64,000 nt of DNA from Argyresthia goedartella. Its lineage: Eukaryota > Arthropoda > Insecta > Lepidoptera > Argyresthiidae. The DNA lies in the NCBI GenBank assembly GCA_949825045.1, contig OX463822.1, positions 377,001 to 441,000 on the forward strand, read 5' to 3'. The translations under genes were made by a program, and so were the position numbers. The notes beneath the pieces are model-generated. The model worked only from the letters and a program-made list of their open reading frames with translations, was not told the DNA's origin and searched no databases. Positions 1-64,000 of this stretch are shown in pieces (position 1 is the stretch's first letter; each line of letters begins with the position of its first letter).

Positions 1-400
1 ATGCTATGTACTTATGTTTGTTTTAATGATTGTACCACGCCGCTGTCTGTGACGCTCCTGGGGCAACACTTGGCGCTGACTGAAAATTCAGCATACTGCT
101 GAGTATGCAGATGCCATTTATAATGATGACAGTGACTCACCACGACCGTCTTTGTCGCTCGATAGATTGATTGATCGACTATATAAATGAATGAATGAAT
201 GAATGAATTATTTTGTTTTCTTCCGTGTATGTTCTAAATTCTTCCTTTTGTGAGTAATATGTATATTCCTTATTTTCATTTTCATTTCTAATGTGTTTGT
301 GTGTTCACTGTCATTATAATAAATGTTTCTTCTTTCTTTCTCTTTCTTCTTTTCTCTCTGGACGTTTTCTCCTTAGTTATTCGAACCACTGTTTATAGAG
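1..400. other. AT-rich repeat-derived stretch, no gene seen
   Basis: No coding exon or RNA gene is apparent. An (ATGA)n microsatellite sits near 189-213 and resembles the short tandem tails that end many insect LINEs, so this may be the 3' end of a + strand LINE whose body lies outside the window. That is an inference. Confidence 0.3.
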
Positions 401-407
401 TCGGGTT

Positions 408-950
408 CTACCCTGGAGTAGTAGATGCCTCCATCCCAGTCTGTCCAGTGCCAGAAGTTCCGAGTTTTTTGGTTCTCAAACCTGAGCATTGAATGCCCGA
501 CAGGTCTTTTGCCTCAGTCATTTGGTCGAGCATCACTCTACTGGGTAGTCGGTCATCATTTTGTCTTTGTACGTGCCCCAGCCATTGCAATCTATTCTGT
601 TTTAGTGTTGTAGTGTTGCTGAAAGTGTGAGTTATGTGTAGGACTTTCTCGTTCGTCATTTTGTCCTCCCATGTGACTCCGATAATAACTCGCAGACAGC
701 GCATGTGAAAGACGTTGAGTCGGCGTTCCTGTTTTCTGTATGTCGTCCAGGTTTCACCACCAAACAGTAACGTACTCAGAAGGCAGGAACTGTACGTGAG
801 GACTTTGGTGTGGGTGGTAAGTTTACAGTTTCCCCATACTCTTGAGTACAGTTTTCCGAACACCGTTGCAGCTCTGCCAATGCGCAAGTCTATCTCTTTG
901 GCATTTGTTAGGTTCGATGTGATTGTTGAGTCGAGGTTACAAAATTAGTC
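408..950 (-). pseudogene. LINE reverse-transcriptase C-terminal fragment
   Basis: The minus strand encodes about 160 residues with the pattern found after the RT domain of RTE/Rex-like non-LTR retrotransposons: a Leu-rich stretch, 'GGETWTTYRKQERRLN', 'FHMRCLRVI', a 'WEDKMTN' block and 'LQWLGHVQR'. No YxDD core or endonuclease is attached, so this is a 5'-truncated or rearranged relic. It belongs to the same general family as the RT fragment at 9307-10027. The exact clade is uncertain. Confidence 0.6.
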
Positions 951-1410
951 GACTACTTGCAACGTGGCGCTATTGAGCGTTATGTTCAAGTTCAAGTTCA
1001 AAGATTTTTATTCATAATAGTACAAAAATTGAGACTTAATGAACGTCATAACATAATCAAGCAAGCATTATATAACATTAAGAAAGTGCCTAATTATTAC
1101 ATAATATATAGGGTGCAATGAACTGGTTTAATTCCAGATGTCGGTGTCTTGTAAAAAATCATTTATTTTGTAGTAGGCCTTTGTGCATAAAGTGTGCTTT
1201 ATACATTTTTTTAATCGAGCTTCAGTTAAGTTTCGTATTTCTTGCGGAATTTTATTGTAGAAACGTATACAGTGTCACATAAAAGAACTACTTACTTTTG
1301 TGAGCCTGAACATTGGAAAAGAAAGTTTATGTTTATTTCTAGTTTGCACATTGTGGCGGCTATCAATGGTATTAAAGCTACTGATATTTTTCCTCACATA
1401 CATTATGTTT

Positions 1411-2844
1411 TCATAGATATATTGACTTGCAACTGTTAGGATGTTGGTTTCTTTGAAAAAATCTCTCGAGAGACTCTCTATTACCTAGCTTGTACATAAA
1501 CCGGATCGCTCTCTTCTGCAAAATGAAAATGGTCTCAATGTCAGCAGCCCGTCCCCATAGTAGTATGCCGTAGGACATAATGCTATAGAAATAACTAAAA
1601 TATACAAGCCTAGCAGTTGCCACGTCAGCCCTGATTCTTTTAACTGCATATGCTGCGGAGCTAAGTCCATGTGCTAATTTTACAATATGGGGACCCCACT
1701 GTAGTTTGGCATCAATAGTGATGCCGAGAAATACAGTTTCATCTACTAGTTTTAGTTTGTCTTTCCCCAATACAATATTACTCTCAACTTGCCTTACATT
1801 AGGTAAAGTGAAGTAGTCGCGAGAGAGCATTATTTGTTTCTTGTAAATCATTTTCTTGCCTCCTAACTTTAAAAATTAGTAACGTGTCATCTGCAAATAA
1901 TACTGTCTCTAACATGTTTTGTACCATGAATTGCAAATCTTTTACATACACGAGGAAAAAGAACGACCCCAGAATAGATCCCTGTGGGACTCCCATCTTC
2001 ACCTGAGAATCCGACGATTTTGTCCTATTAATGTCAGCTTTTTGAACCCACCCTTCTAAATACGATCTCATAAGCTTAGAGCTATTGCCTTTTATGCCGT
2101 AATGTTTTAGCTTTAAGAGCAATGTTTTGTGGTCTACAAAGTCAAATGCCTTGGAAAGGTCCCAACGATCTTCCCACGCATTAAAAATATGTTTAACTAA
2201 CATTACTCCAGCATCGGTTGTCGACCGCCATTTTGTAAATCCAAACTGCTGGCTATGGAGAAATCGATGTTCATTGAAGTGCGCCAGCAACTGACCCAAT
2301 ATAATCTTCTCAAATATTTTACTTAATACGGATAGAACCGAGACTGGTCTAAAATTTTTGGGGTCACCCCTATCGCCGCTTTTAAATAAAGGTACTAGCC
2401 TGCTGTGTTTCATGAGATCAGGGAAAGTACTCTCATCTACACATTTATTGAAGATTTTAGCTAAACGAGGGGCAAGTTCGTCTATCACCGAGCTAATAAT
2501 TTTTACTGAAATGCCCCAGAGATCCTCAGATTTTTTAAATGTAACAACTTAAATGCTTTAATTATGCCATAGGGCTCAATATATGCGAATAAGATATCTT
2601 GATTGCACTTTGGCACATTGTCTTTTAAAAATGATGCAGCAAGATCCGGAGACGAGTCTAAAGAAGCCGTAGTAACAATTGGAACATTTGTAAAGAACTG
2701 TTCAAATGTGGCCGCGATTTCATCGTTAGAAGTTATTAGTTTATCTTCAATCTTAAGTAAAAAGCTACGGTCTCCTGATTTTGCTTTACCTGCTTCTCTA
2801 TTTATTAAATTCCAAATTGTTTTAGTTTTATCCGACGATGGCAT
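1411..2844 (-). pseudogene. LINE reverse transcriptase, broken
   Basis: Three overlapping or abutting reading frames (2844-2503, 2488-1799, 1851-1411) together encode a reverse transcriptase. The middle piece has 'FRPVSVLSVLSKIFEKII', a 'DLSKAFDFVDHKTLL' block, 'MGVPQGSILG' and the catalytic 'VLFADDTLLIF'. The last piece has the post-RT 'VFLGITIDAKLQWGPHI' region and 'SYGILLWG'. Frame changes between the pieces show it is a pseudogene. It belongs to the LINE spanning 991-5275. Confidence 0.75.
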
Positions 2845-3369
2845 TATGGCAGACGGCCCTAAATATTTTTGTATATAATTTTACATGTTGAATAAAAATT
2901 GGGTCATGTGTAGATGTTTTTTGCCATAAAGTAAAAGCAACAAAAGGAATTCGTAAAAGTAGGGATACACTTTTACGAATTCCTTTTGTTGCCCATTCAC
3001 TAAACCGTACTCTAGTATCACTATTTGTAAGCTTATGTAATTTAAAATTGTTTTCAAAACTATTTGAAAGTTTGTTGAATAAGTCCGTATAGTGATCATT
3101 CGCATTTTGAGTATAATTTTGAGTAGGTAAGCTACTTTGTAAATCTTGTTTGAATTCATTTTTTTTTTGTTGTGATTGGCCTACACAAGACTACTTCCAG
3201 TGATTTCAAATCTACTTCTATGTTGACAATTTGCCCACTTCTTCAAAATTTCGCTTTTATGTGTTCGCACTTAGCTTTATGGCAGACAGCCCTAAATATT
3301 TTTGAATATAATTTTACATGTTCAATAAAAATTGGGTCATGTGTAGATGTTTTTTTTGTTATAAAGTGC

Positions 3370-4276
3370 CTAAAGTGAATCCCTGCTTTTACGGATTCCT
3401 TTGGTTGCCCATTCACTAAACTCTACTTTACTATCGCTATTTGTAAGTTTATGTAATTTGAAATTGTTTTCAAAACTATCGGAAAGTTTTTTGAATAAGT
3501 CCGTATAGTGATCATTCGCTTTTTGAGTATTATTTTGAGTAGGTAAGCTACTTTGTAAATGTTGTTTAAATGATTCAATGTTTTTTGTTGTGATTGGCAT
3601 ACACAAGACTATTTCCTGTGATTTTGAATCTACTTCTAAGTTGACAATTTGCCCACTGTGATCAGACTTTAAATAATTTACTGTACACTTCTTCAAAATT
3701 TCGCAACCACAGAAGACGTTATCAAGGCAGGTTGCAGTAGTTTCAGTTATTCTTGAGGACTCTGTGATGATGTTAACTAAATTGAATGATTTAAAAAATA
3801 TTATTAATTTAGTATGCAACGGGGAGTCCACCAGCAAGTCTATATTGAAGTCACCCCAAATGACTACTTCTTTGTTATTAATAGAAGCTACTCTCAAGAT
3901 ATCCTCCAATACTGATTCAAATATACCATAATCACTGAAAGGGGGTCTGTACTCTGTATACGCTTACTACAATGTGTCTACCAAGTTCAACACACGATAG
4001 TTCTATTACTTTCTCAACAGAAAGTCTGCAAATATCCTTGCGCTCTTTAAATTTTAGGCCATTTTTAACCATTACTAAGGATCCTCCGTGTATTGAAGAC
4101 TTTCTATTGAAGTAGCTGGCTACTTGATAGTTGTGTACAGCGAAATTCATTTGAGACTCAAGTTGCCAGTGTTCTACTAAGCATAGTATGTCTACTCTGT
4201 ATTGCACCAAGAATAGTTCTAACTCTAGTAATTTGCCAGAAAAGCCACCTTGTAAGTTCTGATTTACTAAAACCAA
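3370..4276 (-). pseudogene. LINE apurinic-type endonuclease, broken
   Basis: The pieces 4276-3932 and 3909-3370 give an exonuclease/endonuclease/phosphatase fold typical of LINE ORF2 N-termini. The first starts 'MVLVNQNLQGGFSGKL' and has 'VDILCLVEHW' and a 'HGGSLVMVKNGL' block. The second has 'VVIWGDFNIDLL' and later 'YLKSDHSGQIVNL', where SDH is the usual catalytic C-terminal motif. A frame break near 3920 separates them. A near-copy of the SDH-side downstream region lies at 2881-3160. Confidence 0.7.
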
Positions 4277-4487
4277 TTGCTTTATAGGGGACTTTTCTGT
4301 CGTCTGCCTTGACAGTTTAAATGAGTAGTTAAAGCTTATTTACTTACATTCATCTTGGCAGTTTTTAAAACCTCAGCATACAAAGGTTTAGTAGATTTAT
4401 TTCTACATTTGTCATTTTCTACTGGCATCCTAGTTATTTTCTCGACAATAACAGGGTCATAAATATTGAATGCCAATAATTTGGCAA

Positions 4488-5253
4488 TTAGATGACGCAG
4501 GTACATACATACATTGTATCCCTAGTCAGTATAAAATTTCGAATAAACTTATTCGTATCAAAATATAATACTCGGTCCCGATGACCAAAGATCAAGTTAT
4601 ACATAAGCCGGTTGAGTCTAGAATTCCGGTCATTTTGTGCCTCCGATAGAGCTTTAGAATAGGGAAAACAACACAGAATAATTTTCCTTGCCCACAGAGA
4701 TATTATAGATTCAAAGTAATTTATCAAATCGTCTTGTTGAACTCCTATGCTGTTCCCCATTTGTAATACAATAGTCGTATTATTATCATACTCCCTATTA
4801 AGCATGCAGTTTACTATCTGCATGTGAGATGCATCAGGCATACAAATGTTTTCTACATGCTGCCGTAAGTTACGCAGCAGCTTGATGCCTAAACCTACTC
4901 CTAATTTATCTGAGTACACTATGGACTTGAAGGCACCATTTTCAGGAACTGAGTTGCTGGTGGGTGTTGATTGCCAATGTCCATCTAAGGCATCACAGGT
5001 TGACATGTTGCTATGGCCCATTGTTCCATTTGATGCTACCAATGGACCGCCTGTCTTGACTCCATGCGGCTGTGCTGGATCCCGCAGTATAGAGGCCGGT
5101 GTGACGGGCACGCTGCACGGTGAAGACAAGCAAGCCTACCCAGCTGTGTGCCTGGCTGTGTCAGTTCTCTTCGGCTGTTGGGGGGTCAGCTGTAAAGGGG
5201 CTGCTTTCCCCGGCAAGTCTTGTGGTGGTGGCAGGAGTGGCAGAGGGGTCCAT
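4488..5253 (-). pseudogene. LINE ORF1-like protein with possible SGNH/esterase domain, broken
   Basis: An ATG on the minus strand at 5253 opens a Pro/Ser/Thr-rich N-terminus that meets a TGA after about 30 codons. The reading then continues in another frame to 4488. The downstream part has 'TTIVLQMGNSIGVQQDD' and 'KIILCCFPYSKALSE', then an Asn-Arg-Leu-Asn motif. This order resembles the Gly-Asn and later blocks of SGNH hydrolases, which some CR1/L2-type LINEs carry in ORF1. The esterase assignment is an inference. Confidence 0.45.
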
Positions 5254-5429
5254 ATTGGCTCAACTAAAGTCTAACTTCCGAAAATGGTTTTACTAACGAT
5301 TTGTACTCCGAATGATCACTCTTCCGAAAATTTTGGTTCCTAATTTTTTCGTTCATACAATTTCTAGTACTACCGACGAAGATCATAACACTCTGGTTTC
5401 CGATTTTTTTTATTACTAATATTACTACT

Positions 5430-8050
5430 AAACTGAATGAATGAATGAATGAATGAATGAATGAATACTTTATTGCACAAAACAAACATACAGAGATATA
5501 CAAAGAAAGATATATGTACAAGAGGCGCGCTTATCTCTATAAAAGAGATTTCTACCAGCAAACCCAGATAGGAAAGGAAAGTGGATTGTGAGAGTAAAAC
5601 CTATTTGCACAACAAAATTATTCATACACAATAATAATATAAGTAGGTACATATACCTAATACTACTACTACACCTAATTTATATAATATTATATACATA
5701 CATACATATCATACACATACAAGTTATATACATACATAACATACATATACAAATTATATATACATACTATGGAAGAGAGAGGTAATGATCTTTCAAGCGA
5801 ATCTTAAAAACGTTAAGTGACGGACTGTCCCTGATGGCATTGGGGAGCTTGTTCCAGAGCCTGATAGCACTGATCCTGAATCCTTGCCCATATGCGACTG
5901 AGTTGTGTTGAGGAGTTGCAAGCAGCGACCGAGTGTTTGATCTCCGAGACCTATCCGAAGAAAGAAACTCAAACCGATCACGCAGGAAGCTGGGGTAGCG
6001 AGGGTTGTGCAGAATATTGAAGAGTAGAATGAGAACATGGGTATCCTGGCGAAGACGAATTGGAAGCCACTGCAGTTCCCTACGATACTGGGAGACATGG
6101 TCATACTTACGCAGCCCGAAGACAAACCGAATCCCGAGATTTTGAAGTCGCTCAAGTTTGTTCAGTTGCTCTTCGTTCGCGCTGATCCAGCTGACATCTG
6201 CGTAATCAATGAGAGGAAGGAGAAGAGACTGGGCCAGAGTAATTTTAGTATGACGAGGCAGAAAGTTTTGAAGGCGCCTGAGGGAGTGAAATGTGGCAAA
6301 GACTCGTCTACTAACTTCGCAGACGTGAGCAGACCATGAAAGCTGATTGTCAAAGATAACTCCTAGATTTTTTGCCTTAGTACTGTACGGAATTATGGTT
6401 CCATCATAAGTTAAAGGAACAAGAGGCAGATGCTGTAATACACTATGGGAGTGTCTGGAGCCGACAATCATGGCTTGCGACTTACTGGGATTGACAAGTA
6501 GTCCATGAGACAGAGCCCAGCCCCTGATGTTCTCGAGATCGTCATTTAATGCACCCACAGAAGAAATCATATCACTTGGAGAGAAATGGCGGTAGATTTG
6601 CAGATCATCGGCATAAAGATGGTAAGAAGAAGAAATGGCATCCGAAATGGAATTGATGAAGACGGAGAAAAGAAGAGGGGAAAGAATACCACCCTGAGGA
6701 ACTCCAGAAGAAAGGTCGCACCACTCCGTGGAAGTCTCCTCGGACCTAATACGCTGCTGACGACCTCTCAGGTAGGAGCCGAACCAGCTGGCAGCGGCCG
6801 AGCAGACATTCAGGGACTTCAGTATCTCAACGAGGATGTCAAAATCAACACAGTTAAAGGCACTGCTAAAGTCTAGTAACGCTAACACAGTGATCTGCTT
6901 GATATCCATTGCTGATTCAATGTCATCGGTCACTTTAAGTAAGGCCGAGACGGTACTATGTCCCGGCCTGAATCCGGACTGGAATTGATTCAACAGCCTG
7001 TTAGAGGAAAGATAGGAGGAGAGTTGAGTGTGGACAATCGATTCAAGGACTTTGGAAAGGAAAGGCAGGATAGATATTGGACGATAATCTTTAAATGAAG
7101 ATGGATTTGAGGTTTTGGGAAGAGGGATAACTAACGCCTTTTTCCACACATTAGGAAAAGAACACTGAGATAGAGAGAAGTTAACAATGTGTGTAATGGC
7201 AGGTAGGAGGAAATCAAGGATGCTGTTTATCATTCTCGAGCAGATACTGTCGTCACCTACAGCTTTTGAGGAGATGGCAAGCACCGCCTTCTTAACCGTG
7301 TCAATTTCGACAAGACTGAAGTCGAATGGAGTGGTGGTGGGAGATGGCTTGGAGCGCAGAGAATGCAGGGTGGCATTTTTAACAGAGGGATTCATTACAA
7401 CAGGAGGGTCGGAGAAGAAACTATTAAGACCATTGAGATCGACATCACCAACCAATTGATTCTGGGACTTGCCAACACCATGGGTTCTAAGGAACTTCCA
7501 CACTTGAGCCGGGGTTTAATTTTCGATGCACTCATAGATATGGCGGCGCTTGGCAGCGCGACACATATGGTTGCACCGATTACGGAGACATTTGAAGGCA
7601 GCAAAGTTTTCATCAGTGGGGTCCTTTTTGTAGAAGCTTTTGGCTCTGTTCTTCTTTGCCATCAATCGCTTAATGGGATCAGAGAGCCAGGGCGCAGGGA
7701 GATGTTTTACTCGAAACTTTTTTACTGGTGCGTGCTTGTCGTAGAGTCCCAGAATAATTGTGTTGAAGTGGTGAATCTTGTCGTCAACGGTCTCACTAGT
7801 GATGACAGGCGACCAATCAATCGAGGCGGCATCAGACTTTAGGACAGTAGGGTCTATACCCCTAAAACTACGAGCAAAAATGAATTTACCTCTGCTTTTA
7901 GGAGGCCTAACCTTGTACGATAGATACACTAGGTCATGGAAAGAGAAAGGAGAGTTAAATTGACCATGGGCAGCAACTTTGTCTACATTAGAGGTTTTCA
8001 TGATATCGAGAAGAGATGGAGTGCAATGGGGCTGAAAAAACTGATCTAAA
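5430..8050 (-). mobile_element. 5'-truncated CR1/Jockey-like LINE, little decayed
   Basis: This minus-strand LINE ends in a (CATT)n tail (the + strand reads TGAATGAATG from about 5435) just after 'cacaaaataaag'-type sequence. It covers the end of the endonuclease, the full RT and the C-terminal domain. The coding part (8001-7516 and 7503-5767) is one frame interrupted by a single TAA. The 5' end, about 8050, stops inside the endonuclease-RT linker, consistent with incomplete reverse transcription. Confidence 0.75.
5767..8001 (-). pseudogene. LINE ORF2 (endonuclease tail plus RT), one nonsense codon
   Basis: The frame from 8001 runs to a TAA at 7518-7516 and resumes in the same frame through 5767, giving about 740 codons. 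The first part is the linker after the endonuclease ('PAPWLSDPIKRLMAKKNRA'). The second has 'DYRPISILPFLSKVLESI', 'LLDFSSAFNCVDFDIL', 'GVPQGGILSPLLFSVFI' and 'YHLYADDLQIYRHF' with the YADD catalytic box. It also has the post-RT thumb and the C-terminal 'VAYGQGFRISAIRLWNKLP' domain. Only one base change separates it from an open frame here, so the insertion is fairly young. Confidence 0.8.
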
Positions 8051-8099
8051 CTCCTAAGTGTTTTTTACCATAATGTTGTCTTTCATAAACATGTTTTTC

Positions 8100-8680
8100 A
8101 TAATATTGTTAAAGCATAAGCAATACTGACCTAACAGTACCATTTGACTTTTGGTTGGTATGTTTAGTTCCAAAGTAGTGTTTTTTGTAGTTTTTACATG
8201 TTCTAACCTAACCTAACCTACCTTATTGCCCAGATGTTGATTTCGGTAGCAACACTGACCTAACAGGACCATAATTTGACTTTTGGTTGGTATGTTTAGT
8301 TCTAAAGTAGTATTTTTATAGTAGTTTTTTGTTGTTTTTACATGTTCTAACCTAACCTAACCTACCTACTGCCCAGATGTCAGTTTTGGTAGCGTCACTG
8401 ACCTAATAGTATCCTATTCTGACTTATAGGTAGGAAGGTTTCGTTCTGAAAACAGTGTTTTTTGTAGTTTTTACATGTTCTAACCTAACCTACCTAACCT
8501 ACCTACTGCCCAGATGTCGGTTTCGGTAGCGTCACTGACCTAATAGTATCCTATTCTGACTTATAGGTAGGAAGGTTTCGTTCTGAAAACAGTGTTTTTT
8601 GTAGTTTTTACATGTTCTAACCCAACCTAACCTACCTACTGACCAGATGTCGATTTCGGTAGCGACATTGACCTAATTAA
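8100..8680. repeat. Minisatellite with CCTAA blocks, about 4 units
   Basis: Units of roughly 133-144 bp recur with anchors at 8201, 8345, 8478 and 8615. Each contains 'acatgttctaacc', two or three CCTAA motifs, 'gcccagatgt' and 'gacctaa'. The CCTAA words match the complement of the insect telomere repeat TTAGG, but the runs are short and the rest of the unit is not telomeric. Confidence 0.7.
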
Positions 8681-8955
8681 TTGCAATTATCTTTCATCTG
8701 CAAATTTTAGAATAAAAACAATTCTACATAACAAATATATGATTTCGAATAATAGTGTAAAAAACAGTTATTTTGAGAAAATATAGGAAAACAAATAGTA
8801 GTACAATAGATATTTATTGTTACCGACATTATGAAGTTGAATGATTCGGAATTAATAACATTAGGAACAGAGTAGTTATTGATAGTGATTGTTAGGATGA
8901 AAAATTGTAGTAACAAATTTTTCGGAGTTACAATAATCGAGGTAGAAATTTTAGG

Positions 8956-9230
8956 TCAGCTTTGGCGCACCCGTGGCAGAGACAATCTTTGTTCAGAGTC
9001 TTCCACGTTTGTCTGACACAAGGACTCAAAGCCCTCAAGATTGTTTTTGCTTAGTGCAATCAACTCATTCATTAATGAGATGCATTCATCATACTGTGTT
9101 TGCATGTGATGTCCAGTAACTCATACTGCAGATTTTCCAACTGAGATTCTCGTTCAGCCATGGCTAGCTCATGTTCTATTTTGCTGGTAAGTAGTTTCTT
9201 CTGACACTCAGACACTTCAGCAACTAATGC
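8956..9230 (-). pseudogene. Coiled-coil coding remnant or terminal exon of unknown gene
   Basis: The minus strand after an 'aaacag' acceptor-like site encodes a Glu/Leu/Lys-rich coiled-coil segment ('ALVAEVSECQKKLL', 'HELAMAERESQLENLQYELL'). It then needs one frame change near 9105-9110 to continue ('QYDECISLMNELIALS', 'NNLEGFESLC') to a TGA at 8956. The composition and heptad pattern are unlike the LINEs around it. It could be a processed pseudogene or the last exon of a minus-strand gene with an indel. I do not recognise the family. Confidence 0.35.
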
Positions 9231-9306
9231 TGTTTAAACTAACTATAGGTTTAACGATGTGTTAGTGCCTTGCACCATTATTTTTGGTGACTTTTGGTGT
9301 TTACAC

Positions 9307-10620
9307 TCATCGAAAAATTGTCACATGCTCGACCGAAGCGAGATAGTCATCGGCAAAGAGCAGCTTTACGAGGATGTCGAGACGATTTCTCTCGGCCTTT
9401 AGGAGGTTTATGTTGATGAGTTTCCCGTCGTGTCTCATATGTAGGTGAACTAAAGCTTCGGATCCATCAAAGGTGGCGAAGAGTAATGCCGAGAAGAAGA
9501 CTCCATACAGAGTTGGTGCCAGTACACATCCCTGCCTAACTCCGCGGTTGACGTCGAATGGTTCTGACACATCCACATCGAAGTCCACGGAACTGCGCAT
9601 ATTATCGTGGAAAGACTTTATTATGGATAGCATCTTTGGTAGGCATCCAACCCTGGTCAGCACTTCGTACAAGCCTTCTTTGCTGACGGTGGTGAAGGCC
9701 TTGATTAGGTCGACGAATGCCATAAAAAGTGGTTTTCGTTGCTCGCGAACACTTTTTCTGGAGTTGGCGCAAAGTAAATATCATGTAGGTCGTTGATCGG
9801 CTGGTAGTTCGGTAATTGTCGCACACACGACGATTGCCTTTGCTTTTGATAATGGTAACAAAGTTTGCGTTGTACAGAGCAGAAGTCGCTGCGGGGAGCT
9901 TAATTAGCTCAGCGGGGATGTCATCGCTGCCGATGATTTTGCCATTTTTTAGGGATTTTACATCACGCAGAAGCTCTTCAAAGGTAGGTGGTGAATCTAG
10001 GCTTTCTAATACAGGGAATCTATGCATGGTCTGTAGTGCTTCGCAATTGATGTTTACCTCCTGGGAGTAAATTGTGTTGTAGGGCTGTGTACAGCGAGTC
10101 AGAGTTGATGGGTTTTCTCTGTTATCGGTGATCCATCAGCATCTTTAATAGGCGCACGTTTTCTGATGGTCGGTCCTATAGCTTGCTTCCCTGATGCATA
10201 CCACGGATGTCACCGATGTCGTGACAGTGTTGATGTGCAGAGTTTCGTCCAGTGCTGATTAGCACACTGTCATGACACCCGTTGGAGATCTGAATTTGCG
10301 GTTTTTAAGGCATGCTTTGAGTGGTCAGTTTGCGGTTGATATGTGTATTCCTTGTGGCCTTTATGTACGGTTTTAACTGGGTTTTATGCTCCGAAAAACC
10401 AGTCTTTAAGTTTCCTCACTTTACTTCCGAAAACCTTTTGAGCTGTTCTTAAAAGTGCCCCTTGTGTAACGCTCCAGAGTTTCTCAAGATCGTTAATTTC
10501 TTGTAGATTGGTCGTTTACTTTTGCCTAACGGTATTCCAGATCCGTTGCCTCTTCCGCTAGCTTAACCGTACCGAAGCCAGCCTTCTCCGCCGCTGCTGC
10601 CGTTGAGTTCTTCACCTATA
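9307..10620 (-). mobile_element. RTE/Rex-like LINE fragment, degraded
   Basis: Minus-strand pieces at 10027-9602 and 9723-9307 encode parts of an RT. They include 'LKNGKIIGSDDIPAELIK', 'MAFVDLIKAFTTVSKEGLYE', 'NRGVRQGCVLAPTLYG' and 'VKLLFADDYLASV' with a FADD box. Frameshifts break it throughout. Sequence up to about 10620 still reads as fragments of the upstream RT region. Its C-terminal family counterpart is at 408-950. Confidence 0.65.
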
Positions 10621-10856
10621 ATCCTAGGGAAGGGGCCTGTTCGTCTGCGGAAGGTATTTTATTTCCATCCTGCCCTACAGGTATCTTAAAGAAAACCTCT
10701 CGAAAACCCTCTATCTGCCACGTGGGGACGCGTTCCTTAGGGTTGAGGCTAACCCGAGAAGGGCTGACACAGTAAATACATATGTATATGCTGTGTCAGT
10801 CAGATTTCGGGTATTTTTGGTATTCATGTGTGTATTTAATAAAGTGATGTGATCAG

Positions 10857-10937
10857 GTGCTGACTCTGGTGGATACGATCTGCAACGCGGAACAGGAATT
10901 CTGCACGCAGTTTTTCTACCTCGATGTTGATGTAAAG
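10857..10937 (+). CDS. Sec3: Sec3 exon a (phase 0 to 0)
   Basis: The acceptor is 'gatcag' and the donor 'gtaaat'. The 81 nt encode 'VLTLVDTICNAEQEFCTQFF' followed by 'YLDVDVK'. The Glu-Glu-Phe-Cys and Phe-Phe pattern fits Sec3. This is the first recognisable exon in the window, and no earlier Sec3 exon was found in positions 1-10856. Confidence 0.85.
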
Positions 10938-13900
10938 GTAAATATGACAAAACAATTTGTAATCATTGATGGACAATTCTGACACGATTTTGGTGACGTA
11001 TGGACGCCTGCAGTTTCATAGACTTTATTTACTGCAGTTTCTTTCAAATCTTTTTATTGAAGCATTCCATCCATCTCGCAGTGTTTTCCGCTCGATTACA
11101 CATAAGTCTAGAATTATCTCCGGGTGTGCCCTCATGTTGCGGTCTATGTGCTGCAGCCGCCGGTGCACGACGGCGAGCGCTCGTCCACGAGCGGCGGCTG
11201 TGCAGGCGGCGGCGGGGGTGAGGCACGGCGCGGGGCGGCGGGTGCGGAGGGGCGGCGCGTGCTGGCGGAGCTGCTGCCCGCGCTCGAGACCGAGCTGGTG
11301 GCGCTCGTCACGCACATGGACAAGAGCGACCAGTAGTGAGTGCTACCTACCTACCTACCTACCACCTACATACATGTCTCTGTGAATAATCACCTGCCTG
11401 TGTACACAACGTATTCTTAAAATGTGGGACAAAAATAGTTGTGTCCGTTAGTAGTTTAGACACTGCTCACTGTGGGAACTTAACAGAAATAGTTGAGTCC
11501 GTTAGTAGTTTAGACACTGCTCACTGGGGAAACGAAATACAAATAGTTGTGTAACACAAACTTTTTTAACGTACTTGTAGGTGGCCAGCTAATTAAAAAC
11601 AATAAAAGCTGTGTTCTAAATTGAATAACTATAAATTTAAATCTTAAATTTATCTTCTTCTTTTATAAGTTTTTGTATTACAGAGATTTTTGTGTCATTT
11701 ATTTCATTTATTGTATGTGATAAAATTTATGGCCTGACCTAGTATGTATATAAAATGTACACAAGTTTCACCTTACCGGACTCAAGTTCCCGCGATCACC
11801 ATATTGACATGGAGTACACGGATGCATCCATAGCGGATATGACATATTGACATGGAGTACACGGATGCATCCATAGCGGATATGACATATTGACATGGAG
11901 TACACGGATGCATCCATAGCGGATATGACATATTGACATGGAGTGCACGGATGCATCCACAGCGGATATGACATATTGACATGGAGTACACGGATGCATC
12001 CATAGCGGATATGACATATTGACATGGAATACACGGATGCATCCATAGCGGATATGACATATTGACATGGAGTACACGGATGCATCCATAGCGGATATGA
12101 CATATTGACATGGAGTACACGGATGCATCCATAGCGGATAGCGTATATGAATGATGGTTAAAGTTTATTTTTATGGTTTCTAATTGATATAGACATCCCT
12201 CCAAAATCTTAAAGTAAAGTATGAAGTAGTGAACAAAACTTAACTGAAGCTCGATTCAAAAAATCTATAAAGCACACTTTGTGCACAAAGGCCTACTACA
12301 AAATTAATGACTTTTTACAAGACACCGACATCTGACATGAAACCAGTTCATTGCACCATATATATTATGTACTAATAATTAGCCACCTACCTAATGTTTT
12401 ATTATTAATGTTATTTATAGTCTCAATTTTTGTGCTATTATGAATAAAAATGTTTGAACTGAACTGAATTGAACTAAACTGAAGTTACTTGTCGTTCACG
12501 TATTGTAAGATTTAGTAATATTATCGTTTATATTGATGGCGTTTTAATGTCGTCTAACGATATGGAACGATAAGCTAAATATATTTTGCAACTTTTCAAC
12601 CCAGTCAGGTTTAATAAAACTAAGGCCTACTTGTAGCACCTTTTTGACTGCCGCTAAATACAGTCTAAATATAACTTAAATACAATAAGGACATGTTAAG
12701 TGGGAACCTGGTTGACAGGAACTAACCTTATCCCTAGTTTCTGAAAGAGTGATCAAACAGGCGATTAATCGATGATTATTCAATCAATGATTCAATGATA
12801 AAATTCAATTCAAAATAGCGGCACGAGATTGGTTTTGGCTGAAATTAATTTAACAAGTGGTCACACTCATTTTCCTTTTGGAAACCGGACTTTAGAGTAT
12901 TTGGCCGTTTTTCTAAACCGTGTTGTATAAAGTGTATATAGCGGCTGTCAAAATTCTGATACAAGGTCCAAAACTTTACGCACAGTAGTAGTAGTTACGT
13001 ACTCAGAAAATGTCTTCATTATCACGTTACGCTTAGGATAGGAGTAATTTTGTACTCCACGGCGTTCAGGTCAATGCGGTGTTCCCTAGTAGGTACCTAT
13101 CCTTTGTTTAGCTTCTAATTCAATACGGTATTTGACAAGGTAGTCTAATAAATCTAGAAACGTGTCTCATGCTGAACCCATTTGATATATGAACAAAAAC
13201 GTTTGACAATATCCGAATTGTATATTTTTATCTACACACGTATCATAAACCCTCTTTACTGCGTACAAAAACCCCAACGTTACGATCAGCATAATGTTAA
13301 ACGACTTGGTTTAACTCATTTCTTATCTGAAAAATTACACATTATGACCATGTGTAATTTTTCTGCATATTATGACATTCAATTTTCGAACGCCGACGCC
13401 CGCCTGCGTGCCGCCCCTAGTTTGTCTGTGAAGTTGGTACTGACATTCAAATTTCGAACGCCGACGCCCGTCTGCGGCACATTGGTACTACAGAACAAGC
13501 TAAACAACTGCAGAGCCACAATGCCGTTCAAACATGCGGTTCCTAAACACATCAAAGAGTGCTTATGATATGTTTGTAGATAAACTAGTGTATGTAACTG
13601 TACATAATTAGACATTAAAATTCTCGAGTGATATTATTATGAAACTCGCCTTCGGCTCGTTTCATAAACCCACTCTCGAGTATTAATGCCCTCCATTATG
13701 TAGCAGTCACATGATTTATGTGACTACTACATAATGCTACATAACATACATCGTCGGCGTTCGAAATTTGAATGTCAGTACCAACTTCACAGACAAACTA
13801 GGGGCGACATGCAGGCGGGCGACGGCGTTCGAAATTTGAATGTGTAGAAAAATTACACATTATGGTCATAATGTGTAATTTTTCAGATAAGAAATGAGTT

Positions 13901-16900
13901 TTTACCAAATAGTTTAATATTATGCTGACCGTAACGTGCGGTTTTTGTACGCAGTAAAGAGGGTTTATGATACGTGTGTAGATAAACTACTATTAACAGT
14001 TCTATTTTATAAACTTAATGTTGTGTTTAAAAGACAGCATCTGACTATGACGTCACATGCTAGTATTTCATAGAACTCGTGAACAAAATTGCCGTTTTGA
14101 CAGTTCCTAAAAGTATATATTTTGACTAGCAGTCAAATACCGTATTATGCGCTATGACATCGAATATTGCGTAATGTCCTGACCGGCTGCACCTCCCCAG
14201 CGGCGCGATGCGCGCACTGGCCTGCATCTCGCGGCGCGTGCTGGCGCCGGGCGAGGGCGGCGCGGCGGGCGGCGGCGCGCTGGCGGCGGCGGCCGTGGCG
14301 GCCAAGCGCGGCGCCGACCGCGCCGTGCACGAGCGCGTCGAGGGCATGCAGGACGCCGTGCGACACGCCGCGAAGCGATCGCGAGCCGGGATCTACCCGT
14401 TCCTGCAGGTACTGTCTGAGTTGCTTCCTATGGATACATGTGTCTTTTGGAATTTAGGCTATGAGATAAATAAAACTAGAACACTTTTAATTAGAGATCA
14501 TATTGTTTTCATTTCTCACTGGGGAAGTTATAACGTCCGAGTCCTAGCGTAGCTGAAAAGACAGTGGGGGCTGACAGTGAAGAGTAATGAATACACACAA
14601 TCCTACCACCACTTTTACACAAAATGCAGAGACTTTGCCATTGAAATAAAAACGCAGTGGCAAATTCAAGCTGTCAAAACTATTCCAATAGTCATTTCAT
14701 CCACAGGAGTCATCCCATACACTTTAAACAAGAGTCTCAAAGCACTTCTTAATATACGCAGGCACACATCTATATTTCTTCAAAAAGCCACCATAATGAA
14801 TAAAATAAATAAATAAATATTAGAGGACAATCGTACACAAATCCAACTAGACCCAAAAGCGTATGCTCAATAAGGCTTGTGTTATGGGTACTAGACGACG
14901 ACATATTTAATAGAGATAAATACTTATGTAAATACATAGAAAACACACAAGACTAAGACACAAAACAAAATTCGAAACCAATAAAAAAAAATAAGAAACA
15001 AATATTCATGCTCATCACACAAATATTTGTCACCTTTGTAGGCAGGAACCCGCTAGGCTTAATCGGTCGTCGTAAATACTTGTAGAATTGTAAAAAAACT
15101 CATGGGCAAGGACCATGACCTTGAATCTTCATTAAAAGCACTTGGCGTAAGCCCGAGTGTCAGGAAAAATATCTTTAAAATAAGAGTGAAATTAAAATTC
15201 ATAACATATAATAATTGCTTATTAAGTAAAAATTTCAAATCAAGCATATAAAGCTTAACGTATTTATTGAGATTCAATAAAATTATTACAGTACTGTGTT
15301 TAATTTAATTTAATTTTAAATGTAGGCTGGACCAATTAAATATAATAGAGTGGGTACCGCTTGCTTTTAAGTCGGGTTTTGTTTTTTTAACATAATAATA
15401 ATATTTAATTACATAATTTATAACTTGAATAATCCTTCACGCTCCCTCAAAACTAAATCACCATTCAATTAATTACAATGCTAGTACAATTACAAATATA
15501 CCTATTCAATCAATTCGGGACGCATTACTTCCTAGTGTTTGCTAGGAATAGGACAAAAATCATAGTTCAACATTCAAATATCTAATTCAAATTCAAATAT
15601 CATTTATTTCTCAGAAAGGAAATGTCATAAATTAAGGTAGGAATAAAGGTATACAGGATTATAAATGCAAGTACATTTAGGTAGGGATACGAGCTGACAT
15701 CCTAGCTAGATTAGTAGGTAATCTGTGTGAAGGTATGTCAGGCCCTGAACCCCGTCAATGATACTTGATCAAGTATAACCACAGAATACTTAATAGTACT
15801 ACGTACAGAAACATAACTCCGCAAATACAATTAAATAAATAGCTACTCTCGCTGCGCGACAATAAAGCGCAATCTAGCTTGCACCTGCGCTACGTACAAA
15901 AATCGCTAATTACCTACAGAATCGGTTGTCCCCCCACGTGCAGGCTAGATTGCGCCTCATCACTACGACTGAGAGCTTCTTTTACTCTGACATCACAAGG
16001 TCGTCCTTTAAACTCCTGTCTCGCTTGATCATGGTAGGGTTACCTACGTGCGATTTGTGTTTGTGAATTTTAGTCCCCTCTGTGTAAGAGATGTGTTATA
16101 TTAGTACTTATTCAGGCTATTGGCAAATTCTAAGCCAAATTCTAATTCTTACTTACGTGATTGTAATTTATTTTATACTGGTTCTAAAGTTTTTACTTTT
16201 AGGTAAACAAAAAATTATTCAATTAAAAAGGAAACGAATTTTTAATAACTATTAAAAATTTACAAAGTACAAATTCCGTTAACTTAGAATAACTTATATA
16301 ACACTACTGTGTGTATGTGTGTTTGAGGGTGCGTTAGAAGGTGTATGGGTATGTGTATGTGTGTGCCTGTGGGTCTTTACTTGTGTTTATTACAGGAGAT
16401 TTGTCATTACAGAATCATCCATGGACCAACTCTTCAGTATCTTCATAGGATAGGTTAACAAGATAGGCTGTAATTTTACGCGTGCATTCCAAATGGGAAA
16501 GCGAAAGCATTGAGATAGTTGCACTGATTTTATTAAATAGAAATGGCGCGAGATAGGGGAAGAATATTTTGATAAAAGTGAAATTGGGGGTTGGTATTAG
16601 GCAGACGCGGTCTTTGCGTCGTTTTTTTATGTTTGTTACATTACCACGTGAAGTAATTTTGTGTTGGGTAGCAATAGCATTAAGTATGTAAAGCTGTCGT
16701 ACATTTAATACTTTACAGTCCTCGTAAAGTTGTTGAGTAGGATACATTTTGGGTCGCGAAGTTGATATCTTTAGGATAGCTCGTTGGGCTACTTCAAGGG
16801 ACTTTAATGTGGTTTCAGAAGCCCCGCCCCAGGAGACAATACAGTAGGAGATAATGGACTGACATAGGGAAAAGTAAAGCATGATATAGGAAGTGGGAGT

Positions 16901-19900
16901 ATAGAAATAGGAGTGATTATAGAGGAATGGGCAACGTGTCAAATTGTCTTGAATATGTACATCAATTTACGCATTCTCCCAGTCAGCAGATTAATGTGGG
17001 CTTTAAAGTTTAAATTCTGATCTACTATTAACCCAAGGTATTTTATTGTGTTAGTAGAGGTTATATGGGGACAGTTGCACTGATTTTGATTGGAACATGA
17101 ATGAGCTTCTATATTTAATGTGTTTGGGTGTTGGGAATTCGATTTCAGAGAGTAGCTGATAAATTTTGTTTATCACATTCAATGTAGGGGTATTTGCCAG
17201 TGCCAGTGAAAAACTGCGTTAAAGCCCTGCTGTGCGTGATATTGACGTTGTGTCCAGGAATTTGCATGGATAGTAATTGCCGTATCGTCGGCGTAGGTTA
17301 CCATGCTGGCGTCATTGATAGACAAGTTACAGAGGTCATTTATGAATATAAGAAATAAAGTTAGGCCCAAAATACTGCCTAGAGGGACACCGTAAGTAAT
17401 TTGTGCTTCATCGCTTAAGAAATCATCAATTTTAACCACCTGAGACCTGTGTGTAAGTCAAAGTCAAAGTACTTTATTACTGTAGATATTTACATATACT
17501 TAGCAAACGTCATTTTTTGCCCCTTCTCTACATTGGACCACTGTGGGAGAAGAGGGGCGTAGAAACTCCCACAGATTGATTTTTAGATCTCTTTTAAAAA
17601 TAGGTTGTGATTAACTAATACAAATATGAAAAATTTAATTGTTATGATTAATAAGCAGGAATAAATAATTACAAAATTATTAACAGCAAGGCCTGTGTTG
17701 AGCCAGATTAACCCCATACAGACCCATCATTTAAGTAATCTTGAACATTGTAATATCCTTTTTTCGACAAAGTCGCTTTAACATGGATTTTAAATTGCTC
17801 AAATGGCAATTTCAAGATCTCCAGAGGTATCTTGTTGTAGTAGAGAATGCATTGACCCTTGAAAGAATTGCTAACCTTCGCGAGTCTAAACCGGGGCGCA
17901 AGTAGTCTGTGATTATTTCTTAGGTTAACATTACAGCTATCGCTAAGTTTGGGAAATTTTGTAAGGTTCTTGCGTACATACATTATATTTTCGAAAATAA
18001 ATTGACTAGCTACAGTTAGTATGTAAATTTCTTTAAAAAGCTGTCTTAACCTCTCCGAAACCCGGCCGCCCGGCGCCAACCAGCTCTAATCCCAGCCATA
18101 CATGAGCCCGCGCGGCGCGCGCGACTTGACTGACATATCAAGTGATTATGTCTGAATGGTAACTGTAAGAACTATGAGAGTTGTACATCTGAGTAGCTAA
18201 TGAAACCCTCTCTTACTCAAAGCGAAGAAAATGTCACGGTGACCTTAGTTTATTTTTGTACCGACATCAGAATTACAGACTTCTAATAAAATGCTCCCTC
18301 TCGTCACAAATGTAGTCGACATGAGTAAAACACAACAAAATACACATTTTGTTTGATACTTTCGTAATCTACACAAGATTACCTTTTGAAAACAATAAAA
18401 ACATTAGTATGTTCTAATAGAAATTTTTCAATATTTCAGCGTTCGAAGATTTCATGAAATACCGGTTACGAAAAGTGTTTTTTTCGAGTCACGTTTGCAG
18501 CGTCTTGAATGAATGAAATGAACAAAAGACCATACCGGAAATAGAAGATTGGCTCATTGGCCGTTTTTACACACTAAAACCTTGCCAATACGAATACAAT
18601 TGGCTAATTCATTCCGGTCTAAAAAAAAAGTTATCGAGTGCGTGTCGGTACGCTTGGGTCAATAGTGTTTGTTTACGTCGACGTGTCGGTACGGTTGGGT
18701 CACGGAGAGGTTAAGGAGTATGTGCGTTTTAAATTATAAATTGCTCGAATAGCTCTTTTCTGTAAAATAAAAATAGTTTGAATATCCGCTGCTTTCCCCC
18801 ACAACAAGATACCATAGGACATCACACTATGAAAGTAAATAAAATATATTAGCCTAGATGTAGCCACATCCGTGCTTTGTCTGATGTTCCTAACAGCGTA
18901 AGCCGCAGAACTTAATTTACCAGCCAATTTATCTATGTGGGGTCCCCACTGCAATTTGCTATCAATGGTGTGAGTGGTAAGGTATGAGTGAAATAGTTCT
19001 TATTGTAAGCCTCTCACTCCTATGGATTCTAGTTTGAGAAGTAGGGCAGGAGTGGGAACAGTATCAAATGCCTTAGCTAAGTCCAAAAATATTGTGAGAA
19101 CTTTTTTGCGATTATTTAATTTATTAACGATGTTATTAAGAAGAGTTTGGACAGAATCTGCGGTGGAGATGTTTTTCCTAAAACCATATTGAGTTTTTGA
19201 AAGGATTTCATCTTTTTCAATGTAATCTACAAGACGCATATTTATTATTCTTTTGAGGATTTTAGAAAGTGACGTTAGAACAGCTATACGCCTGTAGTTA
19301 TTTACAGAGGTCCCATCACCTCCCTGAAAAATGTGATGGATGATAGCTTTTTTAATTTTGTAGGAAAGATTCCTTTTCGAAGACATAGACTAAAGATGTG
19401 ACTTAAGATAGGTGCGAGATACTGTGGGAATCTTTTCAGAAATAGGGAGGGAATAACGTATCGAGCCCGTAGCTGCGTAGGGCTTTAAGATGAGTTTACT
19501 TCTTCCGGGTTTGTATCAAGTAGGGCAAAGGAAAACGGGGTACTTGAGAAGATACAGTTAGAGGGACGTCATTGCTATGTGGGGGCAAGATTATGGAATT
19601 CGCGAGATTATTCCCAACAAGATTATTAGCAAAGAAATTATTTACGGAGTTACAAGAGTCTAAGGGAGAGGTGGTAGGATAGTAAGAGTTGATTAGTTGG
19701 ATGTCGAATTTTGGAAGATTGTGTTAAGCGTCTTATGGATTCCCAAAGGCGTTTTGAATTTTTGCCTGCTTTAATTAGGTCTTGTTCGTCATAGTTCCTT
19801 TTAGCTTTTTATTTATCTTATTACAAAAATTGCGATAGCGGAGATGTGTAATTCGGAGAACTACATTTTCAGGGGATGTCTTGGTTTTCCTATGCATTGT

Positions 19901-22900
19901 GTCACGGTTACATCATCAATGCATCTTAGAAGACCTGGTGTTATCCATGGCTTCAGTATTGCCTTTTTACTAGATAGAGTCTTCACTGTAGTGTTTTTAT
20001 TAATAACACTTTAGAGAAGTTTTACCAAGGTGTCAATAGAATTGTTTGGGTCCGTAGAAGTAATCAAATCCAGTAAGTTTAGTTCATTTATGTCCTTCTC
20101 CAAAGCTTCATAATTTATTATTTTTATTGTTGGTTCTCGGTGTGACGAGTAGTCAGTAGAGAATAGTTGGAGTAATGTGGATTACAACTGTATTGAATAA
20201 TTTTACTCTTTGTAAGGCTCTATCCACTATATTGCCATTTTCAACCTTTGTAATAAATTCTAAAACCAATGAAAAATTATTTCTTCTAAGCCTTATAAAG
20301 GGTTAAGGGTGTTGAGAAGATTATTAAGACAGGACATAAATCGTTCTGTATTTGTAATTGAAGGGGAACTTCAAAGGGGATTTTCAAAACAAGGGCTAAG
20401 CCAGTGTTTTGAAAATTATGTTCTTCGATCTTATACTAGATGAGGATTTTAATGTATGCGACTACACCATCGCTTTGAACCGTGTTATTAAATGTTTGGC
20501 ACATTGAATAGTTTGGAAGTTGTGGTAAAGTAGAATTAAAGAGACATGATATCCAACACTCTGTCAGTATAATAATATCCACATACATGTCAATACGATG
20601 TAAGAGGGTCTGGAAGCTGACAAAATTTGCATTGATCTATGACCTTATATCCTGTGTCAGAATATAAAGACATTTTTTATTAGATTTAATAAGTTTTATA
20701 CAGATCTTTTTGTCTTTTGAGACACTTAAGTCATCGATAGCATTATCGACTCCAGCGCGCAGCGCCGCCTGCTTTGGCGTCAGGACTGCGCAACGCAAAA
20801 TGTCGACTTTTGTCGCGCTGACCTTGCGTCTTTAAACCTTAATTTAACCCCTTTAGACTTATCACACGACTAAAATAACAACAGTTTTACTTAGCCAGAG
20901 AGTTTTTTGTAACTGTTATCAATTAATTGTTAGGTAAATAATGTACTGTAGTATGATTAATGCGTCTCTAAAGTATTCAAATAGGATTATTTCTTTTTTT
21001 TTGAAAGAGAGTAGTTAAATGTTTTGTAAAAGAATTAAAGCAAAATTCCTTAGCTTTAATTATCACTAATCAATTAGGAAATCAGGTAAAATCGGTGGAA
21101 CAAAGTTTAATTTCAAAGCCAACTCGAAAACGTAATTTCGCACGCTTGAAAAAAAAGAGCAGCGATAGGGTTCAAACAACCAATCGTGCAGAAAATAAAA
21201 ATCGAAAATAATGATTATTCACATGTTTTGGCCCTATATTGTCGTGTTTCTATCGTATTTACACAATATTAAGTACATTAGACTGTTATGAAAGCAACCC
21301 CGTAAAGTAAAACGCAATTTTTATTATTTTGAGTTTTTTCTCGACGTATTTCCTTCACCAGCATTGATATTTTCGATGAAAACACGGTATTAACTAAGTA
21401 ACAGGCTATGAATAGTACTTACAATCAGTTTTTTACTCAAAAACTACACAAATCACAAGCAAATCACCGATAATCTGCCTCGTAATTGACCCGGCGAACT
21501 GCAGTGAAATCGTGCAAAGTCATGAATGTTTACTATTTTTTTCTGGCTCTGTGTGAATGTATTTCAATGTACGGACTAGATTATTCCATTCCTTCAATCA
21601 TTGGCCGCTTTTATAGAAATTAAAAAAACAAAAACCGACCACAGATATTACATGAAGATCGAAATATAAACTCGTGCTAGCCGTAGTCAAATTGACTCGC
21701 TGCGCAGTTAAGCTTTTTCCAGCTGCGAGTCAATTTGGATATTGCGCATTTGGGTCGCTAAGCAGAGTTGATTTGTTGCACAAGATTAGTAAAAACCCAG
21801 AAAACCCTAATCAATCTATCTACAGTAAGCACATAAACGCATAATCACAACACAACACCAACTCACACGAACTGGTAATGGCTTCGTCAATGCATCTGCC
21901 AATTAGCCATGTAAAGAATTTTCAAGCGCACCCAACTGAGAAAACCATTTCGAGATATTTGTGTTCTTGACAAAACTACGTTATACCCATGTTAAAATAT
22001 AAAATAATTATTGGAATATCCGTAAAAAACATAATGTTTTTCATTGGTCCTCTTTAGCTCATTTTCGTAGAATTCCTCAGATGAACGAAACTCTTTGTGT
22101 AGAACTGCCTTCGCCCTGAACCTGTTGAATACCACCGGCGTTATAAAACGCCACTTTTTCGTTATAGGTTTTAAATTTTATTACCATGGCATAAGATTTA
22201 AAATCGCCACCCGTCCTAACTACTCGGTTTTGAAGAGATTAATTTGATTGTCTTATAAAACTGTCAAATGTCAATAGTATTCCCCTCAAGTCAATAACTC
22301 AGTTGTCAGTCGGAACGTAAACAAGACATTAGGTATAATTATTTACCACTTTAGCCTTAGTGGAATCCTAAGATTAGAACAAGGCAGTCATGCCTAGTGC
22401 ATAACATAAACTAACCATTGATAGCAAATTGTAGTGGGGACCCCCATAGATAAATCAGCTGGTGGATTAAGTTCTGCGGCTAACTCTGTTAGTAAAACAC
22501 GGATGTGGCTACATCTAGGCCAGTCTATTTTAGTTACTTTCATAGTGCCATTTCCTATAGCAGGCGTGGGCAACTTCATCAGGCCCTAGATCGACTTTTG
22601 ACTGATAAACCCCTCTGCGATTAACCGAATTAAAATTTGATTTCTGAATTGATTGCTTGAAAGTTGAAATGAAACAGTCTAGCTGGAAAATAGATTTATG
22701 TAGTTTTTTATTATATTATATTAATAGGATCGTCATAAAATATGCTTAAATATAAACTAACTGCTTATTATTAATGTAAGAACTGCACATTCATCTCTTG
22801 ACTTTGTAGTTTGAAATTGTCAACTTAGTGGATGACCATCCTTTAGGCGTGATCGGTGTTTGTTTTTGGTAGGTTTAAGGTATGGAAATGCCAATTCGCA

Positions 22901-25900
22901 TAAATATGTCGACCCGAAGCATGAATAAATTTGTTAAACTTAGTTATTTAAACTTGGATGTTTTTTACACGAAGCTTATCCCCAAAAACCTAACGCGGAC
23001 GATGCCCTTGCTTGAAGAAAAATATCACACCGCAATGTGATCATTTCTTTATGAATTCGCGCATGGATTTGAAATGTCTCTGCCATTTTTTGGGCTATTT
23101 CGTAGATCTGATTAGGAGCTATAGAACTGTTTTTAGGGTTCCGTACCCGAAGGGTTCCAAACGGGACCCTATTACTAAGACTCCGCTGTCCGTCCGTCCG
23201 TCCGTCCGTCCGTCCGTCCGTCCGTCCGTCTGTCACCAGGCTGTATCTCAAGAACCTAGCTAGCTAGAGAGTTGAAATTTTCACAGATTATGTATTTATG
23301 TTGCCGCTATAACAACAAATACTAAAAACCGGTCAAGTGCGAGTCTAATTCGCGCACGAAGGATCCGTACCACCGTTCAATGGGTTAAGGTTAAGGGGGC
23401 TCCCATACAACAATACCACATACAAACTTATGGATGCACCTGGTTACTTACATGGAGTGTGAAAGTAACCGCACCAATAACTTTGTAAACAATATTTTGC
23501 TGTGTAAAATCCAAACTATTCACTCCACACCATCGCTTCCATTGAACGGTGGTACGGAACCCTTCGTGCGCGATTTAGACTCGCACTTGACCGGTTTTTT
23601 TTAATTTAAAAACGTATCGAACCATTAAATGACTTGGCAGTATGAAGTACCTTAGTCTAATGTCTAATATAGATAATCGACAATGTATATAAGTAGTATC
23701 GATACAGGATCAATTTAATTTTGTAATGTTAACTTGGATAATCTTTCATTGACACCAGAAACAGACTAGATCCCCACATCAGAATCAGTCCACTGCTTGG
23801 CGGGATTCTCTCAAAAAGTTCCTCCCGTAAAGTTTGGTCCCCTACTTTTCTGATTCCTATCGTCTTGATATGTTGTTTGACCATCGCATACCCGCTACTC
23901 TTTGTCTTTTTCATGGGCACCATCCCTCTTGTTTACCGCCTTGATCCACCTTCCATGTGCCCTTCTAACCGGGTGTCCTACCGCCTTGATCCACCTTCCA
24001 TGTGCCCTTCTAACCGGGTGTACTACCGCCTTGATCCACCTTCCATGTGCCCTTCTAACCGGGTGTCCTACCGCCTTGATCCACCTTCCATGTGCCCTTC
24101 TAACCGGGTGTCCTACCGCCTTGATCCACCTTCCATGTGCCCTTCTAACCGGGTGTCCTACCGCCTTGATCCACCTTCCATGTGCCCTTCTAACCGGGTG
24201 TCCTACCGCCTTGATCCACGTTCCATGTGCCCTTCTAACCGGGTGTCCTACCGCCTTGATCCACCTTCCATGTGCCCTTCTAACCGGGTGTCCTACCGCC
24301 TTGATCCACCTTCCATGTGCCCTTCTAACCGGGTGTCCTACCGCCTTGATCCACCTTCCATGTGCCCTTCTAACCGGGTGTCCTACCGCCTTGATCCACC
24401 TTCCATGTGCCCTTCTAACCGGGTGTCCTACCGCCTTGATCCACCTTCCATGTGCCCTTCTAACCGGGTGTCCTACCGCCTTGATCCACCTTCCATGTGC
24501 CCTTCTAACCGGGTGTCCTACCCGTCTCCGCTTTAGCCTCCTTGTAGTTAAAATTACCGTTTGTCAAATCTCAAAAGATATACAAGACCCGGCCGTACAA
24601 TTAGCGTTGACCCCAGTTAATGGTATCTAATGGTTGTGTGGTCAGGAGTTCGAGGAGCTGACGGTGGCGTGCGAGGCGATGTTCTCGCGTGGCGGGCGGC
24701 GAGCGGACGTCGAGCGCTGGTACGTCGCGCTCGCCGACGCCATGCTGAGGTGAGTCCTTCTTCTCCCACTGCCGCTCCTGCCGCGTTCAGAAAGAAAGAA
24801 GAAAGAAGAAAAGCTTCCAATAGAACCTTACTTATATACTTGCTCTACTTACATCCACTAATGGCCGTGACATTCACCTGGCATTTGAATGTTGCACCGA
24901 ATAACACCGAGTGTTGCTGTGGCTGCAGGACTGTGGGCAGCGCGTCGCACCCTCGCACGCCGCGCGCCGTGCTGCACATGGAGAACTACCACCGCCTCGC
25001 CGCTATCCTCGCCGCGCTGCGCCTGCCCGCCACCGACGCCAAGAGGTATACTGACACGTGTCAGACAGACAGACAGACAAGTCGACAAAACATACATATA
25101 CACACTTCTGCTCTGGCTGCTTAGTTCAGAACGGGGTGGCAGAGACAATTGGGAAGGAAGAAAAAAATCGCCAAGTTCTTGGATGTTATTATGGTTTACC
25201 AACAAGTAAGTGTTATACACTACACACAAATATAAAATACAATACACATTGCTATGTGCAATCCCAATAAGAGGTGAACATAAAATACATTTTAAATAAA
25301 AACCGGCCAAGTGCGAGGCGGACTCGCGCACGAAGGGTTCCGTACCACCGTACAATGGTAGGGATGGTGTGGAGTGAATGGTTTGGATTGTACATAGAAA
25401 AATGTTGTTTACAAAGTTATTGGTACGGCTACTTTCACACTACATGTACATACCAGGTGCATTTATAAGTTATATATTAAAAGAATTGTTGTACGGGAGC
25501 CCTCTTAAATATTTATTATGTTTTTTTTTGTTTTTTTTTTGTTATAGCGGCAACAGAAATACATCTATGAAAATTTCACCTGTCTAACTATCATGGAGAG
25601 GGTTCAAAATCTCGATCCGCACCAACTGCCCTCGATATATATAAGTAGTTAAGAACAGTAATTTTTCTACGAACTATCTTTATAAAATTTTTTCGAAGTC
25701 ATTGTTCGTTGCAAACATCAGAAAAGACGCTTACGAAGAATCGGCTAGCGTACGACGCGACTGCGAGCTAGCGAGCGACAACCTAACTGAAAATCTGAAA
25801 TCCCGTCGGACGAGTTGGCCGGACGAACCTACCTAAACTGCGGAGTGAGACCCTCCTGGCGAAGCTGGCTGACCTCCCTTACCATCTTCCAGCCTGAACC

Positions 25901-28900
25901 CACTCGATGGGTTTACAAGTGAGCATCCCAAGGTTACATCTTCCACCTTTGAGCTCCATCATCAGACCAGCTCGATGATACCATATTATTGTAGTGTAAT
26001 AAAAACTACAACATGCAACATAGCAAGTTTCGTGATGATACAGGAACGGGAAGAAGTGGGCCAGAAGAGCTAAGATTGTATTACATACTGACAAACATAG
26101 TTGAGTTATAGCTATAGCTATAGCGAGACAAAGTAAAACCACCAATAACCCCCCAAATACTTGATAATACAATAATTCCACAGAATAGTATCGCAACATG
26201 AGTGAGTGAGACCAACTAGAGTAAAACGTTTATAGCCGAGATTTTGACTAAAAACTTACTTTTTTATTTAATTATTAAGGCTAACCAACAGATCTTACAC
26301 TAAACATATAACTTAACTTAATACGAAACATTTCGCAGTGCAGATCCAATTACAGGTTAACATAACATATAAAAAAAACATTATGAAATGCCTACATAAC
26401 ACCGTCATATAAATTAAAAAGCAGCGTTTAAACAAAAAAAAAATTAAGAAAAGGGTGATGTTAATACTAAATGGTTACTTATAACTAGAGTCTGGCAAAC
26501 GAAAGCGTGACCTTAGAAAACGTGGTAGAATTCATAAAACCTCTGTGTAGTATCACTAACATAAATCACTACACTCCGTTCAGTTATTCAAAAGATCTTT
26601 GCCTCTTTTTCTGCTGTACGGAAGCGTTACAGCTAGAAAGAGAGACAGAGGTTTAGAATAACGGAACGGAGTGTGACTATCTATCACTTTGTCGTTTGAC
26701 GTGCCTTTGACCGCATAATATTGTTGCCATATTGAAACTTTTAAGAAAACTCCAGGTCACGCTTTCGTTTGCCAAACTCTAACTTATAACTTGACCGCTA
26801 AGGCAGCTGCTACATTTGTTTTCTATTTCTCATCTACCTAAACTAAGAACAAATAGATCTACCTTATCAGAATGAGACAAGAACAATTTATTATAAGATA
26901 GGAAAATCCTACATGAAATGCTGTTTGAGCCAATATTGGTCTTGGACGGTTTCACATAGAATGGACGATAATTAACAATTCTGGCGTTCGGACGCGGCAC
27001 AACCAAACCAACCCTTGAGAGCAACTGTGGACAGTTCTAGCCTCCCCTTAATATTTTAAATAGTAATACTTGATCTGCTAAAGTCGCCTATCTCCGAGAG
27101 ACAAGAAATTAAAATACTTTAGGCGGTCCTGGTATAAGGGCAATGTCAACATTTTCTTCTAGTGTACTGTCAAGAAGAAAAGAAATTTCTTTTGAATCCT
27201 TTCAGTTCTGTTGATGTGACATTGATAATGGGGAAACCAAATACTTGAACAGTACTCCAGAGAGCTGCGAACTAATGCAAAGTATGTCATCTTAAGTGCA
27301 GATACTTTCCTAAACGATTTACAGTTTCGCCACACAAAACCCAGCATTTTCATTTATTTTTTAATAATTTCATCGATGTGGGAAATTAAGGACAATTTCT
27401 TATCGAAAACAATACCGAGATCACGGATTTCGTCGACTTCCTCAAGAACAGAGCCAATTAGTTGGTATGATGACTGGACCGGTTTCAACTTTTTTGTGAA
27501 CTTTATGTATTTGCATTTGCCAGTGTTAAGTGGCAATTTATACTTGACTGTCCAGTTATGCGCCATATCTAGATCATGCTGAAGAAAACGTACATCAGCC
27601 TGACTTTCAATGACTCTGTAGAGTTTCAGATCATCGGCAAAAAACGAGAATTTACAATGACGCAATTCAGATGCTAAGTCATTGATAAAGGCTTAGAACA
27701 GCTTAGGGCCCAGATGTGAACCCTGGGGGACTCTTTGGATTTGGACGTGAAATTTTTGATTTGGAATAAACTAAATAAAAAATCGTTTTTAAGTGTATAA
27801 ATAAGGTCTGTCGTATCAGTCTGATTTTGAATAAAACTAATAGTACATATCTAAAACAAATCAACCACACAAAAATCATAACCTATCATTAATTACTAGC
27901 GGCTCTGTGAGCTGGATACCTCGCGAGCGACACAGGAAAGTTGCGTTTTTTTATTATTTTCCATGTCCGTTTTTTTACACTTACATACCCCATATCACCG
28001 CCATTTTGAGAAATTTCCAAAATCTGAACTGACGAAAAAAAAATTCTCATATCGAAACTGCTTACAAAATTTCACGAGAATCGGTTGAAAATGTGACCTG
28101 GCGAGCATGAGACGGGCAAAGGCATATTACGCCAATGTCGAAACTGGACGCTTCGCTCGCTCGGGCAATTATGTAATAATCACAGTCAAAATAATATAAC
28201 GATTAATAAGGTATAAATAATATATATATATATATATATATTGTATAAAATCATATATTATTACAATAAAAGTATCTAAAGCAAATTAACTACTAACACA
28301 AAAATCAACAATTTAAGCAACAAGATATCGAAAAATAATAGACAATGTTTTTGAATTTTATTACCATGGCATAAGGTTCAAAATCGCGATGCCTCGCGCG
28401 TGAGCGCGGTTGTGGACCGGACGTACAGCAAGTAAGCGCGGTGATGCACCGGACATACAGCAAGATAACAAACAAGAATAGACAATATTTTTAATTAAAC
28501 ATTCAAGTAGTAACAAAACCGGCTAAGTGCGAGTCGGACTAACGCACGTTGGGTTCCGTAGCATTATCTATTAAAACGGCAAAAAAACACGTTCTTTGTT
28601 TGGGAGCCCCCCTTAAATATATATATACATAGTCAGGTCATAAGTTCTGTCACACAATAAAATCTTTTGAATTTAGAACGCTGGCCACAAAAAAGTTTAT
28701 TGAATTCGAATTTCGAATTTTTCATGAAAATAAATATGTGTACTTTTTAGAATTTTCCTCATTTTTAAATATGGAGTGGACACTTAAAGAAGACCGTGTC
28801 GCAGTCATTGCGTTGCATCGTTGCGGTTACGCGTCAATTCAGATTTTCGACTTACTGAAAAATTTGAATGTAACCAAAAGCTTCGTTTATCGTACCATAA

Positions 28901-31900
28901 AACGATACAATGAAGACTCTAGTGTAGCTGACAGGTCAAGAAGTGGTCGCCCTCGCTCTGTTAGGACTCCAGCAGTGATAAAAGCTGTGAAGGCGCGAAT
29001 TCAAAGAAATCCCATACGTAAGCAGAAACTGTTGTCCCTTCAGATGGGGTTAAGCAGGACCACGGTGAAAAGGGTGTTAAATGAAGACTTAGGGCTTAGG
29101 GCATATCGAAGAAAAACAGGACCTCGTTTGGACGCTCGTTTAATGGACCTGAGACTGAAGAGATGCCGCGCTTTGTTGAAGCGGTACGCGAGAAAAAAGC
29201 ATCGGGAAATTCTTTTTTCGGATGAAAAAATTTTCACCGTGGAAGAGAGCTACAACAAACAAAATGATGAGGTGTACGCACACAGCAGTGAAGAAGCGAG
29301 CAACCGTATTCCACGTGTCCAACGAGGTCATTTTCCATCCTCGCTTATGGTTTGGTTGGGAGTCTCTTATTGGGGCTTAACTGAAGTACATTTTTGTGAG
29401 AAAGGCGTAAAAACGAATGCAGTTGTGTATCAAAATACAGTCCTCAAGAACCTTGTGGAACCTGTTTCTCATACCATGCTTAATAACAGGCACTGGGTAT
29501 TCCAACAAGATTCTGCGCCAGCTCATAGAGCGAAAAGCACACAAGACTGGCTGGCGGCGAGTGAAATCGACTTCATCCGGCACGAAGACTGGCCCTCCTC
29601 CAGTCCAGATTTGAGTCCGTTAGATTACAAGATATGGCAACACTTGGAGGAAAAGGCTTGCTCAAAGCCTCATCCTGATTTGGAGTCACTCAAGGCATCC
29701 TTGATTAAGGCAGCCGCCGATATTGACATGGACCTCGTTCGTGCTGCGATAGACGACTGGCCGCGCAGAATAAAGGCCTGTATTCAAAATCGCGGGGGTC
29801 ATTTTGAATAAAATTTTGTTACCATAAGAATCTATGTTTTATTAAGTTCATTTTGCTATATAAATGTTTACATAAATAATAAACATGTCTAAATTATTTC
29901 ATATTGCACATGTGACAGAACTTATGACCTGACTATGTATATATATATATATATATATACACAGTCAGGTCATAAGTTCTGTCACACAATAAAAACTTTT
30001 GAATTTAGAACGCTGGCCACAAAAAAGTTTATTGAATTCGAATTTCGAATTTTTCATGAAAATTAAAATGTGTACTTTTTAGAATTTTCCTCATTTTTAA
30101 ATATGGAGTGGACACTTAAAGAAGACCGTGTCGCAGTTATTGCGTTGCATCGTTGCGGTTACGCGCCAATTCAGATTTTCGACTTACTGAAAAATTTGAA
30201 TATAACCAAAAGATTCGTTTATCGTACCATAAAACGATACAATGAAGACTCTAGTGTAGATGACTGGTCAAGAAGTGGTCGCCCTCGCTCTGTTAGGACT
30301 CCAGCAGTGATAAAAGCTGTGAAGGCGCGAATTCAAAGAAATCCCATACGTAAGCAGAAACTGTTAGCCCTTCAGATGGGGTTAAGCAGGACCACGGTGG
30401 AAAGGGTGTTAAAAGAAGACTTAGGGCTTAGGGCATATCGAAGAAAATCAGGACATCGTTTGGACGCTCGTTTAATGGACCTGAGACTGAAGAGATGCCG
30501 CGCTTTGTTGAAGCGGTACGCGGGAAAAAAGCATCGGGAAATTCTTTTTTCGGATGAAAAATTTTTCACCGTGGAAGAGAGCTACAACAAACAAAATGAT
30601 AAGGTGTATGCACACAGCAGTGAAGAAGCGAGCAACCGTATTCCGCGTGTCCAACGAGGTCATTTTCCATCCTCGCTCATGGTTTGGTTGGGAGTATCTT
30701 ATTGGGGCTTAACTGAGGTACATTTTTGTGAGAAAGGCGTGAAAACGAATGCAGTTGTGTATCAAATTACAGTCCTCAAGAACCTTGTGGAACCTGTTTC
30801 TCATACCATGTTTAATAACAGGCACTGGGTATTCCAACAAGATTCTGCGCCAGCTCATAGAGCGAAAAGCACACAATACTGGCTGGCGGCGCGTGAAATC
30901 GACTTCATCCGGCACGAAGACTGGCCCTCCACCAGTCCAGATTTGAGTCCGTTAGATTACAAGATATGGCAACACTTGGAGGAAAAGGCCTGCTCAAAGC
31001 CTCATCCTGATTTGGAGTCACTCAAGGCATCCTTGATTAAGGCAGCCGCCGATATTGACATGGACCTCGTTCGTGCTGCGATAGACGACTGGCCGCGCAG
31101 AATAAAGGCCGGTATTCAAAATCGCGCGCGAATAAACTTTATTACCATAAGAATCTATGTTTTATTACGTTCATTTTGCTATATAAATGTGTACATAAAT
31201 AATAAACATGTCTAAATTATTTCATATTGCACATGTGACAGAACTTATGACCTGACTATGTATATATATATATACATTTTAAAAAAAGTTTGTTGTATGG
31301 GAGCCCCCTTAAATATTTATTTTACTATGTTTTTTACTATGTGTTGTTATACCGGCAACAGATATACATCATCTGTGAAAATTTCATCTGTTTAACTATC
31401 ACGGTTCATGAGATACAGCCTGGTATTAGACAGACGGACGGACAGACAGTCACCCTTAGGGTACGGAACCCTAAAAAAGGTGTATAATTATAGTATCTGG
31501 TCAATAGTCTAGTCAATGTGCAAAAGTCAACAATTAAAATCAGTCTCATCAACAATTGTACCAAATTTCAAGCTGAAACTAGAAGAGTAGATTTCAGTGT
31601 ATAATTCAGACACACTAGTAGTAGTCTAGTCGGATACGTATCTCATCATGTCGCTGCAGCACGAGCACGTGACACTGCTCGCGCGCGTCCGAGGAGCCGT
31701 TGTCCATATCTTATAAAATCCTCCGTACTCATTAACTCACACATTTCGTCAACACTGCACAACAATATTCATAATACTAAATAATAAACATAATAGTTTG
31801 TCGATTTAATTACTAACTAAATGGTGAACTATAATTATACCATTTCTGCGTGCACAGTAAGTGCATGGGGTAACATTGCCAAATAATATTAAGCAATATT

Positions 31901-34900
31901 TGGTAATGTTGGATTATGTACATGGGTCGGTCGGGCATAATGTTTATTATTAAGAGATCGTGGACGATGATGGTTACAAAATAGGTATTAACAAATTGGT
32001 ACTAATATATTTAACTTTACCTAAAACGATGTTTAGAACTATAACTAAATACTCAAGATGATATTGTGGGTATCCCATTAAAATGGTGCGTAAGTTATAT
32101 AGGTAGTTTAGTATGATTTTTGTCACGCTGTAATGGTACACGAGAGTCGGTACATTAGATACTTCATTCTGCGTGATAGAGGGCTAGCCCAACGCCGCGC
32201 TGTTTTGAATACGAGAATCGGTTCAGATAACGTTTGGGGGTTTTGCGTTGCTTACTGGCAAAGTTCGCAAAAAAAAGACGCGTGGGTTCATTCGTGGAAT
32301 TTCAGTTCAGGTCAAGTTTTTTTGTCGCATTCCTGCGAGATGTGTAGAGATCAGAGCCGATTTGGCTGCGCGTTGAATAAAATTATGAATAACTAAATAA
32401 TGAAAGGTTATTATGGAACGATACGGAGAAAGCTATTATGTAGATTGCAAATATACAATTGCGATTGAGGTATGAGATGGAGGGTCTGACACCGCTGGTT
32501 TGAATATCATTCTGGTAGGTCTTTGCTACGCGCAGCTAGCGGTCGGGTATGCTTAATTAATCGCAACAAGCTTTATTGGTCAGCGATCAACAGATTCTGT
32601 GTATCGGCAGTACCAAATGATTTGAGTGATCACCTACGGTTGATCATAGTGAATATGCGTACACACAATTTGTAGAACGGCGGATCTGCATGGCATGGTA
32701 GAAAATAGACCCTGTGTAGTTGGTGATGAGAAGCTTCGCTTGGGCAGAGCGTTTTCGCAAAGGACGCATGTGGGGCGTATAAATACAATTGTGGGGGAAG
32801 GGAGAGCATTCAGTCTCAGCGTCTAGCTACTGTGACAGTCGTCTTCACGAGTTCTAAACAGTTTTGTCTGCCGTGTTACGCGTCAGAACTATACGAATTG
32901 GTGATTGCGAAGTTTCAGTGGGTTTTCGTGAGTGTCTGAAGCGCCGAGATATACCTCGGTTCCTACCTTTATATCAACCTACCCCTAATTCCAAAACTAT
33001 CCTTGGGTCGTTAGGAAAGAACTTTTAAGTCAATTTATCTGAGTCTGAGTCTGGGCTTGGAGCGACCCTAAATTCCTTTTTCCTTCACCATAGGGTTCCT
33101 GGATTGGCTCTTAGGATATTCGCGGGCTAATCCTCTCCTCATTCCTTTCGAATAGCGAGTTTTGAAATTCCCACACACACAGTCGTTAAACATTCAAGCA
33201 CATTCAAATCAAACTCAACCATTTTCGAGTGGTGTCGATAATGGACGTGGTATAACACTAGGTTTTTAGACTAGGCTAGACAGGAGTTTAGTTGCGGCTA
33301 AACCTAGGTTGTCAGGGCATAGGGAGACTGTTTGATCGATGAGGTTCCGCGGATGGAAATAACAAATTCAGAACAAAGTTAAACCGGTGTCAACACAGAT
33401 AACATATCCTGTTGATATTTTGACATTTGAGTGTTGTCGGGGACGCGCGAAGAGATCAATTTACAGTCTAAAGTTCATTGTTTAGGTCCGGGTAGGTGTT
33501 TTGCATTGCCTTGGGTCAGATTGGATTCAAGTTGCATTTTTAAATTAAATGTAAATTTCGCTGGAGTTCTAATGTGTAAGTTGAGTCGGTATATATGATT
33601 TGGCTCAGCCCAGGACGTGCTGCGGCTAGTGGAATTCATAGTTCGGTATTTATCGAACTATGCACTTCGCTATGGTGTGGGTTAGAACTCCTAAAACAAA
33701 AATGCTTGCGTTTCGATAACATCCAGCTCAAATTGCGCAGAGTTGAAGGTTTCAAAACGTTACGGACATTTTGAGGTAACCGCTAGTTCAGAACCCATTT
33801 CGGAACTCAAATCGCAATTGTGTAAACCGGTCTTTTCGGATCGTTATTGCCGTGAACCAAATATATAATTGGAACCACCACAAGCCGCTACTAGCGAGCA
33901 CATGAAATATCATTGAGTACTCACGTCGTAAAACTACGACGGATATCTATACGATATCACAAACAAATATTATAAACTGTGGTCGATCACTAAAACTAAA
34001 ACTAAAACAAAAGATGTTCCAATGCGCTCATATATACAAAAACCAGATGGTGCCATCACATAAAATATAACAACGATCGTTCTGGCGCAATACACCGCTG
34101 ACTGATGCGAATTACCGGCTCGCGGACATATATGCTTTCTCTGTCTAACTAGAAACTGTAACTTCCTGAACCAAACTTCGTTCGACTATTGTACGCCTAA
34201 CGGATTTCTCGACGAACGAGAAATTCAGACTTATCATTCTTACTTACAAAACTTACAGCCGAATCGGGTCCTCTCATTTTGGGATAGATAGAATAGACGA
34301 TCATAGCTACTGATAGCGGCGGCTACGACCTTAGCCTGGTGCCGGTACAGATTTTTGTTGCCGAGACCGAAGGATATCCTAGATAGTCTGATACCTAGAT
34401 ATTCCTAGATATTCTATAAGAATCAAGGTCTAACGCGTTACTTTTAAAAATAACACAACGTAGAAACGATTTTAAACAGTTCAGTTTGTAAATAAGAAAT
34501 AAGCAAAAAAGGGGCATTGTTTTCACAATTCTTTGTACGAGCTACGGCGGTTTAATAGGAATAATGGCCGGCCGGCGTAGAAAAACCGATAGTAGGGTAG
34601 CACAAAATTCACTTTCACACACAAGTGAAATGGCGTCAGGGCAGGTGACGCAATTATTATCTGAAATAGTGAATAGATTAGACAGTTTGGAACGGGGTTC
34701 CAGCACGAGCAATACTAGTAGGACTTCGGACAGACAGACTGACAGACAGGAACTAGAGACGTTTGAACAATCGGTAGAAGAACGTCAATCATGCATTGTG
34801 AAAATGACACAGAAGTTGCCGACATTCGATGGGCGAAGTTCGGAAAATCCGATGATTTTCTTAAGAGATTTAAAGGCTTATATTAAAGTCTCGGGAGATA

Positions 34901-37900
34901 GTTCTAGGGCTTTGATATGGGCAACGGATAGCTTGGTAGGAATTGCAAAAGTTCGAATGAGCATATACAGAGACTCATGGCGAACCTATTCGGATTTTGA
35001 AAAAGATTTCAGAGAGGTATTCTGGGGTGATAATGAACAGGAATTAATTAAGCAAAGATTCCTAACTGCGAAGTTTGATTCTAAGAAAGGTCAAAGTATG
35101 GATGAATTCTTTGCCTCTCAATTGAATAGCATATATGAGCTTACGATACCGTTTACTGATACGGAGAAAATCAACACGATTTTCAGACAGTTGCCGCGTG
35201 ATATTCAGGTAGCGTTTTTTGCTAGAAAGGAGACTATGACCATACGGGATGCGGTCGAATTCCTTCGGCATTTAGAACGGAATGTCGATGGAGGATTAAA
35301 TGCGATACATGGTTCGGAACCTATGAATACGAATAACGTAAGGCGGGATAGCTACATGCGTGGGCAATATCGAGCTATGCGGGTAAATACGTTACGTTAT
35401 AACGCGATAAGTCGTAGTAATAATTATAACGCGGTAACGAAGGCGCGAAACGAATTTGGGACGCGTGGTCGCGGTTATTTTCGCGGTAGAGGCAGGCAGC
35501 CTCAGCCTAGCTTCAAGGCAATAGGGTTTCAGAGGGGCAATGATAGTTCAGGAGATACGTTGGCAGGGCAAAGTTCAAGTGACAGGAATAATGCGATAAG
35601 TCAGAATTCAAAAAACTAGTGGACTCGCGCGGGTCGTTCGCGCTCAGATATTTATTACGGTTCGGGTGGACAGCCGATCGAATTGGGAAAAAGCATAGAT
35701 TGTATGATTTGTGTAATTTGGATTCGAACGTGGGTGTGAATGAATTTATTCAATTATTAGCGCATAAGGCGCACGGATATGCCGTGTGTTTAGATGAAAA
35801 ATCTAGATCGAATTGTAGAGATCGAAATGACAGACGTTTACATACGATATTCAGAGACGACGATTCGACTGAGTGTGGGCGCGAGTTATGTAGTACATTG
35901 ACATTACCTGAGATAGATGTGCGTATTGGGAATATTGTTGTAAGGAGTTTGATTGATTCGGGGAGCGAAATCAGTGTAATAAGTCGGAGAGTATACGAAG
36001 AAGTATGCAGACAATTGGGAAAACCGACGGAAATACCGATTCCAAGTTTGAGAATCACAGGTGCGTTTGGAGTCAGTAAGGAAAAGGTTGATAAATTAGT
36101 AACGTTACCATTAACGATAGGTGAATGCGTTATCGATACTCCAATGCTAGTATTAACAAGGGTGCCTAAAGATTTAATTTTGGGGTTTGATTTTATACAA
36201 CAGACGCGAGCCAGTTTAATGTGTGAGGGTAATAAGAGGCTAATTATACGAAGCGCCGGGCGGATGTGTGAAATACCATTAGGTACTAGCCCTAATCAGG
36301 ATTTTTGCTGTTGTACAATGGAAGTACAGAACCAAGATACCTGTAGAAATATGATAGAGGAATATGTGAATAATTCATCAATACCTGTTGAACACAAAAC
36401 AAAGTTATTGCCGGTGTTAAATAAACATGCAGAGTTGTTTAGCGATAGGATAGGTCGGACAAATAAATATATACATGAGATAAAAATGAGAGATGAAACG
36501 CCTTTCGTAAAACGAAGCTATCCCATACCGTTCGCATATCGCGATAAAGTAACAAAACGATTGGAAGAAATGGAATTTATAGGTATTATTAGCAGGCAAT
36601 CTACGGATTTCAGCAGTCCATTGACTTGTACATTAAAGAAATCAGGAGAGGTCCGTATTTTGCTAGATGCACGACAATTAAACATGGGAATGGTTGGTGA
36701 GGTTGAAACCACACCTTTAATGAGTGAGATATTGCAATCCGGGCGCCGAATAAACTACATAGGAGTTATTGATATCAAAGATGCGTATTTTTCTATACCA
36801 TTATCAGACGAATCTAAAAGATACACGGGTTTTGTATATCAAGGCAGAAGTTATGTTTACAACGTTTTACCTCAGGGGTTGAAAACCAGTGTGGGTTCAT
36901 TTTCGAGGGCGATGGACTTAATTCTAGGGCCAGAGGTTAGGTCATATTGTTTAAATTTTGTTGACGATTTGGCAATTTTAACTGAGGGTGACTTCGAACA
37001 GCATTTGTCTCAAGTGGACACGGTTCTGAGTAAATTGAAAGACGCGGGCTTCACATGCAAACTAAAAAAATGCGAGTTCGCACAAAAAAAGGTCAAGTTA
37101 TTGGGGCACATCTTGTCTACACAAGGTTTGCAGATGGACCCGGACAAAATTGAAACACTTAAATTATATCCGTCACCCAGAACTGTCAGGCAATTGAGGG
37201 CGTTTTTGGGGTTCATAAATTACTTTCGGAGGTTTATAAAAAATTTTGGAACGTTAACACAGCCCTTGTACAATTTATTACGGTCTGGAGTCAAGTTCGT
37301 CTGGAGTGCACAGATGCAAAGTGCTTTTGGCGAGATAAAAAATCAATTCTCAGAAAAAATAATTTTGAATCAGCCATTGGCGGGAAAAACATATTATGTT
37401 CAATGTGACGCCAGCGCTATAGGAATTGGGGGCTATGTTTATCAATTAGATGATTCGGGCCAGGAACGAATTATAGGGTTCTGTTCGCAGGCATTTAAGG
37501 GTGCTCAGACGAGATGGGCTACCAGTGAACAGGAAATGTATGCAGTTATATACACTTTAAAGCGATTTGAGATATATTTGCGGGGAGAAAAAGTTATTAT
37601 TAGAACTGATCATAAAAGTTTGACGTTCATTAAGTCGTGGACCTTGTTAGGGGCACGCGTAACGAGGTGGATTATGTTTTTAGAGCAATGCGATTACGAC
37701 ATAGAATTTGTGCGAGGGACTCTGATAATCAAATTGCCGACACGCTAAGCAGGCAAATAGCGGGACCTGGAGGTATGATTGACAGTACAAATGTTCAGCC
37801 GGGGATATTCTGGTTTCAGGCATCGAATACCGCAAGTGTTATTTCGAGTTTACGGGACATTGCGAGATTACAAAGCGAAGATGAGCGGTTAAATCGAATT

Positions 37901-40900
37901 AGCGGTTGTATCAGACGTAATGTAGTAGATACGGGGACAAGAGGTTTTGAAAATTATAAGCTAGTAGGTGATACGTTATATTTTCACGTGCCGAAGCGGA
38001 ACGTACAGTTGCTAGTAATTCCGAAATCACTACAGGAGGAACTTATTTTACACATACATGAAGAAATAGGTCACTACGGCAGATATAAAATATTAGCACT
38101 GATGAAGGACAGATATTATTTTCTTCATATGAGTAGGGTGATAAGCGCGGTGATAAGAAGTTGTGACATATGTCAAAAGGTCAAACCAAGTACTAACAAT
38201 ACCGTTGGTCCTTGTACACCGGTGTTGGCGGATAGGTTGGGTGAGAAAGTTTTCTCGGACCTTTATGGGCCATTGCCCGTAGGTAAATTCGGATATCAAT
38301 ATATATATGTGATTCAAGACGTGTACAGTAAAGTAATAAAATTATATCCAATGCGAAAAGCGACAGGTAGGAGCGTGCTCGCTTGTACAAAGAGATTTCA
38401 TAGGGAAGTACCTATCGAAACTATAATTACGGACTCAGGACCACAGTTCATATCGAAAGTTTGGGAATTTGGACTCAAACAGCTGGGGATTCGGGTCACT
38501 CATACGTCGGTGTATTGTCCAAATTCTAATAGCGTAGAAAGAGTGAATCGCGAGCTAGGTCGGCTGATTAGAACTTATTGCGGCGGAAGTAATCGTAGTT
38601 GGGTAGACGTGTTACCGGACATTCAAAATTGCTATAATAATATCGAACACACAAGCACAGGCTTTGCGCCTAATGAGTTAGCGTTTGGTAGGCGGGAACC
38701 GTTAACTATTGACAAGGAATTAGGCGATGAATGGTTATTAGGCCATAGTGTGCGGGATTCGGAACAGGTGCGGAATGTAGCGATAGAAAACTCTAAAAGT
38801 TCTAGTGAACGACGTAAGCGACAGGCGGACAAACGGCGTAAGTTAGAAGTCTATCGTATAGGTGATTATGTGAAACTTAAGACCTTTGTGCGTTCAAATA
38901 AAGAACATAAAATCATGCGGAAATTTTCATTGTTGTATAAAGGGCCTTATGTTATTTCGGCAGTGGTATATCCTAACTGTTATACGTTAGTAGATCCGGG
39001 TTCAAATGAGATATTGGGTAACTTCAATACTATAAATATAGCCAGGTATTATGTGAGGACGAATAAGGGCGTAGATAAATAAGATAGTGTATAAAAGTTA
39101 TATAATTAAGCTGTAAGCTGTAAATTAGAGTAACTACTTTGTAGATTTGAGGATCTTGCATGGTTTGGGAAAAAAAAAAAAAACAAAAACAAAAAAAAAA
39201 AAAAAACAAAAAACCAAAAAAAAAAAAAACAATTTGTATATATATATAGTAATACGAATTAGGATAAATTGCGGGTAAGCGAGGTTGTATAGTTAGATAG
39301 ATAAATAAGATAAGACAGGAGAGAACTCAATCGAGTTGTGTAAATATTATATACATAATTGACAGATTCATCGGTCTGTGTACATGATTTGAGATGTCCG
39401 AACATATAGAGTAGATATGTACAAAGTATGGGTAGCATAGTGGTAATGAGATCCTTGCGCCATGTTAACTGAGATAAACAGTGTCTCAAGGTCTGGGAGG
39501 GGGCTGTAATGGTACACGAGAGTCGGTACATTAGATACTTCATTCTGCGTGATAGAGGGCTAGCCCAACGCCGCGCTGTTTTGAATACGAGAATCGGTTC
39601 AGATAACGTTTGGGGGTTTTGCGTTGCTTACTGGCAAAGTTCGCAAAAAAAAGACGCGTGGGTTCATTCGTGGAATTTCAGTTCAGGTCAAGTTTTTTTG
39701 TCGCATTCCTGCGAGATGTGTAGAGATCAGAGCCGATTTGGCTGCGCGTTGAATAAAATTATGAATAACTAAATAATGAAAGGTTATTATGGAACGATAC
39801 GGAGAAAGCTATTATGTAGATTGCAAATATACAATTGCGATTGAGGTATGAGATGGAGGGTCTGACACCGCTGGTTTGAATATCATTCTGGTAGGTCTTT
39901 GCTACGCGCAGCTAGCGGTCGGGTATGCTTAATTAATCGCAACAAGCTTTATTGGTCAGCGATCAACAGATTCTGTGTATCGGCAGTACCAAATGATTTG
40001 AGTGATCACCTACGGTTGATCATAGTGAATATGCGTACACACAATTTGTAGAACGGCGGATCTGCATGGCATGGTAGAAAATAGACCCTGTGTAGTTGGT
40101 GATAAGAAGCTTCGCTTGGGCAGAGCGTTTTCGCAAAGGACGCATGTGGGGCGTATAAATACAATTGTGGGGGAAGGGAGAGCATTCAGTCTCAGCGTCT
40201 AGCTACTGTGACAGTCGTCTTCACGAGTTCTAAACAGTTTTGTCTGCCGTGTTACGCGTCAGAACTATACGAATTGGTGATTGCGAAGTTTCAGTGGGTT
40301 TTCGTGAGTGTCTGAAGCGCCGAGATATACCTCGGTTCCTACCTTTATATCAACCTACCCCTAATTCCAAAACTATCCTTGGGTCGTTAGGAAAGAACTT
40401 TTAAGTCAATTTATCTGAGTCTGAGTCTGGGCTTGGAGCGACCCTAAATTCCTTTTTCCTTCACCATAGGGTTCCTGGATTGGCTCTTAGGATATTCGCG
40501 GGCTAATCCTCTCCTCTTTCCTTTCGAATAGCGAGTTTTGAAATTCCCACACACACAGTCGTTAAACATTCAAGCACATTCAAATCAAACTCAACCATTT
40601 TCGAGTGGTGTCGATAATGGACGTGGTATAACACTAGGTTTTTAGACTAGGCTAGACAGGAGTTTAGTTGCGGCTAAACCTAGGTTGTCAGGGCATAGGG
40701 AGACTGTTTGATCGATGAGGTTCCGCGGATGGAAATAACAAATTCAGAACAAAGTTAAACCGGTGTCAACACAGATAACATATCCTGTTGATATTTTGAC
40801 ATTTGAGTGTTGTCGGGGACGCGCGAAGAGATCAATTTACAGTCTAAAGTTCATTGTTTAGGTCCGGGTAGGTGTTTTGCATTGCCTTGGGTCAGATTGG

Positions 40901-43900
40901 ATTCAAGTTGCATTTTTAAATTAAATGTAAATTTCGCTGGAGTTCTAATGTGTAAGTTGAGTCGGTATATATGATTTGGCTCAGCCCAGGACGTGCTGCG
41001 GCTAGTGGAATTCATAGTTCGGTATTTATCGAACTATGCACTTCGCTATGGTGTGGGTTAGAACTCCTAAAACAAAAATGCTTGCGTTTCGATAACATCC
41101 AGCTCAAATTGCGCAGAGTTGAAGGTTTCAAAACGTTACGGACCTTTTGAGGTAACCGCTAGTTCAGAACCCATTTCGGAACTCAAATCGCAATTGTGTA
41201 AACCGGTCTTTTCGGATCGTTATTGCCGTGAACCAAATATATAATTGGAACCACCACAAGCCGCTACTAGCGAGCACATGAAATATCATTGAGTACTCAC
41301 GTCGTAAAACTACGACGGATATCTATACGATATCACAAACAAATATTATAAACTGTGGTCGATCACTAAAACTAAAACTAAAACAAAAGATGTTCCAATG
41401 CGCTCATATATACAAAAACCAGATGGTGCCATCACATAAAATATAACAACGATCGTTCTGGCGCAATACACCGCTGACTGATGCGAATTACCGGCTCGCG
41501 GACATATATGCTTTCTCTGTCTAACTAGAAACTGTAACTTCCTGAACCAAACTTCGTTCGACTATTGTACGCCTAACGGATTTCTCGACGAACGAGAAAT
41601 TCAGACTTATCATTCTTACTTACAAAACTTACAGCCGAATCGGGTCCTCTCATTTTGGGATAGATAGAATAGACGATCATAGCTACTGATAGCGGCGGCT
41701 ACGACCTTAGCCTGGTGCCGGTACAACATACCTCAAATTTCGAATTAGGAGCGTGAACCAAAAAACAGTTATGGGTAGTACAACTAAATATTCATAGGTT
41801 TTCTGTAAATTTCTTCATTTAAAAAAATGGAGTTTACGCAAAAAGACCATAGAGTCGCTGTAGTTGCAATGCAACGCTGCTGAAAAAATAACATTGAGGT
41901 ACGGTTATCGTACTATCAAATGATTCAGGGAAGATTCGAGATTAGAAGATAAGCAGAGGAGCGGTCGTCCTTGCACTGTCCGGACTAGCAGCAGTGATCA
42001 AAGCAAAAAAGGCGCGAACACAAAGAAAACCCGTTCGGAAGCAAAAACTGTTGGCTCTCCAGATGAGGTTAAGTAGAACTACAGTGGAAAAGGTATTGAA
42101 TGAAGACCTTGGACTAAGAGAAATCCTTTTTTCGGACATTTTTTTTTATTTCGAGGAAAGCTTTAACAAATAGAATAATATAGTGTATGCGCATAACAGT
42201 AAAGAAACAAGCAGTCGTATCCCACGTGTTCAGCGTGCGGTCACCATCCTTCGTCATTCATGGTTTGGCTTGGGGTTTCCTATTCGGGCCCAACTGAGGT
42301 GTATTGTTGTGAAAAAGGAGTTAAAACAAGTGCACTCATATACCAAAACAAAGTCCTAACAAACCTCGTGGAACCTCTTTCACAGACAATGTTCAAAAAC
42401 AGACTGTGGATATTCCAGCAAGACTCTGCACAAGCTCATATGGCAAAAAGCACTGAAATTTGGCTCTCCTCCCGTGGAATCGACTTTATCAGACACGAAG
42501 ACTGGCCCTCCTCGAGAACAGCAGATATGGTAGTACTAAGAGGAGAAGGTCTGCGCTTAACCTCATTGCAAATTGGAGTCTCTCAAAGCATCCCTGATTA
42601 AAGCAGTCGCCAATATTGACATGGATGTCGTGCGTGCGTCTATCGATGACTGGCCGCGCAGATTAAAGGCTTGTATCGAAAATAGGGGAGGTTATTTTGA
42701 TTAGTTTAAATGCCATTTAAATCTGTGTTTTGTAACCTTTCGTTTGATATATTACAGATATTTTTGTGTCATTTATTGTATGTGGCAAAATTAATGGCCC
42801 GACCTAGTAGTTTAATAATTTATCACGGATAAATGAACCTGTGATAGTTATTCTTACACTTTTTTAAACATAAACGGTCATATCACAAACGCGGTCATAT
42901 CACTATGTGTCGGCTAAGTCTCGACGCTTACGTAGTAAGCGGTGACAATTACTGCATTAAATCAGAGTCTTATAATATTGGATACATAAAGACTGAATAA
43001 AGACTATATAAAGACAATAATAAAACACCATTAATTTTCTTGTAACATTTTTTATTAAACTTCATTTTGATGTTAACGTTTGTGTCGGGTATAGCTGACG
43101 TGGCGCCAGTGGCACGACTTTCAGTTGTCGGTCAGACCCGACTGGGGCGGTAAAAAGATTGAAGGTTAAAGGTCAAAAGTGCTACAATATTTTTTAAAGA
43201 GTTATGAATTGGTTTTCGAGGCTGTCCAGAGTAACCGGCGGAGTTATATACAGGTGTAACATTATTGTAGGTGTAGTCATATTTAAGGTTACTTTGAAAT
43301 CGATTTAATCATTGCAAATTTATTTTTTACTTCCCCTTACAAACGAACTGATCGCCCGCCCGGCCGAAAGCGTATGTAGAAGTCAAAAATAAAGTTGCTC
43401 CGATCAAGTCGGTTTCACAGCGAAAGTTGTTCAGAATTACGTCTCTAACAACCGCTTAAAATATGACTATACCTTTCGATGACACCCTGTGTAGGCAACT
43501 ATGTTGACTCTGTTTCTGGTTCACACAACACGGGTACGCTAGTGTGGGGCCAGCAGCAATGTATGTGCTGGTATATAAATGTTCATGTTTATGTTGCACC
43601 CACTTATATAATAGCCAGTTATTAAAGCCTAATTTTTTACTATTGAGCCAGGAAACGTGAAAACCAGAGACAATCTCGCCTCCATACCTCAGTGACTCGT
43701 TGGGTCTGCTGAGTTCATAATTAATTATTTCACATATGAATATTTGGGGTTGCTTGTTGAGATTGGCACCGGACCTTGAGGGTGCTTGAGAGTGTAGTGT
43801 TGATGAGGAGCAGTGCAAGCAGCAGTGTGTCGCAGGGTGGAGGCACAGTCGCGCTACAAGGAGTCGCTGCGCGCCTACGTAGCGTCGTCGTTCGGCCGGC

Positions 43901-45166
43901 CGCTCGACAAACTCAACCAGTTCTTCGACGGCGTGTCGGAGGCCGTCGCCGCCGGCACCAAGGAGAACGAGGTCGCTTACAGGTGACCCTGCACTTCTAT
44001 CTATCCTACCCACTATTGGATGATATCTATACTATTGTTACTTGACCCATACACTTATCGAATTCCTGTCGACTCTAGGGACCAATGACAAGGGAGTTAA
44101 ATTTGCTTAGATCCTGACATTTTTGCTTTCAATATTTCAGTACGGTATACCATGCGCATTTGCACACTGCAATCGTTGTATACTCCCTGGTTTACATTGT
44201 AAGCACGCAAATAGCCCGCATTCTCCCACGTTCATTATAAACCGGCCAAAGCGCGCTTACGTCATCCATCCGTCAACTGTCATATGTCATGTCAACCTCC
44301 AACAATAGAAATTGTTTATCCTCTACTTTACAGTATTTTACCACCTCTCGCGCTACGTTACAATTAAAGTAATAGATATTCCGAGAATAATTCTCAATCC
44401 AATTAAAATTTCGCAACAGATACTAAATGTCAATTTGACATCTCCACGCACTCTGCACTACCTCTTTCTCGTAGGAGCCGTGCGCGCGCTACCATGACGT
44501 CACTCATGAGGTCACAACGTTCACTCTGGTGAATTGTATGCGCATTATGAACCGACCTACAACGCGCTCACAACGCAAATAGCGCTCGTAAGCGCATCGT
44601 AAACCGCACCGTTAGTATCATGTCTTACAGACAAGTTCTAAGATCACCAGTACTTATTGTATTCATAACTAGTTGACTCGGTGAACTTCGTACTACCTAC
44701 ATTTGATTGTAAAATATGGCATATGGTACAATACCCTTCTAAGTCGCGTCGGCGAAAAATGACTAGTAAAATAGGTACCTAGTTTACACCTAGAAGTATT
44801 TTGTATTTAGATCTAAGTACGCTAAGGTAAAACTTTTTGGTGGACAATCAACAAAGAGGTTGAATGAATTACCTAAACTCTGATGTTTTATTCCGTAAAA
44901 TTCTGACAGCTATCATTTTTTGACATGTCAGAGATTACAAACCTTTTTGGCCGGGCAAATTTTTCAATTTCAATACGAGTCTGAACATCTGAGTTTTATT
45001 TGTTAGTGAATGTATAATTTTTTTAAGTGCGGCGCTCGTAATTAAAAGGGAATTTACGGCGAGTGATAATTACGTCCCTTTTCATCACAAACAGTAAAAA
45101 ACTACAAGTAAAGAAAACATATTTTTATTAAAATCTCTAATCATCATTAATACTAATATCACTTTC

Positions 45167-45211
<45 letters not shown>

Positions 45212-48200
45212 GCTGACATGAATTATTAAAAATGTCTGCGACTGTATCAATCAAGTTGTCGAGGATGACGATTTGATTGATACACCACGAGGACGCTTCT
45301 TTCTGGGAGACAGAAAGCACTGTCTCTTGTGCTCTGTCAGATGGGGCTGCTTCCCGGGAAGGGCCAGGCTGTGGCTCCATAACGTTTATAAAAATCAACG
45401 AACAATCACAACACGAAAAGTCAACAAGAAAAAACTTAACAGAATAACAGAAACTTAACTAATTTTACAAGATAACAACAAATAGCAGCAAACACCGAGA
45501 ACACATGAGCACATTTATCTTGGTATATATATCTTTGCTGAAATCTACCAATATAATTTGTTCGCCATATACTTCGTAGCGTAGGTAGAATCACGTTCCA
45601 AATGTTAAATAATTCTGCATCCATCTGACAAAGCAGGTCTTTTGAGTGCACACTTTAAAATTATTCGCTGAGGGGCTGTGAAGTGTTAAGTGTTAAGTGA
45701 CAGCTAAACGTCGATAGCCACAAAACAAATATTACTCTCACGTCAACGGTAGTACCTAGTTTACGTTTGTATCAAGTATCGGGTTTCGATTTTGTGCTTA
45801 TAATTGCGATATAAAACCACAAAATGTATTCGCTGATGATGACTGTGCGGGAACTTCAAACTGAGCTTGGAAGGAGAAATGCATCAGTAGCTGGAAAAAA
45901 GCTCATCTGATAAAAAGGTAAACATGGTAAGAATTCGAGGTAATGTTTCGTATTTTCCTCAAATTGATTAAATTCATTTACAACAATGTGGTTTCTGTTT
46001 AAGATTGGAGGCGACTCGTAAAAAAATAGAATATACTTCTATTTGCCTCACTTCGCTGATTACTGATTAGTAATCACTTACACTTAACACTGGCTGTTCA
46101 GACGTTGCTAGCATTTTACACTTCACAGCCACACTTTACACCTGCACTTTATACTAATCTAAATGAATAAAATAATAATTGTCCTCATAAAGAACCTTAT
46201 GATCTCTGCAATGTCAGAATTCTACGGAATAAAAAATCAGAGTTTAATAATTAATCTACGACAAAGAGTTTGAATTCTCTGTGAGTACCAACGCCATCTA
46301 GCGAGATTTTAGCTGTTTCTCTACTTGTAATTTATACCAAAAAACTGACTTATCTACAAATAAACCATTTGATTAACAAAGCAAGCAACACCAAGAAAAT
46401 AAAAATCCTCTCAAAACAAGCTAATGTTTCTTACACAGTTCACAACAAATATCTGGCTTTTTGAACACAAATTTCGTTTTCAATCCAAAAAGGACGCCCT
46501 GCTAAAGCATGACCTGCCTTAATCATACAAAGAAAAGTTTGAGGCTTTAATTAGATTTAATTGGGAAATATTAAAAATACTGATTTTCTCAGCAAATATC
46601 AGGGCGAAGTGGTGTGGCAGCTTAGGTGAAGGGTAAAGGGGGTGAGCGAAGCGAATTATCCTTCGTGTTAGGTTGAACATGCAAGAGAAAAAGAAACATA
46701 AATGTAGACCAATAAACATGTCTGCCTAACTACGTCTTTCGACTCTATTCACCACCAACATCAGTAGCAGTTTCCATCATATTACATGGCGACCTTTCCA
46801 GGCCAGCCTTTTTAGTGCCTTTCACGAGGTAGTGCTGTGCCAAATGGCAATTACGTGAAGAAAGAATAAAATAAAAACGTTTTACATCAAAATTACGAAG
46901 ACCACCTGCTTGAATAATTGCACATTATTACACGTGCCCAATAACGTCGGTGACCTGAATGCAGCCAGAAGAAGATGGCCAGGAGAGAAGGAAGATCAAA
47001 CTTATAGAAGAGAGAAGATAATGACAGAAGATGCTCAAAATGTCAATAGAGCGAAGAAGTTGCTGCTGGGTGCCGGGCGTTTTCTCAAGCCTTTAATGTG
47101 GAATGCAGGCTGCTGGGTGTAAATTTGAACGGGAACAATTGAGTAGCAGCTGGGAGAAGTACGAGTTCCAGGACATGCCGGCTCCGGCACGAGCTGCAAC
47201 CTACGTTGAGAACCACGCGACGATGGCGTGCGCCATGCGTGACATACTTCGGCGTAAATTTTCTACGTTCCTACTGTCAGTCCATTTAATTAATTTATCA
47301 GGTAGATGTTGTCTAAATTGTTTTACTGTTGAAAGGTAGATGTTGTCTAAATTGTTTTACTGTTGAATTTTTTTATGATCAAGTAATTGAAGAAATTATT
47401 ATCATTATATTTATTAAATTTTATTCAAATAGCGATATTTTGCTCGCGCTACGCAGGTCAATTTTATTATTGCAATGAGGATATTCTTCGCCAAACAAAA
47501 TGACAATCGAATTATGTTAAAATGGATAATTATAAATGGATAATATATGGATAATTTTGCGAGAATCATTTCTAGTAGCCTAACAATCTATGATATCAAT
47601 GGCGTATTATTTTTTTCCCAATAATCAATTTAAGATATTGGATTTATAATTTCCACAGTTATGACATGATTCAAACAAACATATAATATATGAAAATAAT
47701 ATATATTATATATTTTTTTACTTTAATATCTCATAGATGTGCAAATGCCACCTATTATGGGAAAACGGCATTACAATTTTGTAGAGAAGCAGAATGAATT
47801 TCAGTAAGTACAGATTTCAAATTACATTATCTAGGTCACATAAGTTGGTTACTAAGAGGCAGTATGTATGTATGAACAAGCTCGAACTAGTAAATTTATT
47901 TTCGAAAATATAATGTATGTACGCAGGAACCTTACAACATTTACCAAACTTAGCGAGAGCTGCAATGTTAACCTAAGAAATAATCACAGACTTTGTGCGC
48001 CCCGATTTAGACTTGCGAAGGTTAGCAATTCTTTCAAGGGTCAGTGCATTCTCTACTACAACAAGATACCTCTGGAGATCTTGAAATTGCCATTTGAGCA
48101 ATTTAAAAACCATGTTAAAGCGACTTAGTCAAAAAACGGATATTACAATGTTCAAGATTACTTAAATGACAAGACTGTATGGGGTTAATCTAGTTCAACA

Positions 48201-51200
48201 CAGACCTCGCTGTTAATAATTTTGTAATTATTTATTATTGCCTGCTTGTTAAATAAAAAAAAACATAATTGTATTAGTTGAGCACAACCTATTTTTAAAA
48301 GAGATCTAAAAATCAATCTGTGGGAGTTTCTACGCCCTTCTTCTCCCACAGTGGTCTAATGTAGATAAGAGGCAAAAAATGACGTTAAATATCTACAGTA
48401 ATAAAGTAAAAAAAAAAACAAGTAAGGGTAATAGGTATATTACTGTGTTTGATGACCATTGTAAGATGGTTTTAATTTGTAAAAGGCTTAACGATACGAC
48501 ACTACAATGAGGTATGTTATTAAAATGATCGAAAGTAAATAAAAAAAAGGATTATTATAAATTTAATGAACGAATAGAAATTGAATTTTTAATAATTCAA
48601 AATTGTTTTTTATGTATGTGCTTTACTTCCCCAAATATAGTGTAAAATAATTCAGATTAATTTGTAAAAGGTTGACGTCATTAACTATAATATTTTTAAA
48701 TTATTATTAGTTGACGTAAGATAATATTAATATCATATATGATTAAAAGTAGGTATTTACTTAAAAAAGAGAAGAAGGTTCTTTGTGTGAAAGTTGACAG
48801 AATATTGTTTGACAAAAGTGATGATGAATGATAGAATAGATTTATGAAGGCCACGAGAATCGATATAGCAAGTGATATTTCATTTTAATGAATAAAAAGA
48901 AGTATCATGAAAAGGTGATGATTTGTGTGATTATACCTACCTATATAAGTACGCAAAGGCTACGTAAAAGTTTAATTTTGTTATTTTTCTTCATTTAAGT
49001 AATTGAAAAAAACATATATTCAAAGTAAATTTTAGAAGTCATAATTTATCATAAAGTATAACTAATGGGGTATTATTGAAAAATATTCAGTTCCAGTTAT
49101 AACCAAAGGTGTAGAATTCAAACCATGATGCGTGTAACGTGATGCAATACAATACAGATAACAACAGAAAACCAAATTAGGAGACCACCTAGAAATTGTT
49201 TAGAAGTTGCCAAATTCGGAGCTTATCTTAGGATTCAATACGAAAATAATAAATCAGATTGGAGCGATTGGATTCCATATTGTTGTTTTTCATATAACAC
49301 AACGGTTCATACTGAGACAAAATACACTCCATATGAATTAGTTTTCGGAAATATTTGTAATTTGCCAAACAACTTGCAAACAACAACTGTAGATCCATTG
49401 TACAATCCCGACTCTTATCCTCTAGAACTAAAATACATAGTCAGGTCATAAGTTCTGTCACATGTGCAATATGAAATAATTTAGACATGTTTATTATCTA
49501 TGTAAACATTTATATAGCAAAATGAACTTAATAAAACATAGATTCTTATGGTAATAAAGTTTATTCAAAATGACCCCCGCGATTTTGAATACAGGCCTTT
49601 ATTCTGCGCGGCCAGTCGTCTATCGCAGCACGCACGAGGTCCATGTCAATATCGGCGGCTGCCTTAATCAAGGATGCCTTGAGTGACTCCAAATCAGGAT
49701 GAGGCTTTGAGCAGGCCTTTTCCTCCAAGTGTTGCCATATCTTGTAATCTAACAGACTCAAATCTGGACTGGAGGAGGGCCAGTCTTCGTGCCGGATGAA
49801 GTCGATTTCACGCGCCGCCAGCCAGTCTGTGTGCTTTTCGCTCTATGAGCTGGCGCAGAATCTTGTTGGAATACCCAGTGCCTGTTATTAAACATGGTAT
49901 GAGAAACAGGTTCCACAAGGTTCTTGAGGACTGTATTTTGATACACAACTGCATTCGTTTTTACGCCTTTCTCACAAAAATTTACCTCAGTTAAGCCCCA
50001 ATAAGAGACTCCCAACCAAACCATGAGCGAGGATGGAAAATGACCTCGTTGGACACGCGGAATACGGTTGCTCGCTTCTTCACTGCTGTGTGCGTACACC
50101 TTATCATTTTGTTTGTTGTAGCTCTCTTCCACGGTGAAAATTTTTTCATCCGAAAAAAGAATTTCCCGATGCTTTTTTCCCGCGTACCGCTTCAACAAAG
50201 CGCGGCATCTTTTCAGTCTCAGGTCCACTAAACGAGCGTCCAAACGATGTCCTGATTTTCTTCGATATGCCCTAAGCCCTAAGTCTTCTTTTAACACCCT
50301 TTCCACCGTGGTCCTGCTTAACCCCATCTGAAGGGCTAACAGTTTCTGCTTACGTATGGGATTTCTTTGAATTCGCGCCTTCACAGCTTTTATCACTGCT
50401 GGAGTCCTAACAGAGCGAGGGCGACCACTTCTTGACCTGTCATCTATACTAGAGTCTTCATTGTATTGTTTTATGGTACGATAAACGAATCTTTTGGTTA
50501 TATTCAAATTTTTCAGTAAGATGAAAATCTGAATTGGCGCGTAACCGCAACGATGCAACGCAATAACTGCGACACGGTCTTCTTTAAGTGTCCACTCCAT
50601 ATTTAAAAATGAGGAAAATTCTAAAAAGTACACATTTTTATTTTCATGGAAAATTCTAAATTCGAATTCAATAAACTTTTTTGTGGCCAGCGTTCTAAAT
50701 TCAAAAGTTTTTATTGTGTGACAGAACTTATGACCTGACTGTGTATAGACTTGAAAGAGCACAAGAAGATGCTAGAAGAAATTAGTTAAATAGGAAAGAA
50801 TTAAGAAAGCTAAATTTTGGCAAAAATGCTAATCCAGTAAAATATAATAGAGGAGATTTAGTTTTATTAAAAAATCAAGTTGGCAATAAGTTGGATAAAA
50901 TATATTTAGGACCTTATAAAGTTATTGAAGATTTGACCCCAAATGTAAAATTTATAGAGATGGTAAAAATTATGTAACAGATAAAAATAGCACTAAATTG
51001 TTTGAATAGGAAGTTTTACAGATGAGAAATGTATTATTTAAGTTAGATTAAAATGATTGTTTTAAGTTAATATTAGAATGAAATAATTAAGTGGTATAAT
51101 TAAGATTTAGTATTATTTGCCTTATTTTGTATTTAAAAAATATGTGACTAGTTAGTTCCACATTTTTTCAAAGGAACCCCGGGAATGAAAGGACTTAAAA

Positions 51201-54200
51201 GGGGAGATGAAGTGTAGAAATAACTTATTATTCATTTAATTGTAGCATGTCGCTACTGACTGCAACATTAGCGTAGAATAGCATAGTAGCACTAACTTAG
51301 ACATAAGTACTATGTACACTGAATTATTGTGTTCACTCTAACCTGGAATGTAGACCAATAAACTTGTCTACCTAACTACGTCTTTCGACTCTATTCACCA
51401 CCAACATCAGTAGCAGTTCCCATCATATTACAAATGTTTAAACATTTACATGTTCTCTTACGAGCATAAGAAACAAAAGTGTTTTTGTGGAACATTTAAG
51501 ATGTGCAAATAGGACATATTTGATTGTGCGATTAAATACTACCGAATTTAATTTTGTTTTTTATATTGCAATTGCAAAAAAATATGTTACAAATTCTTTT
51601 TTGTTATTATGTTTGCATTTAGGTGATTTTTTGATAGATTGATTAGATAATAATGAATAATTAAATTGTGTTTTCTTTATTAAAACTTATGGGCCCCAAA
51701 CAATAATAGGTGCTTAGTTCAAGTAAAGTTGGGTTTATGATTTTGTAGTTGGTTTACATTCAGATATCAGATAATCACTTAGTATAACGGTTTTAAATAA
51801 GTGGTTAAACAGTTTGCAAAATTTACTTTGTATTGTGGGTAAATTCTGAGGTGCAGTCAGTATTTTTTTTGCAGTTTTGATCAACAAATAGTGGATCATT
51901 TGTTTAGCGTTTAAATACATGCCTTTTATTTTTACTTGAACCTCCTCCGAACCGAGGACAATAAATGTAAATAGAAATTATCCAAACTGTTCAGGCTTTT
52001 TTAGAGATTGAGTAAGACTAACGTACAGCGATACGTTTTTATAAGTATATATATATATATTACCGAACACATTTGTGTTGCTTGGTTGCAGAGCCGCCTT
52101 TAGCAAGCAGGAGCTGAAACGAGTCTTGGCGCTCTATCCTAAAGAAGAAGGTGACTAAAAATTATTTATTTCGGGAAGTTGAGGCCGTTAAATTAAATTA
52201 CACAATAATTTAATTATGTTATGTAGCTCTTCTCGCAGGTTTCCCCTCTGTCAACAATTCATCTCTCCTATCCAATCATGGTTTACTGGAAGAAATATCT
52301 TGTAAGAGATAAGCTCGCCTTTGTGCATTATTTATGAGTTTTACATGTCTGTTATATGTAGTATAATTATGTAATTACAAACAGATTAAGCACCTCTACA
52401 AGAAGGTTCTAATAGTGTCGTTGTTTGCGTCAGTGTGCCGCTCGCTGCACGCGCTGCATCGCACCGTGGTGAAGCAGATGTCTCCGGGCAGCGCGCTGCT
52501 GCAGGTATGCCTTATCTGACACTATGTCGTTGTGTATGTTTGTGTGTCAGTGTGCCGCTCGCTGCACGCGCTGCATCGCACCGTGGTGAAGCAGATGTCT
52601 CCGGGCAGCGTGCTGCTGCAGGTATGCCTTATCTGACACTATGTCGTTGTGTGTGTGTGTGTGTGTCTGTCAGTGTGCCGCTCGCTGCACGCGCTGCATC
52701 GCACCGTGGTGAAGCAGATGTCTCCGGGCAGCGCGCTGCTGCAGGTATGCCTTATCTGACACTATGTCGTTGTGTGTGTGTGTGTGTGTCTGTCAGTGTG
52801 CCGCTCGCTGCACGCGCTGCATCGCACAGTGGTGAAGCAGATGTCTCCGGGCAGCGCGCTGCTGCAGGTATGCCTTATCTGACACTATGTCGTTGTGTGT
52901 GTATGTGTGTGTGTCAGTGTGCCGCTCGCTGCATGCGCTGTATCGCACCGTGGTGAAGCAGATGTCTCCGGGCAGCGCGCTGCTGCAGGTATGCCTTATC
53001 TGACACTATGTCGTTGTGTGTGTGCGTCAGGGTGCCTGTCGCTGCGTGCGCTGCATCGCACCGTGGTGAAGCAGATGTCTCCGGGCAGCGCGCTGCTGCA
53101 GGTATGCCTTATCTGACACTATGTCGTTGTGTGTGTGTGTGTGTGTGTCAGTGTGCCGCTCGCTGCACGCGCTGCATCGCACCGTGGTGAAGCAGATGTC
53201 TCCGGGCAGCGCGCTGCTGCAGGTATGCCTTATCTGACACTATGTCGTTGTGTGTGTATGTGTGTGTGTCAGTGTGCCGCTCGCTGCATGCGCTGTATCG
53301 CACCGTGGTGAAGCAGATGTCTCCGGGCAGCGCGCTGCTGCAGGTATGCCTTATCTGACACTATGTCGTTGTGTGTGTATGTGTGTGTGTCAGCGTGCCG
53401 CTCGCTGCATGCGCTGTATCGCACCGTGGTGAAGCAGATGTCTCCGGGCAGCGCGCTGTTGCAGGTATGCCTTATCTGACACTATGTCGTTGTGTGTGTG
53501 CGTTAGTGTGCCGCTCGCTGCATGCGCTGTATCGCACCGTAGTGAAGCAGATGTCTCCGGGCAGCGCGCTGCTGCAGGTATGCCTTATCTGACACTATGT
53601 CGTTGTGTGTATGTTCGTGTGCGAGTGTATGTGTGTGTCAGTGTGCCGCTCGCTGCATGCGCTGCATCGCACCGTGGTGAAGCAGATGTCTCCGGGCAGC
53701 GCGCTGCTGCAGGAGGTATGCCTTATCTGACACTATGTCGTTGTGTCTGTGTGTGTGTGTGTGTCAGTGTGCCGCTCGCTGCATGCGCTGCATTGCACCG
53801 TGGTGAAGCAGATGTCTCCGCCGTGGTGAAGCAGATGTCTCCGGACAGCGCGCTGCTGCAGGTATGCCTTATCTGACACTATGTCGTTGTGTGTGTGTGT
53901 GTGCTTCAGTGTGCCGGTCGCTGCACGCGCTGCTTCGCACCGTGGTGAAGCAGATGTCACCGGGCAGCGCGCTGCTGCAGGTATGCCTTATCTGACACTA
54001 TGTCGTTGTGTGTGTTTGTATCAGTGTGCCGGCTCGCTGCAATCGCTGCATTGCACCGTGGTGAAGCAGATGTCTCCCGGCAGCGCGCTGCTGCAGGTAT
54101 GCCTTATCTGACACTATGTCGTTGTGTGTGTGTGCGTCAGTGTGCCGGTTGCTACACGCGCTGCATCGTACCGTGGTGAAGCAGATGTCTCCGGGCAGCG

Positions 54201-57200
54201 CTCTGCTGCAGGTATGGCTTATATGACACTTTGTCGTTGTGTGTGTGTGCGTCAGTGTGCCGATCGCTGCACGCGCTGCATCGCACCGTGGTGAAGCAGA
54301 TGTCTCCGAGCAGCGCGCTGCTGCAGGTATGCCTTATCTGACACTATGTCGTTGTGTGTGTATCGTCAGTGTACCGCTCGCTGCATGCGCTGCATGGCAC
54401 CGTGGTGAAGCAGATGTCTCCGGGCAGCGCACTGCTGCAGGTATGCCTTATCTGACACTATGTCGTTGTGTGTGTGTGCGTCGGTGTGCCGGTCGCTGCA
54501 TTGCACCGTGGTGAAGCAGATGTCTCCGGGCAGCGCGCTGCTGCAGGTATGCGTTATCTCACACTATGTTATTGTGTGTGTGTGCGTCACTGTGCCGGTC
54601 GCTGCACGCACTGCATTGCATCGTGGTGAAGCAGATGTCTTGCTGATGTTTTATTTAATCAAAATCCGTACAGGCGTTAAAAGATCATTAGTTTTCTGAA
54701 TAATTTGTAACCTTGGGGTGGCCCCCAATTAGGGAGCGCGCATTAGTTTTCTAAATAATTTGTAACCATGGCGTGGCCCCCAACTAGGGAGCGCGCTGAT
54801 CACTATTCTAAGATCGAGCGTGAGACCTTAGTTGCGATCACACTTAATCCTACCTCGAAGGTAGTGGTAATTATTGTCAGTGCAAATACATCTACATAAT
54901 CGAAGGTTGATTTTGAAATAAGGATGGAACAATAACCTTCTATAGATTTATGATTGTTCGGTTTCCGAACTTTCGGCACAGAAATGAAGTAGGCGAAGCG
55001 AGAGAAGAACAAGCAATAAAGTTACCTATTTACTCTTAACTTTGAGACAGACTTTATTCTATTCAATTCAATCATTTATTAATTAAATTTACACATCATA
55101 AATGAAAAAAATATTTGCAATTTAAATTAAATCACATGAAATGAATGAAATTAAATTTAATTAAATGAACAGACATACAAACATTCCCAATCATAACTAA
55201 AAAATATAAAAATAATTAATGGTAAAAAAAACTTTTTTAAAACAAGTTTTTATGAAACGCTCTAAAAAGAAGAAAATAAACTTGAAATTGAATCTAACCT
55301 ATCAATTAATTACATCACACTATTTATAATGATATAAAATCTTCTGTCAATTCAATAACAAACTCTGTAAAAGAGATAGGTAACTACATCTACATAAGTA
55401 AATCTCGCAGCAAGTTTTTATATCATAATAGAGTGTGTGATGTTATTAATTGATAGGTTTGATTCAATTTAAAGTTTATTTTCTACTTTTTAGAGCGTTT
55501 AATGTTATTTTATGTTTTACTGAAATCAGAACTATCGATGACTGTTATTCTGATATAATAAATATTGATATCCGATATCATTGTAATACATATTACATAT
55601 ACGATTCGATTATTTTTACACATTGGTAAAAGTAGCACAGGAATATTTAATCTGTGGAGACCTTTCCGTAATCCTTCACAATCCGCCATTATAAAAAAAA
55701 AAGTTTTCGTTGCACGATTACTGTAAAAGTGGTGAAAGTATAATTAAAAGGATAAATTTATTTATTCTCTTTACAATTAACTTTAAAAAAATACAATCAA
55801 AATATTATCCAGACACGCTTCGTCAAAATGCATTTAAATATCAATTAGATATTATAAAATGACAAAACTTTAAATTAACCGAACACACGTGACATTTCCG
55901 TGGTAAAGGTTCCAATAACGCTGGCAGCATTTCCGCGCTGAACAGCCAGTGATATCCTCTGCATAAGAAATGCCCCAGAGCGGTAGTCGAAACCTTTGTC
56001 CCTAAGGCGGCGCGTCCCAACTCTCTTATAAACAGTTTACCCTGCGCCATGTATAATTCAAAGTATAGGTATTTCATTATTTTTAGAGCATATTATTTTA
56101 ATTTTCCTCATAGTCGGTGTGAAAAGTTGTATGTGTCACTAAGGAGAAAAATTATTTTCGTCATGGGCGTTAACGGTTGAATCCTTTGTTAGGATTCTAT
56201 CGTAGAATCCTTCGCTTCACTCTGGATTCAATGTACCGCCCTCGCAGTTAATACATAATTTTGCTCACTTGAGACACGAATAACTATTTCATTTGCGAAC
56301 ATGTTTCTTTGTGAAAGTTGTTCTTAATGATCGGTTATCATGACTCAAAATATGGTAAGCTAATTGAATGTCACCTTGTATATGTGCATGCTATCTATTG
56401 TATTTTATTTAGTTGAGTTTTTTTTTTATTTGGTATAAATTATTCAATATATTTTGTAAGTCATTTTCGTACGTATGTTTAGAGTTTTCTTGCGAACTAT
56501 GACTGTCCATCAAATACAAAATGTGTCACTCACACGCCAAACATGGTTGCTATGCTATGCAAAATACAACGTAATTCGTACGAGATAATATCCCTTTTAA
56601 TACAAAAATTGTATCGTCTATAGCCGACGATGTGGCGCCAGTGGCACGACTTTCAGTTGTCGGCCAGTGCTTTGACTGGGGCGGTCAAAAGGTTAAAGGT
56701 TGGCCTGACTTGGCCAATCGTTGTGGTGGTACAAACAGCAGGTGACCACGTCTTGGTCTCGATTTATTTAGGCCACCGTATATGTATCGTGCCCTAACTC
56801 TATCATTGCGTGTACTCGGTAGTTAAAGCTGGTCGCGTTTGTCGCAGGTGGTGTGGCGAGCCATGCAGGAGGAGTTCATACAGCAACACCAGGCATTGCA
56901 GGTAACAAGAAAGGATATACCCAGCAAGTGGTTTGATGTGGGCAACGCATGATGATGATGATGATATTTGCTATCTGTCTTTCTGTGGGGTTCGGTAGGG
57001 TTGATGCCGTCGAGGGATGAACCTCGACGGCATCAACGGTCTTATTGGCGAAGATTCGCGCAGTAATAGTCGCTCACTCTCTTCTTCGCAACGCAAACCT
57101 AAAACTCGATATTGTGGTCCTTGAGTAAAGTAAAAAGTGTATTTATTACTGTAGATATTTACATATATTTAGCAAACGTCATTTTATGCCCCTCTCTACA

Positions 57201-58899
57201 TTGCATTGGATGGGCGAAAAAAATCCCACAGATTGATTTTTAGATCTCTTTAAAAAATTGGTTGTGCTTAACAAATATTACAATATTATTTATTATAATT
57301 AATAAGCAGGAATAAATAATTACAATTTTTTTAATAGCAAGTTCTGCGTTGAGTTAGATTAACCCCATACAGTCCCGTCGTTGAAGTAATCTTGAACATT
57401 ATAATATCCCTTTTTTGACTACGTCGATTTTACATGGTGTTTAAATTACTCAAATGGCAATTTCAAAATCTCCAGAGGTATCTTATTGTAGTACAGAATG
57501 CACTGACCCCTGAAAGAATTGCTAACGTTCGCGAGTCTAATCCAGGGCGCAACTAGTCGGTGATTATTTTTTAGGTTAAGGACCGATTTAGCCTATCGGA
57601 TAGTGACACTGTCTACGAAGCTGACGGTCCTGGATTTGAATCCCAGTAAGGGCAAATTGTGTGATGAGCATGAATATGTTTCTTAGTCTTGAATGTTCTC
57701 TATGTGTTTACATAAGTATTTATCTCTATTAAATATATCGTCGTCATTGGACGACCTTTTATACGGACGACCGAATAAATATTAGAGGAAAATCTTACAC
57801 AAATCGAACTAGGCCCATATTAAGCTCAAAAAGGCTTGTGTTATGGGTCAATACCCAGGCTTGTGTTATGGGTCAATACCCAGGCTTGTGTTATGGGTCA
57901 ATACCCAGGCTTGTGTTATGGGTCAATACCCAGGCTTGTGTTATGGGTCAATACCCAGGCTTGTCTTATGGGTATTGACCCATAACACAAGCCTTTTCGA
58001 GCTTAATATGGGCCTAGTTCGATTTGTGTAAGATTGTCCTCTAATATTTATTATTATTATTATCCGTGTTTTGTCTGATGTTCCTAATAGCGTAAGCGGC
58101 GGAACTTAATCTACTAGCTAATTTATCTATATGGGCTCACCACTGCAATTTGCTATCAATGGTTATTCTAAGAAACTTCGTATCGTTTACTAATTCTAAC
58201 ATGTTGCTGTCTAGCACTAAACTTGTCTCAACTTGCCTGACATTTGGAAGAGAGAATACGACACATTTGTTTTGCCAGCGTGTAACGATAAACTATTAAC
58301 TGTGAACCAATTCAAGGTTAAAGACAATACACCATTAACATCATCAAAATCTTCTTGTCTTTCAATTTTGAAGACCAGTGAAGTATCATCACCAAACAAC
58401 ACTATGTCAGTTAATTTCTCCACCCTGAAAGGCAAATCGGTAATATGTACCAGGAATATGAAAGGGCCAAATATGGAAACTTGTGGAACGCCAATTTTTA
58501 CTACTGATCTATCAGGTTTAACGCCGTTGACTTCTGTCTTTTGGATTCTATTTCTTAAGTATAACCTTTGTAGATCCAACTCTTTGTTTTTCACTCCGTA
58601 ATGATTTAATTTAATTATTAGCGTATCATGATGAATACTGCCTTCGACAGATCGCATAAAACTCCGATAGCATCCTGTGCGGCCTCCCATGCAGAGTAAA
58701 TATGAGATATAAGGGTAATACCTGCATGGGTAAGGCATACAAAAAATAATGATCACTGTAATCATAAGCTAAGTTAATATATTCTTGTTTTGATGATCAG
58801 ACGCGCATCGCGGCGTGCTACCCAGGCGCGGGGCTGGCTCTGCCGCTCACCATTCAAGACATCCTCGAGGCATTCAGCGACATCGCCCGCGGGAACTGA
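10857..58899 (+). CDS. Sec3: Exocyst complex component 1 (Sec3), C-terminal part, ten coding positions
   Basis: Spliced exons: 10857-10937, 11157-11335, 14201-14408, 24646-24749, 24929-25045, 43836-43982, 52092-52150, one copy from the 52434-54440 array, 56848-56901 and 58801-58899. All have AG/GT boundaries and matching phases; together they give 373 codons including TGA. The product matches the C-terminal Sec3 domain, for example 'LDKLNQFFDGVSEAVAAG', 'AAFSKQELKRVLALYPKEE', 'VVWRAMQEEFIQQHQALQ' and 'IAACYPGAGLALPLTIQDIL'. Sec3 is the landmark subunit of the octameric exocyst, which tethers post-Golgi vesicles to the plasma membrane. The N-terminal PH-like and coiled-coil regions lie upstream of the window, since EXOC1 proteins are near 900 residues. 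Exons are strongly GC-rich and introns (up to 18.8 kb) are AT-rich and filled with transposons. Confidence 0.92.
11157..11335 (+). CDS. Sec3: Sec3 exon b (phase 0 to 2)
   Basis: The acceptor is 'ctgcag' and the donor 'gtgagt'. The exon starts with a low-complexity Gly/Ala/Arg linker, including a run of five Gly codons, then 'RRVLAELLPALETELVALV' and 'HMDKSDQ'. The split final codon is completed as Tyr by the next exon. The linker is GC-saturated and probably disordered; length variation here between species would be unsurprising. Confidence 0.88.
11420..11560 (+). repeat. Two-copy tandem duplication in a Sec3 intron
   Basis: A block of about 60 bp containing 'gtccgttagtagtttagaca' and 'ctgctcactg' occurs twice in a row. 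No coding content is seen. Confidence 0.7.
11660..11745 (+). mobile_element. Mariner 3' end fragment
   Basis: The sequence 'gatttttgtgtcattta' followed by 'ggcctgacctag' and a TA matches the 3' end of the old mariner at 41726-42806. Only this end remains. Confidence 0.6.
11801..12140. repeat. 43-bp minisatellite, 8 copies
   Basis: Eight head-to-tail 43-bp units contain 'tattgacatggagtacac', the palindrome GGATGCATCC and 'atagcggatatg'. Variants are few (single-base changes in units 4 and 6), pointing to recent expansion or homogenisation. It lies in the intron between Sec3 exons b and c. Confidence 0.95.
12240..12480 (+). mobile_element. LINE 3' UTR fragment
   Basis: Same family as the 3' UTR at 991-1240 but in + orientation: 'cacaaaggcctactacaaaa', 'acaagacaccgacatctg' and an ending of 'gaataaaaatg' plus a short 'tgaactgaactgaa' tail. 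It is dead on arrival, with no coding sequence. Confidence 0.75.
12481..13229. other. Intron sequence, nothing recognised
   Basis: AT-rich intron between Sec3 exons b and c. I see no exon, RNA gene or clear repeat boundary. Confidence 0.4.
13230..13986. mobile_element. Foldback element with about 235-bp inverted arms
   Basis: The left arm (13230-13467) reads 'tctacacacgtatcataaac', then 'ttactgcgtacaaaaacc', 'tctgaaaaattacacattat' and 'tttcgaacgccgacg'. The right arm (13752-13986) is its reverse complement with scattered differences. The spacer holds two more palindromes, at about 13623-13680 (bounded by CTCGAG) and 13692-13738. No transposase is encoded, so it is a non-autonomous DNA element or foldback. 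Confidence 0.8.
14201..14408 (+). CDS. Sec3: Sec3 exon c (phase 2 to 0)
   Basis: The acceptor is 'ccccag' and the donor 'gtactg'. The first base completes the Tyr codon begun in exon b. The 69 further codons give 'MRALACISRRVLAPGEGGAA', an Ala/Gly-rich loop, 'HERVEGMQDAVRHAAKRSRA' and 'GIYPFLQ'. Nearly all third positions are G or C, including long CG-rich runs, in contrast with the flanking AT-rich intron. Confidence 0.9.
14577..14816 (+). pseudogene. LINE C-terminal fragment
   Basis: The + strand encodes 'VKTIPIVISSTGVIPYTLNK', a Leu-rich helix and 'TSIFLQKATIMN', a motif order seen near the C-terminus of several insect LINE ORFs. No RT core is attached. Confidence 0.5.
14815..15080 (-). 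mobile_element. SINE-related copy
   Basis: The motifs 'tattagaggacaatc', 'aggcttgtgttatgggt' and 'ttcatgctcatcacaca' appear in the same order, inverted, as in the tRNA-like SINE at 57579-57850. The tRNA-like head would lie near 15030-15075 and is eroded. Confidence 0.55.
15081..16300. other. Intron sequence, nothing recognised
   Basis: AT-rich DNA in the exon c to d intron. A short GC-richer patch at 15840-15960 has no coding signature. A TG-rich run at 16308-16380 precedes the LINE 3' end. Confidence 0.4.
17456..18974 (-). mobile_element. Second LINE nested in the first, itself interrupted
   Basis: The 3' end is at 'tcaaagtcaaagtac'; the C-terminal ORF (18079-17708) has 'FIFENIMYVRKNLTKF' and 'SFKGQCILYYNKIPLEIL'. 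The upstream part (18954-18711) has 'LQWGPHI'-type sequence and 'VMSYGILLWGKAADIQT'. The two parts are separated by a 661-bp TTAA-flanked element. Related copies of the same 3' region are at 47860-48412 (+) and 57126-57578 (-). Confidence 0.7.
18050..18710. mobile_element. piggyBac-like MITE, TTAA-flanked
   Basis: The 661-bp insert is bounded by TTAA on both sides (18046-18049 and 18711-18714). Its ends are perfect 8-bp inverted repeats CCTCTCCG ... CGGAGAGG, followed by weaker similarity with an 'ACCC' motif. It interrupts a LINE frame. TTAA target duplication is diagnostic of the piggyBac superfamily. No transposase is encoded. A repeated 'cgtgtcggtacg' motif lies near the right end. Confidence 0.75.
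20701..22390. other. Intron sequence with one perfect hairpin
   Basis: Mostly AT-rich intron. A CG-richer patch lies at 20750-20830. At about 21687-21736 a 13-bp perfect stem (caaattgactcgc / gcgagtcaatttg) flanks a loop of about 23 nt. No genes recognised. Confidence 0.45.
22400..22560 (+). mobile_element. LINE fragment
   Basis: The + strand carries 'ccattgatagcaaattg', 'gtggggac' and 'ttaagttctgcggctaac', the sense version of the post-RT region seen on the minus strand at 18840-18965 and 58080-58160. Confidence 0.65.
22561..22980. mobile_element. Possible hAT element end
   Basis: The sequence 'caggcgtgggcaac' at 22562 matches the common hAT terminal motif CAGNGGTGGGCAA-type. I found no matching opposite terminus, so this is a solo or truncated end. 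The rest of the stretch is unrecognised. Confidence 0.3.
23130..23605. repeat. Dispersed lepidopteran repeat pair in inverted arrangement
   Basis: One copy runs from 'agggttccgtacccgaagg' through a (GTCC)n run (23189-23230) and 'gttgaaattttcacag'. It is followed by a palindrome: 'accggtcaagtgcgag' near 23327 to 'gcacttgaccggt' near 23598, with arms that include 'gcgcacgaagg' and 'gtaccaccgtt'. The same repeat occurs at 25300 and 28517. Confidence 0.75.
23937..24522 (+). repeat. 45-bp minisatellite, 13 copies, open in frame
   Basis: Thirteen nearly identical 45-bp units ('cgccttgatccaccttccat' ... 'aaccgggtgtcctac') lie in the intron just upstream of Sec3 exon d. Because 45 is a multiple of 3 the array is open in more than one frame; one frame would give a 15-residue repeat 'RLDPPSMCPSNRVSY'. 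There is no start, splice or conservation evidence that it is translated. Differences: one tac/tcc change and one ccacg change. Confidence 0.95.
24646..24749 (+). CDS. Sec3: Sec3 exon d (phase 0 to 2)
   Basis: The acceptor is 'gtcag' and the donor 'gtgagt'. Encodes 'EFEELTVACEAMFSRGGRRA', then 'DVERWYVALADAML' and the first two bases of an Arg codon. This follows exon c ('YPFLQ') as the Phe-Glu-Glu helix of Sec3. Confidence 0.92.
24929..25045 (+). CDS. Sec3: Sec3 exon e (phase 2 to 2)
   Basis: The acceptor is 'gctgcag' and the donor 'gtatac'. Encodes 'TVGSASHPRTPRAVLHMENY' then 'HRLAAILAALRLPATDAK'. The Met-Glu-Asn-Tyr/Phe-His pattern is typical of the Sec3 C-terminal domain. The next intron is 18.8 kb. 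Confidence 0.92.
25300..25620 (+). repeat. Dispersed lepidopteran repeat copy
   Basis: Starts 'accggccaagtgcgag' and continues through 'gcgcacgaagggttccg', 'ttacaaagttattgg', 'gggagccctcttaaat' and 'ggcaacagaaatacatc', ending near 'ctatcatgg'. It has the same module order as the copies at 23130-23605 and 28517-31475. Confidence 0.7.
25621..26270. other. Intron sequence, nothing recognised
   Basis: No gene, RNA or clear repeat boundary seen. Confidence 0.35.
26486..26781. mobile_element. MITE with about 29-bp inverted repeats and 9-bp target duplication
   Basis: The 296-bp element begins 'tagagtctggcaaacgaaag' and ends in its near-perfect reverse complement ('ctttcgtttgccaaactcta'). Both flanks read 'acttataac' (26477-26485 and 26782-26790), a 9-bp direct duplication. 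The interior is itself partly palindromic around 'cggaagcgttacagc'. A 9-bp duplication suggests a Mutator-like or related transposase source; nothing is encoded here. Confidence 0.85.
26791..27740 (-). mobile_element. Degraded Jockey-like LINE fragment
   Basis: Minus-strand frames at 27665-27354 ('SFFADDLKLYRVI' with FADD, 'EIRDLGIVFDKKLSLISHI') and 27353-27159 ('LVRSSLEYCSSIWFPHY') are the RT palm end and the post-RT region. A shorter piece at 27024-26830 follows. The RT motif upstream of FADD is lost past 27740. The MITE at 26486-26781 probably sits in its 3' UTR. Confidence 0.65.
28221..28241. repeat. (TA)n microsatellite
   Basis: About ten TA units in AT-rich intron DNA; otherwise nothing recognised between 27741 and 28516. 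Confidence 0.8.
28628..29937 (+). mobile_element. DD37D mariner, copy 1
   Basis: The 1310-bp element has inverted termini 'catagtcaggtcataag' / 'cttatgacctgactatg' and is flanked by TA (28626-28627, 29938-29939). It carries an apparently intact transposase (28771-29811). Two related copies lie at 29960-31260 and 49436-50743. Confidence 0.92.
28771..29811 (+). CDS. Mariner transposase (DD37D), intact
   Basis: A 346-residue ORF from the ATG at 28771. It has an N-terminal HTH region, a 'SRSGRPRSVRTP' linker (GRPR-like) before the second HTH, and the catalytic domain. The aspartates are in 'ILFSDEKIF' (D151), 'WVFQQDSAPAH' (D247) and 'SPDLSPLDYKIW' (D285). The last two are separated by 37 residues, the DD37D (maT-like) signature. 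The enzyme would catalyse cut-and-paste transposition at TA. No stop or frameshift is seen and the length fits the family, so it may be functional, though activity is untested. An in-frame GTG further upstream (28738) is less likely to be the start. Confidence 0.9.
   Translation: MEWTLKEDRVAVIALHRCGYASIQIFDLLKNLNVTKSFVYRTIKRYNEDSSVADRSRSGRPRSVRTPAVIKAVKARIQRNPIRKQKLLSLQMGLSRTTVKRVLNEDLGLRAYRRKTGPRLDARLMDLRLKRCRALLKRYARKKHREILFSDEKIFTVEESYNKQNDEVYAHSSEEASNRIPRVQRGHFPSSLMVWLGVSYWGLTEVHFCEKGVKTNAVVYQNTVLKNLVEPVSHTMLNNRHWVFQQDSAPAHRAKSTQDWLAASEIDFIRHEDWPSSSPDLSPLDYKIWQHLEEKACSKPHPDLESLKASLIKAAADIDMDLVRAAIDDWPRRIKACIQNRGGHFE
29960..31260 (+). mobile_element. DD37D mariner, copy 2
   Basis: The 1301-bp copy is separated from copy 1 by a short (TA)n run. 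Termini are 'cacagtcaggtcataag' and 'cttatgacctgactatg', with TA on both sides. Sequence is nearly identical to copy 1 except for a small deletion near the transposase stop. Confidence 0.92.
30103..31215 (+). CDS. Mariner transposase, altered C-terminus
   Basis: From the ATG at 30103, all three catalytic aspartates are kept ('ILFSDEKFF', 'WVFQQDSAPAH', 'SPDLSPLDYKIW'). Near 31126 the copy 1 sequence 'cgggggtcattttgaat' is replaced by a shorter 'cgcgcgaataaac', which removes the usual stop. The ORF reads on to 31215 and adds about 25 unrelated residues rich in Ile and Tyr. Whether the extension affects function cannot be told. Copy 2 also has Trp in place of Arg in the GRPR linker region. Confidence 0.85.
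   Translation: MEWTLKEDRVAVIALHRCGYAPIQIFDLLKNLNITKRFVYRTIKRYNEDSSVDDWSRSGRPRSVRTPAVIKAVKARIQRNPIRKQKLLALQMGLSRTTVERVLKEDLGLRAYRRKSGHRLDARLMDLRLKRCRALLKRYAGKKHREILFSDEKFFTVEESYNKQNDKVYAHSSEEASNRIPRVQRGHFPSSLMVWLGVSYWGLTEVHFCEKGVKTNAVVYQITVLKNLVEPVSHTMFNNRHWVFQQDSAPAHRAKSTQYWLAAREIDFIRHEDWPSTSPDLSPLDYKIWQHLEEKACSKPHPDLESLKASLIKAAADIDMDLVRAAIDDWPRRIKAGIQNRARINFITIRIYVLLRSFCYINVYINNKHV
31480..32095. other. Intron sequence, nothing recognised
   Basis: No exon or clear repeat end. A hairpin-like 'ccaaataatattaagcaata' stretch lies near 31880. Confidence 0.35.
32096..32128 (+). mobile_element. Probable left end of an old mariner, cut by the LTR element
   Basis: The sequence 'taggtagtttagtatgattt' then 'ttgtcac' resembles the reverse complement of the 3' terminus near 42806 ('ggcaaaattaatggcccgac'). 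It would be the 5' terminus of the mariner whose body resumes at 41726, on the other side of the LTR retrotransposon. Similarity is partial. Confidence 0.4.
32129..34349 (+). repeat. 5' LTR (2221 bp)
   Basis: Begins TGTAATGGTACACGAG and ends GCCGGTACA. An 87-codon ORF opens at the ATG at 32133, near the left end; there is no evidence that it is expressed. A TATA box and insect initiator lie near position 650-685 of the LTR. An inverted repeat 'catagttcggtattt' / 'atcgaactatg' sits near 33635. Confidence 0.92.
32778..32816 (+). promoter_or_regulatory. LTR core promoter
   Basis: TATAAATA at 32778-32785 is followed by TCAGT at 32810-32814, an arthropod initiator about 34 nt downstream. It would start transcription near 32812, leaving a long leader of about 1.75 kb before gag. 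The same pair recurs in the 3' LTR near 40154-40190. Confidence 0.65.
34564..35619 (+). CDS. Retrotransposon Gag
   Basis: A 351-residue ORF from ATG. The middle (about residues 85-235) fits the retrotransposon Gag capsid-like domain, with 'DSWRTYSDFEKDFREVFWG', 'QSMDEFFASQLNSIYEL' and 'LRHLERNVDGG'. There is no CCHC zinc knuckle. The C-terminus instead has an Arg-Gly stretch near residues 300-312 ('GRGYFRGRGRQ') that could bind RNA. The frame ends at a TAG preceded by a slippery heptamer, where -1 shifting would enter pol. Confidence 0.9.
   Translation: MAGRRRKTDSRVAQNSLSHTSEMASGQVTQLLSEIVNRLDSLERGSSTSNTSRTSDRQTDRQELETFEQSVEERQSCIVKMTQKLPTFDGRSSENPMIFLRDLKAYIKVSGDSSRALIWATDSLVGIAKVRMSIYRDSWRTYSDFEKDFREVFWGDNEQELIKQRFLTAKFDSKKGQSMDEFFASQLNSIYELTIPFTDTEKINTIFRQLPRDIQVAFFARKETMTIRDAVEFLRHLERNVDGGLNAIHGSEPMNTNNVRRDSYMRGQYRAMRVNTLRYNAISRSNNYNAVTKARNEFGTRGRGYFRGRGRQPQPSFKAIGFQRGNDSSGDTLAGQSSSDRNNAISQNSKN
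35610..35643 (+). promoter_or_regulatory. Gag-Pol -1 ribosomal frameshift site
   Basis: The heptamer A AAA AAC (35610-35616) lies in the correct phase just before the gag TAG (35617-35619). A -1 slip enters exactly the pol frame, open from CTA onward. Ten nt after the heptamer, GCGCG (35627-35631) can pair with CGCGC (35639-35643) around a 7-nt loop, a plausible stimulatory hairpin. Confidence 0.85.
35619..37748 (+). CDS. Pol: protease, reverse transcriptase, RNase H
   Basis: Read by -1 shift from gag. Domains in order: an aspartic protease with 'LIDSGSEISVISRRVYEE' (Asp near residue 113); an RT with 'GVIDIKDAYFSIPLSDES', 'NVLPQGLKTSVGSFSRAM' and the catalytic 'NFVDDLAIL' (FVDD, Asp 449-450); and an RNase H with 'YVQCDASAIGIGGYVY' (Asp near 597) and 'TSEQEMYAVIYTLKRFEI'. 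Order and motifs fit Ty3/Gypsy. The frame ends early at 37748; the continuation lies in another frame, so a probable 1-nt deletion separates it from integrase. Confidence 0.9.
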   Translation: MDSRGSFALRYLLRFGWTADRIGKKHRLYDLCNLDSNVGVNEFIQLLAHKAHGYAVCLDEKSRSNCRDRNDRRLHTIFRDDDSTECGRELCSTLTLPEIDVRIGNIVVRSLIDSGSEISVISRRVYEEVCRQLGKPTEIPIPSLRITGAFGVSKEKVDKLVTLPLTIGECVIDTPMLVLTRVPKDLILGFDFIQQTRASLMCEGNKRLIIRSAGRMCEIPLGTSPNQDFCCCTMEVQNQDTCRNMIEEYVNNSSIPVEHKTKLLPVLNKHAELFSDRIGRTNKYIHEIKMRDETPFVKRSYPIPFAYRDKVTKRLEEMEFIGIISRQSTDFSSPLTCTLKKSGEVRILLDARQLNMGMVGEVETTPLMSEILQSGRRINYIGVIDIKDAYFSIPLSDESKRYTGFVYQGRSYVYNVLPQGLKTSVGSFSRAMDLILGPEVRSYCLNFVDDLAILTEGDFEQHLSQVDTVLSKLKDAGFTCKLKKCEFAQKKVKLLGHILSTQGLQMDPDKIETLKLYPSPRTVRQLRAFLGFINYFRRFIKNFGTLTQPLYNLLRSGVKFVWSAQMQSAFGEIKNQFSEKIILNQPLAGKTYYVQCDASAIGIGGYVYQLDDSGQERIIGFCSQAFKGAQTRWATSEQEMYAVIYTLKRFEIYLRGEKVIIRTDHKSLTFIKSWTLLGARVTRWIMFLEQCDYDIEFVRGTLIIKLPTR
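37735..39082 (+). pseudogene. Pol continuation: integrase (out of frame)
   Basis: The frame open to 39082 holds the end of RNase H/linker ('DNQIADTLSRQ') and an integrase. The integrase has an N-terminal HHCC zinc domain (His pair in 'HIHEEIGHYG', Cys pair in 'SCDICQ') and a catalytic core with Asp in 'FSDLYGPL' (38258), Asp in 'ITDSGPQF' (38432) and Glu in 'NSVERVNRE' (38537), the last two with 34 residues between. A C-terminal basic domain ends 'YKGPYVISAVVYPNCYTL' region. All key residues are kept, but the frame differs from RT by one base and no slippery heptamer is evident at the junction, so this copy is probably inactive. Confidence 0.85.
39505..41725 (+). repeat. 3' LTR (2221 bp)
   Basis: Same length as the 5' LTR and almost identical to it. 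An A-rich stretch with C interruptions lies upstream at 39168-39232. Confidence 0.92.
41726..42806 (+). mobile_element. Old mariner relative, disrupted
   Basis: A decayed mariner of a family distinct from the copies at 28.6 and 30 kb. It keeps a start-like 'aaaaatggagtttacgca', 'WLGVSYSGPTEV', 'WIFQQDSAQAHMAKST' and 'RHEDWPSSR', but has stops, deletions and a rearranged third-Asp region. The 3' end 'atggcccgacctag' is followed by TA. The LTR retrotransposon inserted near its 5' end. A second 3' end of this family is at 11660-11745. Confidence 0.75.
42807..43835. other. Intron sequence with a dispersed repeat module
   Basis: The block 43090-43175 ('tggcgccagtggcacgactt', 'tcagttgtcgg', 'actggggcgg') recurs at 56625-56705. 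Otherwise nothing recognised before exon f. Confidence 0.5.
43836..43982 (+). CDS. Sec3: Sec3 exon f (phase 2 to 2)
   Basis: The acceptor is 'tcgcag' and the donor 'gtgacc'. Encodes 'VEAQSRYKESLRAYVASSFG', 'RPLDKLNQFFDGVSEAVAAG' and 'TKENEVAY', strongly Sec3-like (the Leu-Asn-x-Phe-Phe-x-Gly-Val core). The last two bases join exon g to make Arg. Confidence 0.95.
43983..44874. other. Intron sequence, nothing recognised
   Basis: Locally CG-richer at 44200-44620, with repeated 'acgcaaatag' and 'gcgctcgtaagcgc' motifs, but no exon. Confidence 0.35.
44875..46245 (-). mobile_element. DNA transposon remnant with 34-bp inverted repeats
   Basis: Termini 'aaactctgatgttttattcc' (44875 onward) and the reverse complement ending 46245 match at about 32 of 34 positions and continue 'gtaraattctgaca'. 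The 1371-bp interior has a short minus-strand ORF starting 'MEPQPGPSREAAPS' near 45379 and, in another frame, an acidic Asp-rich tail encoded by a (TCA)n run at 45165-45210. No catalytic core is recognised. The superfamily is not determined and no clear target duplication is seen. Confidence 0.7.
47103..47339 (+). CDS. Short leader ORF of LTR element
   Basis: About 78 codons in the 5' internal region, with 'SSSWEKYEFQDMP' and an Ala-rich tail. A related segment ('RRSWEMYGSQDVLT') occurs at the same place in the element at 60314. I do not recognise a function; it could be a Gag N-terminal relic. Confidence 0.35.
   Translation: MQAAGCKFEREQLSSSWEKYEFQDMPAPARAATYVENHATMACAMRDILRRKFSTFLLSVHLINLSGRCCLNCFTVER
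47860..48412 (+). mobile_element. LINE 3' fragment
   Basis: The + strand encodes 'SKFIFENIMYVRRNLTTF' and 'NSFKGQCILYYNKIPLEIL', then a 3' UTR ending 'acagtaataaag' with an A-rich tail. It matches the family at 17456-18974 and 57126-57578. Confidence 0.75.
49190..49432 (+). pseudogene. Gypsy integrase C-terminal fragment (upstream half)
   Basis: Reads 'WSDWIPYCCFSYNTTVHTET' and 'YTPYELVFGNI', a typical Ty3/Gypsy integrase C-terminal region, up to 'SYPLELKY', where the mariner begins. The downstream half resumes at 50746. Confidence 0.8.
49436..50743 (-). mobile_element. DD37D mariner, copy 3, nested
   Basis: The 1308-bp element, TA-flanked (49434-49435, 50744-50745), has termini matching copies 1 and 2. 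It interrupts the Gypsy integrase remnant. The transposase (ATG near 50600) is open to about 49830, then a single missing A in 'gcacacagactgg' (copy 1 has 'gcacacaagactgg') shifts the frame. The rest, including the third Asp, continues in the next frame to 49561. Confidence 0.92.
49561..50602 (-). pseudogene. Mariner transposase, one frameshift
   Basis: Same protein as in copies 1 and 2: GRPR linker, 'ILFSDEKIF' and 'WVFQQDSAPAH' intact. A 1-nt deletion follows the second catalytic Asp by about a dozen codons, so the third Asp ('LLDYKIWQHL') is out of frame. Not expected to be active. Confidence 0.88.
50746..51010 (+). pseudogene. Gypsy integrase C-terminal fragment (downstream half)
   Basis: Continues 'RLERAQEDARRN', a stop, then 'PVKYNRGDLVLLKNQVGNKL' and 'YLGPYKVIEDLTPN', the SH3-like tail of a Gypsy integrase. 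Stops and a frame change make it inactive. Confidence 0.75.
51433..52091. other. Intron before Sec3 exon g
   Basis: AT-rich, with a (TA)n run at about 52050-52060. The acceptor 'cttggttgcag' ends at 52091. Confidence 0.5.
52092..52150 (+). CDS. Sec3: Sec3 exon g (phase 2 to 1)
   Basis: 59 nt encoding Arg (split), then 'AAFSKQELKRVLALYPKEE'. The donor is 'gtgact'. It ends in phase 1, so the next exon must supply two bases first; every copy of the following array begins TG (or CG/GG), which fits. Confidence 0.93.
52434..52504 (+). CDS. Sec3: Sec3 exon h, first copy (phase 1 to 0)
   Basis: 71 nt that complete a Val codon and then encode 'CRSLHALHRTVVKQMSPGSA' and 'LLQ', leading directly into 'VVWRAMQEEF' of exon i. 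The exon fills exactly the gap of 24 residues that the family has at this place. The upstream intron (52151-52433, 283 nt) has a branch-like 'ttctaat' about 25 nt before the AG. This copy differs from the others only in its upstream flank and so may be the original 5' boundary. Which copy is used in mRNA cannot be told from DNA. Confidence 0.9.
52434..54640 (+). repeat. Sec3: Sec3 exon h amplified about 19-fold as a tandem exon-intron array
   Basis: Exon copies (start-end): 52434-52504, 52551-52621, 52674-52744, 52797-52867, 52918-52988, 53031-53101, 53152-53222, 53273-53343, 53394-53464, 53507-53577, 53642-53715, 53768-53861, 53910-53980, 54025-54096, 54141-54211, 54256-54326, 54370-54440, 54485-54546, 54591-54640. 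Copies 1-17 keep AG before and GT after. Copy 11 is 3 nt longer (extra GAG). Copy 12 has a 23-nt internal duplication. Copy 14 has one extra base. Copy 18 has lost its acceptor AG and 9 nt. Copy 19 lacks acceptor and donor. Spacers are 42-64 nt, start 'gtatgccttatctgacac' and end in a TG run plus 'cag'. The unit is about 113-123 bp. Confidence 0.96.
54641..55254. other. Intron with a two-copy repeat
   Basis: Two tandem blocks at 54685-54800 share 'taatttgtaacc', 'gtggccccca' and 'agggagcgcgc'. Otherwise AT-rich, nothing recognised. Confidence 0.5.
55255..55500. mobile_element. Foldback MITE with about 85-bp arms
   Basis: The left arm 'aaacgctctaaaaag' ... 'aacctatcaattaatta' (55255-55340) is the imperfect reverse complement of 'taattgataggttt' ... 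'ctttttagagcgttt' (55415-55500). No coding content. Confidence 0.75.
55501..56847. other. Intron sequence with a dispersed repeat module
   Basis: A module at 56625-56705 matches 43090-43175. A minus-strand stretch at 55841-56077 is open for 78 codons but shows no recognisable domain. The acceptor for exon i is 'tcgcag'. Confidence 0.4.
56848..56901 (+). CDS. Sec3: Sec3 exon i (phase 0 to 0)
   Basis: 54 nt encoding 'VVWRAMQEEFIQQHQALQ'; the donor is 'gtaaca'. The Val-Val-Trp and Glu-Glu-Phe pattern is conserved in Sec3. Confidence 0.95.
57126..57578 (-). mobile_element. LINE 3' fragment
   Basis: Minus-strand copy of the family at 17456-18974, recognised by 'tttattactgtagatattta', 'agattgatttttagatctc' and 'aatggcaatttcaaaatctc'. 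The coding frame is decayed. Confidence 0.7.
57579..57850 (+). mobile_element. tRNA-derived SINE
   Basis: The head 'accgatttagcctatcgg' has an A-box-like 'tagcctatcgg', and 'ggtcctggatttgaatccc' is B-box-like (compare GGTTCGANTCC). The body continues 'gtgatgagcatgaatatg', 'tgtgtttacataagtattta' and 'attagaggaaaatc' to the tail 'aggcttgtgttatgggt'. The same body, inverted, is at 14815-15080. Confidence 0.65.
57833..57972 (+). repeat. 25-bp tandem repeat, five full copies
   Basis: Units 'ggcttgtgttatgggtcaat' plus 'accca' repeat head to tail. The array is then followed by an inverted copy of the SINE tail (57973-58060), so the whole stretch 57765-58060 can fold into a long hairpin. Confidence 0.92.
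58061..58770 (-). pseudogene. LINE RT fragment
   Basis: Minus strand, same family as the LINE at 991-5275: 'GVPQVSIFGPFIFLVHITDL' and 'VLFGDDTSLVFKI' (FGDD in place of FADD). Post-RT sequence reads toward 58080. It ends 30 bp before Sec3 exon j. Confidence 0.7.
58801..58899 (+). CDS. Sec3: Sec3 exon j, C-terminus and stop
   Basis: The acceptor is 'tgatgatcag'. Encodes 'TRIAACYPGAGLALPLTIQD' then 'ILEAFSDIARGN' and TGA at 58897-58899. The Cys-Tyr-Pro-Gly and Thr-Ile-Gln-Asp-Ile-Leu motifs are characteristic of Sec3 C-termini. Confidence 0.96.
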   Translation, partial: TRIAACYPGAGLALPLTIQDILEAFSDIARGN

Positions 58900-59135
58900 G
58901 CGTGCTCACTAGCTTTCTCACATCGCTCGCGGGAACTAAGCGTGCACTCACTAGCATGCTCACATCGCTCACGGGGACTTAGCGTGCACTCACACTAGCA
59001 TGCTCACATCGTTCGCTCGAACTGAGAGTTAATCATTAACATGCTCACATCGCTCGCTGGAACTGAGCGTGACTCACTAGCATGCTCACATCGCTCGCTG
59101 GAACTGAGCGTGACTCACTAGCACTGCTGCTCACT
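58880..59135 (+). repeat. About 40-bp tandem repeat seeded by the last Sec3 codons
   Basis: Six diverged units of 39-45 bp share 'catcgctcgcgggaactgag', 'cgtg', 'actcactagc' and 'atgctca'. The first unit contains the real end of the coding region (Asp-Ile-Ala-Arg-Gly-Asn-stop); the rest lie in the 3' UTR. Confidence 0.88.
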
Positions 59136-59478
59136 CACTGAGCAATCAGCCTGCCTCACTTAATCGAGATCAACAAGACTGTTAACTCTGGCGAGGTAAT
59201 GGCTTTCCTACATTATGAGTTCCTGACAAAATGGCGGGTGTTGAAACTGCATTTAGTGAAACAGGAGGCACTTACTGTGCCTCTATTTGCATGGCACGGC
59301 AACACGGCATATTCTTTTGACATTTCATTATGTTATTTTTGATAAGATCATTCTGTATTTAACTGGGTCATGGTACACAAACAAGATAGTGCACTTCATT
59401 ATTAGATATAAATCATACATAACACTATAGCCTAAGGTTATATCAAATATTATTAATTGTCATAATTAGATCTAATTG

Positions 59479-59592
59479 AATAAATAATATTATATAATGA
59501 ATATTGTATAGTGTAATAAACTAAATTAAAATTTTATTTTGTTTATCTTGATCTTTAAATCATCTGCAGCCTGATACTTGTAGTCCAATAAA
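59479..59592 (+). terminator. Sec3 polyadenylation signals
   Basis: AATAAA occurs at 59479-59484, 59515-59520 and 59587-59592, 580-690 nt after the stop. Any could be used. They lie within about 120 nt of the minus-strand gene's own signal. Confidence 0.55.
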
Positions 59593-59632
59593 ACAATCAG
59601 GTAAATAATAGATAATTCCTAGTTTATTGATT

Positions 59633-59638
59633 CCATTA
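59633..59638 (-). terminator. Polyadenylation signal of the minus-strand gene
   Basis: TTTATT on the + strand is AATAAA on the minus strand, about 40 nt after the TAA at 59677-59679. Confidence 0.5.
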
Positions 59639-59676
59639 GCTAATTACATACATGTAGTAATATCAACTGCTTACTT

Positions 59677-60213
59677 TTAATCCAGGGTCTTGGGGGGAGA
59701 AAAGTTCAGGTAGACCAGGCCGGATGTCTTCGCCTGCAACCGATAAAACACAATGCATATTGCAGGAAAAAAAGCAAGGATTCAATGAAAGAGCATCAGG
59801 TCATTTAATAGTTTTGCAGTCCTTTTGGGAGAGAGATAAGATGTGGTCTTCCAACCACATTTAATAAATATGATGATGAGGAGAATTAATGCTTATTGGT
59901 TGTTAATTTATAATATCATATCTTGAGCCAAAACAAATGACTTCTTTGCAACAAAGTAGCAACTGAGCACATACAATTAACTATTCAGCAGCCACCAAAG
60001 TTTTTGTTTATCAGTTCTAATATTAGAGAGAACAAGAACGTAAAGAACTCACCACAACAAGGGAGAAGGCAGTGAAAACAATTCCAAATGCCAGGGTGGC
60101 ATTGTAGCGCTTGTTGTTGGCATCATACTGCGCCTGCCACGAGCCCTTGGGCACGGGCAGCTCGTCCATGGATGCTGGCTTGAAATGGCTATCACCAGCG
60201 TGGTAGCGACGCA
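59677..60213 (-). CDS. prag01-like (deltamethrin-resistance family) small membrane protein, C-terminal exons
   Basis: Two minus-strand exons, 60213-60053 and 59733-59677, join with AG/GT sites and matching phase (0). They encode 'RRYHAGDSHFKPASMDELPV', 'PKGSWQAQYDANNKRYNATL', 'AFGIVFTAFSLVV' and then 'AKTSGLVYLNFSPPKTLD'. The Leu-Pro-Val-Pro-x-Gly-Ser-Trp motif, one membrane helix (about 18 residues) and a Tyr-Leu-Asn-x-x-Pro-Pro tail fit the short insect Deltameth_res/prag01 family, thought to be mitochondrial. The first exon (phase 1, with the start and probable targeting sequence) lies upstream and was not found before 64000. A 3.4-kb LTR element sits in that intron about 100 bp from the acceptor. 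The family assignment is from memory. Confidence 0.7.
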
Positions 60214-60313
60214 CTGTAAATAAAAATAAAGTAGGTTAACTACAAGCTCTTTGTTTCGAGTTTGCCGCCACCTCGCTTGGTGCTCACCTTTATGCTTAGC
60301 GGTCTGGTAAGTG

Positions 60314-60443
60314 TGTAGTGTATGCACACCTGAACCCTACTTACATCTATAAATAGCCTCTTTATTATGATTCATGACTCAATATACAACTGTCTTTCGA
60401 ACATGTGACTGCCTCATTCCACACCTAATAGGCCGATCCTTAC
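60314..60443 (+). repeat. 5' LTR (130 bp)
   Basis: Starts TGTAGTGTATGCACACC; contains 'tctataaatagcc', a TATA-like motif, near 60358. Confidence 0.88.
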
Positions 60444-63400
60444 ATGGCGACCGTGCCAGGCCAGCCTACCTCTCGCGAGGTAGTGCTGTGCCGAATGGCG
60501 ATTAAATAAATTCAAATAATATTTAAATAATACTTGAAGAACTTGGAAACGAGAAATATAACGAAGATAAATATATAGAGAAAAAGAACGGGATGACCTA
60601 TGAAGAGATTAGCGGATTGCAGCCAGAAGAAGACGGATAAATAGAAGAAAGAAGATAATTATAGAAGAAAGAATATATTTACACAAGAAGAGAAAAGAAA
60701 ATATTACAGAAGATTTGTGCTGCCGGGTGCCGGGCGATTTCCTAAGCCTGATGATGTGGAAGCAGGGCGCTGGGCGTAACCGTACGGGTCAAGTGAGGCG
60801 CAGCTGGGAGATGTACGGTTCCCAGGATGTGCTGACTCCGAGCGAGCTGCGTGCGACACGGGCGATGACGTCGTGGCGTCAATGTGTTTTTTGGACAATG
60901 GGTTTTATTATACGTATGACATGTAAGTAAATTAAATTATTTGTCGATTAGTATATTTAAGTTTTGGCTAGATTTTGTATTGTCAAAGGGTTGACGATAC
61001 GATCAATATTAATATAATTATTTTTCCAAATGAAGATTGCATGAAGTAACTAAAATAGTATTATGATGAATGGCATAGAACGAAAAGTTAGTAGTACAGT
61101 ATAGTCAGCAAGAGAAGTGTGAATGAACGATTGATATTATTTTTTAGGAATGGAGATATTTTTGAAAGCCGAAAAGTAAATAAGTTAGACACGAGTTATT
61201 TGGGATGAGATGATTTGACAGTGTTTTTTTATTTTTGAGGAGATTTTGAAAAATCTGGGAATAATGTGATAAAAAGTGTGAAGTATGAAGTTGAAAGTTT
61301 TGTTATTTTTTTGTTTTATAACCGCTAGTATTTTTTTTATATTGCATCATAATTCTGATTTACTCCAAATGTACAATCAAGTACATAAATGATTCAGTTG
61401 TTCATTTGACTTGGTAACAGTCAAAGTTATTCAAAAGTTAAGTATAGAAATTCAATCCAGTGTTCGCAGGCGAACCAAATATGGACATGCTACACTGCAG
61501 AAGAAACCAAATTAGATTAGAACATAACACATGTTTTGATTACAGAGAAACAGAATTGTTATTATAATAATTAGTAGTTCATGTTACCGCAGTGCGACTT
61601 GTATAGAGCGAAAGATTTTAGTTTCATGCGACTAATATGGAAGATACATAAAAGGTGATGGATGATTGATAGCGAGTTTAGGGTACCGCAGAGAGATTAA
61701 GTATGAAACCATTTTCAAGTTATAATACGGAATGAATTTGAATAGTATGGGATGTATAAATTTCATATTGTGTATGTATGTACAAAATATTTAGTATGCA
61801 AAAGAAGTTCAGCTTTAATCACAGATATACTTAAAAAAAAAACGTACGACGGAACCACTAACGTTAGTTTATCATAAAAGTTTGTTTAGAAATTGTACTT
61901 GCATTTATTTTACAGATTGCATTCGAGTTTATTAATAGAATTATAGTCTGACCAGCGGATATGGTCACTTCGGATTCGGATACTTCATAAAAGTGAGAAA
62001 ATATTGGTTGATAGTGAGAGTTGAAAAGTATGAAAATGAAATGGAACGAAAAGTTAACCACTGATGTGAAGATTTATTTAATATTTGCAAGTTTTAAGTT
62101 ATGTTATGTGAGTACGTATTACCTAAGAAAGTTATATTTTTGTTTGGATTTGGGAATGTAGATTATTGTTGTCGTTAGGAATAAAAAGTATGAATTTGAG
62201 AGAAGGTATGGAATGTGCAGGATAGGTTACTCTAGGCCACAGAGTAAGTTAGTTGGGAACACTTCGTTTGTTAAGTTTTCGAGAAAAGTTGGACTGATCA
62301 TCCAATCTTTACAGAATATCTTAAAACTCGAAGGATTCGTATTGATTGAGTATAAGTTATGTTTTTAGTATGGTACGTAACTATTGGCGAGTCCGATATG
62401 TTATTGTATTTTCATCAAAGTCTCAAAGGTACAAGGTACAAGGCACGAATCCTTCCTCTTCGATCATGATGTGAACGAGTTTCCTTCGTGAGAAAGTTGG
62501 ATATCGATGACCTAATAAGCTCGCGAGCAGGCTCAGGCAGGTAGACCTGGAGCCAGGTACTAGTAGTCTATGTATTTAAGTATTATTATAAAAAGTACCT
62601 TATAAAGTAAATACCAGTGTGTATAAAAAGTACCTATAAATGTGCACTCACTACATGTGAATATTAAGGGTCCGGATCCCGATAATTAAAGTACCTATAT
62701 GAAGTGATAAGGAGATTATAATAAAATAGAGACTTTGATTGATAGCGATTGTTTATGAAAAGCGAGTATATTTTTGATAGTTTTGCAATGAAGATTTATA
62801 TTTTTATAAGATGTGACGATTTTCTTTTGAGATGGAAGTAGGTATGCAATGGATAAATAAACAAAAAAAGTAGTTAGTGATTATGGAATAAAATTTGACA
62901 AAAGTAAATAAATGCGTGAAGAAAGGAAAGAGATTTAGAAGGAATGAGAAATGTGGAGTTTTGAAATTGCAACTGATTAATTGTTATAATTTTGTGTAAA
63001 AGTTCAATGTGTTAAAAATAAAACGTTCTCATGTTTGATGAAGGATTGAGAAATATGTACTTTTGTTTTGCGTTTCATTTATTTTATGATTTTGTGTTAT
63101 TTTGTTTAAATGTATAAAATTCGTTCATGTCGTCAACCCTACCCCTAAAACAGATAGATATTTTAGTTTCGTGTATTTACTTGTGTATGTACTTATTCGT
63201 TTATTTCGTGTATTCAAAATTAGTTTTAGAAAATACATAACCTGATGTTCTTATGTAATCATTATCAATGTACTTTAATGAAGTTGTTTAAAAATAGGTG
63301 TTAAAAAGGGGTGAGAAATAGTAATAAATGGTTATAGTTGATTTTGATAGTATTGAAAAAATTGTATCCAGCAAACAAAAATATAAAAGGTTTTCATTTG

Positions 63401-63578
63401 TTATATTTTTTACAGATTTTAAATTTTCAATTGATATTTTACACAGGTGATTTATTTTATTGTTATTTTTACAGAAATTAGTTACTTATTAGATTGTTGT
63501 TTTGATGTTATTAGATCTAAATTGTTAAATGTCATAAAAATTATATGCATATTTTTTACTTTCAAAAAAGGGGGAAGG

Positions 63579-63708
63579 TGTAGTGTATGCACACCTGAAC
63601 CCTACTTACATCTATAAATAGCCTCTTTATTATGATTCATGACTCAATATACAACTGTCTTTCGAACATGTGACTGCCTCATTCCACACCTAATAGGCCG
63701 ATCCTTAC
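63579..63708 (+). repeat. 3' LTR (130 bp)
   Basis: Apparently identical to the 5' LTR; ends 'ggccgatccttac' before 'agtgtgctgg'. Confidence 0.88.
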
Positions 63709-64000
63709 AGTGTGCTGGTTGCTCTCAATGCAAATGATTAAAAGATTGAATGAATGACAATTCAATGAGAACAAGCATTGGACATTAATGTCAATAGTTA
63801 GTTGCTCACAATTCAGCTATGCTTTAGAATAGTGCGGCACGAATCTGATAATAAGAGATATACTGTTAAATTAAGAAAATTATCAGCTTTCCAATGGTGT
63901 TATTCTTTTTCCGAGCAACTGTTTACTTTTCCAGATTTGAGCTTTCAGTTTTATAAATTTTAACATACATACTGTGGCATGAATTTCATAATAAGATATA
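63709..64000. other. Intron or upstream DNA, nothing recognised
   Basis: No upstream exon of the small minus-strand gene was identified here. Confidence 0.4.

Follow-up and report, generated by a model that had tools for sequence, protein, structure and literature searches.

A tandem array at positions 52434..54640 of the window, the 64-kb stretch of Argyresthia goedartella DNA that was analysed, looks like a minisatellite that carries one coding exon from a live Sec3 gene. It consists of 19 head-to-tail units, each comprising an exon (71 nt in the standard unit) and an intron of 42–64 nt. All exons, introns and motifs given with coordinates below lie on the + strand.

Organization of the array

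TRF reported a single array (52422–54640) with a period of 121 bp, 18.5 copies and a score of 2891. Parsing by script yielded 19 copies, 14 of which have an exon of exactly 71 nt. AG precedes copies 1–17 and GT follows copies 1–18, both dinucleotides being present in 17/19. The preliminary description had counted about 19 head-to-tail copies, 17 of them with AG and GT, and had proposed that an exon has become a minisatellite; the parse returned the same counts, and the TRF array with its mostly intact splice dinucleotides agrees with the proposal. The array is far above chance expectation. It has the features of a tandem exon duplication, with adjacent homologous exons mostly of one length and 15/17 in phase, as well as those of a minisatellite, with local tandem units and signs of unequal exchange.

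Copy 1 (52434..52504) encodes the peptide LCRSLHALHRTVVKQMSPGSALLQ and is followed by inter-copy intron 1 (52505..52550, 46 nt), which holds a CTGAC motif with its A at nucleotide 15. Copies 2–11 (52551..53715) all have AG/GT and an open frame when used as sole exon (10/10), the exon of copy 11 being 74 nt long. Copy 12 (53768..53861, 94 nt) contains a 23-bp internal duplication and an in-frame stop. Copy 14 (54025..54096, 72 nt) breaks the frame alone but leaves it open in 15 two-copy combinations. Copies 18 and 19 (54485..54640) form the dead end of the array: the former has an exon of 62 nt with a 9-nt deletion and the acceptor CGG, and the latter is a 50-nt stub with the acceptor CAC and no donor. 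The 3' end is decayed, as all of copies 1–11 are intact (11/11) versus 4/8 of copies 12–19 (Fisher P 0.018).

The Sec3 gene

Judged by its profile match, the gene is Sec3/EXOC1, as the preliminary description had it. The nine-exon model e1–j scores 130.1 bits against PF20654 (Sec3_C-term), for which the Pfam cut-off is 23.7. The model starts at 14201 and includes e1 (14201..14408), e2 (24646..24749), e3 (24929..25045), e4 (43836..43982), e5 (52092..52150), exon i (56848..56901), which is the downstream partner of the array, and the last coding exon j (58801..58899) with the terminal TGA. The candidate exon e6 (52239..52301; 63 nt, phase 1 to 1) could be a cassette, or might not be an exon; with copy 1 in place, the PF20654 score is 83.7 bits with e6 versus 103.5 bits without it. 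With phase 1 at e6 and phase 0 at exon i, the 71-nt exon joins both exactly, confirming the in-phase fit noted earlier.

Exons h, i and j alone score 29.4 bits, residues 5–51 aligning with positions 302–355 of the profile, so that residues 5–24 of the array peptide fall within the match. When the array exon was removed by force and e6 kept, the score was 76.3 bits, a value that differs from the 103.5-bit model by both exons and does not make a clean contrast. These profile matches support the assignment of the array exon to the Sec3 protein, and its description as constitutive rests on the family profile.

That the array is inconsequential, sitting in a dying copy of Sec3, is highly improbable. 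The nine exons of the model from 14201 are in phase with the first stop at the gene end, and the PF20654 profile search of the 1.1-Gb assembly, in which two candidates were scored, reported matches at one place only, that of e4.

A search of solved structures with the 163-aa Sec3 C-terminus, up to an E-value of 10, gave no Sec3 match; two weak oxidase matches (E 1.4 and 1.5) were listed.

Reading frame and copy number in the mRNA

Splicing of a single copy keeps the Sec3 frame open in 15/17 cases. Two-copy splices are open in 15/136 cases, every one of which includes the frameshifted copy 14, and neither three-copy (0/680) nor four-copy splices (0/2380) are ever open. The 121 pairs that fail have their stop 86–158 nt ahead of the last junction. 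Reading through the donor of copy 1 into inter-copy intron 1 also leads to an immediate stop (V-C-L-I-stop). As read from these joins, an open mRNA frame needs exactly one copy, pairs with copy 14 being the sole exception when one to four copies are combined. Intolerance of the frame to double inclusion, which is a mark of mutually exclusive exons, is found in 121/136 pairs, the copy-14 pairs excepted. How the spliceosome settles on a single copy is the sharp question that the array raises.

Most copies had been described as working-looking. This stands for the 17 with AG/GT as far as the dinucleotides go, but only 15 are in frame as sole exon, copies 12 and 14 failing. Nor are the copies equal, given the decayed 3' end and the CTAAT motif of copy 1, which is missing from the others.

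The same counts could be read as those of a poison array, in which frequent multi-copy inclusion would lower Sec3 output through decay of mRNAs with a broken frame, perhaps in a regulated manner. TG-rich tracts precede the array acceptors and, if CFTR exon 9 is taken as an analogy, could be bound by a repressor resembling TDP-43. A load that is purely harmful should however be selected against, and although 121/136 pairs and every set of three or four copies fail, we consider this explanation unlikely.

Branch-site geometry and a proposed mechanism

The second A of a putative branch site CTAAT (52409..52413), which lies outside the repeat unit, is 21 nt upstream of the copy-1 exon boundary. 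Copy 1 is the only one with a normally placed branch-like site; copies 2–19 have no CTAAT. Instead, the best branch-like candidate in 16/18 inter-copy introns is a CTGAC motif with its A at nucleotide 15 past the preceding donor. A steric donor–branch threshold of about 50 nt has been proposed for other genes (PMC7969005). Since the putative branch motif lies 15 nt from the donor, far below this threshold, neighbouring copies should not splice together.

The reading that we favour, with close to even chances of being right, is that copy 1 is the working exon and that the later copies are shielded decoys. Copy 1 would be the default, as the only copy whose branch-like site avoids the donor of another copy. 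U1 on the preceding donor and U2 on the candidate branch site 15 nt downstream would exclude each other; with U1 the usual winner, the donor of each copy would shield the acceptor of the next. The later copies would then be silent decoys, copy 1 would be joined to exon i over 4343 nt, and splicing errors would be eliminated as frameshifted mRNA. As each added unit would come with a shield, copy number could drift almost freely. Copy 1 is also identical to the array consensus, an observation that favours it as the default. In a model of 16 introns and copies 1–17, precisely one defined copy is obtained in 86% of molecules if U1 wins 99% of the time at each site, and in 0.03% if it wins 50%.

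In alpha-tropomyosin, the default exon is the one whose branch site adjoins the upstream donor. Branch–donor closeness alone therefore need not silence an acceptor, although the spacing in the array is much shorter.

The main rival is that the 15 intact copies, or a number of them, serve as redundant mutually exclusive exons, each mRNA taking one, and yield nearly identical proteins. It is rather improbable in our estimation, yet it draws on the 15 copies that are in frame with AG/GT. Without e6, PF20654 scores range from 96.3 to 104.8 for 9 of the 10 distinct peptides of intact single copies (that of copy 9 being unscored), so no scored variant looks ruinous. The lean of exonic changes towards silent ones, presented below, points the same way. 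Exclusion between adjacent copies would nevertheless leave copy k free to join copy k+2, and multi-copy, frame-broken products dominate the model unless there is a strong bias. Docking–selector pairing, as an alternative means of exclusion, is unsupported. Among the 25 longest of 96 inverted-repeat pairs in 51900–57000, none longer than 19 nt joins the array and its flank. Six query–target pairings gave one duplex, between the exon and 55923–56015, that beat shuffled targets (0/60 and 0/300 equalling it). Exclusion through this duplex was dropped, as shuffled exons equalled it in 11/300 cases and the target ranked 22/615 across the 64-kb window, with a residual of −2.3 SD after correction for GC.

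Beyond the decoy reading of copies 2–19, it is tentatively proposed that the array is a self-shielding exon minisatellite. Each new copy would silence the next and the 71-nt frame counter would discard mistakes. An essential exon could in this way grow and shrink in the manner of neutral DNA, its copies being spares that would replace a lost copy 1 or donor. This wider proposal is doubtful, and is held with less confidence than the decoy role itself.

Divergence among the copies

Among 15 copies compared over 71 nt, there are 22 distinct substitutions, in addition to indels and differences in (TG)n length. The exons of copies 1, 3 and 7 are identical. Copies 12, 14, 18 and 19, not comparable over 71 nt, were left out of the substitution and selection counts, and only the first 71 nt of copy 11 were counted. 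The array is thus not one identical unit repeated, in line with the sequence differences reported beforehand. An assembly error, with a much lower real copy number, is accordingly very unlikely: besides these differences, the 1.1-Gb assembly is in 89 pieces and the array spans just 2.2 kb.

Half of the exonic changes are silent (11/22; two-sided P 0.066, one-sided P 0.017–0.12 depending on the mutation model), a weak hint that later copies may be read. The donor/branch block has fewer changes than the exon when cells are counted (3/405 vs 33/1065, P 0.007). Counted by variable sites, the difference has P 0.11, and leaving out CpG sites gives 3/25 vs 12/53 (P 0.36), so the conservation of the block does not prove that the shield is under selection. 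Units 2 and 3 are at an edit distance of 1, as are units 4 and 7, and intron types are shared between units, which argues for growth of the array by exchange between units. Within the assembly, the 967 bases at the start of the array have no match outside this locus.

Comparison with known systems

In mutually exclusive exons with distant branch points (OGDH exons 4a/4b, alpha-tropomyosin and alpha-actinin), the branch site is near the upstream donor, below the proposed distance of about 50 nt (PMC7969005), as the putative site of the array also is. OGDH has an exon pair with mapped branch points 25–41 nt from the donor, whereas the array has 19 near-identical copies and a candidate site at 15 nt. 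The insect Dscam1 arrays are likewise long tandem exon clusters, with one copy per mRNA, as is proposed for the Sec3 array. Their copies diversify the protein (PMC9013439), whereas the Sec3 array peptides are nearly identical, and the docking–selector RNA pairing described for Dscam1 (PMC6071210) is unsupported here. Drosophila hydra has nine homologous exons, of which a single one is used each time, arising by recurrent duplication of the initial exon (PMC9013439); these are initial and in the UTR, while the Sec3 array exon is internal and coding. An exon plus its intron is also the tandem unit in PMC6564038, where unequal crossing over is proposed. The length there, 90 bp, is a multiple of three, and copies can be added in frame, which does not hold for 71 nt.

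Coding or intronic VNTR minisatellites share the tandem unit and decayed edge with the array, the units of which differ from them in each bearing a whole exon with splice sites. No Sec3 exon array and no internal coding exon turned minisatellite appeared among the literature matches listed, which consisted of titles and abstract openings and included few subscription papers.

The array would show how an exon that is both internal and coding can turn into a minisatellite while its gene, which is expected to be essential, survives. With 17 near-identical acceptor–donor pairs and nearly every outcome but one copy frameshifted, it amounts to a natural experiment on counting by the spliceosome, and makes it readily possible to test steric exclusion in more than pairs of exons. 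Caution is also needed with gene predictors, as they may omit the array exon or call it several times.

Arrays elsewhere in the window

Arrays with a unit of at least 15 bp and at least 4.5 copies number 5 in the 64-kb window versus 3 in 200 kb (P 0.024), the comparison sample being 20 chosen stretches, 16 on the same contig and 4 on two others. Without the focal array P is 0.064, and four nearby 8-kb stretches contain 1 array. A hot spot of arrays in the window is suggested only. The window lies 377–441 kb from the start of the contig, the first 3000 bases of which read N.

The Sec3 gene and its exon array

The array occupies 52434–54640 on the forward strand and consists of 19 head-to-tail units (numbered from the 5′ end), each formed by an exon of 71 nt and an inter-copy intron of 42–64 nt. 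The exon measures exactly 71 nt in 14 of the 19 copies. Copy 11 has three additional bases, copy 12 an internal duplication of 23 bp and copy 14 one additional base; copy 18 lacks 9 bases, and the last copy, 19, is a stub. AG precedes copies 1–17 and GT follows copies 1–18, and unit-by-unit parsing confirmed the preliminary description, which had counted 17 copies with both dinucleotides (17/19). A palindrome, GCAGCGCGCTGC, is present near the exon donor at 52488–52499 and at the same place in several further copies; judging from its sequence, array copies could pair with one another through it.

The nine-exon model of Sec3, also on the forward strand, begins with e1 (14201–14408), e2 (24646–24749), e3 (24929–25045), e4 (43836–43982), e5 (52092–52150) and e6, a 63-nt candidate exon (52239–52301) that leaves the phase unchanged. 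One array copy follows, then exon i (56848–56901) and the last coding exon j (58801–58899), ending with TGA. With copy 1, the joined exons form a single frame through to this TGA. The Pfam profile Sec3_C-term (PF20654, cut-off 23.7 bits) gave 83.7 bits for the Sec3 C-terminus and 130.1 bits for the nine-exon model. Without e6, the C-terminal model reached 103.5 bits in one stretch to the profile end. Because the score rises without e6, which costs 19.8 bits, e6 may be a cassette, or no exon at all. A search of the assembly (1,108,636,262 bases, 89 contigs) with the array's first 967 bases matched this locus only, and PF20654 matched at one place, exon e4. As both searches score best candidates only, the evidence that there is a single Sec3 gene is good yet incomplete.

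Reading frame

As 71 nt lead from phase 1 to phase 0, a single copy preserves the frame, which is open for 15 of 17 copies spliced in alone. It is broken when all copies are skipped, and in sets enumerated up to four, it is open in 15 of 136 pairs, every one involving copy 14, and in none of 680 triplets or 2380 quadruplets. If reading runs on past copy 1, the inter-copy intron supplies a stop after four residues, the TGA within the branch-site-like motif CTGAC. The extra base of copy 14 (54025–54096) opens the 15 two-copy splices: as second copy (12 pairs), copy 14 reads CAGSLQSLHCTVVKQMSPGSALLQ, a near-duplication in frame; as first copy (3 pairs), it is read in another frame.

A possible working copy

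CTGAC is the best branch-like motif in 16 of the 18 inter-copy introns, its A at nt 15 and 27–49 nt from the next exon; CTTAT is still closer to the donor in 17 of 18. A steric limit of about 50 nt between donor and branch point has been proposed, and the mapped distant branch points of OGDH lie 25–41 nt from the donor (PMC7969005). By analogy with other animals, adjacent copies should not be spliced together, for steric reasons. Intron length by itself does not forbid splicing: a silkworm cDNA mapping reports introns down to a minimum of 34 bp (PMC3755909).

If U1 on a donor and U2 on the site 15 nt further are mutually exclusive, each inter-copy intron would serve as donor or acceptor, never both. 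Neighbour exclusion leaves joining of copy k to copy k+2 possible, so that exactly one defined copy requires a strong bias. Calculated on this model for copies 1–17, one defined copy, nearly always copy 1, is obtained in 86% of molecules if U1 wins in 99% of cases; the proportion with one defined copy falls to 21% at 90% and to 0.03% at 50%. The reverse bias, with U2 winning, would favour the far end of the array. There, copy 17 carries two changes (C2Y and R10G), and CTGAC is absent from the intron before copy 16; copy 1 is the array consensus. Copy 1 is favoured by the bias arithmetic, these far-end flaws and its consensus identity, and its use, with the later copies as shielded decoys behind it, is judged nearly an even prospect.

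Other evidence was neutral or pointed the other way. Exonic changes in 15 comparable exons were 11 silent and 11 non-silent, against an expected silent share of 27–36% (one-sided P 0.017–0.12, two-sided P 0.066), a weak hint that several copies might be translated. PF20654 did not single out a working copy among nine single-copy peptides and one copy 1/copy 14 form (96.3–104.8 bits without e6, copy 9 left out). Better conservation of the donor–branch block than of the exon was not found after removal of CpG sites. Acceptor tracts of copies 1–17 hold 7–9 pyrimidines per 16; the 9 of copy 1 do not set it apart from several other copies.

Origin and decay of the array

Units 2 and 3 are one edit apart, as are units 4 and 7. 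Copies 4, 7 and 8 are followed by the same intron sequence, and a single base separates the intron behind copy 5 from that behind copy 9. These near-identical units and shared intron types are consistent with block duplication through unequal exchange. The mean unit distance is 10.2 for units 1–11 versus 18.9 for units 12–18, the latter raised by the copy 12 insertion. All of copies 1–11 are intact (AG, GT and open Sec3 frame as sole exon), versus 4 of 8 at the decayed 3′ end (copies 12–19; P 0.018). The likeness and intactness of the 5′ copies may partly reflect their youth. The unit starts downstream of a CTAAT motif; this branch-like element therefore lies outside the repeat and is copy 1's alone.

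Both tandem duplication of exons and mutually exclusive splicing are familiar phenomena, with Dscam1, hydra and exon pairs with distant branch points among the examples. Among the literature matches listed, no precedent was found for a housekeeping internal coding exon expanded this far with near-identical copies.

Neighbouring features

A second exon-derived minisatellite within Sec3 (58876–59128) reaches into the 3′ UTR; its unit of about 41 bp repeats the final Sec3 codons and stop region in six copies, genuine end included. Further minisatellites of the Sec3 region lie at 11800–12140 (43 bp × 7.9), 23934–24522 (45 bp × 13.1) and 57832–57973 (25 bp × 5.7), and such arrays may be denser in the window than in 200 kb of sequence from the interior. 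The intron 3′ of the array contains a 92-nt inverted repeat, 89% complementary (55252–55343 and 55412–55503). On the reverse strand, an ORF beside Sec3 (60023–60235) carries a Deltameth_res domain (Deltamethrin-resistance; PF16020, E 2.6e-16), an insect family, which makes an insect source of the DNA likely. Another reverse-strand ORF, long and with HTH_29 (49758–50771), is probably a transposase, and pieces resembling it occur near 28.9, 30.3 and 42 kb.
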